Shown: positions 1 through 64,000 of the stretch, one piece after another
How the letters are laid out: each line of letters opens with the position of its first letter
Position numbering within the stretch: position 1 is the first letter of the stretch
Assembly: GCA_916048095.2 (NCBI GenBank)
Contig: OU696578.1
Coordinates: forward strand, 3,036,798-3,100,797
Length of the DNA: 64,000 bases
DNA from: Sacculina carcini
Lineage: Eukaryota; Arthropoda; Thecostraca; Sacculinidae
Direction: 5' to 3'
Position numbers and translations under genes: made by a program
Notes under the pieces: generated by a model
The model's database searches: none
What the model was told of the DNA's origin: nothing
The model's input: the letters and a program-made list of their open reading frames with translations, nothing else

Positions 1-31
1 GCTCAAAGTTTCGAAGTCTTTATTTCTTTAA

Positions 32-1342
32 GCACTACCACAATGCGGAGTAAAGGGGTTTGCCTCTCTTGACATAAAAAACTTATATGGCACTATTCCA
101 CGCTGCTCAGATGACAACAATAAGGGCCTAGATGAAGTGTTACGTGACTTTTTAATTAACAACAAGTCCAAAGACGATATGTTTCATGATATGGCGGTTG
201 AGGATATTTTTTATTTGGTCAATATGGCCATATCAAATGATGTCGTCATTCAGGGAGCTAAACTCTATAAACAGATCGAAGGATTATCAATGGGCAATCC
301 ACTGGCTCCTCAACTGGCCATCATATTCGCCGACTATTTGGACCAGCAATTTCAAACGGCATTTCATCGGCCACTCAAATACAAGAGATACATCGATGAT
401 ATATTTGTAGCTTGGTATGACGACATTGACACCGCAGTGTTGCTAGCTACCGCCAATTCCATCTCAAATTTTATTGAGTTTACTATTGAGCTGCCGAAGA
501 ATGGCAGACTGGCTTTTTTGGACTGCAACATCAGCTACAACGGTGAACAATTTGTATCTGAGGTATACATGAAGCCTCACCACAGCGGCTCAATCACATC
601 TTGGATGTCTAATGGTCCAAAAAGTGCCAAGTGTGCAATAGCATATGGGGAATTTGTGAGGGCTTCGAGAAGAGCCACTACACCGGCGACACTTCAGACT
701 TCCATTAAGACCATTGAGAACCGATTTAGACAAAATGGCTACCCCGACTATGTGATCAAAAGGAGCAAGAACAAGGCAATTAGAGATATCAGAGTAGACA
801 AGCAAGCTGAAAGCAAGGAAGCCAAATATTTTATCAAACTACCGTATCTGGGTGAGAGCAGTCGCCGACAATGTTATTCCCTCATCAAGAGAACAGGTCT
901 CCAGGGGAAAATACGGGTGTGGTTCGACCCGGGTCGACCGCTGAAGCGGATTTTCGCTCCACCAAGAGAGCGTTTCAGATGCGCACCACAATGTGATACC
1001 TGTGCCACATCCATGAGTCCCGACAGAAAACTATGTTGGAGGAAAAATGTAATTTATAAGATAGTGTGCACGGTATGTGGAAAAATCTACATTGGTGAGA
1101 CCTCGCGACCAGTACGTGTAAGGATCCTGGAACACTCCAACTATAAGCTGGGAGGTCCAATTATAAAGCATTTCATGGAAGAGCATAACAAAATGGAAGT
1201 ATCGATAAAGTGGACAGTTATACACAGCGGAATATTAGACGATGCTACTAGAAGATATGCAGAGGCAGCATACATTCAAGAAAATGACTCCAGCTGCATC
1301 ATGAACGGCTGCAAAGGAATTGAACTTAATTGCAAATTCTGA
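32..1342 (+). CDS. Penelope reverse transcriptase with C-terminal GIY-YIG endonuclease, 5'-truncated
   Basis: The frame is open from 32, just after an in-frame TAA, to a TGA at 1,340-1,342. No convincing start exists; a GTG at 137 opens a 401-residue segment used for the numbering here. Upstream of it lies RT motif A (SLDIKNLY, about 65-90). Motif B is GLSMGNPLAPQ (49-59), motif C YIDD (85-88), followed by an FLD motif (128-130). A Cys cluster (C282, C286, C289, C300) precedes the GIY-YIG nuclease core: IYKI at 306-309, YIG at 318-320, ET, conserved arginines at 324-330, EH at 332-333 and a downstream Glu near 376. In this family the RT primes at a nick made by the nuclease. The N-terminal RT motifs are missing, so this copy is probably inactive although the rest is uninterrupted. 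Confidence 0.9.
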   Translation, partial: ALPQCGVKGFASLDIKNLYGTIPRCSDDNNKGLDEVLRDFLINNKSKDDMFHDMAVEDIFYLVNMAISNDVVIQGAKLYKQIEGLSMGNPLAPQLAIIFADYLDQQFQTAFHRPLKYKRYIDDIFVAWYDDIDTAVLLATANSISNFIEFTIELPKNGRLAFLDCNISYNGEQFVSEVYMKPHHSGSITSWMSNGPKSAKCAIAYGEFVRASRRATTPATLQTSIKTIENRFRQNGYPDYVIKRSKNKAIRDIRVDKQAESKEAKYFIKLPYLGESSRRQCYSLIKRTGLQGKIRVWFDPGRPLKRIFAPPRERFRCAPQCDTCATSMSPDRKLCWRKNVIYKIVCTVCGKIYIGETSRPVRVRILEHSNYKLGGPIIKHFMEEHNKMEVSIKWTVIHSGILDDATRRYAEAAYIQENDSSCIMNGCKGIELNCKF

Positions 1343-1505
1343 TTTAATGGTAATATTTATTGCATGTAATTGTGGATTGTTAGTTATATATAATTTACTT
1401 AAAAGTGTGTCAAAATCATATACGCGTGTCTTAATGTTTATATTCACTTATATCTACTAAATATGTTGTGTTCTTGGCTCGTCTTTTTGATGTATTTTAT
1501 AAAAC

Positions 1506-1544
1506 AGTACTTGATAAAGCCTTGTTGAGGCGAAACGTCGTACT
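1506..1544 (+). ncRNA. Degenerate hammerhead-ribozyme-like motif in PLE 3' region
   Basis: AGTAC (1,506-1,510) can pair with GTACT (1,540-1,544). Between them are TTGATAA, a GCC/GGC stem with a 7-nt loop, then GAAAC and GTC. This order resembles the minimal hammerhead motifs described in Penelope terminal regions: conserved CUGAUGA, stem II, GAAA, and cleavage after GUC. The CUGAUGA box is altered here (TTGATAA), and stem III would be almost absent. Activity is therefore doubtful. The same motif occurs at 25,764-25,802 (minus) and 28,312-28,350 (plus). Confidence 0.4.
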
Positions 1545-1596
1545 AATACATAAATAATTGTGCCCGATGAAGTATACTTTTTTCATCATATATCTA

Positions 1597-4500
1597 TCTA
1601 TATATATAAAAGAGATCCTCTGTCTGTGTGTTTGTCTGTCCCACCCTCCTTGGTCACATTTTCAGCAAGCTGCTCCTCAGTAACCACTTGGTGTACGCGC
1701 CAACAATTTATACCATTACGCTGGAAATTTTCTTGTCTACACGATAGGATAAATTTTAAATTTTAAAAATAAAACCAAAAAAAGTTATCGCGGTGAAAAG
1801 ACAAAATGAACCCTGAAAAATGCGAAAATTTTGGTCAATATTCCTACATCTACTCCTCATAAATTACAAATGGTACAGCCAAACAGATTATACCACTGTG
1901 TAGAGAATTTTCTGTTCTACAAGATAAGTTATAATTCATATCCAAAAATAGAACATAAAAGATGTAAACATGACAAAATTTCAATCTATATTCAAAATTA
2001 TATTTAAACTCCACGCGTCCGATTTTCTATACTTTTTTCTCTATGTATCAAAAACTAATTATCACACATCTAAATAAATAATACCATCATGCTGGGAATT
2101 TTGTTTGCTACAACACGGTATAACTTTTAATTTTCCAAGGTGTATTAAAAAAAAGTTACCGCGGTGTGAAGTCAAAATGACAAAGTCAAAAATGCAAAAT
2201 TAGCACTGAAAAACGCGAATATTTTGGTCAATATTCCGCTATCTATTCCTCATAAACCAGCAATGGTAAAGCTATAAAAATTATACCATTGTGTAGATAA
2301 TTGTGTGTTCTACAAGAAAAGTTATAATTTATACCCACAAATGATACAAAAATGTGTAAAATTCGCAAAATTTTCAAATACATCCAAAATTACACTTGAT
2401 CACCGGGCGCCTAAATTAATTAATTTTTCTACCTATTTCTCAGGAACTATTTGTCACACATTAAAATAAATTATATCATCGTGCTGGAAATTGTATTTTT
2501 TAAAATGCGGTATAATTCTTAATTTTCCAAAGTGTATCTGAAGGAAGTGACGGCGGTGTAAAGTCAAAAGAACATATTGCCAATTTGACAGCTATTATGC
2601 GCACTTGCGATTACACAGGAATATACTACTGTGTAGAGAATTTTGTGTTCTACAAGAAAAGGTATAATTTATACCCACAAATGATACAAAAAACGTGTAA
2701 AATTGGCAAAATTCTTAAATACATCCAAATTTACACTTGAACACCGGGCGACTAAAATTGATTCATTTTTCTACTATTTCTCAGTAACTATTTGTTACAT
2801 ATAAAAATAAATTATACCATCGTGCTAAAAATCTTTTTTTCTACAATACGGTATAATTTGTAATTTTCCAAAGTGTATCTGAAGGAAGTTACGGCGGTGT
2901 AAATTCAAAAGGACATATTGCCAATTTGACAGCTATTATGCGCACTTGCGATTACACAGGAATATACTACTGTGTAGATAATTTTGTGTTATACAAGATA
3001 AGTTATAATTTATACACACAAATGATACAAAAAACGTGTAAAATTGGCAAAATTCTCAAATTCATCCAAAATTGCACTTGAACACCGGGCGACTAAAATT
3101 TATTCATTTTTTACGTATTTCTCAGTAACTATTTGCTACACATAAAAATAAATTATACCATCGTGCTAGAAATCTTGTTTTCTACAATACGGTATCATTT
3201 GTAATTTTCCAAAGTGTATCTGAAGGAAGTTACGGCGGTGTAAATTCAAAAGCACATATTACCAATTTGACAGCTATTATGAGCACTTGCGATTACACAG
3301 GAATATACACCGATTAAATTTCACTGAAGCCCAATCACAATTAAGAATGCATCATATTAGCTCCAAGCATGGATGGTGTGGTTTTATTGGGTACAGTTTA
3401 ATTAATGCTACACTATACTGAATAGAAAGGCTTTATTGTCCTCAATATTACTGGGAACAAAACTACAGTAGTAAATACTACTGGGAACAAAACTACAGTA
3501 GTAAATACTACTGGGAACAAAACTACAGTAGTAAATACTACTGGGAACAAAACTACAGTAGTAAATACTACTGGGAACAAAGTTAACTACTGAATTTTAC
3601 TGTATAATTTAATTGGCTTAATTTCAAGTTGCATAAGCTTAAGTTGCATAAGGATATGGGTTGTATTATCATACAATGCCAACTATATGAATATGCTGTT
3701 TTAGCGGACGCATAAATCTGGAATTATAGAGATGACAGCAGGTTTCATAGTTTTGATAGTGTTACACTTCTGAATTACTACACACGAAGAACGGGTGTGA
3801 ATTTGAGCAGTGTTGAGGGAAAAAACTTCGTCAATAATTAAAACAAGAATTTACAAATATGTATTTTTCTATTGGATCAGCTTTTTGCTTTTGGATTCAT
3901 TATATTTTATTTATAGTCCCGCACGACGGGCGGGTTTAAATACGAGGCTGTTCGAGGGAAAATATTTTGTCGCATCTAAAATAAAAACATTCATATTTAG
4001 ACTTTTCTATTGTTTAAGAATTTTTAGGGGTTTACTTTTTCTTTTTTAATTTCTGATCGTTTTTTATTAATTCAATATTCATTATACTTTATTTATTGTT
4101 CTGCTCAACGGGCGGGTTTTAATGATAGATGGTGATGTTGAGTTATAAATATATTTTGAAAACAGTATGATAAAAAATTAGTCATTTTTCATTGTTTTGT
4201 GTCTGAGTTCTGAATCATTCAGCACGACGGGCAGGTTTAAATATGAGGCGGTTTAGGCAAACTATTTTGTCAAAATAATATAAAAATATAGAAATTTAGA
4301 CTTTTTATGGGTTTGCTCTTTTCTTTATTAATTCATATTTATTTTCTCTTATAAATTGAATAAAAATTTAATGGTATAAATTGTTTCGCACGACGGGCCG
4401 GTTTATATGCTAGAATTTCCATTGTTTGTTGTGTTTTTGTTCTGAATTATTCCGCACGACGGGCAGGCTCAAATATGAGGCGGATTGAGGGATAATATTT

Positions 4501-4657
4501 TGTCAAATTTAAATTTAAAATATTGACATTTTGAGTTTTTTATTGGTGAACGTATATACAGGTTAAATTTTAGCTTTTTTATTTGTATTCAGTTTATTTT
4601 ATGGATTGAATATGAATTTTACTTTATGAATTGTTCCGCACGACGGGCGGGCTCAAA
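1597..4657 (+). mobile_element. Helitron-like unit P1 (plus strand, head type I)
   Basis: The head starts TCTATATATATAAAAG at 1,597, followed by the AGAG-ATC-CTCT mini-palindrome and a GTCT-rich stretch to about 1,640. A non-coding tandem array follows; its conserved GTTACGGCGGTG box recurs near 1,783, 2,156, 2,546, 2,888 and 3,228, giving periods of about 373, 390, 342 and 340. A 140-bp spacer and a 30-bp minisatellite come next. The tail (3,900-4,657) holds the 15-bp palindrome at about 3,925, 4,107, 4,222, 4,387, 4,453 and 4,635. No protein-coding frame of element origin is visible. A second copy is at 28,403-31,493. Confidence 0.75.
3451..3581 (+). repeat. 30-bp minisatellite inside Helitron P1
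   Basis: There are four complete 30-bp units, each starting CTGGGAACAAAACTACAGTA (3,451, 3,481, 3,511, 3,541), and a partial fifth that diverges after CTGGGAACAAAG. The duplicate at 30,257 has five full units, which accounts for a 30-bp shift between the two long copies. Other elements hold a single degenerate unit at this place (ACTTTGTTCCCAGTAGCA on their opposite strand), so the expansion is particular to the P1 lineage. Confidence 0.95.
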
Positions 4658-4687
4658 TCTATATATATAGATTATTATATAGATTAT

Positions 4688-4718
<31 letters not shown>

Positions 4719-5164
4719 AATATAAAAGAAATTATCTGTCTGTCTGTGTACGTGTATGCTTGAATATGAGGTGACCTAACTGCGCGGGCTCAATGGTATA
4801 GATCAGGGCCTTGAAACGTAAACGAAGCGATGGATCATGTTTATGAGATAATATTGTCCCGGGGGCATCAACTGTAGACAATAGAACGTGTAATTTCACC
4901 GTGTAAAACGAGTTCATATACAAAACTAACGGATTTGACTTCAAGGTCCAGAACGGATCGTGTTTGAGTTCTGAATTATTCCGCACGTCGGGCGGGTTTA
5001 AATATGAGGCGGGCTGAGGGAAAATATTTTGTCCAAATAAAATAAAAAATAATGAAATTTAGACTTTTCGATTGATTTAGGTTTTTATGAGTTTGCCATA
5101 TATATTTTTTAATTTGCAATATTTTTATGAATTTTTCCGCACAACGGGCGGGTTTTAATGCTAG
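4658..5164 (+). mobile_element. Short Helitron-like element S1
   Basis: The element begins TCTATATATATAG after an A and ends ...GGGTTTTAATG-CTAG (CTAG 5,161-5,164) before a T, matching the Helitron rule of insertion between A and T. The head contains (TA)n, then AAGAAATTATCTGTCTGTC near 4,722-4,742, unlike the large units. The body has about 300 bp shared by all S copies, a palindrome at about 4,980 and the terminal hairpin CCGCACAACGGGCGG at about 5,137-5,151. It has no 340-bp array. The next head starts exactly at 5,165. Confidence 0.75.
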
Positions 5165-7741
5165 TCTATATATATAAAAGAGATCCTCTGTGTGTCTGTG
5201 TGTGTGTCTGTGTGTGTGTTCGACCCTCCTTGGTCCATTTTCTATCAGCTATTATTCGGCCACCACTCAGCCTACCCGCTAACAATTTATACCATCACGT
5301 TGGAAATCTTCTTTTCTACACTTCAGATTAAATTTTAAATTTCAAAAATTGAATCAAAAAAAGTTATAGCGGTGAAAAGACAAAATGAACCCTGAAAAAT
5401 GCGAAAATTTTGGTCAATATTCCTATATCTACTCCTCATAAACCAGAAATGGTACAGCCAAACAGATTATACCACTGTGTAGAAAATATTCTGTTCTACG
5501 CGATAGGCTATAATTAATATCCAAAAATTAAATATAAAATATATAAAAATGACAAAATTTCAGTCTACATTCAAAATTATATTTAAGCTCGACGCGTCCG
5601 ATTTTCTGTACTTTTTTCTCTATTTCTCTACAACTAAACATCACACATCTAAATAAATATTACCATCATGCTGGGAATTTTGTTTTCTACAGCACGGTAT
5701 AAATTTTAACTTTCCAGAGCGTATTAAGAAAAAGTTACGGCGGTGTGAAGTCAAAATGACAAAGTCAAAAAGGCACTGAAAAACGCGAATATTTTGGTCA
5801 ATATTCCGCTATCTATTCCTCTTAAACCAGCAGAGTTACAGTTATAAAAATTATACTATTGTGTATAAAATTTTGTGTTCTACAAGAAACGCTATAATTT
5901 ATACCCACAAATGATACAAAAAACGTGTAAAATTGGAAAAATTCTCAAATACATCCAAAATTACACTTGAACACCGTGCGACTAAAATTAATTCATTTTT
6001 CTACCTATTTCTCAAGAAATATTTGTTACACATAAAAATAAATTATACCATTGTGCTGAAAAGTTTGTTTTCTACAATACGGTATAATTCTTAATTTTCC
6101 AAAGTGTATCTGAAGGACGTTACGGCGGTGTAAAGTCAAATGGACATATTGCCAATTTGACAGCTATTATGCGCACTTGCGATTACACAGGAATATACTA
6201 CTGTGTAGAGAATTTTGTGTTCTACAAGAAAATGTATAATTTATACCCACAAATGATACAAAAAACGTGTAAAATTGGCAAAATTCTCAAATACATCCAA
6301 AATTACACTTGAACACCGGGTGACCCAAATTAATTCATTTTTCTACCCATTTCTCAGGAACTGTTTGTCATACATTAAAATTAATTATACCATCGTGCTA
6401 GAAATTTCGTTTTCTACAATACGGTATAATTTTTAATTTTCCAAAGTGTATCTGAAGGAAGTTACGGCGGTGTAAAGTCAAATTGTCATGTTGCCAATTT
6501 GACAGCTATTATGCGCACTTGCGATTACACATGAATATACACTGATATAATTTCACTGAAGTCCAATCATAATTTACGCACTTGCGATTACACAGGAATA
6601 TACTACTGTGTAGATAATTTTGTGTTCTACAAGATAAGCTATAATTTATACCCACAAATGATACACAAAACGTGTAAAATTGGCAAAATTCTCAAATACA
6701 TCCAAAATTTCACTTGAACACCGGCCGAATAAAATTAATTAATTTTTCTACTATTTCTCAGTAACTATTTGTTAAACATAAAAATAAATTATACCATCGT
6801 GCTAGAAATCTTGTTTTCTACAATACGGTATAATTTGTAATTTTACAAAGTGTATCTGAAGGAAGTTACGGCGGTGTAAAGTCAAATTATCATGTTGCCA
6901 ATTTGACAGCTATTATGCGCACTTGCGATTACACAGGAATATACACCGATTAAATTTCACTGAAGCCCAATCACAATTAAGAATTCATCATATTATCTCC
7001 AAGCATGGATGGTGTGGTTTTATTGCGTACAGTTTAATTAATGCTACACTATACTGAATATAAAGGCTTTATTGTCCTCAATAACGGAATATACTACTGT
7101 GTAGAAAATTTTGTGTTCTACAAGAAAAGGTATAATTTATACCCACAAATGATACAAAAAACGTGTAAAATTGGCAAAATTCTCAAATACATCCAAAATT
7201 ACACTTGAGCACCGGGTGACTAAATTTTATTCATTTTTCTACCTATTTCTCAAAAACTAATTGTGACACATTAAAATGAATTATACCATCGTGCTAGAAA
7301 TTTTGGTTTCTACAATACGGTATAATTCTTAAATATCCAAAGTGTATCTGAAGGAAGTTACGGCGGTGTAAAGTCAAAATGTCATGTTGCCAATTTGACA
7401 GCTATTATGCGCACTGGCGATTACACATGAATATACACTGATTTAATTTCACTGAAGTCTAATCACAATTGACGCACTTGCGATTACTCAGGAACATACT
7501 ACTGTGTAGAGAATTTTGTGTTCTACAAGATAAGCTATAATTTATACCCACAAATGATAAAAAAACGTGTAAAATTGGCAAAATTCTCAAATCCATCCAA
7601 AATTACACTTGAACACCGGGCGACTAAAATTAATTCATTTTTCTACCTATTTCTCAGGAACTATTTGTTACACATAAAAATAAATTATACCATCGTGCTA
7701 GAAATTTTGTTTTCTACAACACGGTATTATTCTTAATTTTC
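5165..7741 (+). mobile_element. Helitron-like unit P2 (plus strand, head type II), 3'-truncated
   Basis: The head TCTATATATATAAAAG at 5,165 follows the CTAG of S1 directly. The microsatellite is GTGT/GTCT mixed. Type II heads read ...TATCAGCTATTATTCGGCC... where type I has GCAAGCTGCT. The rest is the 340-bp array with boxes near 5,738, 6,119, 6,460, 6,862 and 7,357; some units carry an extra segment copied from the array-flanking spacer. The unit ends inside a repeat at about 7,741, where retrotransposon pol begins. The palindromic tail and CTAG are missing. The second copy is 32,019-34,608. Confidence 0.7.
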
Positions 7742-8614
7742 AAAGAAATGTTCAAAGTGAAGTTGTGAGTCACTCACACACTCGTCAGACGCATGATGCG
7801 GGTCTCTCCATGGGTACTTATACGTACGGCAGCACGGAGCTGTTTCGTCGTTGATGTCTTCTCGAGGTGAAAAATTAAGCCAAAATACAGCCATCAGAGG
7901 AGATATACCGGCCGGTTCGGCTGTCCGCTTCACAGCTCGGTGACTTCTTTCAGCTATTCCGTTGCCAGACGGTCTATAGGCAGCTCGATAAATACGACGA
8001 ACAGACCAGCTGCGACACACGTCAGCGACTTGACCAGAACGGAACGATGCACTGTTATCCAATAAAATCTCTCTAATTGGTCCACGCTCTCTACATAACT
8101 CGTCAATCAACTTGGCAATAGTTGACGCATTATCGGAAGTTATTTCTTTCTACACCATGAATCTACTCGGGCCACTATCAATCATCGTAAAGTAACTTCT
8201 TCCGCGGTAATGTGTAACATCCATAGCGACGCGAACCCAATTCTCGTTCACTGATAACGAATTATCATCAGTTTCAGCGTAAAATACCGGCGCTGGATCA
8301 ACACTCAGACACTTTGAGCAATATTTAACACACCGAAAAACTTCTGCACGAGTCACTATTAGATCAACGTTTCTGGCTAACGCCAATGTGCGATTTACAC
8401 CAAGATGGTGACGAGCGTGTGATTGTTCAATGTTCAAAAAACAGGTTGATAAGGGTTTTATCCAACGATTGGGCACTCTGGTAAGTGCATCAGATTTGTT
8501 ATCTTGGGATGACACTAGCTCCACCCGTATCTTCAAGTGAAACTTTTCTATCATCATTTCGAAGAAAGTCAAGCGACGACGAATTATCATCTCAGCATTG
8601 CTCGTGCTTCTCAC
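7733..8614 (-). pseudogene. LTR-retrotransposon pol fragment: RNase H end, zinc finger and integrase
   Basis: Read on the minus strand, the segment holds the end of RNase H (SSQDNKSDALTRVP), an H2C2-type zinc-binding stretch (HARHH... CVKYCSKC), and an integrase core with the first Asp in VAMDVTH, the second in LLDNSASF and Glu in NGIAER, 35 residues after the second Asp (D,D-35-E). An in-frame TAG at 8,150-8,152 splits the integrase where relatives usually have Trp. The C-terminal part is cut off at about 7,742, where Helitron P2 sequence starts, so the last codons are not pol. The RT-RNase H-integrase order fits Ty3/gypsy-type elements; no clade is assigned. It is non-functional. Confidence 0.85.
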
Positions 8615-8627
8615 CTGGCGACTACCT

Positions 8628-9639
8628 TCAATTGTCTATTTCAGCCAGTTCTTTGTCGTCACAGAATCGGTATATATGGAATCGGTATAATTCTTCCAGG
8701 CACCATTTCAACGACGCGTTGACACCTCGAAGCACTGCGTCGAGTTCGGCAACGTTGATGTGATGCGAGTCACTCACTTTACGCAGCCAGCTAAAAACCT
8801 CAACAATTTCTCCATCGATTTCAATTGCAACCCCGAACGCCAAACTACTCGCGTCACATCACACTGCTCCAACTTTAGTACTTGGAACATGCCACACGCC
8901 TTTAACAGGATCGTCAGAGTGTACGCGCTCCAACACGTATCGTAACATTGATGCACACTGTTCTCCTGCATAATCCGAACATTTGGTGCCATCACAAGCC
9001 CTTTTCAAATAACTGCAGGCCACCCGCAGCCAATTCGCCACCGGGTAATGACCAATCAATTTTCCGCAGATAGAAAACACTTCGCGTTTATTGATGTTTT
9101 CTGCAACAGTTGCTGGGATCTTATTCCCACGTGAAAATCTCAATTTGTTATTCACAACTTCCAATTGTAACCCAAGTACTTTTTGGCCGTTCAGCTGTTG
9201 CGGTTGTTTCGCGACCAAACCATATATGCTTAGATGTTCCAGCACGTTCATGGCGGCCACTATATCTTCGTTGACTATTTATTACTTCGTTGACTTTATT
9301 GACTATTATGTCGTCAATGTAGTTGTCGCAAGCAGCATTCATTCTCACGTCGACCGACAGTATCTTCTTGATAATATTGGTCATTATCTTTGGTGCGCAG
9401 TATAAGCCGAAGCCCATCCTAGTCAGATAGTAATACTTGCCGTTATGCTTGACACATTGATACTCCCAGAGCGATTCCTCGACAAATATTTGCAAATATG
9501 CAGATTTGAGGTCCACTATTGCAAGTTTCCCACACATACGCCGCCACTTCCGCAACGTTTCGCCACACACAGCCACATCACTACCGGGCTGACTCTCCAC
9601 ATAGTAATTCAACTGAAGAAAATCCAATACCGGGCGCAC
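8628..9639 (-). pseudogene. LTR-retrotransposon pol fragment: reverse transcriptase and RNase H
   Basis: The RT palm starts at RPVLDF (9,637), with motif A as IVDLKSAYLQI, a TRMGFGLYCAPKIM stretch, and the catalytic YIDD at 9,310-9,321. A 19-bp direct duplication (11-bp repeats at 9,266-9,276 and 9,285-9,295) shifts the frame. The connection region continues in the new frame (9,260 to 8,862) to an in-frame TGA at 8,859-8,861, then RNase H (CDASSLAFGVAIEIDGE, NVAELDAV). A second frameshift lies near 8,628-8,640. Upstream RT motifs are out of frame or absent, and no LTR, gag or protease is recognised. Identical lesions occur in the copy at 35,495-36,506, so decay preceded duplication. Confidence 0.85.
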
Positions 9640-10158
9640 TTTGTCCTTATTTCTTTGAACAACTCACAAACTACAAACTTCACAAAGTGAGTGCGATCAA
9701 AGGGTGCATCATCCAGGTCCGTTGTCAGTTGGACAGCGCGTGTGGGTGAAACCGCCTGATGCGAGATGCACTACACATTGGAATCATGGTCGTGTGACCG
9801 GAATCAATTCGACACAAAGCGTCGACATCAATGGCATCCTTTTGTTTATAACTGTGGTGTGAATTTGCATGTATTGTACGTTGAGCTGCCCCGTAAATAA
9901 CTGGGTCTCGATCTGCCTATGAGAGCGTATAGTGTATGAGTGTATGTGCGTGTGCGTTTGCTTGTGTGGTGTGTAGCCTTGACCGGCGCGAGGACAGTCG
10001 TGTAGCGCGAAGGGCGCGGTGTGCGTGGCGGAATTTGATCGTGTGGCATATATCGAAGTTGTGTTCGACTTTCTGGGTTGAGAGTGCATTTTGTGGACAG
10101 TGTGTTCCTTGTGCAGTATTGATTCCATTGTTATTCTATATATATATATATATATATA
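9640..10158. other. Unassigned segment between pol and minus-strand Helitron array
   Basis: This is comparatively GC-rich, non-Helitron DNA. The part nearest pol (to about 9,760) has pol-like codons in shifted frames on the minus strand and is probably the decayed upstream part of the retroelement. From 9,780 to 10,140 I recognise nothing; frames of 99-114 codons are open on both strands, but none has a recognisable domain. It ends in (TA)n (10,139-10,158) abutting the CTAG end of S2. Confidence 0.5.
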
Positions 10159-10373
10159 CTAGCATTAAAACCCGCCCGTTGTGCGGAGCAATTCATAACA
10201 TGAATAACTGCCCGCGGGACATTTTTATTTCATAAAAATGAGCCATCGCTTCGTTTGCGTTTGAAGCCCCTGATCATTGAACCAGCGAACCATGAACCAG
10301 CGCAATTATGTCACCTCATATTCAAGCATACATACATAGACAGACAGATAATTTCTTCTTTATGTATATATAT
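10159..10373 (-). mobile_element. Short Helitron-like element S2, internally deleted
   Basis: The 3' end CTAG lies at 10,159-10,162, followed (plus-strand reading) by CATTAAAACCCGCCCGTTGTGCGG. The S-type head, with AGACAGATAATTTC, lies at 10,341-10,373. The body is only about 215 bp, with the central palindrome region missing compared with S3. Copy at 37,022-37,236. Confidence 0.65.
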
Positions 10374-10793
10374 AGCATTAAAACCGCATTAAAACCCGCC
10401 CGTTGTGCGGAACAATTCATAAAAATATTGCAAATTAAAAATAAATAAGGCCAACTCATGAAGACCTTAATCAATTAAAAAGTCTAAATTTCATTATTTT
10501 TAATTTTATTTTGACAAAATATTTTCACTCAACCCGCCTCATATTTAAACCCGCCCGACGTGAGGAATAATTCAGAACTCGAACACCATCCGTTCTGGTT
10601 CTTGAAGTCAAATCCATTAGTTTTGTATATGAATTCATTCTATACGGTGAAATTGAACGTTTTATTGCTACCCGCGGGACATTTTTATTGCATAAAAATG
10701 AGCCATGAACCATGAACCAGCGCAATTATGTCACCTCATATTCAAGCATACATACACAGACAGACAGATAATTTCTTCTTTATGTATATATAT
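10374..10793 (-). mobile_element. Short Helitron-like element S3
   Basis: The tail starts near 10,375, with a small duplication of GCATTAAAAC. A terminal-type palindrome is at about 10,397 and an internal one at about 10,548. The S-type head is at 10,760-10,793, fused to the next tail through (TA)n without a clean CTAG. It sits head to tail with S2 and M1. Copies: 37,237-37,656 and two related units at 57,840-58,751. Confidence 0.65.
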
Positions 10794-13700
10794 AGCATTA
10801 AAACCCGCCCGTTGTGCGGAGCAATTCATAACATGAAATTCGTATTCAATTCGTAAAAATATATGGAAAAATAAAAATGAAATAGGGTACACTCATAAAA
10901 ATATTAATCAATTGAAAATTATAAGTTTAATTATTTTTATTTCGACAAAATATTTCCCCTCAGTCCGCCTGAGTCATTTTTATACCCGCCCGTCGTGCTG
11001 AATAATTCAGAACTCGAACACGATCCGTTCTGGATGTTGAAGTCAAATCCATTGGTTTTGTGTATGGATTAATTCTACAGGGTAAATTGAACGTTCTATT
11101 GTCTATAGTTGCTGCCCGCGGAGCATTTTTATTTGTAAAAAAATAGCTTTTTCAAATGAACCATTTGAAAAAAATGAACTAAAAAATTGAAACACTTTTT
11201 TTAAATGAGCCATTTGAAAAAATGAACTAAAAAATGGAAACACCTTTTTTAAACCCGCCGGTCGTGGGGAACAATTCATACAATAAAATTCATATTTGAA
11301 GTCAAATCCATTGGTTTTGAGTATGGATTAATTCTACAGGGAAAATTGAACGTTCTATTGTCTATAGTTGCTGCCCGCGGAACATTTTTATTTAAAAAAA
11401 AAAAACTTTTTTTATATGAACCATTTGAAAAAATGATCTAAAAACACTTTTTTAAACCCACCCGTCGTGCGGAACAATTCATACAATAAAATTCATATCA
11501 AATCCATAAAATATAATGAATACAAATTGAAAAGCAAAAAATGTAACATATAAATATCTTATCCAATAGAAAAGTCTAAATGTGAATATTTTTGTTCTTA
11601 TTTTGACAAATATTATCCCTCAACCCGCCTGATATATAAATGTGCCCGTCGTGTGGTATAATTCAGAACACAAACACGAAACAAACAATGAAAGATGATG
11701 AAATCTTTTCATCAGAATGTTTCCAAACTATATTTATTACTTAACATCATTCCCCAATATCATTTGCTTAAGTACTATTTCACTTTTACCGCTATAATAT
11801 TTATTGTTAAAATTTATATATTTTCCGCTATCATTAAAACCCAATATAACCTGAGTCAAACCTACCCAACCCAACCCAGCCATTCAATCTTGACCGCTCT
11901 CAGCCTAGTCTGGGGTGATTTAACTTATTAGTTTGTGATCACAAAATATACTGATGCGATCATAATTTGTAATCAGAAGACTGAGATTATCTACCCCAGG
12001 GGTCCCAAACACGCGGCCCACCAATACTTTTCTCTCAACCCGCCAATATAGTATCGGGACCAAACTGTAAGGTAGCTAAATTCACATTTGTTGCATAATG
12101 CGATATAATTTTACACCATTATCATATTATCTCATAATTCCCGGTTAATGCTTCCACTAATGCATCATATTCATACAGTTGTTATTTTTTGGATTACATC
12201 GATAATGCAGCCCTTGATATTACAGCCGATATTATATTATGCAATCTATATTCTGCTACGTATTATTCCTAATACATATATCATCAGATCGCAAAATATA
12301 TTTAAAGGTTCACATCATTCTCCAAAATCATTTGCTTAAGAGCTATTCTACTTTTATCGCTAGAATATTTACTGCTAGCAAAATATCATATACCTCGCTA
12401 TCATTTAAACCCACTCTTTATAGATACATTTAATTCGCCCGTCGTGCGGAACAGTTCATAAAATATAATTAATATTCAATTCATAAAAAAATTAGTGCAA
12501 ATTGAAAAAGAAAAACAAACCCACAGGAAAGTTATAGCTAATCTAAAAGTCTAAATGTGAAATTTATGTTTCAATTTATAAAACATGTTTTTCCACAACA
12601 CTATCAAAACAATGCAACCTTCTGTCATCTCTATAATTCCAGGTTAATGCTTCCGCTAAAACAGCATAAGTTGGCATTACATGATATTGCAACCCATATC
12701 CTTATGCAACTTATGCTTATGCAACTTGAAATTAAACCAATTAAATTACACAGTTAAATTCAGTAGTTTACTTTGTTCCCAATAGCATTTTACCCGCCCG
12801 TCGTGCGGAACGTTTGTGAGGACAATAAAGCCTTTATATTCAGTAGAGTGTAGCATTAATTAAACTGTACGCAATAAAACCACACCATCCATGCTTGGAG
12901 ATAATATGATGCATTCTTAATTGTGATTGGGCTTCAGTGAAATTTAATCGGTGTATATTCCTGTGTAATCGCAAGTGCGCATAATAGCTGTCAAATTGGC
13001 AATATGTCCTTTTGACTTTACACCGCCGTAACTTCCTTCAGATACCCTTTGGAAAATTACAAATTATACCGTATTGTAGAAGAAAAGATTTCTAGAACGA
13101 TGGTATAATTTATTTTTATTTGTAACAAATAGTTACTGAGAAATAGTAGAAAAATGAATTAATTTTAGTCGCCCGGTGTTCAAGTGTAATTTTGGATGTA
13201 TTTGAGAATTTTGCCAATTTTACACGTTTTTTGTATCATTTGTGGGTATAAATTATAGCTTATCTTGTAGAACACAAAATTCTCTACACAGTAGTATATT
13301 CCTGTGTAATCGCAAGTGCGTAAATTGTGATTGGACTTCAGTGAAATTTAATCAGTGTATATTCATGTGTAATCGCAAGTACGCATAATAGCTGTCAAAT
13401 TGGCAACATGACATTTTGACTTTACACCGGCGTAACTTCCTTCAGATACACTTTGGAAAATTAATAATTATACCGTACTGTAGGAAACAAAATTTCTAGC
13501 ACGATGGTATAACTTATTTTAATGTGTGACAATTAGTTCCTGAGAAATAGGTAGAAAAATGAATTAATTTAGGCGCCCGGTGATCAAGTGGAATTTTGGA
13601 TGTATTTGACAATTTTGCCAATTTTACACATTTTTTGTATCATTTGTGGGTATAAATTATAACTTTTCTTGTAGAACACAAAATTATCTACACAATAGTA

Positions 13701-14408
13701 TAATTTTTATAGCTGTACCATTGCTGGTTTATGAGGAATAGATAGGGGAATATTTACCAAAACATTCACGGTTTCCAGTGCTAATTTTGAATTTTTGACT
13801 TTGTCATTTTGACTTCACACCGCCGTAACTTTTTTTTAATACACTTTGGAAAATTAAAAATTATACCGTGTTGTAGCAAACAAAATTCCCAGCATGATGG
13901 TGTTATGTATTTAGTTGTGTGATAATTAGTTTTTGATACATAGAGAAAAAAGTATAGAAAATCGGACGCGTGGAGTATAAATATAATTTTGAATATAGAT
14001 TGAAATTTTGTCATGTTTACATCTTTTATGTTCTATTTTTGGATATGAATTATAACCTATCTTGTAAAACAGAAAATTCTCTACACAGTGGTATAATCTG
14101 TTTGGCTGTACCATTTCTGGTTTATGAGGAGTAGATGGCAGAGCATTGACCACAATTTTCGCATTTTTCAGGGTTCATTTTGTGTTTTCACCGCGATAAC
14201 TTTTTTTAGTCTTATTTTTAAAATTCGAAATTTATATTATCGTGTAGAAAAGAAAATTTCCAACGTGATGGTATAAATTTTTAGCGGGTAGGCTGAGTGG
14301 TGGCCGAATAATAGCTGATAGAAAATGGACCAAGGAGGGTCGAACACACACACAGACACACACACACACACAGACACACACACAGAGGATCTCTTTTATA
14401 TATATAGA
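10794..14408 (-). mobile_element. Helitron-like unit M1 (minus strand, head type II)
   Basis: In plus coordinates the 3' tail is on the left. Palindromes occur at about 10,806, 10,985, 11,235, 11,458, 11,645, 12,437 and 12,791. A short hAT-like terminus sits at 11,997. The spacer with CCATGCTTGGAGATAATATG (12,887-12,906) precedes three array units (boxes near 13,025, 13,427, 13,815). The (CACA)n head and TATATA-TC end lie near 14,340-14,408. The frames inside are non-coding by appearance: AT-rich, conserved only as part of the repeat. Relatives are 37,657-42,323 and 58,752-62,439. Confidence 0.7.
11997..12022. repeat. hAT-like terminal motif inside Helitron tail
   Basis: CAGGGGTCCCAAACACGCGG followed by CCCACC resembles the ends of many hAT-superfamily transposons (CAGGGGT...GGCCCGC). 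No second inverted end or 8-bp target duplication was found by eye. The motif recurs in every M1-type tail (for example near 15,531, 23,787, 38,859, 44,549, 59,695, 63,370), so it is an old passenger in the Helitron family. Confidence 0.35.
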
Positions 14409-14586
14409 TATACCATTGAACCTGCGCAATTATGTCACCTCATATTCAAGCATACATACACAGACAGACAGATAATTTCTTCTTTATGTATATATATATA
14501 CCATTGAACCAGCGCAATTATGTCACCTCATATTCAAGCATATATACACAGACAGACAGATAAATTCTTCTTTATGTATATATATG
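14409..14586 (-). repeat. Two tandem S-type head fragments
   Basis: Two successive copies of about 86 bp each contain TACCATTGAACC, CGCAATTATGTCACCTC, ACAGACAGACAGATAA and TTCTTCTTTATGTATATA. Both are 5' head ends of S elements without bodies or tails, lying between the head of M1 and the tail of M2. They look like truncated insertions or aborted replication products. Confidence 0.7.
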
Positions 14587-17500
14587 GCATTAATACCCGC
14601 CCGTTGTGCGGAGAAATTCATAGTATGAAATTCATATTCAATTCATAAAAAAATATGGAAAATTAAAAATGCAATAGGATACACTCATAAAATATTTATC
14701 AATTGAAAATTATAAGTTTAATTATTTTTATTTCGACAACATATTCCCCTCAGTCCGCCTGAGTCATTTTTAAACCCGCCCGTCGTGTTGAATAATTCAG
14801 AGCTCGAACACGATCCGTTCTGGATCTTGAAGTAAAATCCCTTGGTTTGTGTATGGATTAATTCTACAGGGGAAATTGAAGGTTCTATTGTCTATAGTTG
14901 CTGCCCGCGGATCATTTTTATTTTAAAAAATTACATATTTTTAAATGAACCATTTGAAAAAATGAACTAAAAACACTTTTTTTTAAACCCGCCCGTCGTG
15001 CGGAACAATTCATACAATAAAATTTATATCAAATCCATAAAATATAATGAATACAAATTTAAAAGCAAAAAATGTAAGCTATAAATATCTTGACCAATAG
15101 AAAAGTCCAAATGTGAATATTTTTGTTTTAATTTTGACAAATATTATCCCTCAAGCCGCCTGATATATAAATCTTCCCGTCGTGTGGTATACTTCATAAC
15201 ACAAACACGAAACAAACAATGAAAGATGATGAAATCTTTTCATCAGAATGTTTCCAAACTATATTTATTACTTAACATCATTCCCCAACATCATTTGCTT
15301 AAGTACTATTTTACTTTTACCGCTATAATATGTATTGCTTAAACTTATATATTTTCCGCTATCATTAAAACCCAATATAACCTGAGTCAAACCTACCCAA
15401 CCCAACCCAACCACCCCATCTTGACCTAACCCAGCCTAATCTGAGGTGATCCAACTTATTAGTTTGTGATCACAAAATGAACCGATTCAATCATAATTTC
15501 TAATCAGAAGTTTGAGATTATTTACGCCAGGGGACTCAAACACGCGGCCCACCAATACTTTTCTCGCACCTCGCCGTTATAGTATAGAAACCAAATTGTA
15601 AGACTGGTTAAATCACATTTATTGTATAATGTGATTTAATTATACACCATTTAATACACATTTTCATTAGTGAGTCTGGATCTTGAAGTCAAGCCCGTGA
15701 GTTTTGTATATGAACTCATTCTACACGGTAACATTTAATATTTAACATAACATATATATATATAACATATAACATTTAATATATATAACATATTATATAT
15801 ATAACATATAACATTTAACAACTAATAAAACAAAAGTAATACATATTTACATGCAAACAGCCAGTCTAATAGAAAACTCTAAATTGTAAAATCTATACCA
15901 ATAGAAAATTCCTGTTCTGAATTTGCATATTCTTATTCTAATAATTGACGACATATTATTCAGTCAACCCGCCTCATACTTGAGCCCGCCCGTTGTCAGG
16001 AATAATTTCGAAATGAAAACACAAAATAACAATGAATTTTTTTAGTATATAAATGAATTTTTTCCATAATATTATCTCATAATTCCCGGTTAATGCTTCC
16101 ACTAATGCATCATATTCATACATTTGTTATTTTTTGGATTACACCGATATTACAGCCCTTGATATTACAGCCGATATTATATTATGCAATCTATATTCTA
16201 CTACGTATTGTTCCTAATACATATATCATCAGATCGCAAAATATATTTAAAGGTTCACATCATTCTCCAAAATCATTTGCTTAAGAGCTATTCTACTTTT
16301 ATCGCTAGAATATTTACTGCTAGCAAAATATCATATACCTCGCTATCATGTAAACCCACTCTTTATAGATACATTTAATTCGCCCGCCGTGCGGAACAGT
16401 TCATAAAGTATAATTAATACTCAATTCATAAAAAAATTAGTGCAAATTGAAAAAGAAAAACAAACCCATAGGAAAGTTTTAGCCAATATAAAAGTCTAAA
16501 TGTGAAATTTATGTTTCAATTTAGAAAACATGTTTTTCCACAACCCGCCTCATATTTAAAGCTGCCCGTCGTGCGGAATAATTCAGAACTCAAACACGAA
16601 ACAAACACAAAGAAAATTGATGAAAAACGATTAATAGAAAAAGTCAAATTTGTAAATTCTTGTTTTAATTATTGACGATGTTTTTCCCTCAGCACTGCTC
16701 AAATTCACACCCGTCCTTCGTGTGTAGTAATTCAGAAGTGTAACACTATCAAAACAATGCAACCTTCTGTCATCTCTATAATTCCAGGTTAATGCTTCCG
16801 CTAAAACAGCATAAGTTGGCATTACATGATATTGCAACCCATATCCTTATGCAACTTATGCTTATTCAACTTGAAATTAAACCAATTAAATTACACAGTT
16901 AAATTCAGTAGTTTACTTTGTTCCTAATAGCATTTTACCCGCCCGTCGTGCGGAACGTTATTGAGGACAATAAAGCCTTTATATTCAGTATAGTGTAGCA
17001 TTAATTAAACTGTACGCAATAAAACCACACCATCCATGCTTGGAGATAATATGATGCATTCTTAATTGTGATTGGGCTTCAGCGAAATTTAATCGGTGTA
17101 TATTCCTGTGTAATCGCAAGTGCGCATAATAGCTGTCAAATTGGCAATATGTCCTTTTGACTTTATACCGCCGTAACTTCCTTCAGATACCCTTTGGAAA
17201 ATTACAAATTATACCGTATTGTAGAAAACAATATTTCTAGCACGATGGTATAATTTATTTTTATGTATAACAATTAGTTACTGAAAAATAGTAGAAAAAT
17301 GAATTAATTTTAGTCGCCCGGTGTTCAAGTGTAATTTTGGATGTATTTGAGAATTTTGCCAATTTTGCACGTTTTTTGTATCATTTGTGGGTATAAATTA
17401 TAGCTTATCTTGTAGAACACAAAATTCTCTACACAGTATTATATTCCTGTGTAATCGCAAGTGCGTAAATTGTGATTGGACTTGAGTGAAATTAAATCAG

Positions 17501-18885
17501 TGTATATTCATGTGTAATCGCAAGTACGCATAATAGCTGTCAAATTGGCAACATGACATTTTGAATTTACACCGCCGTAACTTCCTTCAGATACACTTTG
17601 GAAAATTAAAAATTATATTGTATTGTAGAAAACAAAATTTCTAGCACGATGGTATAATTATTTTTAAGGTATGACAAACAGTTCCTGAGAAATGGGTAGA
17701 AAAATGAATAAATTTTAGTCACCCGGTGTTCAAGTGTAATTTTGGATGCATTTGAGAATTTCGCCAATTTTACACGTTTTTTGTATCATTTGTGGGTATA
17801 AATTATACCTTTTCTTGTAGAACACGAAATTCTCTACACAGTAGTGTATTCCTGTGTAATCGCAAGTGCGCATAATAGCTGTCAAATTGGCAATATGTCC
17901 TTTTGAATTTACACCGCCGTAACTTCCTTCAGATACACTTTGGAAAATTAAAAATTATACCGCATTTTAAAAAATACAATTTCCAGCACGATGATATAAT
18001 TTATTTTAATGTGTGACAAATAGTTCCTGAGAAATACGTAGAAAAATGAATTAATTTAGGCGCCCGGTGATCAAGTGTAATTTTGGATGTATTTGACAAT
18101 TTTGCCAATTTTACACATTTTTTGTATCATTTGTGGGTATAAATTATAACTTTTCTTGTAGAACACAAAATTATCTACACAATAGTATAATTTTTATAGC
18201 TGTACCATTGCTGATTTATGAGGAATAGATAGCGGAATATTGACCAAAATATTCACGTTTTTGTGCGATAATTATGCCTTTTTGACTTTGTCATTTACAC
18301 TTCACACCGCCGTAACTTTTTTTTAATACACTTTGGAAAATTAAAAATTATACCGTGTTGTAGCAAAAAAAATTCCCACCATGATGGTATTATTTATTTA
18401 GATGTGTGATAATTAGTTTTTGATAAATAGAGAAAAAAGTATAGAAAATCGGACGCGTGGAGTTTAAATATAATTTTGAATATAGATTGAAATTTTGTCA
18501 TGTTTACATCTTTTATGTTCTATTTTTGGATATGAATTATAACCTATCTTGTAGAACAGAAAATTATCTACACTGTGGTATAATCTGTATTACTGTACCA
18601 TTTCTGGTTTATGAGGAGTAGATGTAGGAATATTGACCAAAATTTTCGCATTTTTCAGGGTTCATTTTGTCTTTTCACCGCGATAACTTTTTTTGGTTTT
18701 ATTTTTAAAATTTAAAATTTATCCTATCGTGTAGACAAGAAAATTTCCAACGTAATGGTATAAATTGTTGGCGGGTACACCAAGTGGTTACCGAGTAGCA
18801 GCTTGCTGAAAATGGACCAAGGATGGTGGGACAGACAAACAGACAGACAGACAGACAGAGGATCTCTTTTATATATATAGATAGA
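14587..18885 (-). mobile_element. Helitron-like unit M2 (minus strand, head type I)
   Basis: The tail starts GCATTAATACCCGCCCG at 14,587, with palindromes at about 14,777, 14,988, 15,173, 15,985, 16,382, 16,563 and 16,938. It contains an extra AT-rich stretch (15,735-15,830) with repeated ATAACATATAACATTTAA-type blocks. The spacer is at 17,030-17,110, then array units with boxes near 17,170, 17,573, 17,918 and 18,307. The head has (CAGA)n and ends in GA (TC on minus) at 18,884-18,885, abutting CTAG of S4. At about 4.3 kb it is among the longest units. Confidence 0.7.
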
Positions 18886-19382
18886 CTAGCATTTAAACCC
18901 GCCCGTTGTGCGGAACAATTCATAAAATTAAATTCATATTTAATTAGTAAACATATTGCAAATTAAAACAACATATTGCAAATAGATTATAGTAAATCCA
19001 TAGAAATCCTAATCAATTGAAAAGTCTAAATTTAATTATTTTGTATTGTTATTTTGACAAAATACTATCCCTGAACCTGCCTCATATTTAAACCTGCACG
19101 TCGTGTGGAATAATTCAGAACTCGAACACGATCCGCTCTGGACCTTGAAGTCAAATCCGTTAGTTTTGTATATGAACTCGTTTTACACGGTGAAATTAAA
19201 CGTTATATTGTCTACAGTTGATGCCCCCGGGAGATTATTATCTCATAAACATGATCCATCGCTTCGTTCACGTTTGAAGCCCCTGATCAATACCATTGAG
19301 CCCGCGCAGTTAGGTCACCTCGTATTCAAGCATACACGCACACAGACAGACAGATAATTTCTTTTATATTTATATATAATTT

Positions 19383-19385
<3 letters not shown>
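18886..19385 (-). mobile_element. Short Helitron-like element S4
   Basis: CTAG at 18,886-18,889 directly adjoins the TC head of M2, a clean head-to-tail junction. The terminal hairpin is at about 18,898-18,914 and an internal palindrome at about 19,091. The S-type head (ACAGACAGACAGATAATTTC) is at 19,339-19,360. The plus-strand (antisense) frame 19,103-19,357 is open for 84 codons, as is the equivalent frame in S1, but nothing else suggests coding. Copy at 52,659-53,158. Confidence 0.7.
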
Positions 19386-19472
<87 letters not shown>

Positions 19473-19482
19473 TTATTTATTT
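19386..19482. repeat. Long (AT)n microsatellite
   Basis: About 80 bp of pure AT dinucleotide (19,386-19,468), then ATTT-type repeats, at the boundary between S4 and M3. The copy at 53,159-53,240 is about 9 bp shorter, so the tract is unstable between the two duplicates. Confidence 0.95.
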
Positions 19483-22400
19483 GAACCCGCCCGTCGTGCG
19501 GAACATAAAGTAAAATTCATATTCAATCCATAAAATAAACTGAATACAAATAAAAAAGCAAAAAATTTAACCTGTATATACGTTTACCAATAAAAACTCA
19601 AAACCTGCCCGTCGTGCGGAATAATTCAGAACACAAACACATAACAGACAATGGAAATTCTAGCATATAAACCGGCCCGTCGTGCGGAACAATTCATACC
19701 ATTAAATTTTTATTCAATTTATAAGAGAAAATAAATATGAATTAATAAAGAAAAGAGTAAACCCATAAAAAGTCTAAATTTATATATTTTTATATTATTT
19801 TGACAAAATAGTTTGCCTAAACCGCCTCATATTTAAACCTGCCCGTCGTGCTGAATAATTCAGAACTCAGACACAAAACAATGAAAAATGACTAATTTTT
19901 TATCATACTGTTTTCAAAATATATTTATAACTCAACATCACCATCTAGCATTAAAACCCGCCCATTGAGCAGAACAATAAATAAAGTATAATGAATATTG
20001 AATTAATAAAAAACGATTAGAAATTAAAAAAAATGAAGTAAACCCATAAAAAGTCTTAACCAATAGAAAAGTCTAAATGTGAATGTTTTTATTTTAGATG
20101 TGGCAAAATATTTTCCATCGAACAGCCTCATATTTAAACCCGCCCGTCGTGCGGGACTATAAATAAAATATAATGAATCAAAAAGCAAAAAGCTTATCCA
20201 ATAGAAAAATTTATGTTTGTAAATTCATATTTTAATTATTGACGAAGTTTTTTCCCTCAACACTGCTCAAATTCACACCCGTCCTTCGCGTGTAGTAATT
20301 CAGAAGTGTAACACTATCAAAACAATGAAACTTTCTGTCATCTCTATAATTCTAGATTAATGCTTCCGCTAAAACAGCATATGCATATATTTGGCATTGC
20401 ATGATATTACATCCCGTATCCTTATGCAGCTTAAGCGTATGCAACTTGAAATTGAACCAATTAAATTACACAGTAAAATTCAGTAGTTTACTTTGTTCCC
20501 AGTAGCATTTAATGCCCCCGTCGTGCGTAACAATTCATGTATAAATATTGAGGACAATAAAGCCTTTCTATTCAGTATAGTGTAGCATTAATTAAACTGT
20601 ACGCAATAAAACCACACCATCCATGCTTGGAGCTAATATGATGCATTCTTAATTGTGATTGGGCTTCAGTGAAATTTAATCGGTGTATATTCCTGTGTAA
20701 TCGCAAGTGCGCATAATAGCTGTCAAATTGGCAATATGTCTTTTTGACTTTACACCGCCGTAACTTCTTTCAGATACACTTTGGAAAATAACAAATTATA
20801 CCGCATTGTAGAAAACAAAATTTCTAGCACGATGGTATACCTTATTTTAATGTGTGACAAATAATTCCTGAGAAATAGGTAGAAAAATGAATTAATTTTA
20901 GTCACCCGGTGTTCAAGTGTAATTTTGGATGTATTTGAGAATTTTGCCAATTTTACACGTTTTTGTATCATTTGTGGGTATAAATTATAACTTTTCTTGT
21001 AGAACACAAAATTATTTACACAATAGTTTAACTTTTATAGCTATACCATTTCTGGTTTATGAGGAATAGATAGCGGAATATTGACCAAAATATTCACTTT
21101 TTTGTGTGCTAATTTTGCCTTTTTGACTTTGTCATTTACACTTCACACCGCCGTAACTTTTCTTAATACACTTTGGAAAATTAAAAATTATACTGTGTTG
21201 TAGAAAACAAAATTTCCAGCATGATGGTATAACTCATTTTAATGTGTGACAAATAATTCCTGAGAAATAGGTATAAAATTGAATAAATTTTAGTCACCCG
21301 GTGTTCAAGTGTTATTTTGGATGTATTTGAGAATTTTGCCAATTTTACACGTTTTTGTATCATTTGTGGGTATAAATTATAACTTTTCTTGTAGATCACA
21401 AAATTCTCTACACAGTAGTATATTCCTGTGAAATCGCAAGTGCGCATAATAGCTGTCAAATTGGCAATATGTCCTTTTGACTTTACACCGCCGTAACTTC
21501 CTTCAGATACACTTTGAAAATTACAAATTATACCGTATTGCAGAAAACAAGATTTATAGCACGATGGTATAATTTATTTTTATGTGTAAAAAATAGTTAC
21601 TGAGAAATAGTAGAAAATGAATTAATTTTAGTCGCCCGATGTTCAAGTGTAATTTTGTATGTATTTGAGAATTTTGCCAATTTTACACGTTTTTTGTATC
21701 ATTTGCGGGTATAAATTATAGCTTATCTTGTAGAACACAAAATTATCTACACAATAGTATATTCCTGTGTAATCGCAAGTGCGTAAATTGTGATTGGACT
21801 TCAGTGAAATTAAATCAGTGTATATTCATGTGTAATCGCAAGTGCACATAATAGATGTCAAATTGGCAACATGGCATTTTGATTTTACACCGCCGTAACT
21901 TCCTTTAGATACACTTTGGAAAATTAAAAATTGTACCGTATTGTAGAAAACAAAATTTCTAGAACGATGGTATAATTTATTGTAATGTGTGACAAATATT
22001 TCTTGAGAAATAGGTAGAAAAATTAATTAATTTTAATCACCCGGTGTTCAAGTGTAATTTTGGATGTATTTGAGAATTTTGCCAATTTTACACGTTTTTT
22101 GTATCATTTGTGGGTACAAATTATAACTGTTCTTATAGAACACAAAATTATCTACATAGTAGTATAATTTTTATAGCTTTACCATTGCTGGTTTATGAGG
22201 AATAGATAGCGAAATATTGACCAAAATATAAACGTAATTTTTGCTATTTTTGCCTCTTTGCCTTTTTGTCATCTACACTTCACACCGCCGTAACTTTTTT
22301 TAATACACTTTCGAAAATTAAAAATTATACCGTGTTGTAGATAACAAAATTCCCAGCATGATGGTATTATTTATTTAGATGTGTGATAATTAGTTTTTGA

Positions 22401-22858
22401 GAAATAGAGAAAAAAGTATAGAAAATCGGACGCGTGGAGATTAAATATAATTTTGAATGTATATTGAATTTTTTTCCATTTTACATGTTTTATATTCAAT
22501 TTTTGGGTATAAATTATAGTTAGTTGAGTAGAACAAAAAAAATTCTACACAGTGGTATAATTTGTATAGTTGTACCATTGCTGGTTTAGGAGGAGTAGTT
22601 TTCAGAAAATTGACCAAAATTTTCGCATTTTTCAGGGTTCATTTTGTCTTTTCACCACTATACTTTTTTTGGTTTCATTTTTGAAATTTAAAATTTAATT
22701 TAAAGTATAGACATGAAAATTTCCAACGTGATGGTATATATTGTTAGCGGGTACGCCAAGTGGTGGTCGAGTATTAGCTGATAGAAAATGGACCAAGGAT
22801 GGTGAACACACAAACACACACACACACAGAGGATCTCTTTTATATATATATAGATATA
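19483..22858 (-). mobile_element. Helitron-like unit M3 (minus strand, head type II)
   Basis: The tail lacks the terminal CTAG and starts at AACCCGCCCGTCGTGCGG. Palindromes sit at about 19,487, 19,604, 19,673, 19,836, 19,957, 20,141, 20,277 (degenerate) and 20,513. The spacer with the CCATCCATGCTTGGAG motif is at 20,620. The array has boxes near 20,757, 21,148, 21,490, 21,892 and 22,288. The head has (ACAC)n at 22,805-22,830 and ends just before CTAG at 22,859. The duplicate 53,241-57,839 carries a 1.3-kb patch absent here. Confidence 0.7.
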
Positions 22859-24116
22859 CTAGCATTAAAACCCGCCCGTTGTGCGGAGTAATTCATAACA
22901 TGAAATTTATATTCAATTCATAAAAAATATGGAAAATTAAAAATGAAATAGGGGACACTCATAAAAATATTAATCAATTGAAAATTATAAGTTTAATTAT
23001 TTTTATTTCGACAAAACATTTCCCCTCAGTCCGCCTTAGTCATTTTCACACCCGCCCGTCGTGCTGAATAATTCAGAACTCGAACACGATTCGTTCTGGA
23101 TCTTGAAATCAAATCCATTGGTCTTGTGTATGGATTAATTCTACAGGGGAAATTGAACGTTCTATTGTCTATAGTTGCTGCCCGCGGAGCATTTATATTT
23201 GTTAAAAAAATTACCTTTTTTTAAATGAACCATTTGAAAATATTAACTAAAAAATGTAAACACTTTTTTTAAGCCCGCCCGTCGTGCGGAACAATTCATA
23301 CAACAAAATTCATATTAAATCCATAAAATATAATGAATACAAATTGAAAAGCAAAAAATGTAGCCTATAAATATCTTAACCAATATAAAAGTCTAAATGT
23401 GAATATTTTCGTTAATATTTTGACAAATATTATCCCTCAACCCGCCTGATATATAAATCTGCCCGTCGTGTGGTATAATTAAGAAAACAAACACGAAAAA
23501 AACAATGAAAGATGATGACTATATTTATTACTTAACATCATTCCCCAAAATCATTTGCTTAAGTACTATTTTACTTTTACCGCTATAATATTTATTGCTA
23601 AAATTTATATATTTTCCGCTATCATCAAAACCCAATATAACCTGAGTCAAACCTACCCAACCCAACCCAACCATCCAATCTTGACCGCACTCAGCCTAGT
23701 CTGAGGTGATTGAACTTATTAGTTTGTGATCACAAAATATACTGATTCGATCATAATTTGTAATCAGCAGACTGAGATTATCTACCCCAGGGGTCCCAAA
23801 CACGCGGCCAACCGATACTTTCCTCTCAACCCGCCAATATAGTATCGGAACCAAACTGTAAGGCAGCTAATTTCACATTTGTTGCATAATGTGATATAAT
23901 TATACACTATTTAAATCACATTTACATTAGTGAGTCTCGATCTTGAAGTCAAGCCCGTGAGTTTTGTATATGGATTCATTCCACACGGTAAAATTGAATG
24001 TTTGAAATGAATGAATGAATGAAAATTTCCAACGTGATGGTATAAATTGTTAGCAGATACGCCAAATGGTGGCCGAGAAGTAGCTGATAGAAAATGGACC
24101 AAGGAGGGTGGGACAC

Positions 24117-24149
<33 letters not shown>

Positions 24150-24171
24150 GGATCTCTTTGATATATATAGA
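22859..24171 (-). mobile_element. Deleted Helitron-like unit M4
   Basis: CTAG at 22,859-22,862 and a normal tail (palindromes near 22,870, 23,050, 23,276, 23,459; hAT-like motif near 23,787) are joined directly to a type II head at about 24,023 through a short (AATG)n tract (24,005-24,022). The whole tandem array and spacer are missing. The head has (CAGA)n and a variant CTCTTTGATATATA. Duplicate at 62,440-63,754. Confidence 0.7.
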
Positions 24172-25565
24172 TATAGTTCCTGAGAAATAGTCTGTCTACA
24201 CTACACACAAATTATCTACACAGTAGTATATTCCTGTGTAATCGCAAGTGCGCATAATAGCTGTCAAATTGGCAATATGTCCTTTTGACTTTACACCGCC
24301 GTAACTCCCTTCAGATACACTTTGGAAAATTACAAATTATACCGTATTGTAGAAAACTAGATTTCTAGCACGATGGTATAATTTATTTTTATGTATAACA
24401 AATAGTTACTGAGAAATAGTAGAAAAATGAATTAATTTTAGTCGCCCGGTGTTCAAGTGTAATTTTGGATGTATTTGAGAATTTTGCCAATTTTACACGT
24501 TTTTTGTATCATTTGTGGGTATAAATTACACCTTTTCTTGTAGAACACATAATTCTCTACACAGTAGTATATTCCTGTGTAATCGCAATTGCGCATAATA
24601 GCTGTCAAATTGGCAATATGTCCTTTGAACTTTACACCGCCGTAACTTCCTTCAGATATACTTTGAAAAATGAAGAATTATACCGTATTGTAGACAACAA
24701 AATTTCTAGCACGATGGTATAATTAATTTTGATGTGTGACAAATAGTTACTGAGAAATAGGTAGAAAAATGAATTAATTTAGGCGCCCGGTGTTCAAGTG
24801 TAATTTTGGATGTATTTGAGAATTTTGCCAATTTTACACGTTTTTTGTATCATTTGTGGGTATAAATTAAAATATTTCTTGTAGAACACAAAATTCTCTA
24901 CACAATAGTATAATTTTTATAGCTGTACCATTGCTGGTTTGTGAGGAATAGATAGCGGAATATTTACCAAAATATTCACGGTTTCCAGTGCTAATTTTGC
25001 ATTTTTGACTTTGTCATTTTGACTTCACACCGCCGTAACTTTTTTTTAATACACTCTGGAAACTTAAAAATTATACCGTGCTGTAGAAAACAAAATTCCC
25101 AGCATGATGGTAATATTTATTTAGATGTGTCATAGTTAGTTGCTGAGAAATAGAGAAAAAAGTACAGAAAATCGGACGCGTGGAGTATAAATATAATTTT
25201 GAATGTAGACTGAAATTTTGTCATTTTTAAATATTTTATATTCAATTTTTGGATATGAATTATAGCCTATCGTGTAGAACAGAATATTTTCTACACAGTG
25301 GTATAATTTGTTTGGCTGTACCATTTCTGGTTTATGAGGAGTAGATGTAGGAATATAGACCAAAATTTTCGCATTTTTCAGGGTTCATTTTGTCTTTTCA
25401 CCGCGATAACTTTTTTAGGTTTCATTTTTAAAATTTGAAATTTATCCTATCGTGTAGACAAGAAAATTTCCAGCGTAATGGTATAAATTGTTGGCGGGTA
25501 CATTAAGTGGTTACCGAGTAGCAGCTTGCTGAAAATGGACCAAGGAGGGTGGGACAGACAAACAC

Positions 25566-25610
<45 letters not shown>

Positions 25611-25629
25611 GGATCTCTTTTATATATAT

Positions 25630-25632
<3 letters not shown>
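24172..25632 (-). mobile_element. Tail-less Helitron-like unit M5 (head type I)
   Basis: It starts inside a repeat (GTTCCTGAGAAATAG), so tail and spacer are missing. The array has boxes near 24,295, 24,638 and 25,030, followed by a type I head with a long (CAGA)n tract at 25,566-25,610. The 5' end is TC at 25,631-25,632. It is followed by (AT)n and the 3' end of PLE copy 2. The duplicate begins at 63,755 and runs off the window. Confidence 0.65.
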
Positions 25633-25671
<39 letters not shown>

Positions 25672-25676
25672 ATCTA
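25633..25676. repeat. (AT)n tract between Helitron M5 and PLE copy 2
   Basis: About 36 bp of AT dinucleotide followed by CTATCTAT. It marks the Penelope insertion point next to the Helitron 5' end. Confidence 0.9.
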
Positions 25677-27307
25677 TTTCGCATAAAGAAGTTGCACTCA
25701 CGCACCCGGTTATGTTATATGATGAAAAAAGTATACTTCATCGGGCACAATTATTTATGTATTAGTACGACGTTTCGCCTCAACAAGGCTTTATCAAGTA
25801 CTGTTTTATAAAATACATCAAAAAGACGAGCCAAGAACACAACATATTTAGTAGATATAAGTGAATATAAACATTAAGACACGCGTATATGATTTTGACA
25901 CACTTTTAAGTAAATTATATATAACTAACAATCCACAATTACATGCAATAAATATTACCATTAAATCAGAATTTGCAATTAAGTTCAATTCCTTTGCAGC
26001 CGTTCATGATGCAGCTGGAGTCATTTTCTTGAATGTATGCTGCCTCTGCATATCTTCTAGTAGCATCGTCTAATATTCCGCTGTGTATAACTGTCCACTT
26101 TATCGATACTTCCATTTTGTTATGCTCTTCCATGAAATGCTTTATAATTGGACCTCCCAGCTTATAGTTGGAGTGTTCCAGGATCCTTACACGTACTGGT
26201 CGCGAGGTCTCACCAATGTAGATTTTTCCACATACCGTGCACACTATCTTATAAATTACATTTTTCCTCCAACATAGTTTTCTGTCGGGACTCATGGATG
26301 TGGCACAGGTATCACATTGTGGTGCGCATCTGAAACGCTCTCTTGGTGGAGCGAAAATCCGCTTCAGCGGTCGACCCGGGTCGAACCACACCCGTATTTT
26401 CCCCTGGAGACCTGTTCTCTTGATGAGGGAATAACATTGTCGGCGACTGCTCTCACCCAGATACGGTAGTTTGATAAAATATTTGGCTTCCTTGCTTTCA
26501 GCTTGCTTGTCTACTCTGATATCTCTAATTGCCTTGTTCTTGCTCCTTTTGATCACATAGTCGGGGTAGCCATTTTGTCTAAATCGGTTCTCAATGGTCT
26601 TAATGGAAGTCTGAAGTGTCGCCGGTGTAGTGGCTCTTCTCGAAGCCCTCACAAATTCCCCATATGCTATTGCACACTTGGCACTTTTTGGACCATTAGA
26701 CATCCAAGATGTGATTGAGCCGCTGTGGTGAGGCTTCATGTATACCTCAGATACAAATTGTTCACCGTTGTAGCTGATGTTGCAGTCCAAAAAAGCCAGT
26801 CTGCCATTCTTCGGCAGCTCAATAGTAAACTCAATAAAATTTGAGATGGAATTGGCGGTAGCTAGCAACACTGCGGTGTCAATGTCGTCATACCAAGCTA
26901 CAAATATATCATCGATGTATCTCTTGTATTTGAGTGGCCGATGAAATGCCGTTTGAAATTGCTGGTCCAAATAGTCGGCGAATATGATGGCCAGTTGAGG
27001 AGCCAGTGGATTGCCCATTGATAATCCTTCGATCTGTTTATAGAGTTTAGCTCCCTGAATGACGACATCATTTGATATGGCCATATTGACCAAATAAAAA
27101 ATATCCTCAACCGCCATATCATGAAACATATCGTCTTTGGACTTGTTGTTAATTAAAAAGTCACGTAACACTTCATCTAGGCCCTTATTGTTGTCATCTG
27201 AGCAGCGTGGAATAGTGCCATATAAGTTTTTTATGTCAAGAGAGGCAAACCCCTTTACTCCGCATTGTGGTAGTGCTTAAATAAATAAAGACTTCGAAAC
27301 TTTGAGC
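25677..27307 (-). mobile_element. Penelope-like retroelement copy 2, 5'-truncated, inverted
   Basis: Reverse complement of 1-1,594, with about 37 bp more at its 3' end (25,677-25,713). By eye almost identical to copy 1; one difference is at 27 versus 27,281. It lies head to head with copy 3, separated by 70 bp, an arrangement common for Penelope-type integrants. The hammerhead-like motif is at 25,764-25,802. Confidence 0.9.
25966..27276 (-). CDS. Penelope reverse transcriptase with GIY-YIG endonuclease, 5'-truncated (copy 2)
   Basis: The predicted protein is identical to that of copy 1 over the 401 residues downstream of the GTG at 27,171, including YIDD, the Cys cluster and the GIY-YIG core. 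It is open from just after an in-frame TAA (27,277-27,279) to the TGA at 25,966-25,968. The missing N-terminal RT motifs make autonomous activity unlikely. Perfect protein identity between inverted copies 24 kb apart suggests very recent copying or conversion. Confidence 0.9.
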   Translation of the reverse strand, partial: ALPQCGVKGFASLDIKNLYGTIPRCSDDNNKGLDEVLRDFLINNKSKDDMFHDMAVEDIFYLVNMAISNDVVIQGAKLYKQIEGLSMGNPLAPQLAIIFADYLDQQFQTAFHRPLKYKRYIDDIFVAWYDDIDTAVLLATANSISNFIEFTIELPKNGRLAFLDCNISYNGEQFVSEVYMKPHHSGSITSWMSNGPKSAKCAIAYGEFVRASRRATTPATLQTSIKTIENRFRQNGYPDYVIKRSKNKAIRDIRVDKQAESKEAKYFIKLPYLGESSRRQCYSLIKRTGLQGKIRVWFDPGRPLKRIFAPPRERFRCAPQCDTCATSMSPDRKLCWRKNVIYKIVCTVCGKIYIGETSRPVRVRILEHSNYKLGGPIIKHFMEEHNKMEVSIKWTVIHSGILDDATRRYAEAAYIQENDSSCIMNGCKGIELNCKF

Positions 27308-27377
27308 CGTATGAAGTATACATTGCTCTACAAAAATAACGCCAGGAAAGTACTAATACTAATACAATAATAATTGA
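27308..27377. other. Spacer between head-to-head PLE copies
   Basis: 70 bp of AT-rich sequence (CGTATGAAGTATAC...CAATAATAATTG). It contains GAAGTATAC, also found near the Penelope 3' end, so it may be a scrap of a further copy. No gene. Confidence 0.5.
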
Positions 27378-28148
27378 AAGCCTCACCACAGCGGCTCAAT
27401 CACATCTTGGATGTCTAATGGTCCAAAAAGTGCCAAGTGTGCAATAGCATATGGGGAATTTGTGAGGGCTTCGAGAAGAGCCACTACACCGGCGACACTT
27501 CAGACTTCCATTAAGACCATTGAGAACCGATTTAGACAAAATGGCTACCCCGACTATGTGATCAAAAGGAGCAAGAACAAGGCAATTAGAGATATCAGAG
27601 TAGACAAGCAAGCTGAAAGCAAGGAAGCCAAATATTTTATCAAACTACCGTATCTGGGTGAGCGCAGTCGCCGACAATGTTATTCCCTCATCAAGAGAAC
27701 AGGTCTCCAGGGGAAAATACGGGTGTGGTTCGACCCGGGTCGACCGCTGAAGCGGATTTTCGCTCCACCAAGAGAGCGTTTCAGATGCGCACCACAATGT
27801 GATACCTGTGCCACATCCATGAGTCCCGACAGAAAACTATGTTGGAGGAAAAATGTAATTTATAAGATAGTGTGCACGGTATGTGGAAAAATCTACATTG
27901 GTGAGACCTCGCGACCAGTACGTGTAAGGATCCTGGAACACTCCAACTATAAGCTGGGAGGTCCAATTATAAAGCATTTCATGGAAGAGCATAACAAAAT
28001 GGAAGTATCGATAAAGTGGACAGTTATACACAGCGGAATATTAGACGATGCTACTAGAAGATATGCAGAGGCAGCATACATTCAAGAAAATGACTCCAGC
28101 TGCATCATGAACGGCTGCAAAGGAATTGAACTTAATTGCAAATTCTGA
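27378..28148 (+). pseudogene. Penelope ORF remnant: C-terminal half with GIY-YIG
   Basis: Retains residues 146-401 of the copy 1 numbering; an in-frame TGA lies directly upstream. All RT catalytic motifs are lost. The Cys cluster and GIY-YIG domain are intact. One substitution relative to copy 1 was seen (LGERS for LGESS, residue 241). It cannot act as a reverse transcriptase. Confidence 0.9.
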
Positions 28149-28398
28149 TTTAATGGTAATATTTATTGCATGTAATTGTGGATTGTTAGTTATATATAAT
28201 TTACTTAAAAGTGTGTCAAAATCATATACGCGTGTCTTAATGTTTATATTCACTTATATCTACTAAATATGTTGTGTTCTTGGCTCGTCTTTTTGATGTA
28301 TTTTATAAAACAGTACTTGATAAAGCCTTGTTGAGGCGAAACGTCGTACTAATACATAAATAATTGTGCCCGATGAAGTATACTTTTTTCATCATATA
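27378..28398 (+). mobile_element. Penelope-like retroelement copy 3, strongly 5'-truncated
   Basis: Begins at GAAGCCTCACC or one base earlier, equivalent to 571 of copy 1, and runs to the same 3' junction with a type I Helitron head. This breakpoint is also the left end of the long direct duplication of 571-12,960. Hammerhead-like motif at 28,312-28,350. Confidence 0.9.
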
Positions 28399-28402
28399 TC
28401 TA

Positions 28403-31400
28403 TCTATATATATAAAAGAGATCCTCTGTCTGTGTGTTTGTCTGTCCCACCCTCCTTGGTCACATTTTCAGCAAGCTGCTCCTCAGTAACCACTTGGTGT
28501 ACGCACCAACAATTTATACCATTACGCTGGAAATTTTCTTGTCTACACGATAGGATAAATTTTAAATTTTAAAAATAAAACCAAAAAAAGTTATCGCGGT
28601 GAAAAGACAAAATGAACCCTGAAAAATGCGAAAATTTTGGTCAATATTCCTACATCTACTCCTCATAAATTACAAATGGTACAGCCAAACAGATTATACC
28701 ACTGTGTAGAGAATTTTCTGTTCTACAAGATAAGTTATAATTCATATCCAAAAATAGAACATAAAAGATGTAAACATGACAAAATTTCAATCTATATTCA
28801 AAATTATATTTAAACTCCACGCGTCCGATTTTCTATACTTTTTTCTCTATGTATCAAAAACTAATTATCACACATCTAAATAAATAATACCATCATGCTG
28901 GGAATTTTGTTTGCTACAACACGGTATAACTTTTAATTTTCCAAAGTGTATTAAAAAAAGTTACCGCGGTGTGAAGTCAAAATGACAAAGTCAAAAATGC
29001 AAAATTAGCACTGAAAAACGCGAATATTTTGGTCAATATTCCGCTATCTATTCCTCATAAACCAGCAATGGTAAAGCTATAAAAATTATACCATTGTGTA
29101 GATAATTGTGTGTTCTACAAGAAAAGTTATAATTTATACCCACAAATGATACAAAAAATGTGTAAAATTCGCAAAATTTTCAAATACATCCAAAATTACA
29201 CTTGATCACCGGGCGCCTAAATTAATTAATTTTTCTACCTATTTCTCAGGAACTATTTGTCACACATTAAAATAAATTATATCATCGTGCTGGAAATTGT
29301 ATTTTTTAAAATGCGGTATAATTCTTAATTTTCCAAAGTGTATCTGAAGGAAGTGACGGCGGTGTAAAGTCAAAAGAACATATTGCCAATTTGACAGCTA
29401 TTATGCGCACTTGCGATTACACAGGAATATACTACTGTGTAGAGAATTTTGTGTTCTACAAGAAAAGGTATAATTTATACCCACAAATGATACAAAAAAC
29501 GTGTAAAATTGGCAAAATTCTTAAATACATCCAAATTTACACTTGAACACCGGGCGACTAAAATTGATTCATTTTTCTACTATTTCTCAGTAACTATTTG
29601 TTACATATAAAAATAAATTATACCATCGTGCTAAAAATCTTTTTTTCTACAATACGGTATAATTTGTAATTTTCCAAAGTGTATCTGAAGGAAGTTACGG
29701 CGGTGTAAATTCAAAAGGACATATTGCCAATTTGACAGCTATTATGCGCACTTGCGATTACACAGGAATATACTACTGTGTAGATAATTTTGTGTTATAC
29801 AAGATAAGTTATAATTTATACACACAAATGATACAAAAAACGTGTAAAATTGGCAAAATTCTCAAATTCATCCAAAATTGCACTTGAACACCGGGCGACT
29901 AAAATTTATTCATTTTTTACGTATTTCTCAGTAACTATTTGCTACACATAAAAATAAATTATACCATCGTGCTAGAAATCTTGTTTTCTACAATACGGTA
30001 TCATTTGTAATTTTCCAAAGTGTATCTGAAGGAAGTTACGGCGGTGTAAATTCAAAAGCACATATTACCAATTTGACAGCTATTATGAGCACTTGCGATT
30101 ACACAGGAATATACACCGATTAAATTTCACTGAAGCCCAATCACAATTAAGAATGCATCATATTAGCTCCAAGCATGGATGGTGTGGTTTTATTGGGTAC
30201 AGTTTAATTAATGCTACACTATACTGAATAGAAAGGCTTTATTGTCCTCAATATTACTGGGAACAAAACTACAGTAGTAAATACTACTGGGAACAAAACT
30301 ACAGTAGTAAATACTACTGGGAACAAAACTACAGTAGTAAATACTACTGGGAACAAAACTACAGTAGTAAATACTACTGGGAACAAAACTACAGTAGTAA
30401 ATACTACTGGGAACAAAGTTAACTACTGAATTTTACTGTATAATTTAATTGGCTTAATTTCAAGTTGCATAAGCTTAAGTTGCATAAGGATATGGGTTGT
30501 ATTATCATACAATGCCAACTATATGAATATGCTGTTTTAGCGGACGCATAAATCTGGAATTATAGAGATGACAGCAGGTTTCATAGTTTTGATAGTGTTA
30601 CACTTCTGAATTACTACACACGAAGGACGGGTGTGAATTTGAGCAGTGTTGAGGGAAAAAACTTCGTCAATAATTAAAACAAGAATTTACAAATATGTAT
30701 TTTTCTATTGGATCAGCTTTTTGCTTTTGGATTCATTATATTTTATTTATAGTCCCGCACGACGGGCGGGTTTAAATACGAGGCTGTTCGAGGGAAAATA
30801 TTTTGTCGCATCTAAAATAAAAACATTCATATTTAGACTTTTCTATTGTTTAAGAATTTTTAGGGGTTTACTTTTTCTTTTTTAATTTCTGATCGTTTTT
30901 TATTAATTCAATATTCATTATACTTTATTTATTGTTCTGCTCAACGGGCGGGTTTTAATGATAGATGGTGATGTTGAGTTATAAATATATTTTGAAAACA
31001 GTATGATAAAAAATTAGTCATTTTTCATTGTTTTGTGTCTGAGTTCTGAATCATTCAGCACGACGGGCAGGTTTAAATATGAGGCGGTTTAGGCAAACTA
31101 TTTTGTCAAAATAATATAAAAATATAGAAATTTAGACTTTTTATGGGTTTACTCTTTTCTTTATTAATTCATATTTATTTTCTCTTATAAATTGAATAAA
31201 AATTTAATGGTATAAATTGTTTCGCACGACGGGCCGGTTTATATGCTAGAATTTCCATTGTTTGTTGTGTTTTTGTTCTGAATTATTCCGCACGACGGGC
31301 AGGCTCAAATATGAGGCGGATTGAGGGATAATATTTTGTCAAATTTAAATTTAAAATATTGACATTTTGAGTTTTTTATTGGTGAACGTATATACAGGTT

Positions 31401-31493
31401 AAATTTTAGCTTTTTTATTTGTATTCAGTTTATTTTATGGATTGAATATGAATTTTACTTTATGAATTGTTCCGCACGACGGGCGGGCTCAAA
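28403..31493 (+). mobile_element. Helitron-like unit P1', duplicate of P1
   Basis: Same organisation and, by eye, nearly the same sequence as 1,597-4,657. Differences seen are one extra 30-bp minisatellite unit (30,257-30,406) and scattered substitutions (for example CGCACC for CGCGCC near 28,502). Head, array boxes, spacer and tail palindromes are all present. Confidence 0.75.
30257..30417 (+). repeat. 30-bp minisatellite, five units
   Basis: Full units start at 30,257, 30,287, 30,317, 30,347 and 30,377, with a partial one at 30,407. One more unit than the copy at 3,451. Confidence 0.95.
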
Positions 31494-31528
31494 TCTATAT
31501 ATATAGATTATTATATAGATTATTATTT

Positions 31529-31576
<48 letters not shown>

Positions 31577-32018
31577 TAAAAGAAATTATCTGTCTGTCTG
31601 TGTACGTGTATGCTTGAATATGAGGTGACCTAACTGCGCGGGCTCAATGGTATAGATCAGGGCCTTGAAACGTAAACGAAGCGATGGATCATGTTTATGA
31701 GATAATATTGTCCCGGGGGCATCAACTGTAGACAATAGAACGTGTAATTTCACCGTGTAAAACGAGTTCATATACAAAACTAACGGATTTGACTTCAAGG
31801 TCCAGAACGGATCGTGTTTGAGTTCTGAATTATTCCGCACGTCGGGCGGGTTTAAATATGAGGCGGGCTGAGGGAAAATATTTTGTCCAAATAAAATAAA
31901 AAATAATGAAATTTAGACTTTTCGATTGATTTAGGTTTTTATGAGTTTGCCATATATATTTTTTAATTTGCAATATTTTTATGAATTTTTCCGCACAACG
32001 GGCGGGTTTTAATGCTAG
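31494..32018 (+). mobile_element. Short Helitron-like element S1'
   Basis: Duplicate of S1 from TC at 31,494 to CTAG at 32,015-32,018. It is about 18 bp longer through a longer (TA)n tract. The junction with P2' is again CTAG directly followed by TC. Confidence 0.75.
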
Positions 32019-34608
32019 TCTATATATATAAAAGAGATCCTCTGTGTGTCTGTGTGTGTGTCTGTGTGTGTGTCTGTGTGTGTGTTCGACCCTCCTTGGT
32101 CCATTTTCTATCAGCTATTATTCGGCCACCACTCAGCCTACCCGCTAACAATTTATACCATCACGTTGGAAATCTTCTTTTCTACACTTCAGATTAAATT
32201 TTAAATTTCAAAAATTGAATCAAAAAAAGTTATAGCGGTGAAAAGACAAAATGAACCCTGAAAAATGCGAAAATTTTGGTCAATATTCCTATATCTACTC
32301 CTCATAAACCAGAAATGGTACAGCCAAACAGATTATACCACTGTGTAGAAAATATTCTGTTCTACGCGATAGGCTATAATTAATATCCAAAAATTAAATA
32401 TAAAATATGTAAAAATGACAAAATTTCAGTCTACATTCAAAATTATATTTAAGCTCGACGCGTCCGATTTTCTGTACTTTTTTCTCTATTTCTCTACAAC
32501 TAAACATCACACATCTAAATAAATATTACCATCATGCTGGGAATTTTGTTTTCTACAGCACGGTATAAATTTTAATTTTCCAGAGCGTATTAAGAAAAAG
32601 TTACGGCGGTGTGAAGTCAAAATGACAAAGTCAAAAAGGCACTGAAAAACGCGAATATTTTGGTCAATATTCCGCTATCTATTCCTCTTAAACCAGCAGA
32701 GTTACAGTTATAAAAATTATACTATTGTGTATAAAATTTTGTGTTCTACAAGAAACGCTATAATTTATACCCACAAATGATACAAAAAACGTGTAAAATT
32801 GGAAAAATTCTCAAATACATCCAAAATTACACTTGAACACCGTGCGACTAAAATTAATTCATTTTTCTACCTATTTCTCAAGAAATATTTGTTACACATA
32901 AAAATAAATTATACCATTGTGCTGAAAAGTTTGTTTTCTACAATACGGTATAATTCTTAATTTTCCAAAGTGTATCTGAAGGACGTTACGGCGGTGTAAA
33001 GTCAAATGGACATATTGCCAATTTGACAGCTATTATGCGCACTTGCGATTACACAGGAATATACTACTGTGTAGAGAATTTTGTGTTCTACAAGAAAATG
33101 TATAATTTATACCCACAAATGATACAAAAAACGTGTAAAATTGGCAAAATTCTCAAATACATCCAAAATTACACTTGAACACCGGGTGACCCAAATTAAT
33201 TCATTTTTTTACCCATTTCTCAGGAACTGTTTGTCATACATTAAAATTAATTATACCATCGTGCTAGAAATTTCGTTTTCTACAATACGGTATAATTTTT
33301 AATTTTCCAAAGTGTATCTGAAGGAAGTTACGGCGGTGTAAAGTCAAATTGTCATGTTGCCAATTTGACAGCTATTATGCGCACTTGCGATTACACATGA
33401 ATATACACTGATATAATTTCACTGAAGTCCAATCATAATTTACGCACTTGCGATTACACAGGAATATACTACTGTGTAGATAATTTTGTGTTCTACAAGA
33501 TAAGCTATAATTTATACCCACAAATGATACACAAAACGTGTAAAATTGGCAAAATTCTCAAATACATCCAAAATTTCACTTGAACACCGGCCGAATAAAA
33601 TTAATTAATTTTTCTACTATTTCTCAGTAACTATTTGTTAAACATAAAAATAAATTATACCATCGTGCTAGAAATCTTGTTTTCTACAATACGGTATAAT
33701 TTGTAATTTTACAAAGTGTATCTGAAGGAAGTTACGGCGGTGTAAAGTCAAATTATCATGTTGCCAATTTGACAGCTATTATGCGCACTTGCGATTACAC
33801 AGGAATATACACCGATTAAATTTCACTGAAGCCCAATCACAATTAAGAATTCATCATATTATCTCCAAGCATGGATGGTGTGGTTTTATTGCGTACAGTT
33901 TAATTAATGCTACACTATACTGAATATAAAGGCTTTATTGTCCTCAATAACGGAATATACTACTGTGTAGAAAATTTTGTGTTCTACAAGAAAAGGTATA
34001 ATTTATACCCACAAATGATACAAAAAACGTGTAAAATTGGCAAAATTCTCAAATACATCCAAAATTACACTTGAGCACCGGGTGACTAAATTTTATTCAT
34101 TTTTCTACCTATTTCTCAAAAACTAATTGTGACACATTAAAATGAATTATACCATCGTGCTAGAAATTTTGGTTTCTACAATACGGTATAATTCTTAAAT
34201 ATCCAAAGTGTATCTGAAGGAAGTTACGGCGGTGTAAAGTCAAAATGTCATGTTGCCAATTTGACAGCTATTATGCGCACTGGCGATTACACATGAATAT
34301 ACACTGATTTAATTTCACTGAAGTCTAATCACAATTGACGCACTTGCGATTACTCAGGAACATACTACTGTGTAGAGAATTTTGTGTTCTACAAGATAAG
34401 CTATAATTTATACCCACAAATGATAAAAAAAACGTGTAAAATTGGCAAAATTCTCAAATCCATCCAAAATTACACTTGAACACCGGGCGACTAAAATTAA
34501 TTCATTTTTCTACCTATTTCTCAGGAAATATTTGTTACACATAAAAATAAATTATACCATCGTGCTAGAAATTTTGTTTTCTACAACACGGTATTATTCT
34601 TAATTTTC
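32019..34608 (+). mobile_element. Helitron-like unit P2', 3'-truncated duplicate of P2
   Basis: Type II head at 32,019 with a longer GTGT/GTCT tract than P2, and the same array and truncation point against the pol fragment. Small differences: a one-base A insertion in a homopolymer near 34,430 and GAAATA for GAACTA near 34,525. Confidence 0.7.
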
Positions 34609-35481
34609 AAAGAAATGTTCAAAGTGAAGTTGTGAGTCACTCACACACTCGTCAGACGCATGATGCGGGTCTCTCCATGGGTACTTATACGTACGGCAGC
34701 ACGGAGCTGTTTCGTCGTTGATGTCTTCTCGAGGTGAAAAATTAAGCCAAAATACAGCCATCAGAGGAGATATACCGGCCGGTTCGGCTGTCCGCTTCAC
34801 AGCTCGGTGACTTCTTTCAGCTATTCCGTTGCCAGACGGTCTATAGGCAGCTCGATAAATACGACGAACAGACCAGCTGCGACACACGTCAGCGACTTGA
34901 CCAGAACGGAACGATGCACTGTTATCCAATAAAATCTCTCTAATTGGTCCACGCTCTCTACATAACTCGTCAATCAACTTGGCAATAGTTGACGCATTAT
35001 CGGAAGTTATTTCTTTCTACACCATGAATCTACTCGGGCCACTATCAATCGTCGTAAAGTAACTTCTTCCGCGGTAATGTGTAACATCCATAGCGACGCG
35101 AACCCAATTCTCGTTCACTGATAACGAATTATCATCAGTTTCAGCGTAAAATACCGGCGCTGGATCAACACTCAGACACTTTGAGCAATATTTAACACAC
35201 CGAAAAACTTCTGCACGAGTCACTATTAGATCAACGTTTCTGGCTAACGCCAATGTGCGATTTACACCAAGATGGTGACGAGCGTGTGATTGTTCAATGT
35301 TCAAAAAACAGGTTGATAAGGGTTTTATCCAACGATTGGGCACTCTGGTAAGTGCATCAGATTTGTTATCTTGGGATGACACTAGCTCCACCCGTATCTT
35401 CAAGTGAAACTTTTCTATCATCATTTCGAAGAAAGTCAAGCGACGACGAATTATCATCTCAGCATTGCTCGTGCTTCTCAC
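34600..35481 (-). pseudogene. LTR-retrotransposon RNase H end/zinc finger/integrase, duplicate
   Basis: Copy of 7,733-8,614 with the same in-frame TAG (35,017-35,019) and the same truncation. Only one coding difference was seen (Thr for Met in YFTxIDSGPSRF, near 35,051). Shared lesions show the pol fragment was already dead when the block duplicated. Confidence 0.85.
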
Positions 35482-35494
35482 CTGGCGACTACCT

Positions 35495-36506
35495 TCAATT
35501 GTCTATTTCAGCCAGTTCTTTGTCGTCACAGAATCGGTATATATGGAATCGGTATAATTCTTCCAGGCACCATTTCAACGACGCGTTGACACCTCGAAGC
35601 ACTGCGTCGAGTTCGGCAACGTTGATGTGATGCGAGTCATTCACTTTACGCAGCCAGCTAAAAACCTCAACAATTTCTCCATCGATTTCAATTGCAACCC
35701 CGAACGCCAAACTACTCGCGTCACATCACACTGCTCCAACTTTAGTACTTGGAACATGCCACACGCCTTTAACAGGATCGTCAGAGTGTACGCGCTCCAA
35801 CACGTATCGTAACATTGATGCACACTGTTCTCCTGCATAATCCGAACATTTGGTGCCATCACAAGCCCTTTTCAAATAACTGCAGGCCACCCGCAGCCAA
35901 TTCGCCACCGGGTAATGACCAATCAATTTTCCGCAGATAGAAAACACTTCGCGTTTATTGATGTTTTCTGCAACAGTTGCTGGGATCTTATTCCCACGTG
36001 AAAATCTCAATTTGTTATTCACAACTTCCAATTGTAACCCAAGTACTTTTTGGCCGTTCAGCTGTTGCGGTTGTTTCGCGACCAAACCATATATGCTTAG
36101 ATGTTCCAGCACGTTCATGGCGGCCACTATATCTTCGTTGACTATTTATTACTTCGTTGACTTTATTGACTATTATGTCGTCAATGTAGTTGTCGCAAGC
36201 AGCATTCATTCTCACGTCGACCGACAGTATCTTCTTGATAATATTGGTCATTATCTTTGGTGCGCAGTATAAGCCGAAGCCCATCCTAGTCAGATAGTAA
36301 TACTTGCCGTTATGCTTGACACATTGATACTCCCAGAGCGATTCCTCGACAAATATTTGCAAATATGCAGATTTGAGGTCCACTATTGCAAGTTTCCCAC
36401 ACATACGCCGCCACTTCCGCAACGTTTCGCCACACACAGCCACATCACTACCGGGCTGACTCTCCACATAGTAATTCAACTGAAGAAAATCCAATACCGG
36501 GCGCAC
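35495..36506 (-). pseudogene. LTR-retrotransposon reverse transcriptase/RNase H, duplicate
   Basis: Copy of 8,628-9,639 with the same 19-bp frame-breaking duplication (36,133-36,162), the same TGA at 35,726-35,728 and the same second frameshift. YIDD is at 36,177-36,188. One coding difference was seen in RNase H (Asn for Ser, RKVNDSHH). Confidence 0.85.
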
Positions 36507-37021
36507 TTTGTCCTTATTTCTTTGAACAACTCACAAACTACAAACTTCACAAAGTGAGTGCGATCAAAGGGTGCATCATCCAGGTCCGTTGTCAGTTGGA
36601 CAGCGCGTGTGGGTGAAACCGCCTGATGCGAGATGCACTACACATTGGAATCATGGTCGTGTGACCGGAATCAATTCGACACAAAGCGTCGACATCAATG
36701 GCATCCTTTTGTTTATAACTGTGGTGTGAATTTGCATGTATTGTACGTTGAGCTGCCCCGTAAATAACTGGGTCTCGATCTGCCTATGAGAGCGTATAGT
36801 GTATGAGTGTATGTGCGTGTGCGTTTGCTTGTGTGGTGTGTAGCCTTGACCGGCGCGAGGACAGTCGTGTAGCGCGAAGGGCGCGGTGTGCGTGGCGGAA
36901 TTTGATCGTGTGGCATATATCGAAGTTGTGTTCGACTTTCTGGGTTGAGAGTGCATTTTGTGGACAGTGTGTTCCTTGTGCAGTATTGATTCCATTGTTA
37001 TTCTATATATATATATATATA
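36507..37021. other. Unassigned segment, duplicate of 9,640-10,158
   Basis: Same sequence as the first copy, with a (TA)n tract about 4 bp shorter before CTAG at 37,022. No recognisable gene. Confidence 0.5.
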
Positions 37022-37236
37022 CTAGCATTAAAACCCGCCCGTTGTGCGGAGCAATTCATAACATGAATAACTGCCCGCGGGACATTTTTATTTCATAAAA
37101 ATGAGCCATCGCTTCGTTTGCGTTTGAAGCCCCTGATCATTGAACCAGCGAACCATGAACCAGCGCAATTATGTCACCTCATATTCAAGCATACATACAT
37201 AGACAGACAGATAATTTCTTCTTTATGTATATATAT
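37022..37236 (-). mobile_element. Short Helitron-like element S2'
   Basis: Duplicate of S2: CTAG at 37,022-37,025, S-type head near 37,204-37,236, central region missing. Confidence 0.65.
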
Positions 37237-37656
37237 AGCATTAAAACCGCATTAAAACCCGCCCGTTGTGCGGAACAATTCATAAAAATATTGCAAATTA
37301 AAAACAAATAAGGCCAACTCATGAAGACCTTAATCAATTAAAAAGTCTAAATTTCATTATTTTTAATTTTATTTTGACAAAATATTTTCACTCAACCCGC
37401 CTCATATTTAAACCCGCCCGACGTGAGGAATAATTCAGAACTCGAACACCATCCGTTCTGGTTCTTGAAGTCAAATCCATTAGTTTTGTATATGAATTCA
37501 TTCTATACGGTGAAATTGAACGTTTTATTGCTACCCGCGGGACATTTTTATTGCATAAAAATGAGCCATGAACCATGAACCAGCGCAATTATGTCACCTC
37601 ATATTCAAGCATACATACACAGACAGACAGATAATTTCTTCTTTATGTATATATAT
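37237..37656 (-). mobile_element. Short Helitron-like element S3'
   Basis: Duplicate of S3, with the same GCATTAAAAC duplication at the tail and the same (TA)n-mediated junction to the next unit. Confidence 0.65.
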
Positions 37657-40600
37657 AGCATTAAAACCCGCCCGTTGTGCGGAGCAATTCATAACATGAA
37701 ATTCGTATTCAATTCGTAAAAATATATGGAAAAATAAAAATGAAATAGGGTACACTCATAAAAATATTAATCAATTGAAAATTATAAGTTTAATTATTTT
37801 TATTTCGACAAAATATTTCCCCTCAGTCCGCCTGAGTCATTTTTATACCCGCCCGTCGTGCTGAATAATTCAGAACTCGAACACGATCCGTTCTGGATGT
37901 TGAAGTCAAATCCATTGGTTTTGTGTATGGATTAATTCTACAGGGTAAATTGAACGTTCTATTGTCTATAGTTGCTGCCCGCGGAGCATTTTTATTTGTA
38001 AAAAAATAGCTTTTTCAAATGAACCATTTGAAAAAAATGAACTAAAAAATTGAAACACTTTTTTTAAATGAGCCATTTGAAAAAATGAACTAAAAAATGG
38101 AAACACCTTTTTTAAACCCGCCGGTCGTGGGGAACAATTCATACAATAAAATTCATATTTGAAGTCAAATCCATTGGTTTTGAGTATGGATTAATTCTAC
38201 AGGGAAAATTGAACGTTCTATTGTCTATAGTTGCTGCCCGCGGAACATTTTTATTTAAAAAAAAAAACTTTTTTTATATGAACCATTTGAAAAAATGATC
38301 TAAAAACACTTTTTTAAACCCACCCGTCGTGCGGAACAATTCATACAATAAAATTCATATCAAATCCATAAAATATAATGAATACAAATTGAAAAGCAAA
38401 AAATGTAACATATAAATATCTTATCCAATAGAAAAGTCTAAATGTGAATATTTTTGTTCTTATTTTGACAAATATTATCCCTCAACCCGCCTGATATATA
38501 AATGTGCCCGTCGTGTGGTATAATTCAGAACACAAACACGAAACAAACAATGAAAGATGATGAAATCTTTTCATCAGAATGTTTCCAAACTATATTTATT
38601 ACTTAACATCATTCCCCAATATCATTTGCTTAAGTACTATTTCACTTTTACCGCTATAATATTTATTGTTAAAATTTATATATTTTCCGCTATCATTAAA
38701 ACCCAATATAACCTGAGTCAAACCTACCCAACCCAACCCAGCCATTCAATCTTGACCGCTCTCAGCCTAGTCTGGGGTGATTTAACTTATTAGTTTGTGA
38801 TCACAAAATATACTGATGCGATCATAATTTGTAATCAGAAGACTGAGATTATCTACCCCAGGGGTCCCAAACACGCGGCCCACCAATACTTTTCTCTCAA
38901 CCCGCCAATATAGTATCGGGACCAAACTGTAAGGTAGCTAAATTCACATTTGTTGCATAATGCGATATAATTATACACCATTATCATATTATCTCATAAT
39001 TCCCGGTTAATGCTTCCACTAATGCATCATATTCATACAGTTGTTATTTTTTGGATTACACCGATAATACAGCCCTTGATATTACAGCCGATATTATATT
39101 ATGCAATCTATATTCTGCTACGTATTATTCCTAATACATATATCATCAGATCGCAAAATATATTTAAAGGTTCACATCATTCTCCAAAATCATTTGCTTA
39201 AGAGCTATTCTACTTTTATCGCTAGAATATTTACTGCTAGCAAAATATCATATACCTCGCTATCATTTAAACCCACTCTTTATAGGTACATTTAACAGTT
39301 CATAAAATATAATTAATATTCAATTCATAAAAATATTAGTGCAAATTGAAAAATAAAAACAAACCCACAGGCAAGTTATAGCTAATATAAAAGTCTAAAT
39401 GTGAAATTTATGTTTCAATTTAGAAAACATGTTTTTCCACAACACTATCAAAACAATGCAACCTTCTGTCATCTCTATAATTCCAGGTTAATGCTTCCGC
39501 TAAAACAGCATAAGTTGGCATTACATGATATTGCAACCCATATCCTTATGCAACTTATGCTTATGCAACTTGAAATTAAACCAATTAAATTACACAGTTA
39601 AATTCAGTAGTTTACTTTGTTCCCAATAGCATTTTACCCGCCCGTCGTGCGGAACGTTATTGAGGACAATAAAGCCTTTATATTCAGTAGATTGTAGCAT
39701 TAATTAAACTGTACGCAATAAAACCACACCATCCATGCTTGGAGATAATATGATGCATTCTTAATTGTGATTGGGCTTCAGTGAAATTTAATCGGTGTAT
39801 ATTCCTGTGTAATCGCAAATGCGCATAATAGCTGTTAAATCGGTAATATGTGCTTTTGACTTTACACCGCCGTAACTTCCTTCAGATACACTTTGGAATA
39901 TTACAAATTATACCGTATTGTAGAAACCAAGATTTCTAGCACGATGGTATAATTTATTTTTATGTATAACAAATAGTCACTGAGAAATAGTAGAAAAATG
40001 AATTATTTTTAGTCGCCCGGTGTTCAAGTGTAATTTTGGATGTATTTGAGAATTTTGCCAATTTTACACTTTTTTGTATCACTTGTGGGTATAAATTGAA
40101 GCTTATATTGTAGAACACAAAATTATCTACACAGTAGTATATTCCTGTGTAATCGCAAATGCGCATAATAGCTGTCAAATCGGTAATATGTGCTTTTGAC
40201 TTTACACCGCCGTAACTTCCTTCAGATACACTTTGGAATATTACAAATTATACCGTATTGTAGAAAACAAGATTTCTAGCACGATGGTATAATTTATTTT
40301 TATGTATAACAAATAGTTACTGAGAAATAGTAGAAAAATGAATTAATTTTAGTCGCCCGGTGTTCAAGTGTAATTTTGGATGTATTTGAGAATTTTGCCA
40401 ATTTTACACGTTTTTTGTATCATTTGTGGGTATAAATTATAGCTTATCTTGTAGAACACAAAATTCTCTACACGGTAGTATATTCCTGTGTAATCGCAAG
40501 TGCGTAAATTGTGATTGGACTTCAGTGAAATTTAATCAGTGTATATTCATGTGTAATCGCAAGTACGCATAATAGCTGTCAAATTGGCAGCATGACATTT

Positions 40601-42323
40601 TGACTTTACACCGCCGTAACTTCCTTCAGATACACTTTGGAAAATTAATAATTATACCGTACTGTAGGAAACAAAATTTCTAGCACGATGGTATAATTAA
40701 TTTTAATGTATGACAAACAGTTCCTGAGAAATAGTAGAAAAATGAATTAATTTTAGTCGCCCGGTGTTCAAGTGTAATTTTGGATGTATTTGAGAATTTT
40801 GCCAATTTTACACGTTTTTTGTATCATTTGTGGGTATAAATTATAGCTTATCTTGTAGAACACAAAATTCTCTACACAGTAGTATATTCCTGTGTAATCG
40901 CAAGTGCGTAAATTGTGATTGGACTTCAGTGAAATTTAATCAGTGTATATTCATGTGTAATCGCAAGTACGCATAATAGCTGTCAAATTGGCAGCATGAC
41001 ATTTTGACTTTACACCGCCGTAACTTCCTTCAGATACACTTTGGAAAATTAATAATTATACCGTACTGTAGGAAACAGAATTTCTAGCACGGTGGTATAA
41101 TTAATTTTAATGTATGACAAACAGTTCCTGAGAAATGGGTATAAAAATGAATAAATTGTAGTCACCCGGTGTTCAAGTGTAATTTTGGATGTATTTGAGA
41201 ATTTTGCCAATTTTACACGTTTTTTGTATCATTTGTGGGTATAAATTACACTTTTTCTTGTAGAACAAAAAATTCTCTACACAGTAGTATATTCCTGTGT
41301 AATCGCAAGTGCGCATAATAGCTGTCAAATTGGCAATATGTCCTTTTGACTTTACACCGCCGTAACTTCCTTCAGATACACTTTGGAAAATTAAAAATTA
41401 TACCGCATTTTAAAAAGTACAATTTCCAGCACGATGATATAATTTATTTTAATGTGTGACAAATAGTTCCAGAGAAATAGGTAGAAAAATGAATTAATTT
41501 AGGCGCCCGGTGATCAAGTGTAATTTTGGATGTATTTGACAATTTTGCCAATTTTACACAATTTTGTATCATTTGCGGGTATAAATTATAACTTTTCTTG
41601 TAGAACACAAAATTATCTACACAATAGTATAATGTTTATAGCTGTACCATTGCTGGTTTATGAGGAATAGATAGCGGAATATTGACCAAAATATTCACGT
41701 TTTTGTGCGATAATTATGCCTTTTTGACTTTGTCATTTACACTTCACACCGCCGTAACTTTTTTTTAATACACTTTGGAAGTTTAAACAAAACAAACAAA
41801 ATTAAAACAAAGTTAAAACAAAATTCTCAGCATGATGGTATTATTTATTTAGATGTGTGATAATTAGTTTTTGATAAATAGAGAAAAAAGTATAGAAAAT
41901 CGGACGCGTGGAGTTTAAATATAATTTTGAATATAGATTGAAATTTTGTCATGTTTACATCTTTTATGTTCTATTTTTGGATATGAATTATAACTTATCT
42001 TGTAGAACAGAAAATTCTCTACACAGTGGTATAATCTGTTTGGCTGTACCATTTGTAATTTATGAGGAGTAGATGTAGGAATATTGACCAAAATTTTCGC
42101 ATTTTTCAGGGTTCATTTTGTCTTTTCACCGCGATAACTTTTTTTGGTTTCATTTTTAAAATTTAAAATTTATCCTATCGTGTAGACAAGAAAATTTCCA
42201 GCGTAATGGTATAAATTTTTGGCGCGTACACCAAGTGGTTACTGAGGAGCAGCTTGCTGAAAATGTGACCAAGGAGGGTGGGACAGACAAACACACAGAC
42301 AGAGGATCTCTTTTATATATATA
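37657..42323 (-). mobile_element. Helitron-like unit M1' with expanded array (head type I)
   Basis: The tail half (37,657-39,800) duplicates M1, except for a loss of about 18 bp near 39,293 that removes one palindrome. From about 39,800 it differs: six array units instead of three, boxes near 39,866, 40,205, 40,608, 41,012, 41,358 and 41,751. Two neighbouring 404-bp units (40,474-41,281) are almost identical, showing recent local amplification. The head is type I, unlike M1, and abuts CTAG at 42,324. The unit therefore joins an M1-type tail to a P1-type head. Confidence 0.7.
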
Positions 42324-42787
42324 CTAGCATTAAAACCCGCCCGTTGTGCGGAGAAATTCATAAAATGAAATTCGTATTTAATTTATACAAAATATGGCAA
42401 ATTAAAAAGGAAAAAAGGTAAACTCATACATTTTTTTATCAATTGGAGTCAAAATTAAATAATTTTTATTTTAATTTTAACAAAATATTATCCCTCAGTC
42501 CTCCTCATATTTAAACCCGCCCGTCGTGCGGAATAATTCAGAGCTCGAACACGATCCGTTCTGGATCTTGAAGTCAAATCCGGTAGTTTTGTATATGAAT
42601 TCATTCTACACGGTGAAATTTAACGTCATATTGTCTATAGTTGCTGCCCGCGGGACATTTTTATTTCATAAACATCGCTTCGTTTGCGTTTAAAGCCCCT
42701 GATCTATACCACTGAGCCCGCGCAATTAAGTCACCTCTTATTCAAGCATACACACACAGACAGAGAATTCCTTTTATATATGTAGAT
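42324..42787 (-). mobile_element. Short Helitron-like element S5
   Basis: CTAG at 42,324-42,327 directly follows the M1' head. Terminal hairpin at about 42,337, internal palindrome at about 42,516. The S-type head has a short ACAGACAGAGAATTCC tract near 42,755-42,775. No array. Confidence 0.65.
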
Positions 42788-43385
42788 TTGAATCCGCCCG
42801 TCGTGCGGAAAAATGAATAAAATAAAATGTAAATTCAATCCATAAAAGAAAATGAATACAAATTAAATGGCAAGAAATTTAACCTGTAAATGTTAATTTA
42901 ACCTGTATATGTTAACCAATAGAAATGTCGAAATGGATATTTTAATTTTGACAAAATATAATCCCTCAACCCGCCTCATATATGAACCTGTCCGTCGTGC
43001 GGAATAATTCAGAACACAATCACGTAAATAACAATGAAAATTCAAGCATGTAAACCGCCCGTCGTGCGGAACAATTTATACTATTAAATTTGCATTCAAT
43101 TCATAAGAGAAATGGAATATGAATTAAAAAAGAAAATAATAAATCCATAAAAGTATAAATTTATATATTTATATATTTATTTTGACAAAATAGTTTGCTT
43201 AAACCGCCTCAGACAAATAACAGACAAATAACAGACAAAAACATTTCCAACGTAATGGTATAAATTGTTGGCGGGTACACCAAGTGGTTACCGAGTAGCA
43301 GCTTGCTGAAAATGGACCAAGGAGGGTGGGACAGACAAACAGACAGACAGACACACAGACAGAGGATCTCTTTTATATATATAGA
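42788..43385 (-). mobile_element. Deleted Helitron-like unit M6
   Basis: About 600 bp: a tail with palindromes at about 42,793, 42,989 and 43,063 joined straight to a type I head. The junction (43,210-43,245) contains three copies of CAGACAAA-type sequence, two of them as a tandem CAGACAAATAA, as expected for end joining with templated filler. The array is missing. Confidence 0.65.
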
Positions 43386-46162
43386 TATAGCATTAAAACC
43401 CGCCCGTTGTGCGGAGCAATTCATAACATGAAATTCATATTCAATTCATAAAAAAATATGGAAAAATAAAAATGAAATAGGGTACACTCATAAAAATATT
43501 AATCAATTGAAAATTATAAGTTTAATTATTTTTATTTCGACAAAATATTTCCCCTCAGTCCGCCTGAGTCATTTTTAAACCCGCCCGTCGTGCTGAATAA
43601 TTCAGAACTTGAACACGATCCGTTCTGCATCTTGAAGTCAAATCCATTGGTTTTGTGTATGGATTAATTCTACAGGGTAAATTGAACGTTCTATTGTCTA
43701 TAATTGCTGCCCGCGGAGCATTTTTATTTTTAAAAAAATACCTTTTTTCAAATGAACCATTTGAAAAAATGAACTAAAAAATGGAAACACTTTTTATAAA
43801 CCCGCCTGTCGTGCGGAACAATTCATACAATAAAATTCATATTTGAAGTCAAATCCATTGGTTTTGTGTATGGATTAAATCTACAGGGGAAATTGAACGT
43901 TCTATTGTCTATAGTTGCTGGCCGCGGAACATTTTTATTTAAAAAAAATTACCTTTTTTAAATGAACTATTTGAAAAAATGATCTAAAAAAAACACTTTT
44001 TTTTAAACCCACCCGTCGTGCGGAACAATTGATACAATAAAATTCATATCAAACCCATAAAATATAATGAATACAAATTGAAAAGCAAAAAATGTAACCT
44101 ATAAATATCTTAACCAATAGAAAAGTCTAAATGTGAATATTTTTGTTCTTATTTTGACAAATATTATCCCTCAACCCGCCTGATATATAAATCTGCCCGT
44201 CGTGTGGTATAATTCAGAACACAAACACGAAACAAACAATGAAAGATGATGAAATCTTTTCATCAGAATGTTTCCAAACTATATTCATTACTTAACATCG
44301 TTCCCCAATATAATTTGCTTAAGTATTATTTCTTTTTTACCGCTATCATATTTATTGTTAAAATTTATATATTTTCCGCTATCACTAAAACCCAATATAA
44401 CCTGAGTCAAACCTACCCAACCCAACCCAACCATCCAATCTTGACCGCTCTCAGCCTAGTCTGAGGTGATTTAACTTATTAGTTTGTGATCACAAAATAT
44501 ACTGATGCGATCATAATTTGTAATCAAAAGACTGAGATTATCTACCCCAGGGGTCCCAAACACGCGGCCCACCAATACTTTTCTCTCAACCCGCCAATAT
44601 AGTATCGGGACCAAACTGTAAGGCAGCTAAATTCACATTTGTTGCATAATGCGATATAATTATACATCATTATCATATTATCTCATAATTCCCGGTTAAT
44701 GCTTCCACTAATGCATCATATTCATACAGTTGTCATTTTTTGGATTACACCGATATTACAGCCCTTGATATTACAGCCGATATTATATTATGCAATCTAT
44801 ATTCTGCTATGTATTATTCCTAATACATATATCATCAAATCGCAAAATATATTTAAAGGTTCACATCATTCTCCAAAATCATTTGCTTGAGAGCTATTCT
44901 ACTTTTATCGCTAGAATATTTACTGCTAGCAAAATATCATATACCTCGCTATCATTTAAACCCACTCTTTATAGATACATTTAATTCGCTCGTCGTGCGG
45001 AACAGTTCATAAAATATATTTAATATTCAATTCATATAAAAATTAGTGCAAATTGAAAAAGAAAAACAAACCCATAGGAAAGTTTTAGCCAATATAAAAG
45101 TCTAAATGTGAAATTTATGTTTAAATTTAGAAAACATGTTTTTCCACAACACTATCAAAACAATGCAACCTTCTGTCATCTCTATAATTCCAGGTTAATG
45201 CTTCCGCTAAAACAGCATAAGTTGGCATTACATGATATTGTAGCCCATATCCTTATGCAACTTATGCTTATGCAACTTGAAATAAAACCAATTAAATTAC
45301 ACAGTTAAATTCAGTAGTTTACTTTGTTTCCAGTAGCATTTTACCCGCCCGTCGTGCGGAACATTTGATGTGTAAATAGAGGACAATAAAGACTTTCTAT
45401 TCAGTATAGTGTAGCATTAATTAAACTGTACGCAAAAAAAACATACCATCCATGCTTGGAGATAATATGATGCATTCTTAATTGTGATTGGGCTTCAGTG
45501 AAATTTAATCGGTGTATATTCCTGTGTAATCGCAAGTGCGCATAATAGCTGTCAAATTGACAATATGTCTTTTTGAATTTACACTGCCGTAACTTCCTTC
45601 AGATACACTTTGGAAAATTACAAATTATACCGTATTGTAGAAAACAAGATTTCTAGCACGATGGTATAATTTATTTTTATGTGTCATAGTTAGTTGCTGA
45701 GACATAGAGAAAAAAGTACAGAAAAGCGGACGCGTCGAGCTTAAATATAATTTTGAATGTAGACTGAAATTTTGTCATTTTTACATATTTTATATTTAAT
45801 TTTTGGATATGAATTTTAACCTACCGAGTAGAACAGAATATTTTCTACACAGTGGTATAATCTGTTTGGCTGTACCATTTCTGGTTTATGAGGAGTAGAT
45901 GCAGAAATATTGACCAAAATTTTCGCATTTTTCAGGGTTCATTTTGTCTTTTCACCGCGATAACTTTCTTTGGTTTTATTTTTAAAATTTCAAATTTAAC
46001 CTATCGTGTAGAAAATAAAATTTCCAACGTAATGGTATAAATTGTTGGCGGGTACACCAAGTGGTTACCGAGTCGCAGCTTGCTGAAAATGGACCAAGGA
46101 TGGTGGGACAGACAGACAGACAGACAGACACACAGACAGAGGATCTCTTTTATATATATAGA
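43386..46162 (-). mobile_element. Helitron-like unit M7 (head type I)
   Basis: The tail starts GCATTAAAACCCGCCCG at 43,390; palindromes at about 43,400, 43,579, 43,802, 44,009, 44,195, 44,991 and 45,345; hAT-like motif near 44,549; spacer 45,440-45,530. The array is short (boxes near 45,590 and 45,955). The head has (CAGA)n, and its TC 5' end at 46,161-46,162 directly follows ATGCTAG of the gene fragment. Confidence 0.75.
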
Positions 46163-48777
46163 CTAGCATCTCTAGCTGGGACTGCAGCCTCTCACGCTCC
46201 ACGTGTGCATTCTGCATGTCACTGCGCGATCGCTCTAGCTCCTTGCGCAACTTTTGCACTTCGACCGAGTCGTTCGATTTCTGGCTCAGCAACTGCTCGG
46301 ATGTCGTCATCTGCTGCTGTTGCTGGCTTATGGTAGTCTGCTGCTGCTCCAGCTGTTGCTGCTGCTGCTGCACCTGCTGACGGTACTGCTGCATCTCCTA
46401 CTTTATGGCACCGCTCACCTGCGCGCCGTCATTCTGAGCTTTCTCCAGAGTCACTAGCTTCTCGCTGAGTCGGTAGTTCTCCATGTTGGCCGAGTCCAGT
46501 TGGCCCCGTAGTTCTTTCAGTTGACTGTTCTCCATCTTGGCGGCCTCGAGCTGCTGTTGACGCTGCGAACTCTCGTTTTGGAAGGCGTCCAATTGTTGTT
46601 GCAATTGCTGAAGCTGGGCAGCCTCGCGCTGAGCAGACTCCAGTTGGGGTCGCATTTGTGATATCTCCTGTTGTGCCTGGTCCAGCTGGGAGCGCACCGA
46701 TTGTAGCTGCGTGCGTAGCTCCGATAGTGACTTCTCAGCAGCATTTGCACGCTCGCGTTCAATGTCCACGTTGGCTTGCAGTTTTTGTAAGAGCTCAGTG
46801 TCTGTGTGCGAGCTGCTGAGTGAAGCGCGAAGGTCACTTTCTACCTGGCGCAATCGATTCACCTCGCTTTCGTGAATCCGTTGCATGCTCTCCATTTCAG
46901 TCGTTTTCTGTTCGAGCTTCTGTGTGAGCTGGCGAATTTGCTGTTCACGTTCTTCACAGAGCGCCCGAACTCGAGTTTCTTCAGTTGAGCTATCCTCACC
47001 GTTTTTCGCAAGACTTTGTTCGGCCTTTTGTAAGCTCTCCTGAAAGTCGACCAGCATGCTTTGAGATTTTTCCAACTGGGTCATCAACTTGTCACGTTCG
47101 GCTGTGATGTGCGTCAATTCTCTCTCTAGCCTTTCGGCTTTTCTGTCTGATTCTCCGTCGGCATTCAATTTGTCATTGATCCGACTGGCTTTATTTTCTG
47201 CATCTTTGTGAGCCGCCCAAGCCTGCTCCAAAAGTCGCTGTGATTCTTGCAACTTGTCTTGCAAATTCTTTATCTGTATCTCGAAGTGTTGTCCGCTTGC
47301 GTCACTCTTGTTGACAACTTCTTGCAGTTGTTGGCGTGACTTTTCCGAATTTCTCAATTCACCGGATACCTGCTCAAGTTTATTATGCAACGACTCGATT
47401 TCGGTAACCATTTTTTCAAATTCGACTTTGGCTGCCTCAGTGCTATCCTTATATTTCGTGAGCCTCTGTTGAGTGTGCTCTAATTCGCGAGTCAATCGTT
47501 GCACATCGGCATCTGACGAGCGTTTGTTCTCGTCGGCCTTTTGTAGATCAGTCTGGGCCTTTTCCAACTTACCGCGCAATCTGTTAACCTCACTCGACAT
47601 CTTCTCTATCTCACCTTGGTTATTGTCCTGTAGTCCACGACGACGATCGAGCTCTGCGTGTGCCTGATGAAGCTCTCCGCGCACGCGACCGTTCTCCGAC
47701 TCAAGATGCTCAACCCGCTGCTCCATTCTCAGAGCATCTCCCTGGGCTTTCTCGTACCGTGCTCGTATGCGCTCCATTTCCATTTTTGTACGATCGATGT
47801 CTCCTTGACTCTGCTCTTTCTCTGACGCCAGGCGTGTTTTGTTCGAATCGTATTTGTCCAGTTCTTTTTGCAGCCTTGCCGTTTCTTCTTGAGACCGCTC
47901 ACTTTGATAACGTAATTTGCGAATCTCTATCTGTGCCATGTCGTATTTCTCACGCACTCGTTCCATTTCGCTCTGTAGAACTTCAGCATGTATCCTGGAC
48001 TTACCATCATCTGACATTGTTATTCCTTGCTCTGTTTCAACTCTTTCAAGCTCTATTCGCAGTTTGGCAGCTTCTTGTTCGAAACGGTCGCGCATCAAGT
48101 GCTCCGTCTCTAAATCCATTTGAGACTTGTCCAGTTTCTCTTTCACCCGTTCAAGCTCAAACTTCAATCGCTCCTGCTCTTCTCTGTGTTTTTCCTGTGT
48201 GTCTTGATACTTGCCCATGCGGGCAAGGTAGCGTTCCATCTCCAACTGACAGGTTTCGGCCTCCTGTTGTGCTCTATCGCGTTCTGCCTGAGCCTTGCGC
48301 AGTTCGTTTGTACAGCGCTCAGCCTTTTCATAGGCCTTATCGACGTCGACCTGTAGACGAGCCACCTCCTCGTTGCTGCGGTCTTGCGTGTTCTGCATTT
48401 TCTGATATTGACATTTTGCTCGTTCGACGTCAAATTGAAGTTTTTCAACGTCCTCTTTCAATTGCTCTCGTTCATTTGCCAATTTTTTGGCGTCCATTTG
48501 CGATTTGTCGAACTTCTCTCTTAGCCTATCCATATCCATGTTGACCTTTTCCATTTCCTCTCTGGTCCGTTATTCGTTGTCTTTCAAGCGCATAAATTGT
48601 ACAGCACTGCGATCGTAGAGTTCCTGTAGTTTCTCGAGTTCTTCTTGTGATCTACGTTGTTCTTCTCTAGTTTTATTCAGCAGCAACATGGATTTTTCTC
48701 CCTCGGCTTGAAGGCGGTCCTGTTCGGATTGTGCCGATTCAAGTCGAGTCTGAAGTGGCAGTACTTCTCCTTGTGAC
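46163..48777 (-). pseudogene. ELKS/CAST/Bruchpilot-like coiled-coil exon, captured and broken
   Basis: One minus-strand frame of about 870 codons, interrupted only by TAA (48,570-48,572) and TAG (46,398-46,400). The protein is a continuous heptad-type coiled coil rich in Glu, Gln, Lys and Arg, with recurring blocks such as MERVREKYDMAQ, MERIRARYEKAQ and FELERVKEKLDKSQ, then a Gln-rich C-terminal stretch. This pattern resembles the ELKS/CAST/Bruchpilot presynaptic active-zone scaffold; other long coiled-coil proteins cannot be excluded. The 5' edge is a splice acceptor (CAG, 48,780-48,778). The 3' edge is cut inside coding sequence at CTAG (46,166-46,163), where Helitron M7 begins, so the frame runs on into the Helitron head. 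GC and codon use contrast sharply with the AT-rich surroundings. Confidence 0.75.
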
Positions 48778-48876
48778 CTGGTGAAATCACAAAATAGCAC
48801 ACATTAGTGACGCAAATTAGCTGAAATGGAAGAATGCTGGGTCATAAGAAAACACACACAAACTCATGGAGCGAAC
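48778..48876 (-). other. Retained intron of the captured gene
   Basis: 99 bp on the minus strand from GTTCGC (48,876) to TTTCACCAG (48,778). Donor context ACAG|GT and acceptor CAG|G. The phases match: AG from the upstream exon plus G from the downstream exon makes Arg. Keeping the intron means the fragment came from DNA, not from a processed mRNA. Confidence 0.75.
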
Positions 48877-48914
48877 CTGTCGTGTTTCTCCACAACTCGA
48901 TCGTACTCTCGTCT
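48877..48914 (-). pseudogene. Upstream exon remnant of the coiled-coil gene
   Basis: About 38 bp encode RREYDRVVEKHD followed by a split Arg codon, in phase with the next exon. The exon is cut at about 48,914, where sequence changes to GTGCGGAACAATTCATAAAAT, the inside of a Helitron tail palindrome. No splice acceptor is present on this side. Confidence 0.75.
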
Positions 48915-50553
48915 GTGCGGAACAATTCATAAAATCTATTCATATTCAATCCGTAAAATAAAATGAAAACAAATTAAAAAGCAAACAAATTAAAGCTGTA
49001 AATATGCTAACTAATAGTAAAGTCCAAATATGGATGTTTTTATTTTAATTTTGACAGAATATTATCCCTCAACCCGCTTCATATTTAAACCTGCCCGTCG
49101 TGCGGAATAATTAAAAATTCAGACACGAAAAATGAAAATTGTCTAAATTTTTTATCATAATGTTTCCAAAGTATATTTATAAATTAACATCATCTAGCAT
49201 TGAAACCATCCCGTATAGCGGAACAATTAGAACAAAAAGTAATCTAAATATTGAATTAATAAAATTACTAATACAAATAAAAAAATTAAAAAAGCAAGCC
49301 CATAAATAGTCTTAACCAATAGAAAAGTCTAAATATGAATGTGTTTATGTTAGATGTGGCAAAATATTTTTCCTCGAACAACCTCGTATTTAAACCCGCC
49401 CGTCGTGCGGAACTATTAATAAAATATAATGAATCAAAAATCAAAAAGCTTATCCAATATAAAAATATAAATGTGTAAATTATTGTTCTAATTATTGACG
49501 AATTTTTTCCCTCAACACTGCTCAAATTCACACCCATCCTTCGTGTGTAGTAACTCAGAAGTGTAACACTGTCAAAACAATGCAACTTTCTGTCATCTCT
49601 ATAATTCCAGGTTAATGCTTCCGCTAAAACAGCATATTCATATATTTGGCATTGCATGATATTACAACCCATATCCTTATGCAACTTACGCTTATGCAAC
49701 TTGAAATTAAACCAATTAAATTATACAGTAAAATTCAGTAGTTTACTTTGTTCCCAGTAGCATTTTACCCGCCCGTCGTGCGGAACGTTATTGAGGACAA
49801 TAAAGCCTTTATATTCAGTATAGTGTAGCACTAATTAAACCCTACGCAATAAAACCACACCATCCATGCTTGGAGCTAATATGATGCATTCTTAATTGTG
49901 ATTGGGTTTCAGTGAAATTTAATCGGTGTATATTCCTGTGTAATCTCAAGTGCGCATAATAGCTGTCAAATTGGCAATATGTCCTTTTGACTTTACACCG
50001 CCGTAACTTCCTTCAGATACACTTTGGAAAATTACAAATTATACCGTATTGTGGAAAACAAGATTTCTAGCACGATGGTATAATTAATTTTTATGTGTAA
50101 CACATAGTTACTGAGAAATAGTAGAAAAATGAAAAAAAATTAGTCGCACGGTGTTCAAGTGTAATTTTGGATGTATTTGAGAATTTTGCCAATTTTACAC
50201 GTTTTTTGTATCATTTGTGGGTATAAATTATAGCTTATCTTGTAGAACACAAAATTACCTACACAGTAGTATATTCCTGTGTTATCGCAAGTGCGCATAA
50301 TAGCTGACAAATTGGCAATATGTCCTTTTGACTTTACACCGCCGTAACTTACTTCAGATATACTTTGGAAAATTACAAATTATACCGTATTGTAGAAAAC
50401 AATAAATTGTAATTGTAACAACAATAAATCGTTGGCGGGTACATTAAGTGGTTACCGAGTAGCAGCTTGCTGAAAATGGACCAAGGAGGGTGGGACAGAC
50501 AAACAAACACACAGACAGACAGACAGACAGAGGATCTCTTTTATATATATAGA
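48915..50553 (-). mobile_element. Helitron-like unit M8, lost its 3' terminus, carrier of the gene fragment
   Basis: The tail starts within the palindrome (GTGCGGAACAATTCAT), so the terminal CTAG and outer hairpin arm are gone and the gene fragment continues from that point. Palindromes follow at about 49,093, 49,395 and 49,768. Spacer near 49,860, array boxes near 50,000 and 50,340, type I head with (CAGA)n, TC end at 50,552-50,553. With the gene fragment it would form a chimeric element 46,163-50,553 of about 4.4 kb ending in CTAG. Confidence 0.7.
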
Positions 50554-50655
50554 TATATAGGCCTAAACCAAAGGAGTTGCAGTTGCCATACTTCCTGTAC
50601 TACTTTATGTTATCAATGGAAGTAGTTAATAATGAATATTAAAATTGTGTTGAAA
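50554..50655. other. Short unique segment between Helitron units
   Basis: About 100 bp (TATATAGGCCTAAACCAAAGG ... GTGTTGAAA) not matching any Helitron or S sequence in the window. It may be original host DNA at an array boundary or a scrap of captured DNA. No gene. Confidence 0.55.
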
Positions 50656-52658
50656 GCATTAAAACCCGCCCGTTGTGCGGAGGAATTCATAAAATGGAAT
50701 TAATATTCATAAAAATTCATATTCATAAAAAATATTCCTGTAAACCTGTAAACCTGTAAATACGTCCACCAATAAAAACTCTAAATGTGAATATTTTAAT
50801 TATAAATTTGACAAAATATTATCCCTTAATCCACCTCATATTTAAACCTACCCGTCGTGCGGAATAATTCAGAACACTAACACGTACAAAACAATGAAAA
50901 CTCTAACATGTAAACCGCCCGTCGTGCGAAAAAGCTCATGCTATTAAATTTGTATTCAATTCATAAGAGAAAATAAATATGAATTGATAAAGAAAAGGGT
51001 AAGCCCCAAAAAATCCTATTTAAACCTGCCCTTCGTGCTGAATAATTCAGAACTCTGACACAAAACAATGAAAAATGACTAATTTTTTTATCATAATGTT
51101 TTATACATTATTATCATAATGTTTATAACTCAACATCACCATCTAGCATTAAAACCCGAGCACAAATCGGCATCTAGCACAAAATTAGCACGAGCATTTA
51201 GCACAAAATTATCTACACAGTAGTATATTCCTGTGTAAATAGTAGTGCGCATAATAGCTGTCAAATTGGCAATATGTCCTTTTGACTTTACACCGCCGTA
51301 ACTTCCTTCAGATATACTTTGGAAAATTACAAATTATACCGTATTGTAAAAAAAACGATTTCTAGCACGATGGTATAACTTATTTTTATGTGTAACAAAT
51401 AGTTACTGAGAAATAGTAGAGAAATGAATTAATTTTAGTCGCCCGGTGTTCAAGTGTAATTTTGGATGTATTTGAGAATTTTGCCAATTTTACACGTATT
51501 TTGTATCATTTGTGGGTATGAATTATAACTTATCGTGTAGAACACAAAATTCTCTACTCAGTAGTATATTCCTGTGTAATCGCAAGTGCGTAAATTGTGA
51601 TTGGACTTCGGTGAAATTAAATAAGTGTATATTCATGTGTAATCTCAAGTACGCATAATAGCTGTCAAATTGGCAATATGTCCTTTTGAATTTACACCGC
51701 CCTAACTTCCTTTAGATACACTTGGCAAAATTACAAACTATACCGTATTGTAGAAAACAAGATTTCTAGCACGATGGTATAATTTATTTTGATGTGTGAC
51801 AAACAGTTACTGAGAAATAGTAGAGAAATAAATTAATTTTAATCACCCGGTGTTCAAGTGTAATTTTGGACGAATTTGATAATTTTGACAATTTTACACG
51901 TTTTTTTATCATTTGTGGGTATAAATTATAGCTTTTCATGTAGAAAACAAAATTTTCTACACAATAGTATAATTTTTATAGCTGTAACTTTGCTGGTTTA
52001 AGAGGAATAGATAGCGGAATATTGACCAAAATATTCGCGTTTTTCAGTGCCTTCTTGACTTTGTCATTTTGACTTCACACCGCCGTAACTTTTTTTTAAT
52101 ACACTTTGGAAAATTAAAAATTATACCGTGTTGTAGCAAAAAAAATTCCCACCATGATGGTATTATTTATTTAGATGTGTGATAATTAGTTTTTGATAAA
52201 TAGAGAAAAAAGTATAGAAAATCGGACGCGTGGAGTTTAAATATAATTTTGAATATAGATTGAAATTTTGTCATGTTTACATCTTTTATGTTCTATTTTT
52301 GGATATGAATTATAACCTATCTTGTAGAACAGAAAATTATCTACACTGTGGTATAATCTGTATTACTGAACCATTTCTGGTTTATGAGGAGTAGATGTAG
52401 GAATATTGACCAAAATTTTCGCATTTTTCAGGGTTCATTTTGTCTTTTCACCGCGATAACTTTTTTTGGTTTTATTTTTAAAATTTAAAATTTATCCTAT
52501 CGTGTAGACAAGAAAATTTCCAACGTAATGGTATAAATTGTTGGCGGGTACACCAAGTGGTTACCGAGTAGCAGCTTGCTGAAAATGGACCAAGGATGGT
52601 GGGACAGACAAACAGACAGACAGACAGACAGAGGATCTCTTTTATATATATAGATAGA
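50656..52658 (-). mobile_element. Helitron-like unit M9 (head type I)
   Basis: The tail begins GCATTAAAACCCGCCCG without CTAG; palindromes at about 50,667, 50,848, 50,917 and 51,027. Around 51,165-51,225 the tail jumps into the array through repeated GCACAAAATTA-type scraps, so the spacer is missing. Array boxes near 51,295, 51,700 and 52,080. The head ends in TC at 52,657-52,658 against CTAG of S4'. From about 52,073 it matches 18,300-18,885. Confidence 0.7.
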
Positions 52659-53155
52659 CTAGCATTTAAACCCGCCCGTTGTGCGGAACAATTCATAAAA
52701 TTAAATTCATATTTAATTAGTAAACATATTGCAAATTAAAACAACATATTGCAAATAGATTATAGTAAATCCATAGAAATCCTAATCAATTGAAAAGTCT
52801 AAATTTAATTATTTTGTATTGTTATTTTGACAAAATACTATCCCTGAACCTGCCTCATATTTAAACCTGCACGTCGTGTGGAATAATTCAGAACTCGAAC
52901 ACGATCCGCTCTGGACCTTGAAGTCAAATCCGTTAGTTTTGTATATGAACTCGATTTACACGGTGAAATTAAACGTTATATTGTCTACAGTTGATGCCCC
53001 CGGGAGATTATTATCTCATAAACATGATCCATCGCTTCGTTCACGTTTGAAGCCCCTGATCAATACCATTGAGCCCGCGCAGTTAGGTCACCTCGTATTC
53101 AAGCATACACGCACACAGACAGACAGATAATTTCTTTTATATTTATATATAATTT

Positions 53156-53158
<3 letters not shown>
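52659..53158 (-). mobile_element. Short Helitron-like element S4'
   Basis: Duplicate of S4 with clean CTAG (52,659-52,662) against the M9 head. One substitution seen is CTCGATTTA for CTCGTTTTA near 52,953. Confidence 0.7.
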
Positions 53159-53235
<77 letters not shown>

Positions 53236-53240
53236 TTATT
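53159..53240. repeat. (AT)n microsatellite, duplicate
   Basis: Equivalent of 19,386-19,482, about 9 bp shorter, followed by the same ATTT repeats. Confidence 0.95.
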
Positions 53241-56200
53241 TATTTGAACCCGCCCGTCGTGCGGAACATAAAGTAAAATTCATATTCAATCCATAAAATA
53301 AACTGAATACAAATAAAAAAGCAAAAAATTTAACCTGTATATACGTTTACCAATAAAAACTCAAAACCTGCCCGTCGTGCGGAATAATTCAGAACACAAA
53401 CACATAACAGACAATGGAAATTCTAGCATATAAACCGGCCCGTCGTGCGGAACAATTCATACCATTAAATTTTTATTCAATTTATAAGAGAAAATAAATA
53501 TGAATTAATAAAGAAAAGAGTAAACCCATAAAAAGTCTAAATTTCTATATTTTTATATTATTTTGACAAAATAGTTTGCCTAAACCGCCTCATATTTAAA
53601 CCTGCCCGTCGTGCTGAATAATTCAGAACTCAGACACAAAACAATGAAAAATGACTAATTTTTTATCATACTGTTTTCAAAATATATTTATAACTCAACA
53701 TCACCATCTAGCATTAAAACCCGCCCATTGAGCAGAACAATAAATAAAGTATAATGAATATTGAATTAATAAAAAACGATTAGAAATTAAAAAAAAATGA
53801 AGTAAACCCATAAAAAGTCTTAACCAATAGAAAAGTCTAAATGTGAATGTTTTTATTTTAGATGTGGCAAAATATTTTCCATCGAACAGCCTCATATTTA
53901 AACCCGCCCGTCGTGCGGGACTATAAATAAAATATAATGAATCAAAAAGCAAAAAGCTTATCCAATAGAAAAATTTATGTTTGTAAATTCATATTTTAAT
54001 TATTGACGAAGTTTTTTCCCTCAACACTGCTCAAATTCACACCCGTCCTTCGCGTGTAGTAATTCAGAAGTGTAACACTATCAAAACAATGAAACTTTCT
54101 GTCATCTCTATAATTCTAGATTAATGCTTCCGCTAAAACAGCATATGCATATAGTTGGCATTGCATGATATTACATCCCGTATCCTTATGCAGCTTAAGC
54201 GTATGCAACTTGAAATTGAACCAATTAAATTACACAGTAAAATTCAGTAGTTTACTTTGTTCCCAGTAGCATTTAATGCCCCCGTCGTGCGTAACAATTC
54301 ATGTATAAATATTGAGGACAATAAAGCCTTTCTATTCAGTATAGTGTAGCATTAATTAAACTGTACGCAATAAAACCACACCATCCATGCTTGGAGCTAA
54401 TATGATGCATTCTTAATTGTGATTGGGCTTCAGTGAAATTTAATCGGTGTATATTCCTGTGTAATCGCAAGTGCGCATAATAGCTGTCAAATTGGCAATA
54501 TGTCTTTTTGACTTTACACCGCCGTAACTTCTTTCAGATACACTTTGGAAAATAACAAATTATACCGCATTGTAGAAAACAAAATTTCTAGCACGATGGT
54601 ACACCTTATTTTAATGTGTGACAAATAATTCCTGAGAAATAGGTAGAAAAATGAATTAATTTTAGTCACCCGTTGTTCAAGTGTAATTTTGGATGTATTT
54701 GAGAATTTTGCCAATTTTACACGTTTTTTGTATCATTTGTGGGTATAAATTATAGCTTATCTTGTAGAACGCAAAATTCTCTACACAGTATTATATTCCT
54801 GTGTAATCGCAAGTGCGTAAATTGTGATTGGACTTGAGTGAAATTAAATCAGTGTATATTCATGTGTAATCGCAAGTACGCATAATAGCTGTCAAATTGG
54901 CAACATGACATTTTGAATTTACACCGCCGTAACTTCCTTCAGATACACTTTGGAAAATTAAAAATTATATTGTATTGTAGAAAACAAAATTTCTAGCACG
55001 ATGGTATAATTATTTTTAAGGTATGACAAACAGTTCCTGAGAAATGGGTAGAAAAATGAATAAATTTTAGTCACCCGGTGTTCAAGTGTAATTTTGGATG
55101 CATTTGAGAATTTCGCCAATTTTACACGTTTTTTGTATCATTTGTGGGTATAAATTATACCTTTTCTTGTAGAACACGAAATTCTCTACACAGTAGTGTA
55201 TTCCTGTGTAATCGCAAGTGCGCATAATAGCTGTCAAATTGGCAATATGTCCTTTTGAATTTACACCGCCGTAACTTCCTTCAGATACACTTTGGAAAAT
55301 TAAAAATTATACCGCATTTTAAAAAATACAATTTCCAGCACGATGATATAATTTATTTTAATGTGTGACAAATAGTTCCTGAGAAATAGGTAGAAAAATG
55401 AATTAATTTAGGCGCCCGGTGATCAAGTGTAATTTTGGATGTATTTGACAATTTTGCCAATTTTACACATTTTTTGTATCATTTGTGGGTATAAATTATA
55501 ACTTTTCTTGTAGAACACAAAATTATCTACACAATAGTATAATTTTTATAGCTGTACCATTGCTGATTTATGAGGAATAGATAGCGGAATATTGACCAAA
55601 ATATTCACGTTTTTGTGCGATAATTATGCCTTTTTGACTTTGTCATTTACACTTCACACCGCCGTAACTTTTTTTTAATACACTTTGGAAAATTAAAAAT
55701 TATACCGTGTTGTAGCATGTGTTGTAGTATAAATATAATTTTGAATATAGATTGAAATTTTGTCATGTTTACATCTTTTGTGTTCTATTTTTGGATATGA
55801 ATTATAACCTATCTTGTAAAACAGAAAATTCTCTACACAGTGGTATAATCTGTTTGGCTGTACCATTTCTGGTTTATGAGGAGTAGATGGCAGAGCATTG
55901 ACCACAATTTTCGCATTTTTCAGGGTTCATTTTGTGTTTTCACCGCGATAACTTTTTCAAGTCTTATTTTTAAAATTTGGACACAAAATTAGAACACAAA
56001 ATTATTTACACAATAGTTTAACTTTTATAGCTATACCATTTCTGGTTTATGAGGAATAGATAGCGGAATATTGACCAAAATATTCACTTTTTTGTGTGCT
56101 AATTTTGCCTTTTTGACTTTGTCATTTACACTTCACACCGCCGTAACTTTTCTTAATACACTTTGGAAAATTAAAAATTATACTGTGTTGTAGAAAACAA

Positions 56201-57839
56201 AATTTCCAGCATGATGGTATAACTCATTTTAATGTGTGACAAATAATTCCTGAGAAATAGGTATAAAATTGAATAAATTTTAGTCACCCGGTGTTCAAGT
56301 GTTATTTTGGATGTATTTGAGAATTTTGCCAATTTTACACGTTTTTGTATCATTTGTGGGTATAAATTATAACTTTTCTTGTAGATCACAAAATTCTCTA
56401 CACAGTAGTATATTCCTGTGAAATCGCAAGTGCGCATAATAGCTGTCAAATTGGCAATATGTCCTTTTGACTTTACACCGCCGTAACTTCCTTCAGATAC
56501 ACTTTGAAAATTACAAATTATACCGTATTGCAGAAAACAAGATTTATAGCACGATGGTATAATTTATTTTTATGTGTAAAAAATAGTTACTGAGAAATAG
56601 TAGAAAATGAATTAATTTTAGTCGCCCGATGTTCAAGTGTAATTTTGTATGTATTTGATAATTTTGCCAATTTTACACGTTTTTTGTATCATTTGCGGGT
56701 ATAAATTATAGCTTATCTTGTAGAACACAAAATTATCTACACAATAGTATATTCCTGTGTAATCGCAAGTGCGTAAATTGTGATTGGACTTCAGTGAAAT
56801 TAAATCAGTGTATATTCATGTGTAATCGCAAGTGCACATAATAGATGTCAAATTGGCAACATGACATTTTGATTTTACACCGCCGTAACTTCCTTTAGAT
56901 ACACTTTGGAAAATTAAAAATTGTACCGTATTGTAGAAAACAAAATTTCTAGAACGATGGTATAATTTATTGTAATGTGTGACAAATATTTCTTGAGAAA
57001 TAGGTAGAAAAATTAATTAATTTTAATCACCCGGTGTTCAAGTGTACTTTTGGATGTATTTGAGAATTTTGCCAATTTTACACGTTTTTTGTATCATTTG
57101 TGGGTACAAATTATAACTGTTCTTATAGAACACAAAATTATCTACATAGTAGTATAATTTTTATAGCTTTACCATTGCTGGTTTATGAGGAATAGATAGC
57201 GAAATATTGACCAAAATATTAACGTAATTTTTGCTATTTTTGCCTCTTTGCCTTTTTGTCATCTACACTTCACACCGCCGTAACTTTTTTTAATACACTT
57301 TCGAAAATTAAAAATTATACCGTGTTGTAGATAACAAAATTCCCAGCATGATGGTATTATTTATTTAGATGTGTGATAATTAGTTTTTGAGAAATAGAGA
57401 AAAAAGTATAGAAAATCGGACGCGTGGAGATTAAATATAATTTTGAATGTATATTGAATTTTTTTCCATTTTACATGTTTTATATTCAATTTTTGGGTAT
57501 AAATTATAGTTAGTTGAGTAGAACAAAAAAAATTCTACACAGTGGTATAATTTGTATAGTTGTACCATTGCTCGTTTAGGAGGAGTAGTTTTCAGAAAAT
57601 TGACCAAAATTTCCCATTTTTCAGGGTTCATTTTGTCTTTTCACCACTATACTTTTTTTGGTTTCATTTTTGAAATTTAAAATTTAATTTAAAGTATAGA
57701 CATGAAAATTTCCAACGTGATGGTATATATTGTTAGCGGGTACGCCAAGTGGTGGTCGAGTATTAGCTGATAGAAAATGGACCAAGGATGGTGAACACAC
57801 AAACACACACACACACAGAGGATCTCTTTTATATATATA
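53241..57839 (-). mobile_element. Helitron-like unit M3', duplicate of M3 with a 1.3-kb patch
   Basis: Tail and first array unit match 19,483-20,945. From about 54,710 to 55,720 the sequence instead follows M2 (17,360-18,365). Then 55,727-55,975 follows M1 (13,972-14,222). Then it returns to the M3 sequence at about 55,990 (20,999). The head is type II and ends at CTAG 57,840. The patch adds about 1.25 kb of array. Confidence 0.7.
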
Positions 57840-58291
57840 CTAGCATTAAAACCCGCCCGTTGTGCGGAAGAATTCATAAAAATATTGCAAATTAAAAATA
57901 AATAAGGCAAACTCATAAAAACCTTAATCAATTAAAAAGTCTAAATTTCATTATTTTTAATTTACATTTTGACAAAATATTTTCACTCAGCCCGCCTCAT
58001 ATTTAAACCCGGCCGACGTGCGGAATAATTCAGAACTCGAACACCATCCGTTCTGGTTCTTGAAGTCAAATCCATTAGTTTTGTATATGAATTCATTCTA
58101 CACGGTGAAATTGAACGTTTTATTGCTGCCCGCGGGACATTTTTATTTTATAAAAATGAGCCATCGCTTCGTTTGCGTTTGAAGCCCCTGATCATTGAAC
58201 CAGCGAACCATGAACCAGCGCAATTATGTCACCTCATATTCAAGCATACATACACAGACAGACAGATAATTTCTTCTTTATGTATATATAT
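57840..58291 (-). mobile_element. Short Helitron-like element S6
   Basis: CTAG at 57,840-57,843 directly after the M3' head. Hairpin at about 57,853, internal palindrome at about 58,008, S-type head at 58,255-58,291. Like S3 but with a fuller body. Confidence 0.65.
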
Positions 58292-58751
58292 AGCATTAAA
58301 ACCGCATTAAAACCCGCCCGTTGTGCGGAACAATTCAAAAAAATATTGCAAATTAAAAATAAATAAGGCAAACTCATGAAGACCTTAATCAATTAAAAAG
58401 TCTAAATTTCATTATTTTTAATTTTATTTTGACAAAATATTTTCACTCAACCCGCCTCATATTTAAACCCGCCCGACGTGAGGAAAAATTCAGAACTCGA
58501 ACACCATCCGTTCTGGTTCTTGAAGTCAAATCCATTAGTTTTGTATATGAATTCATTCTATACGGTGAAATTGAACGTTTTATTGCTGCCCGCGGGACAT
58601 TTTTATTTCATAAAAATGAGCCATCGCTTCGTTTGCGTTTGAAGCCCCTGATAATTGAACCAGCGAACCATGAGCCAGCGCAATTATGTCACCTCATATT
58701 CAAGCATACATACACAGACAGACAGATAATTTCTTCTTTATGTATATATAT
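58292..58751 (-). mobile_element. Short Helitron-like element S7
   Basis: A near-copy of S6 and S3, with the same GCATTAAAAC duplication at its tail and the S-type head at 58,715-58,751. S6 and S7 lie in tandem, as S2 and S3 do. Confidence 0.65.
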
Positions 58752-61700
58752 AGCATTAAAACCCGCCCGTTGTGCGGAGCAATTCATAACATGAAATTCA
58801 TATTCAATTCATAAAAAATATGGAAAAATAAAAATGAAATAGGGTACACTCATAAAAATATTAATCAATTGAAAATTATAAGTTTAGTTATTTTTATTTC
58901 GACACAATATTTCCCCTCAGTCCGCCTGAGTCATTTTTAAACCCGCCCGTCGTGCTGAATAATTCAGAACTCGAACACGATCCGTTCTGCATCTTGAAGT
59001 CAAATCCATTGGTTTTGTGTATGGATTAATTCTACAGGGTAAATTGAACGTTCTATTGTCTATAGTTGCTGCCCGCGGAACATTTTTATTTTAAAAAAAA
59101 AACCTTTTTTTAAATGAACCATTTGAAAAAATGATCTAAAAAAACTTTTTTAAACCCACCCGTCGTGCGGAACAATTCATACAATAAAATTCATATCAAA
59201 TCCATAAAATATAATGAATACAAATTGAAAAGCAAAAAATGTAACCTATAAATATCTTAACCAATAGAAAAGTCTAAATGTGAATATTTTTGTTCTTATT
59301 TTGACAAATATTATCCCTCAACCCGCCTGATATATAAATCTGCCCGTCGTGTGGTATAATTCAGAACACAAACACGAAACAAACAATGAAAGATGATGAA
59401 ATCTTTTCATCAGACTGTTTCCAAACTATATTTATTACTTAACATCATTCCCCAATATCATTTGCTTAAGTACTATTTCACTTTTACCGCTATAATATTT
59501 ATTGTTAAAATTTATATATTTTCCGCTATCATTAAAACCCAATATAACCTGAGTCAAACCTACCCAACCCAACCCAACCATTCAATCTTGACCGCTCTCA
59601 GCCTAGTCTGAGGTGATTTAACTTATTAGTTTGTGATCACAAAATATACTGATGCGATCATAATTTGTAATCAGAAGACTGAGATTATCTACCCCAGGGG
59701 TCCCAAACACGCGGCCCACCAATACTTTTCTCTCAACCCGCCAATATAGTATCGGGACCAGACTGTAAGGTAGCTAAATTCACATTTGTTGCATAATGCG
59801 ATATAATTTTACACCATTATCATATTATCTCATAATTCCCGGTTAATGCTTCCACTAATGCATCATATTCATACAGTTGTTATTTTTTGGATTACATCGA
59901 TAATGCAGCCCTTGATATTACAGCCGATATTATATTATGCAATCTATATTCTGCTACGTATTAATCCTAATACATATATCATCAGATCGCAAAATATATT
60001 TAAAGGTTCACATCATTCTCCAAAATCATTTGCTTAAGAGCTATTCTACTTTTATCGCTAGAATATTTACTGCTAGCAAAATATCATATACCTCGCTATC
60101 ATTTAAACCCACTCTTTATAGATACATTTAATTCGCCCGTCGTGCGGAACAGTTCATAAAATATAATTAATATTCAATTCATAAAAAATTAGTGCAAATT
60201 GAAAAAGAAAAACAAACCCACAGGAAAGTTATAGCTAATCTAAAAGTCTAAATGTGAAATTTATGTTTCAATTTAGAAAACATGTTTTTCCACAACACTA
60301 TCAAAACAATGCAACCTTCTGTCATCTCTATAATTCCAGGTTAATGCTTCCGCTAAAACAGCATAAGTTGGCATTACATGATATTGCAACCCATATCCTT
60401 ATGCAACTTATGCTTATGCAACTTGAAATTAAACCAATTAAATTACACAGTTAAATTCAGTAGTTTACTTTGTTCCCAATAGCATTTTACCCGCCCGTCG
60501 TGCGGAACGTTATTGAGGACAATAAAGCCTTTATATTCAGTAGAGTGTAGCATTAATTAAACTGTACGCAATAAAACCACACCATCCATGCTTGGAGATA
60601 ATATGATGCATTCTTAATTGTGATTGGGCTTCAGTGAAATTTAATCGGTGTATATTCCTGTTTAATCGCAAGTGCGCATAATAGCTGTCAAATTGGCAAT
60701 ATGTCCTTTTGACTTTACACCGCCGTAACTTCCTTCAGATACCCTTTGGAAAATTACAAATTATACCGTATTGTAGAAGAAAAGATTTCTAGAACGATGG
60801 TATAATTTATTTTTATGTGTAACTAATAGTTACTGAGAAATAGTAGAAAAATGAATTAATTTTAGTCGCCCGGTGTTCAAGTGTAATTTTGGATGTATTT
60901 GAGAATTTTGCCAATTTTACACGTTTTTTGTATCATTTGTGGGTATAAATTATAGCTTATCTTGTAGAACACAAAATTCTCTACACAGTAGTATATTCCT
61001 GTGTAATCGCAAGTGCGTAAATTGTGATTGGACTTCAGTGAAATTTAATCAGTGTATATTCATGTGTAATCGCAAGTACGCATAATAGCTGTCAAATTGG
61101 CAATATGTCCTTTTGACTTTACACCGCCGTAACTTCCTTCAGATACACTTTGGAAAATTAATAATTATACCGTACTGTAGGAAACAAAATTTCTAGCACG
61201 ATGGTATAATTAATTTTAATGTATGACAAATAGTTCCTGAGAAATGGGTATAAAAATGAATAAATTGTAGTCACCCGGTGTTCAAGTGTAATTTTGGATG
61301 TATTTGAGAATTTTGCCAATTTTACACGTTTTTTGTATCATTTGTGGGTATAAATTACACCTTTTCTTGTAGAACACAAAATTCTCTACACAGTAGTATA
61401 TTCCTGTGTAATCGCAAGTGCGCATAATAGCTGTCAAATTGGCAATATGTCCTTTTGAATTTACACCGCCGTAACTTCCTTTAGATACACTTTGCAAAAT
61501 TCCAAATTATACCGTATTGTAGAAAACAAAATTTCTAGCACGATGGTATAATTATTTTTATGTGTAACAAATAGTTCCTGAGAAATAGGTAGAAAAATGA
61601 ATTAATTTTAGTCGCACGGTGTTCAAGTGTAATTTTGGATGTATTTGACAATTTTGCCAATTTTACACATTTTTTGTATCATTTGTGGGTATAAATTATA

Positions 61701-62439
61701 AATTTTCTTGTAGAACACAAAATTATCTACACAATAGTATAATTTTTATAGCTGTACCATTGCTGGTTTATGAGGAATAGATAGGGGAATATTTACCAAA
61801 ACATTCACGGTTTCCAGTGCTAATTTTGCATTTTTGACTTTGTCATTTTGACTTCACACCGCCGTAACTTTTTTCTAATACACTTTGGAAAATTAAAAAT
61901 TATACCGTGTTGTAGCAAACAAAATTCCCAGCATGATGGTATTATTTATTTAGTTGTGTGATAATTAGTTTTTGATACATAGAGAAAAAAGTATAGAAAA
62001 TCGGACGCGTGGAGTATAAATATAATTTTGAATATAGATTGAAATTTTGTCATGTTTACATCTTTTATGTTCTATTTTTGGATATGAATTATAACCTATC
62101 TTGTAGAACAGAAAATTTTCTACACAGTGGTATAATCTGTTTGGCTGTACCATTTCTGGTTTATGAGGAGTAGATGGCAGAGCATTGACCACAATTTTCG
62201 CATTTTTCAGGGTTCATTTTGTCTTTTCACCGCTATAACTTTTTTTGATTTTATTTTTGAAATTTAAAATTTAATCTAAAGTGTAGACAAGAAAATTTCC
62301 AACGTGATGGTATAAATTGTTAGCGGGTAGGCTGAGTGGTGGCCGAAAAATAGCTGATAGAAAATGGACCAAGGAGGGTCGAACACACACACAGACACAC
62401 ACACACAGAGGATCTCTTTTATATATATAGATATAGATA
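58752..62439 (-). mobile_element. Helitron-like unit M1'' (head type II)
   Basis: Third copy of the M1 unit (10,794-14,408). Tail palindromes at about 58,762, 58,940, 59,157, 59,340, 60,133 and 60,489; hAT-like motif near 59,695; spacer near 60,590. Array boxes near 60,720, 61,125, 61,467 and 61,861. The type II head ends just before CTAG at 62,440. The tail lacks one internal duplicated segment that M1 has near 11,235. Confidence 0.7.
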
Positions 62440-63699
62440 TACTAGCATTAAAACCCGCCCGTTGTGCGGAGTAATTCATAACATGAAATTCATATTCAAT
62501 TCATAAAAAATATGGAAAATTAAAAATGAAATAGGGGACACTCATAAAAATATTAATCAATTGAAAATTATAAGTTTAATTATTTTTATTTCGACAAAAC
62601 ATTTCCCCTCAGTCCGCCTTAGTCATTTTCACACCCGCCCGTCGTGCTGAATAATTCAGAACTCGAACACGATTCGTTCTGGATCTTGAAATCAAATCCA
62701 TTGGTCTTGTGTATGGATTAATTCTACAGGGGAAATTGAACGTTCTATTGTCTATAGTTGCTGCCCGCGGAGCATTTATATTTGTTAAAAAAATTACCTT
62801 TTTTTAAATGAACCATTTGAAAATATTAACTAAAAAATGTAAACACTTTTTTTAAGCCCGCCCGTCGTGCGGAACAATTCATACAACAAAATTCATATTA
62901 AATCCATAAAATATAATGAATACAAATTGAAAAGCAAAAAATGTAGCCTATAAATATCTTAACCAATATAAAAGTCTAAATGTGAATATTTTCGTTAATA
63001 TTTTGACAAATATTATCCCTCAACCCGCCTGATATATAAATCTGCCCGTCGTGTGGTATAATTAAGAAAACAAACACGAAAAAAACAATGAAAGATGATG
63101 ACTATATTTATTACTTAACATCATTCCCCAAAATCATTTGCTTAAGTACTATTTTACATTTACCGCTATAATATTTATTGCTAAAATTTATATATTTTCC
63201 GCTATCATCAAAACCCAATATAACCTGAGTCAAACCTACCCAACCCAACCCAACCATCCAATCTTGACCGCACTCAGCCTAGTCTGAGGTGATTGAACTT
63301 ATTAGTTTGTGATCACAAAATATACTGATTCGATCATAATTTGTAATCAGCAGACTGAGATTATCTACCCCAGGGGTCCCAAACACGCGGCCAACCGATA
63401 CTTTCCTCTCAACCCGCCAATATAGTATCGGAACCAAACTGTAAGGCAGCTAATTTCACATTTGTTGCATAATGTGATATAATTATACACTATTTAAATC
63501 ACATTTACATTAGTGAGTCTCGATCTTGAAGTCAAGCCCGTGAGTTTTGTATATGGATTCATTCCACACGGTAAAATTGAATGTTTGAAATGAATGAATG
63601 AATGAAAATTTCCAACGTGATGGTATAAATTGTTAGCAGATACGCCAAATGGTGGCCGAGAAGTAGCTGATAGAAAATGGACCAAGGAGGGTGGGACAC

Positions 63700-63732
<33 letters not shown>

Positions 63733-63754
63733 GGATCTCTTTTATATATATAGA
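62440..63754 (-). mobile_element. Deleted Helitron-like unit M4'
   Basis: Duplicate of M4 (offset 39,581-39,583), with CTAG at 62,440-62,443, the same (AATG)n junction near 63,588 and the same type II head. Few substitutions seen, such as CTCTTTTATA for CTCTTTGATA in the head. Confidence 0.7.
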
Positions 63755-64000
63755 TATAGTTCCTGAGAAATAGTCTGTCTACACTACACACAAATTATCT
63801 ACACAGTAGTATATTCCTGTGTAATCGCAAGTGCGCATAATAGCTGTCAAATTGGCAATATGTCCTTTTGACTTTACACCGCCGTAACTCCCTTCAGATA
63901 CACTTTGGAAAATTACAAATTATACCGTATTGTAGAAAACTAGATTTCTAGCACGATGGTATAATTTATTTATATGTATAACAAATAGTTACTGAGAAAT
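63755..64000 (-). mobile_element. Tail-less Helitron-like unit M5', cut by window end
   Basis: Same start as M5 (GTTCCTGAGAAATAG) and the first part of one array unit. The element continues beyond the window. Confidence 0.6.

Follow-up and report, generated by a model that had tools for sequence, protein, structure and literature searches.

The DNA analysed here, called the window throughout, is a stretch of 64,000 bp from the genome of Sacculina carcini (C10:3,036,798-3,100,797, in a genome of 264 Mb and 43 contigs), and units of one Helitron family make up much of it. One of these units, M8, consists of the 5' part of a Helitron joined to part of a host gene and is immediately followed by the head of the next unit (Table 1). 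The preliminary description of this locus had reported a TC head, a gene fragment in the same orientation, a 99-bp intron, and a stop in mid-exon at ATGCTAG just before the next head, all of which are confirmed by the sequence.

Table 1. Features of the chimeric unit M8 and its neighbours (positions in the window)
Feature	Positions	Strand	Basis
Chimeric Helitron unit M8, 4,391 bp, from the TC head to a chance CTAG	46,163-50,553	-	Head and end read directly; the full-length best match is itself only
5' portion of the Helitron, truncated at an internal palindrome	48,908-50,553	-	Dispersed relatives align to 48,908-48,915 and then diverge
Upstream joint, with GAG common to element and gene and one extra A	48,908-48,920	-	Chimera aligned with parent and relatives
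Segment taken from the C31 gene: final part of an exon, intron, most of a long exon	46,163-48,910	-	111 bp at 100% and 2,646 bp at 98.5%
99-bp intron without the parent's 348-bp insert	48,778-48,876	-	CTAATGTG flanks the insert in the parent; splice positions predicted from sequence
New 3' end ATGCTAG, with ATGCTAGT common with the family's own joint	46,163-46,169	-	Sequence read
Next Helitron unit, TC head immediately after the gene's CTAG	43,390-46,162	-	Head at 46,162, tail motif at 43,390
Foreign patch of about 98 bp that separates the broken tail of the preceding unit from the M8 head	50,554-50,655	-	Recurs twice on C2

In the window and at the loci retrieved from elsewhere in the genome, the heads of the family are described by TCTATATATATAAAAG and the tails by AATGCTAG, and both the 5' TC and the 3' CTRR of Helitrons are present. 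The head sequence is TCTATATATATAAAAGAGATCC and the tail sequence CCGCACAACGGGCGGGTTTTAATGCTAG, with several units of the window joined as CTAG|TC. There are 2,075 exact heads genome-wide (968 + 1,107) and 404 exact junctions of CTAG and head (192 + 212), and the control, in which the head and junction patterns were read backwards, gave 0 matches in the genome. CTAG stands immediately 5' of exact heads far more often than expected by chance. Among the 27 exact heads of the window and of 20 fetched loci, 20 are preceded by A and 7 by CTAG, and many flanks are TA repeats. The family tail carries CCGCACAACGGGCGG, giving a 4-bp stem about 10 nt before CTAG; two 50-nt pieces of it fold no better than shuffled sequences (z -0.23 and -0.34), though the expected short stem forms. 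The RepHel domain (PF14214) is found above its cut-off in the genome, with open frames of up to 1,834 aa, and provides a candidate autonomous partner for the family. Some tail-type motifs ending in CTAG lie inside units and are followed by ATGGTG-like sequence with no head (window positions 19,948 and 53,711; loci L015 and L028-L031); they seem to be ends that replication passes. The window also contains an inverted duplication (1-1,592 against 25,716-27,307, 99.9% identity) and a direct one (572-13,320 against 27,378-40,163, 99.0%), which represent either recent segmental duplication or an assembly artefact.

The junctions deviate from AATGCTAG in 19 of the 404 cases, of which 15 were inspected; the remaining 385 were assigned by subtraction and not individually. 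The inspected deviants comprise nine variants of the family tail, three other ends, two heads lying right after a CTAG whose preceding sequence has no recognised family tail (L035 and L048), and the M8 chimera. By resemblance, we judge the three other ends (L034, L046 and L047) to be of other repeat or Helitron type. Two of them share one end (CCGCACGAAGTGCGG in L046, ...GTCGCTAG in both L046 and L047), probably the tail of another Helitron family. L035 and L048 are possibly further new 3' ends, or cases where CTAG|T was used as a target. A 986-bp segment (L034:515-1500) lies directly 5' of a joint of CTAG and head, and we rejected it as a second host capture: it is a dispersed repeat, with 28 other copies reaching positions 982-985 of 986 (within 1-4 bp).

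The host part of M8 is a DNA-level copy, intron included, of C31:1,315,638-1,318,741. It aligns in two blocks, one of 111 bp without differences and an ungapped one of 2,646 bp at 98.5% identity, which overlap by 8 bp because of an insert in the parent. An intact gene elsewhere in the genome, which the preliminary description had proposed to look for, is thus present on C31. The capture of the gene as DNA, also proposed there, agrees with the GT...AG intron recognised in both the sequence and the parent (splice sites predicted), and this retained intron led us to reject a retrocopy. A Cast domain (PF10174, 42.4 bits for a cut-off of 29.1) is encoded by an open frame that lies further upstream in C31, on the strand of the gene, and the source gene is therefore probably of the Cast/ELKS/Bruchpilot type, where ELKS and Bruchpilot are the names that we take to apply to a gene of this kind. 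We infer that this frame and the captured exon belong to one gene. The protein search with the parent exon scored 7,985 candidates, none at E <= 0.001; the captured exon matched no Pfam family at its cut-off and gave no match in PDB.

The intron of the parent holds an insert of 348 bp (C31:1,315,749-1,316,096), absent from the captured copy, with CTAATGTG on either side as an 8-bp target duplication. The insert begins with CAGAGCCGT... and ends with ...ACGGCTCTG, features that, together with the duplication, we take as suggestive of a hAT-type MITE. Three of its pieces are 88-93% identical to a repeat of about 190 bp, of which one copy lies 1 kb upstream on C31 and others lie at 39 further scored places. 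Since the intron of the fragment is uninterrupted, the captured chromosome was one without the insert, and most simply the capture preceded the insertion into the parent's intron.

Copy and parent show 40 differences in 2,645 bp, of which 37 are exonic (20 synonymous and 17 nonsynonymous, the latter including two in-frame stop codons in the fragment). When the exon changes were placed at random on the parent, 9.5 synonymous changes (sd 2.5) and 2.7 stops were expected, and 0 of 2,000 trials reached 20 synonymous changes. From the excess of synonymous changes we conclude that constraint acted while many of the differences accumulated, which most simply happened in the parent, whereas the stop codons show that the fragment is now free of it.

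The upstream joint falls at a palindrome (at about 48,914) that was initially read as the 3' terminus of the element. This palindrome is instead one of several internal copies. The dispersed relatives (14 fetched loci, i.e., those above a 93% identity filter, 93-98% identical to the 5' part of M8) match the unit up to this site and then continue differently, e.g., with GACGAGCGACTTTAAATT. Among the 15 relatives with the palindrome site, a terminal-type tail follows 1.4-3.8 kb downstream in 8, and the DNA examined shows none in the other 7 (L012, L014, L016, L019, L023, L024 and L026). Measured from the site, the nearest terminal-type CTAG with a T after it lies at 1,369 bp in L020, 2,038 bp in L022, 2,067 bp in L018 and 2,071 bp in L015; it lies at 2.8-3.8 kb in L013, L017, L021 and L025, where further units may be included. 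M8 is thus cut about 1.4-2.1 kb short of the point at which the terminal CTAG stands in the four relatives with the shortest tails. It is a unit without its whole 3' tail, and hence not the product of reading through an intact 3' end. The joint itself reads CCGCACAGACGAG|AGTACG in the chimera and ...ATAGAG|AGTACG in the parent, i.e., a microhomology of 3 bp (GAG) plus one extra A.

The sequence at the downstream joint is GAGATGCTAGTTCAGG in the parent and GAGATGCTAGTCTATATA in the chimera, and the family's own joint reads AATGCTAGTCTATATA. The parent gene and the family joint have ATGCTAGT in common, and its final T can be assigned to either side. The host DNA thus lies directly 3' of the element, in the order of the source, and ends at a chance CTRR. 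The fragment contains six CTAGs and 30 CTRRs, and only the last CTAG is part of an ATGCTAG, a motif that is unique in the approximately 8.4 kb of the parent that were searched. The unit ends at CTAG|T exactly before a head, as in the 404 joints found genome-wide, and its own head is preceded by A. No significant hairpin was found at the new end (last 50 and 80 nt compared with shuffles, z -0.91 and -0.05).

The sequences adjoining the captured part in the parent, 2.6 kb before it and 4.3 kb after it, have no match beyond C31 other than dispersed repeats and simple sequence among the best 40 candidates scored for each. These genome searches skipped very common words, and a near-identical long copy should rank among the candidates scored. 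Because the adjoining gene sequence is found only at C31 among these candidates, the arrangement looks like a capture and not like an insertion into a resident gene, and we disfavour a resident gene copy split by the array. Missing exons beside the array and no other copy of the gene, the situation that had been set against capture at the outset, are not what we found: C31 holds both the gene and its adjoining sequence. That host DNA was captured in a Helitron context is almost certain.

We found no second copy of the chimera: the gene part occurs only in the window and on C31 among the best 40 candidates scored, and thus there is no sign that the chimera moved again. A search for an A|T empty site, in which the flank matches on C2 were compared, yielded no clean one. 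The flank of the M8 head matches two places on C2 at 99% over query positions 1-102, each directly 5' of a Helitron head. The unit at one of these places (624 bp of it read) is 83% identical to the next unit of the window, 70% to M8 and at most 87% to any window unit, against 99% for the flank. This unit is not M8, and we did not accept the C2 places as an empty site. The tail of the unit that precedes M8 is broken at AATGC, its last bases lost, and is followed by the roughly 98 bp of non-family DNA. With this patch and the gene fragment, there is foreign DNA on both sides of the M8 segment, each piece ending at a head. The patch could go back to another bypass, in this case by a unit whose CTAG was gone, or to additional patchwork repair.

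The explanation that we favour, with a probability that we judge, and did not compute, to be about 0.6, is that the unit is a Helitron chimera that originated by end bypass after the loss of the tail. An element copy would have inserted in the exon of the Cast-type gene on C31, in the sense direction of the gene. A deletion, a step that we infer, would then have removed its 3' part, including the terminal hairpin and CTAG, and joined the internal palindrome to the exon via GAG. In a later rolling-circle transposition, replication would have continued through 2.75 kb of host DNA and ended at ATGCTAG, and the product would have landed directly before the TC of another unit on C10. This modifies the scenario of the preliminary description, in which replication bypassed the terminator and adopted a chance CTAG. 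The chance CTAG as a new end stands, but a bypass of the normal terminator is not quite the right account: M8 has neither the terminator nor some 1.4 kb or more of tail before it, which means that these were already gone from the source element or that repair produced the join. The exact coincidence of the gene's end with a unit boundary favours end bypass over repair. Also on the side of end bypass are the source gene and the two joints as read in the sequence, the A before the M8 head, the lone ATGCTAG at the end of the fragment, and the RepHel proteins with long open frames in the genome. Against end bypass count the lack of a Helitron trace at the C31 site in this assembly, of a second copy (among the best 40 candidates scored), of a clean empty site, and of a hairpin at the new end, as well as the microhomologies of 3 bp and 8 bp, which match what filler repair predicts.

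The chief competitor of end bypass is the repair of a double-strand break with filler DNA, which we regard as possible though rather doubtful. A break in the tail of M8 within the array would have been repaired by copying 2.75 kb of the C31 gene, with entry at GAG and return at the 8-bp ATGCTAGT at the last bases of the unit. This requires no Helitron in the C31 gene, and the short sequences shared at the two joints (GAG and ATGCTAGT) and the second foreign patch, which flanks the other side of M8, speak in its favour. It also has a precedent in insect Helitrons, with junctions of 2-13 bp in the accessible part of PMC6544945. However, the return must hit a unit boundary exactly: the array has an 8-mer in common with the gene region at 7,628 positions on the same strand, and ATGCTAGT accounts for 8 of these. 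In addition, the M8 tail does not continue past the gene except for ATGCTAG, a motif that the gene carries itself. The argument from the boundary weakens if breaks gather at unit boundaries, e.g., at the nick sites of the transposase. End bypass and filler repair differ in what they predict for relatives, both in the C31 exon and in the C10 array, and the case is therefore testable.

The next unit might instead have inserted at CTAG|T in a longer resident copy of the gene, the rest of which was then lost by recombination in the array. Arrays can shrink by unequal exchange, and the heads in L035 and L048 stand directly after CTAG without a recognised family tail, but this course of events is improbable: it requires an extra loss, and the rest of the gene is found nowhere except on C31 among the best 40 candidates scored. 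Least credible of all is an assembly artefact, in which a haplotype of the C31 gene was misjoined into the C10 array: the chimera is single copy, the near-perfect large duplications of the window are difficult to assemble, the insert difference could be a polymorphism, and the synonymous excess (20 of 37 versus 9.5 expected at random) is also what two alleles would show, but both breaks fall at Helitron features, the 17 protein-changing exon differences are unlike a working allele, and the two in-frame stops among them lead us to disfavour an allele or misassembly.

The new end and the family end do have ATGCTAG in common, as had been pointed out; as the reason why the new end was accepted, this fits the choice of a terminator and an 8-bp microhomology alike. 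Tentatively, the transposase of the family might recognise a longer end (ATGCTAG, perhaps with the following T) well enough to terminate without a hairpin: five CTAGs were left behind by replication before it halted at the one ATGCTAG that the examined gene part contains. The size of captured segments would then be set by a 7-mer and could be predictable genome-wide.

The literature already contains Helitrons that capture genes, end bypass, hairpin-less new 3' ends and tandem Helitrons, as the accessible parts of PMC4778049, PMC6544945 and PMC5148889 attest, and M8 is a well-documented natural example of a known process, not a new kind. To judge from the accessible text of PMC4778049 and PMC6544945, the respective roles of end bypass and filler repair as routes of capture by Helitrons are still argued. 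M8 is mainly useful in this respect because its breakpoints and its source gene are all legible and because a later change in the parent gives a reference point for timing the capture, in a genome where head-to-tail Helitron joints are numerous.

The nearest likeness is to the end bypass of Helraiser/Helibat, for which we rely on the available portions of PMC4778049. Helraiser without its 3' end retained 6% of transposition, and its new ends arose by truncation or by downstream bypass, with a palindrome in none of five. A 1.6-kb downstream cassette was present in at least 36% of the events of the hairpin-less element, compared with about 11.7% for the intact one. These data fit a tail-less M8 in the C31 exon that may have run on to a chance CTAG. 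The new ends of Helraiser were CTTG, CTAC and AATG, not CTAG, which counts against bypass here (PMC4778049, same portions). In both systems, the 5' TC is kept, the 3' end is lost or ignored, downstream host DNA is taken, the new end has no hairpin, and A and T stand at the ends of the insertion, although in M8 only apparently so. By comparison with what is reported there, M8 is natural, has a known source, ends in a true CTAG within ATGCTAG, lies in a head-to-tail array, and was found in one copy.

The filler-DNA model, as presented in the accessible part of PMC6544945, predicts short shared sequence at the joints. The filler acquisition by the insect Hel1 described there resembles M8 in that host DNA has short shared sequence at both joints; in Hel1, however, the host DNA is internal to the element, whose own 3' end comes after it, whereas in M8 no family tail follows the gene. 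The tandem Helitrons of Myotis, Drosophila, rice and maize (PMC5148889, in the part available) consist of head-to-tail units, as here. Relative to those, the genome of S. carcini has 404 exact CTAG|TC joints, one of them after a fragment of a host gene.
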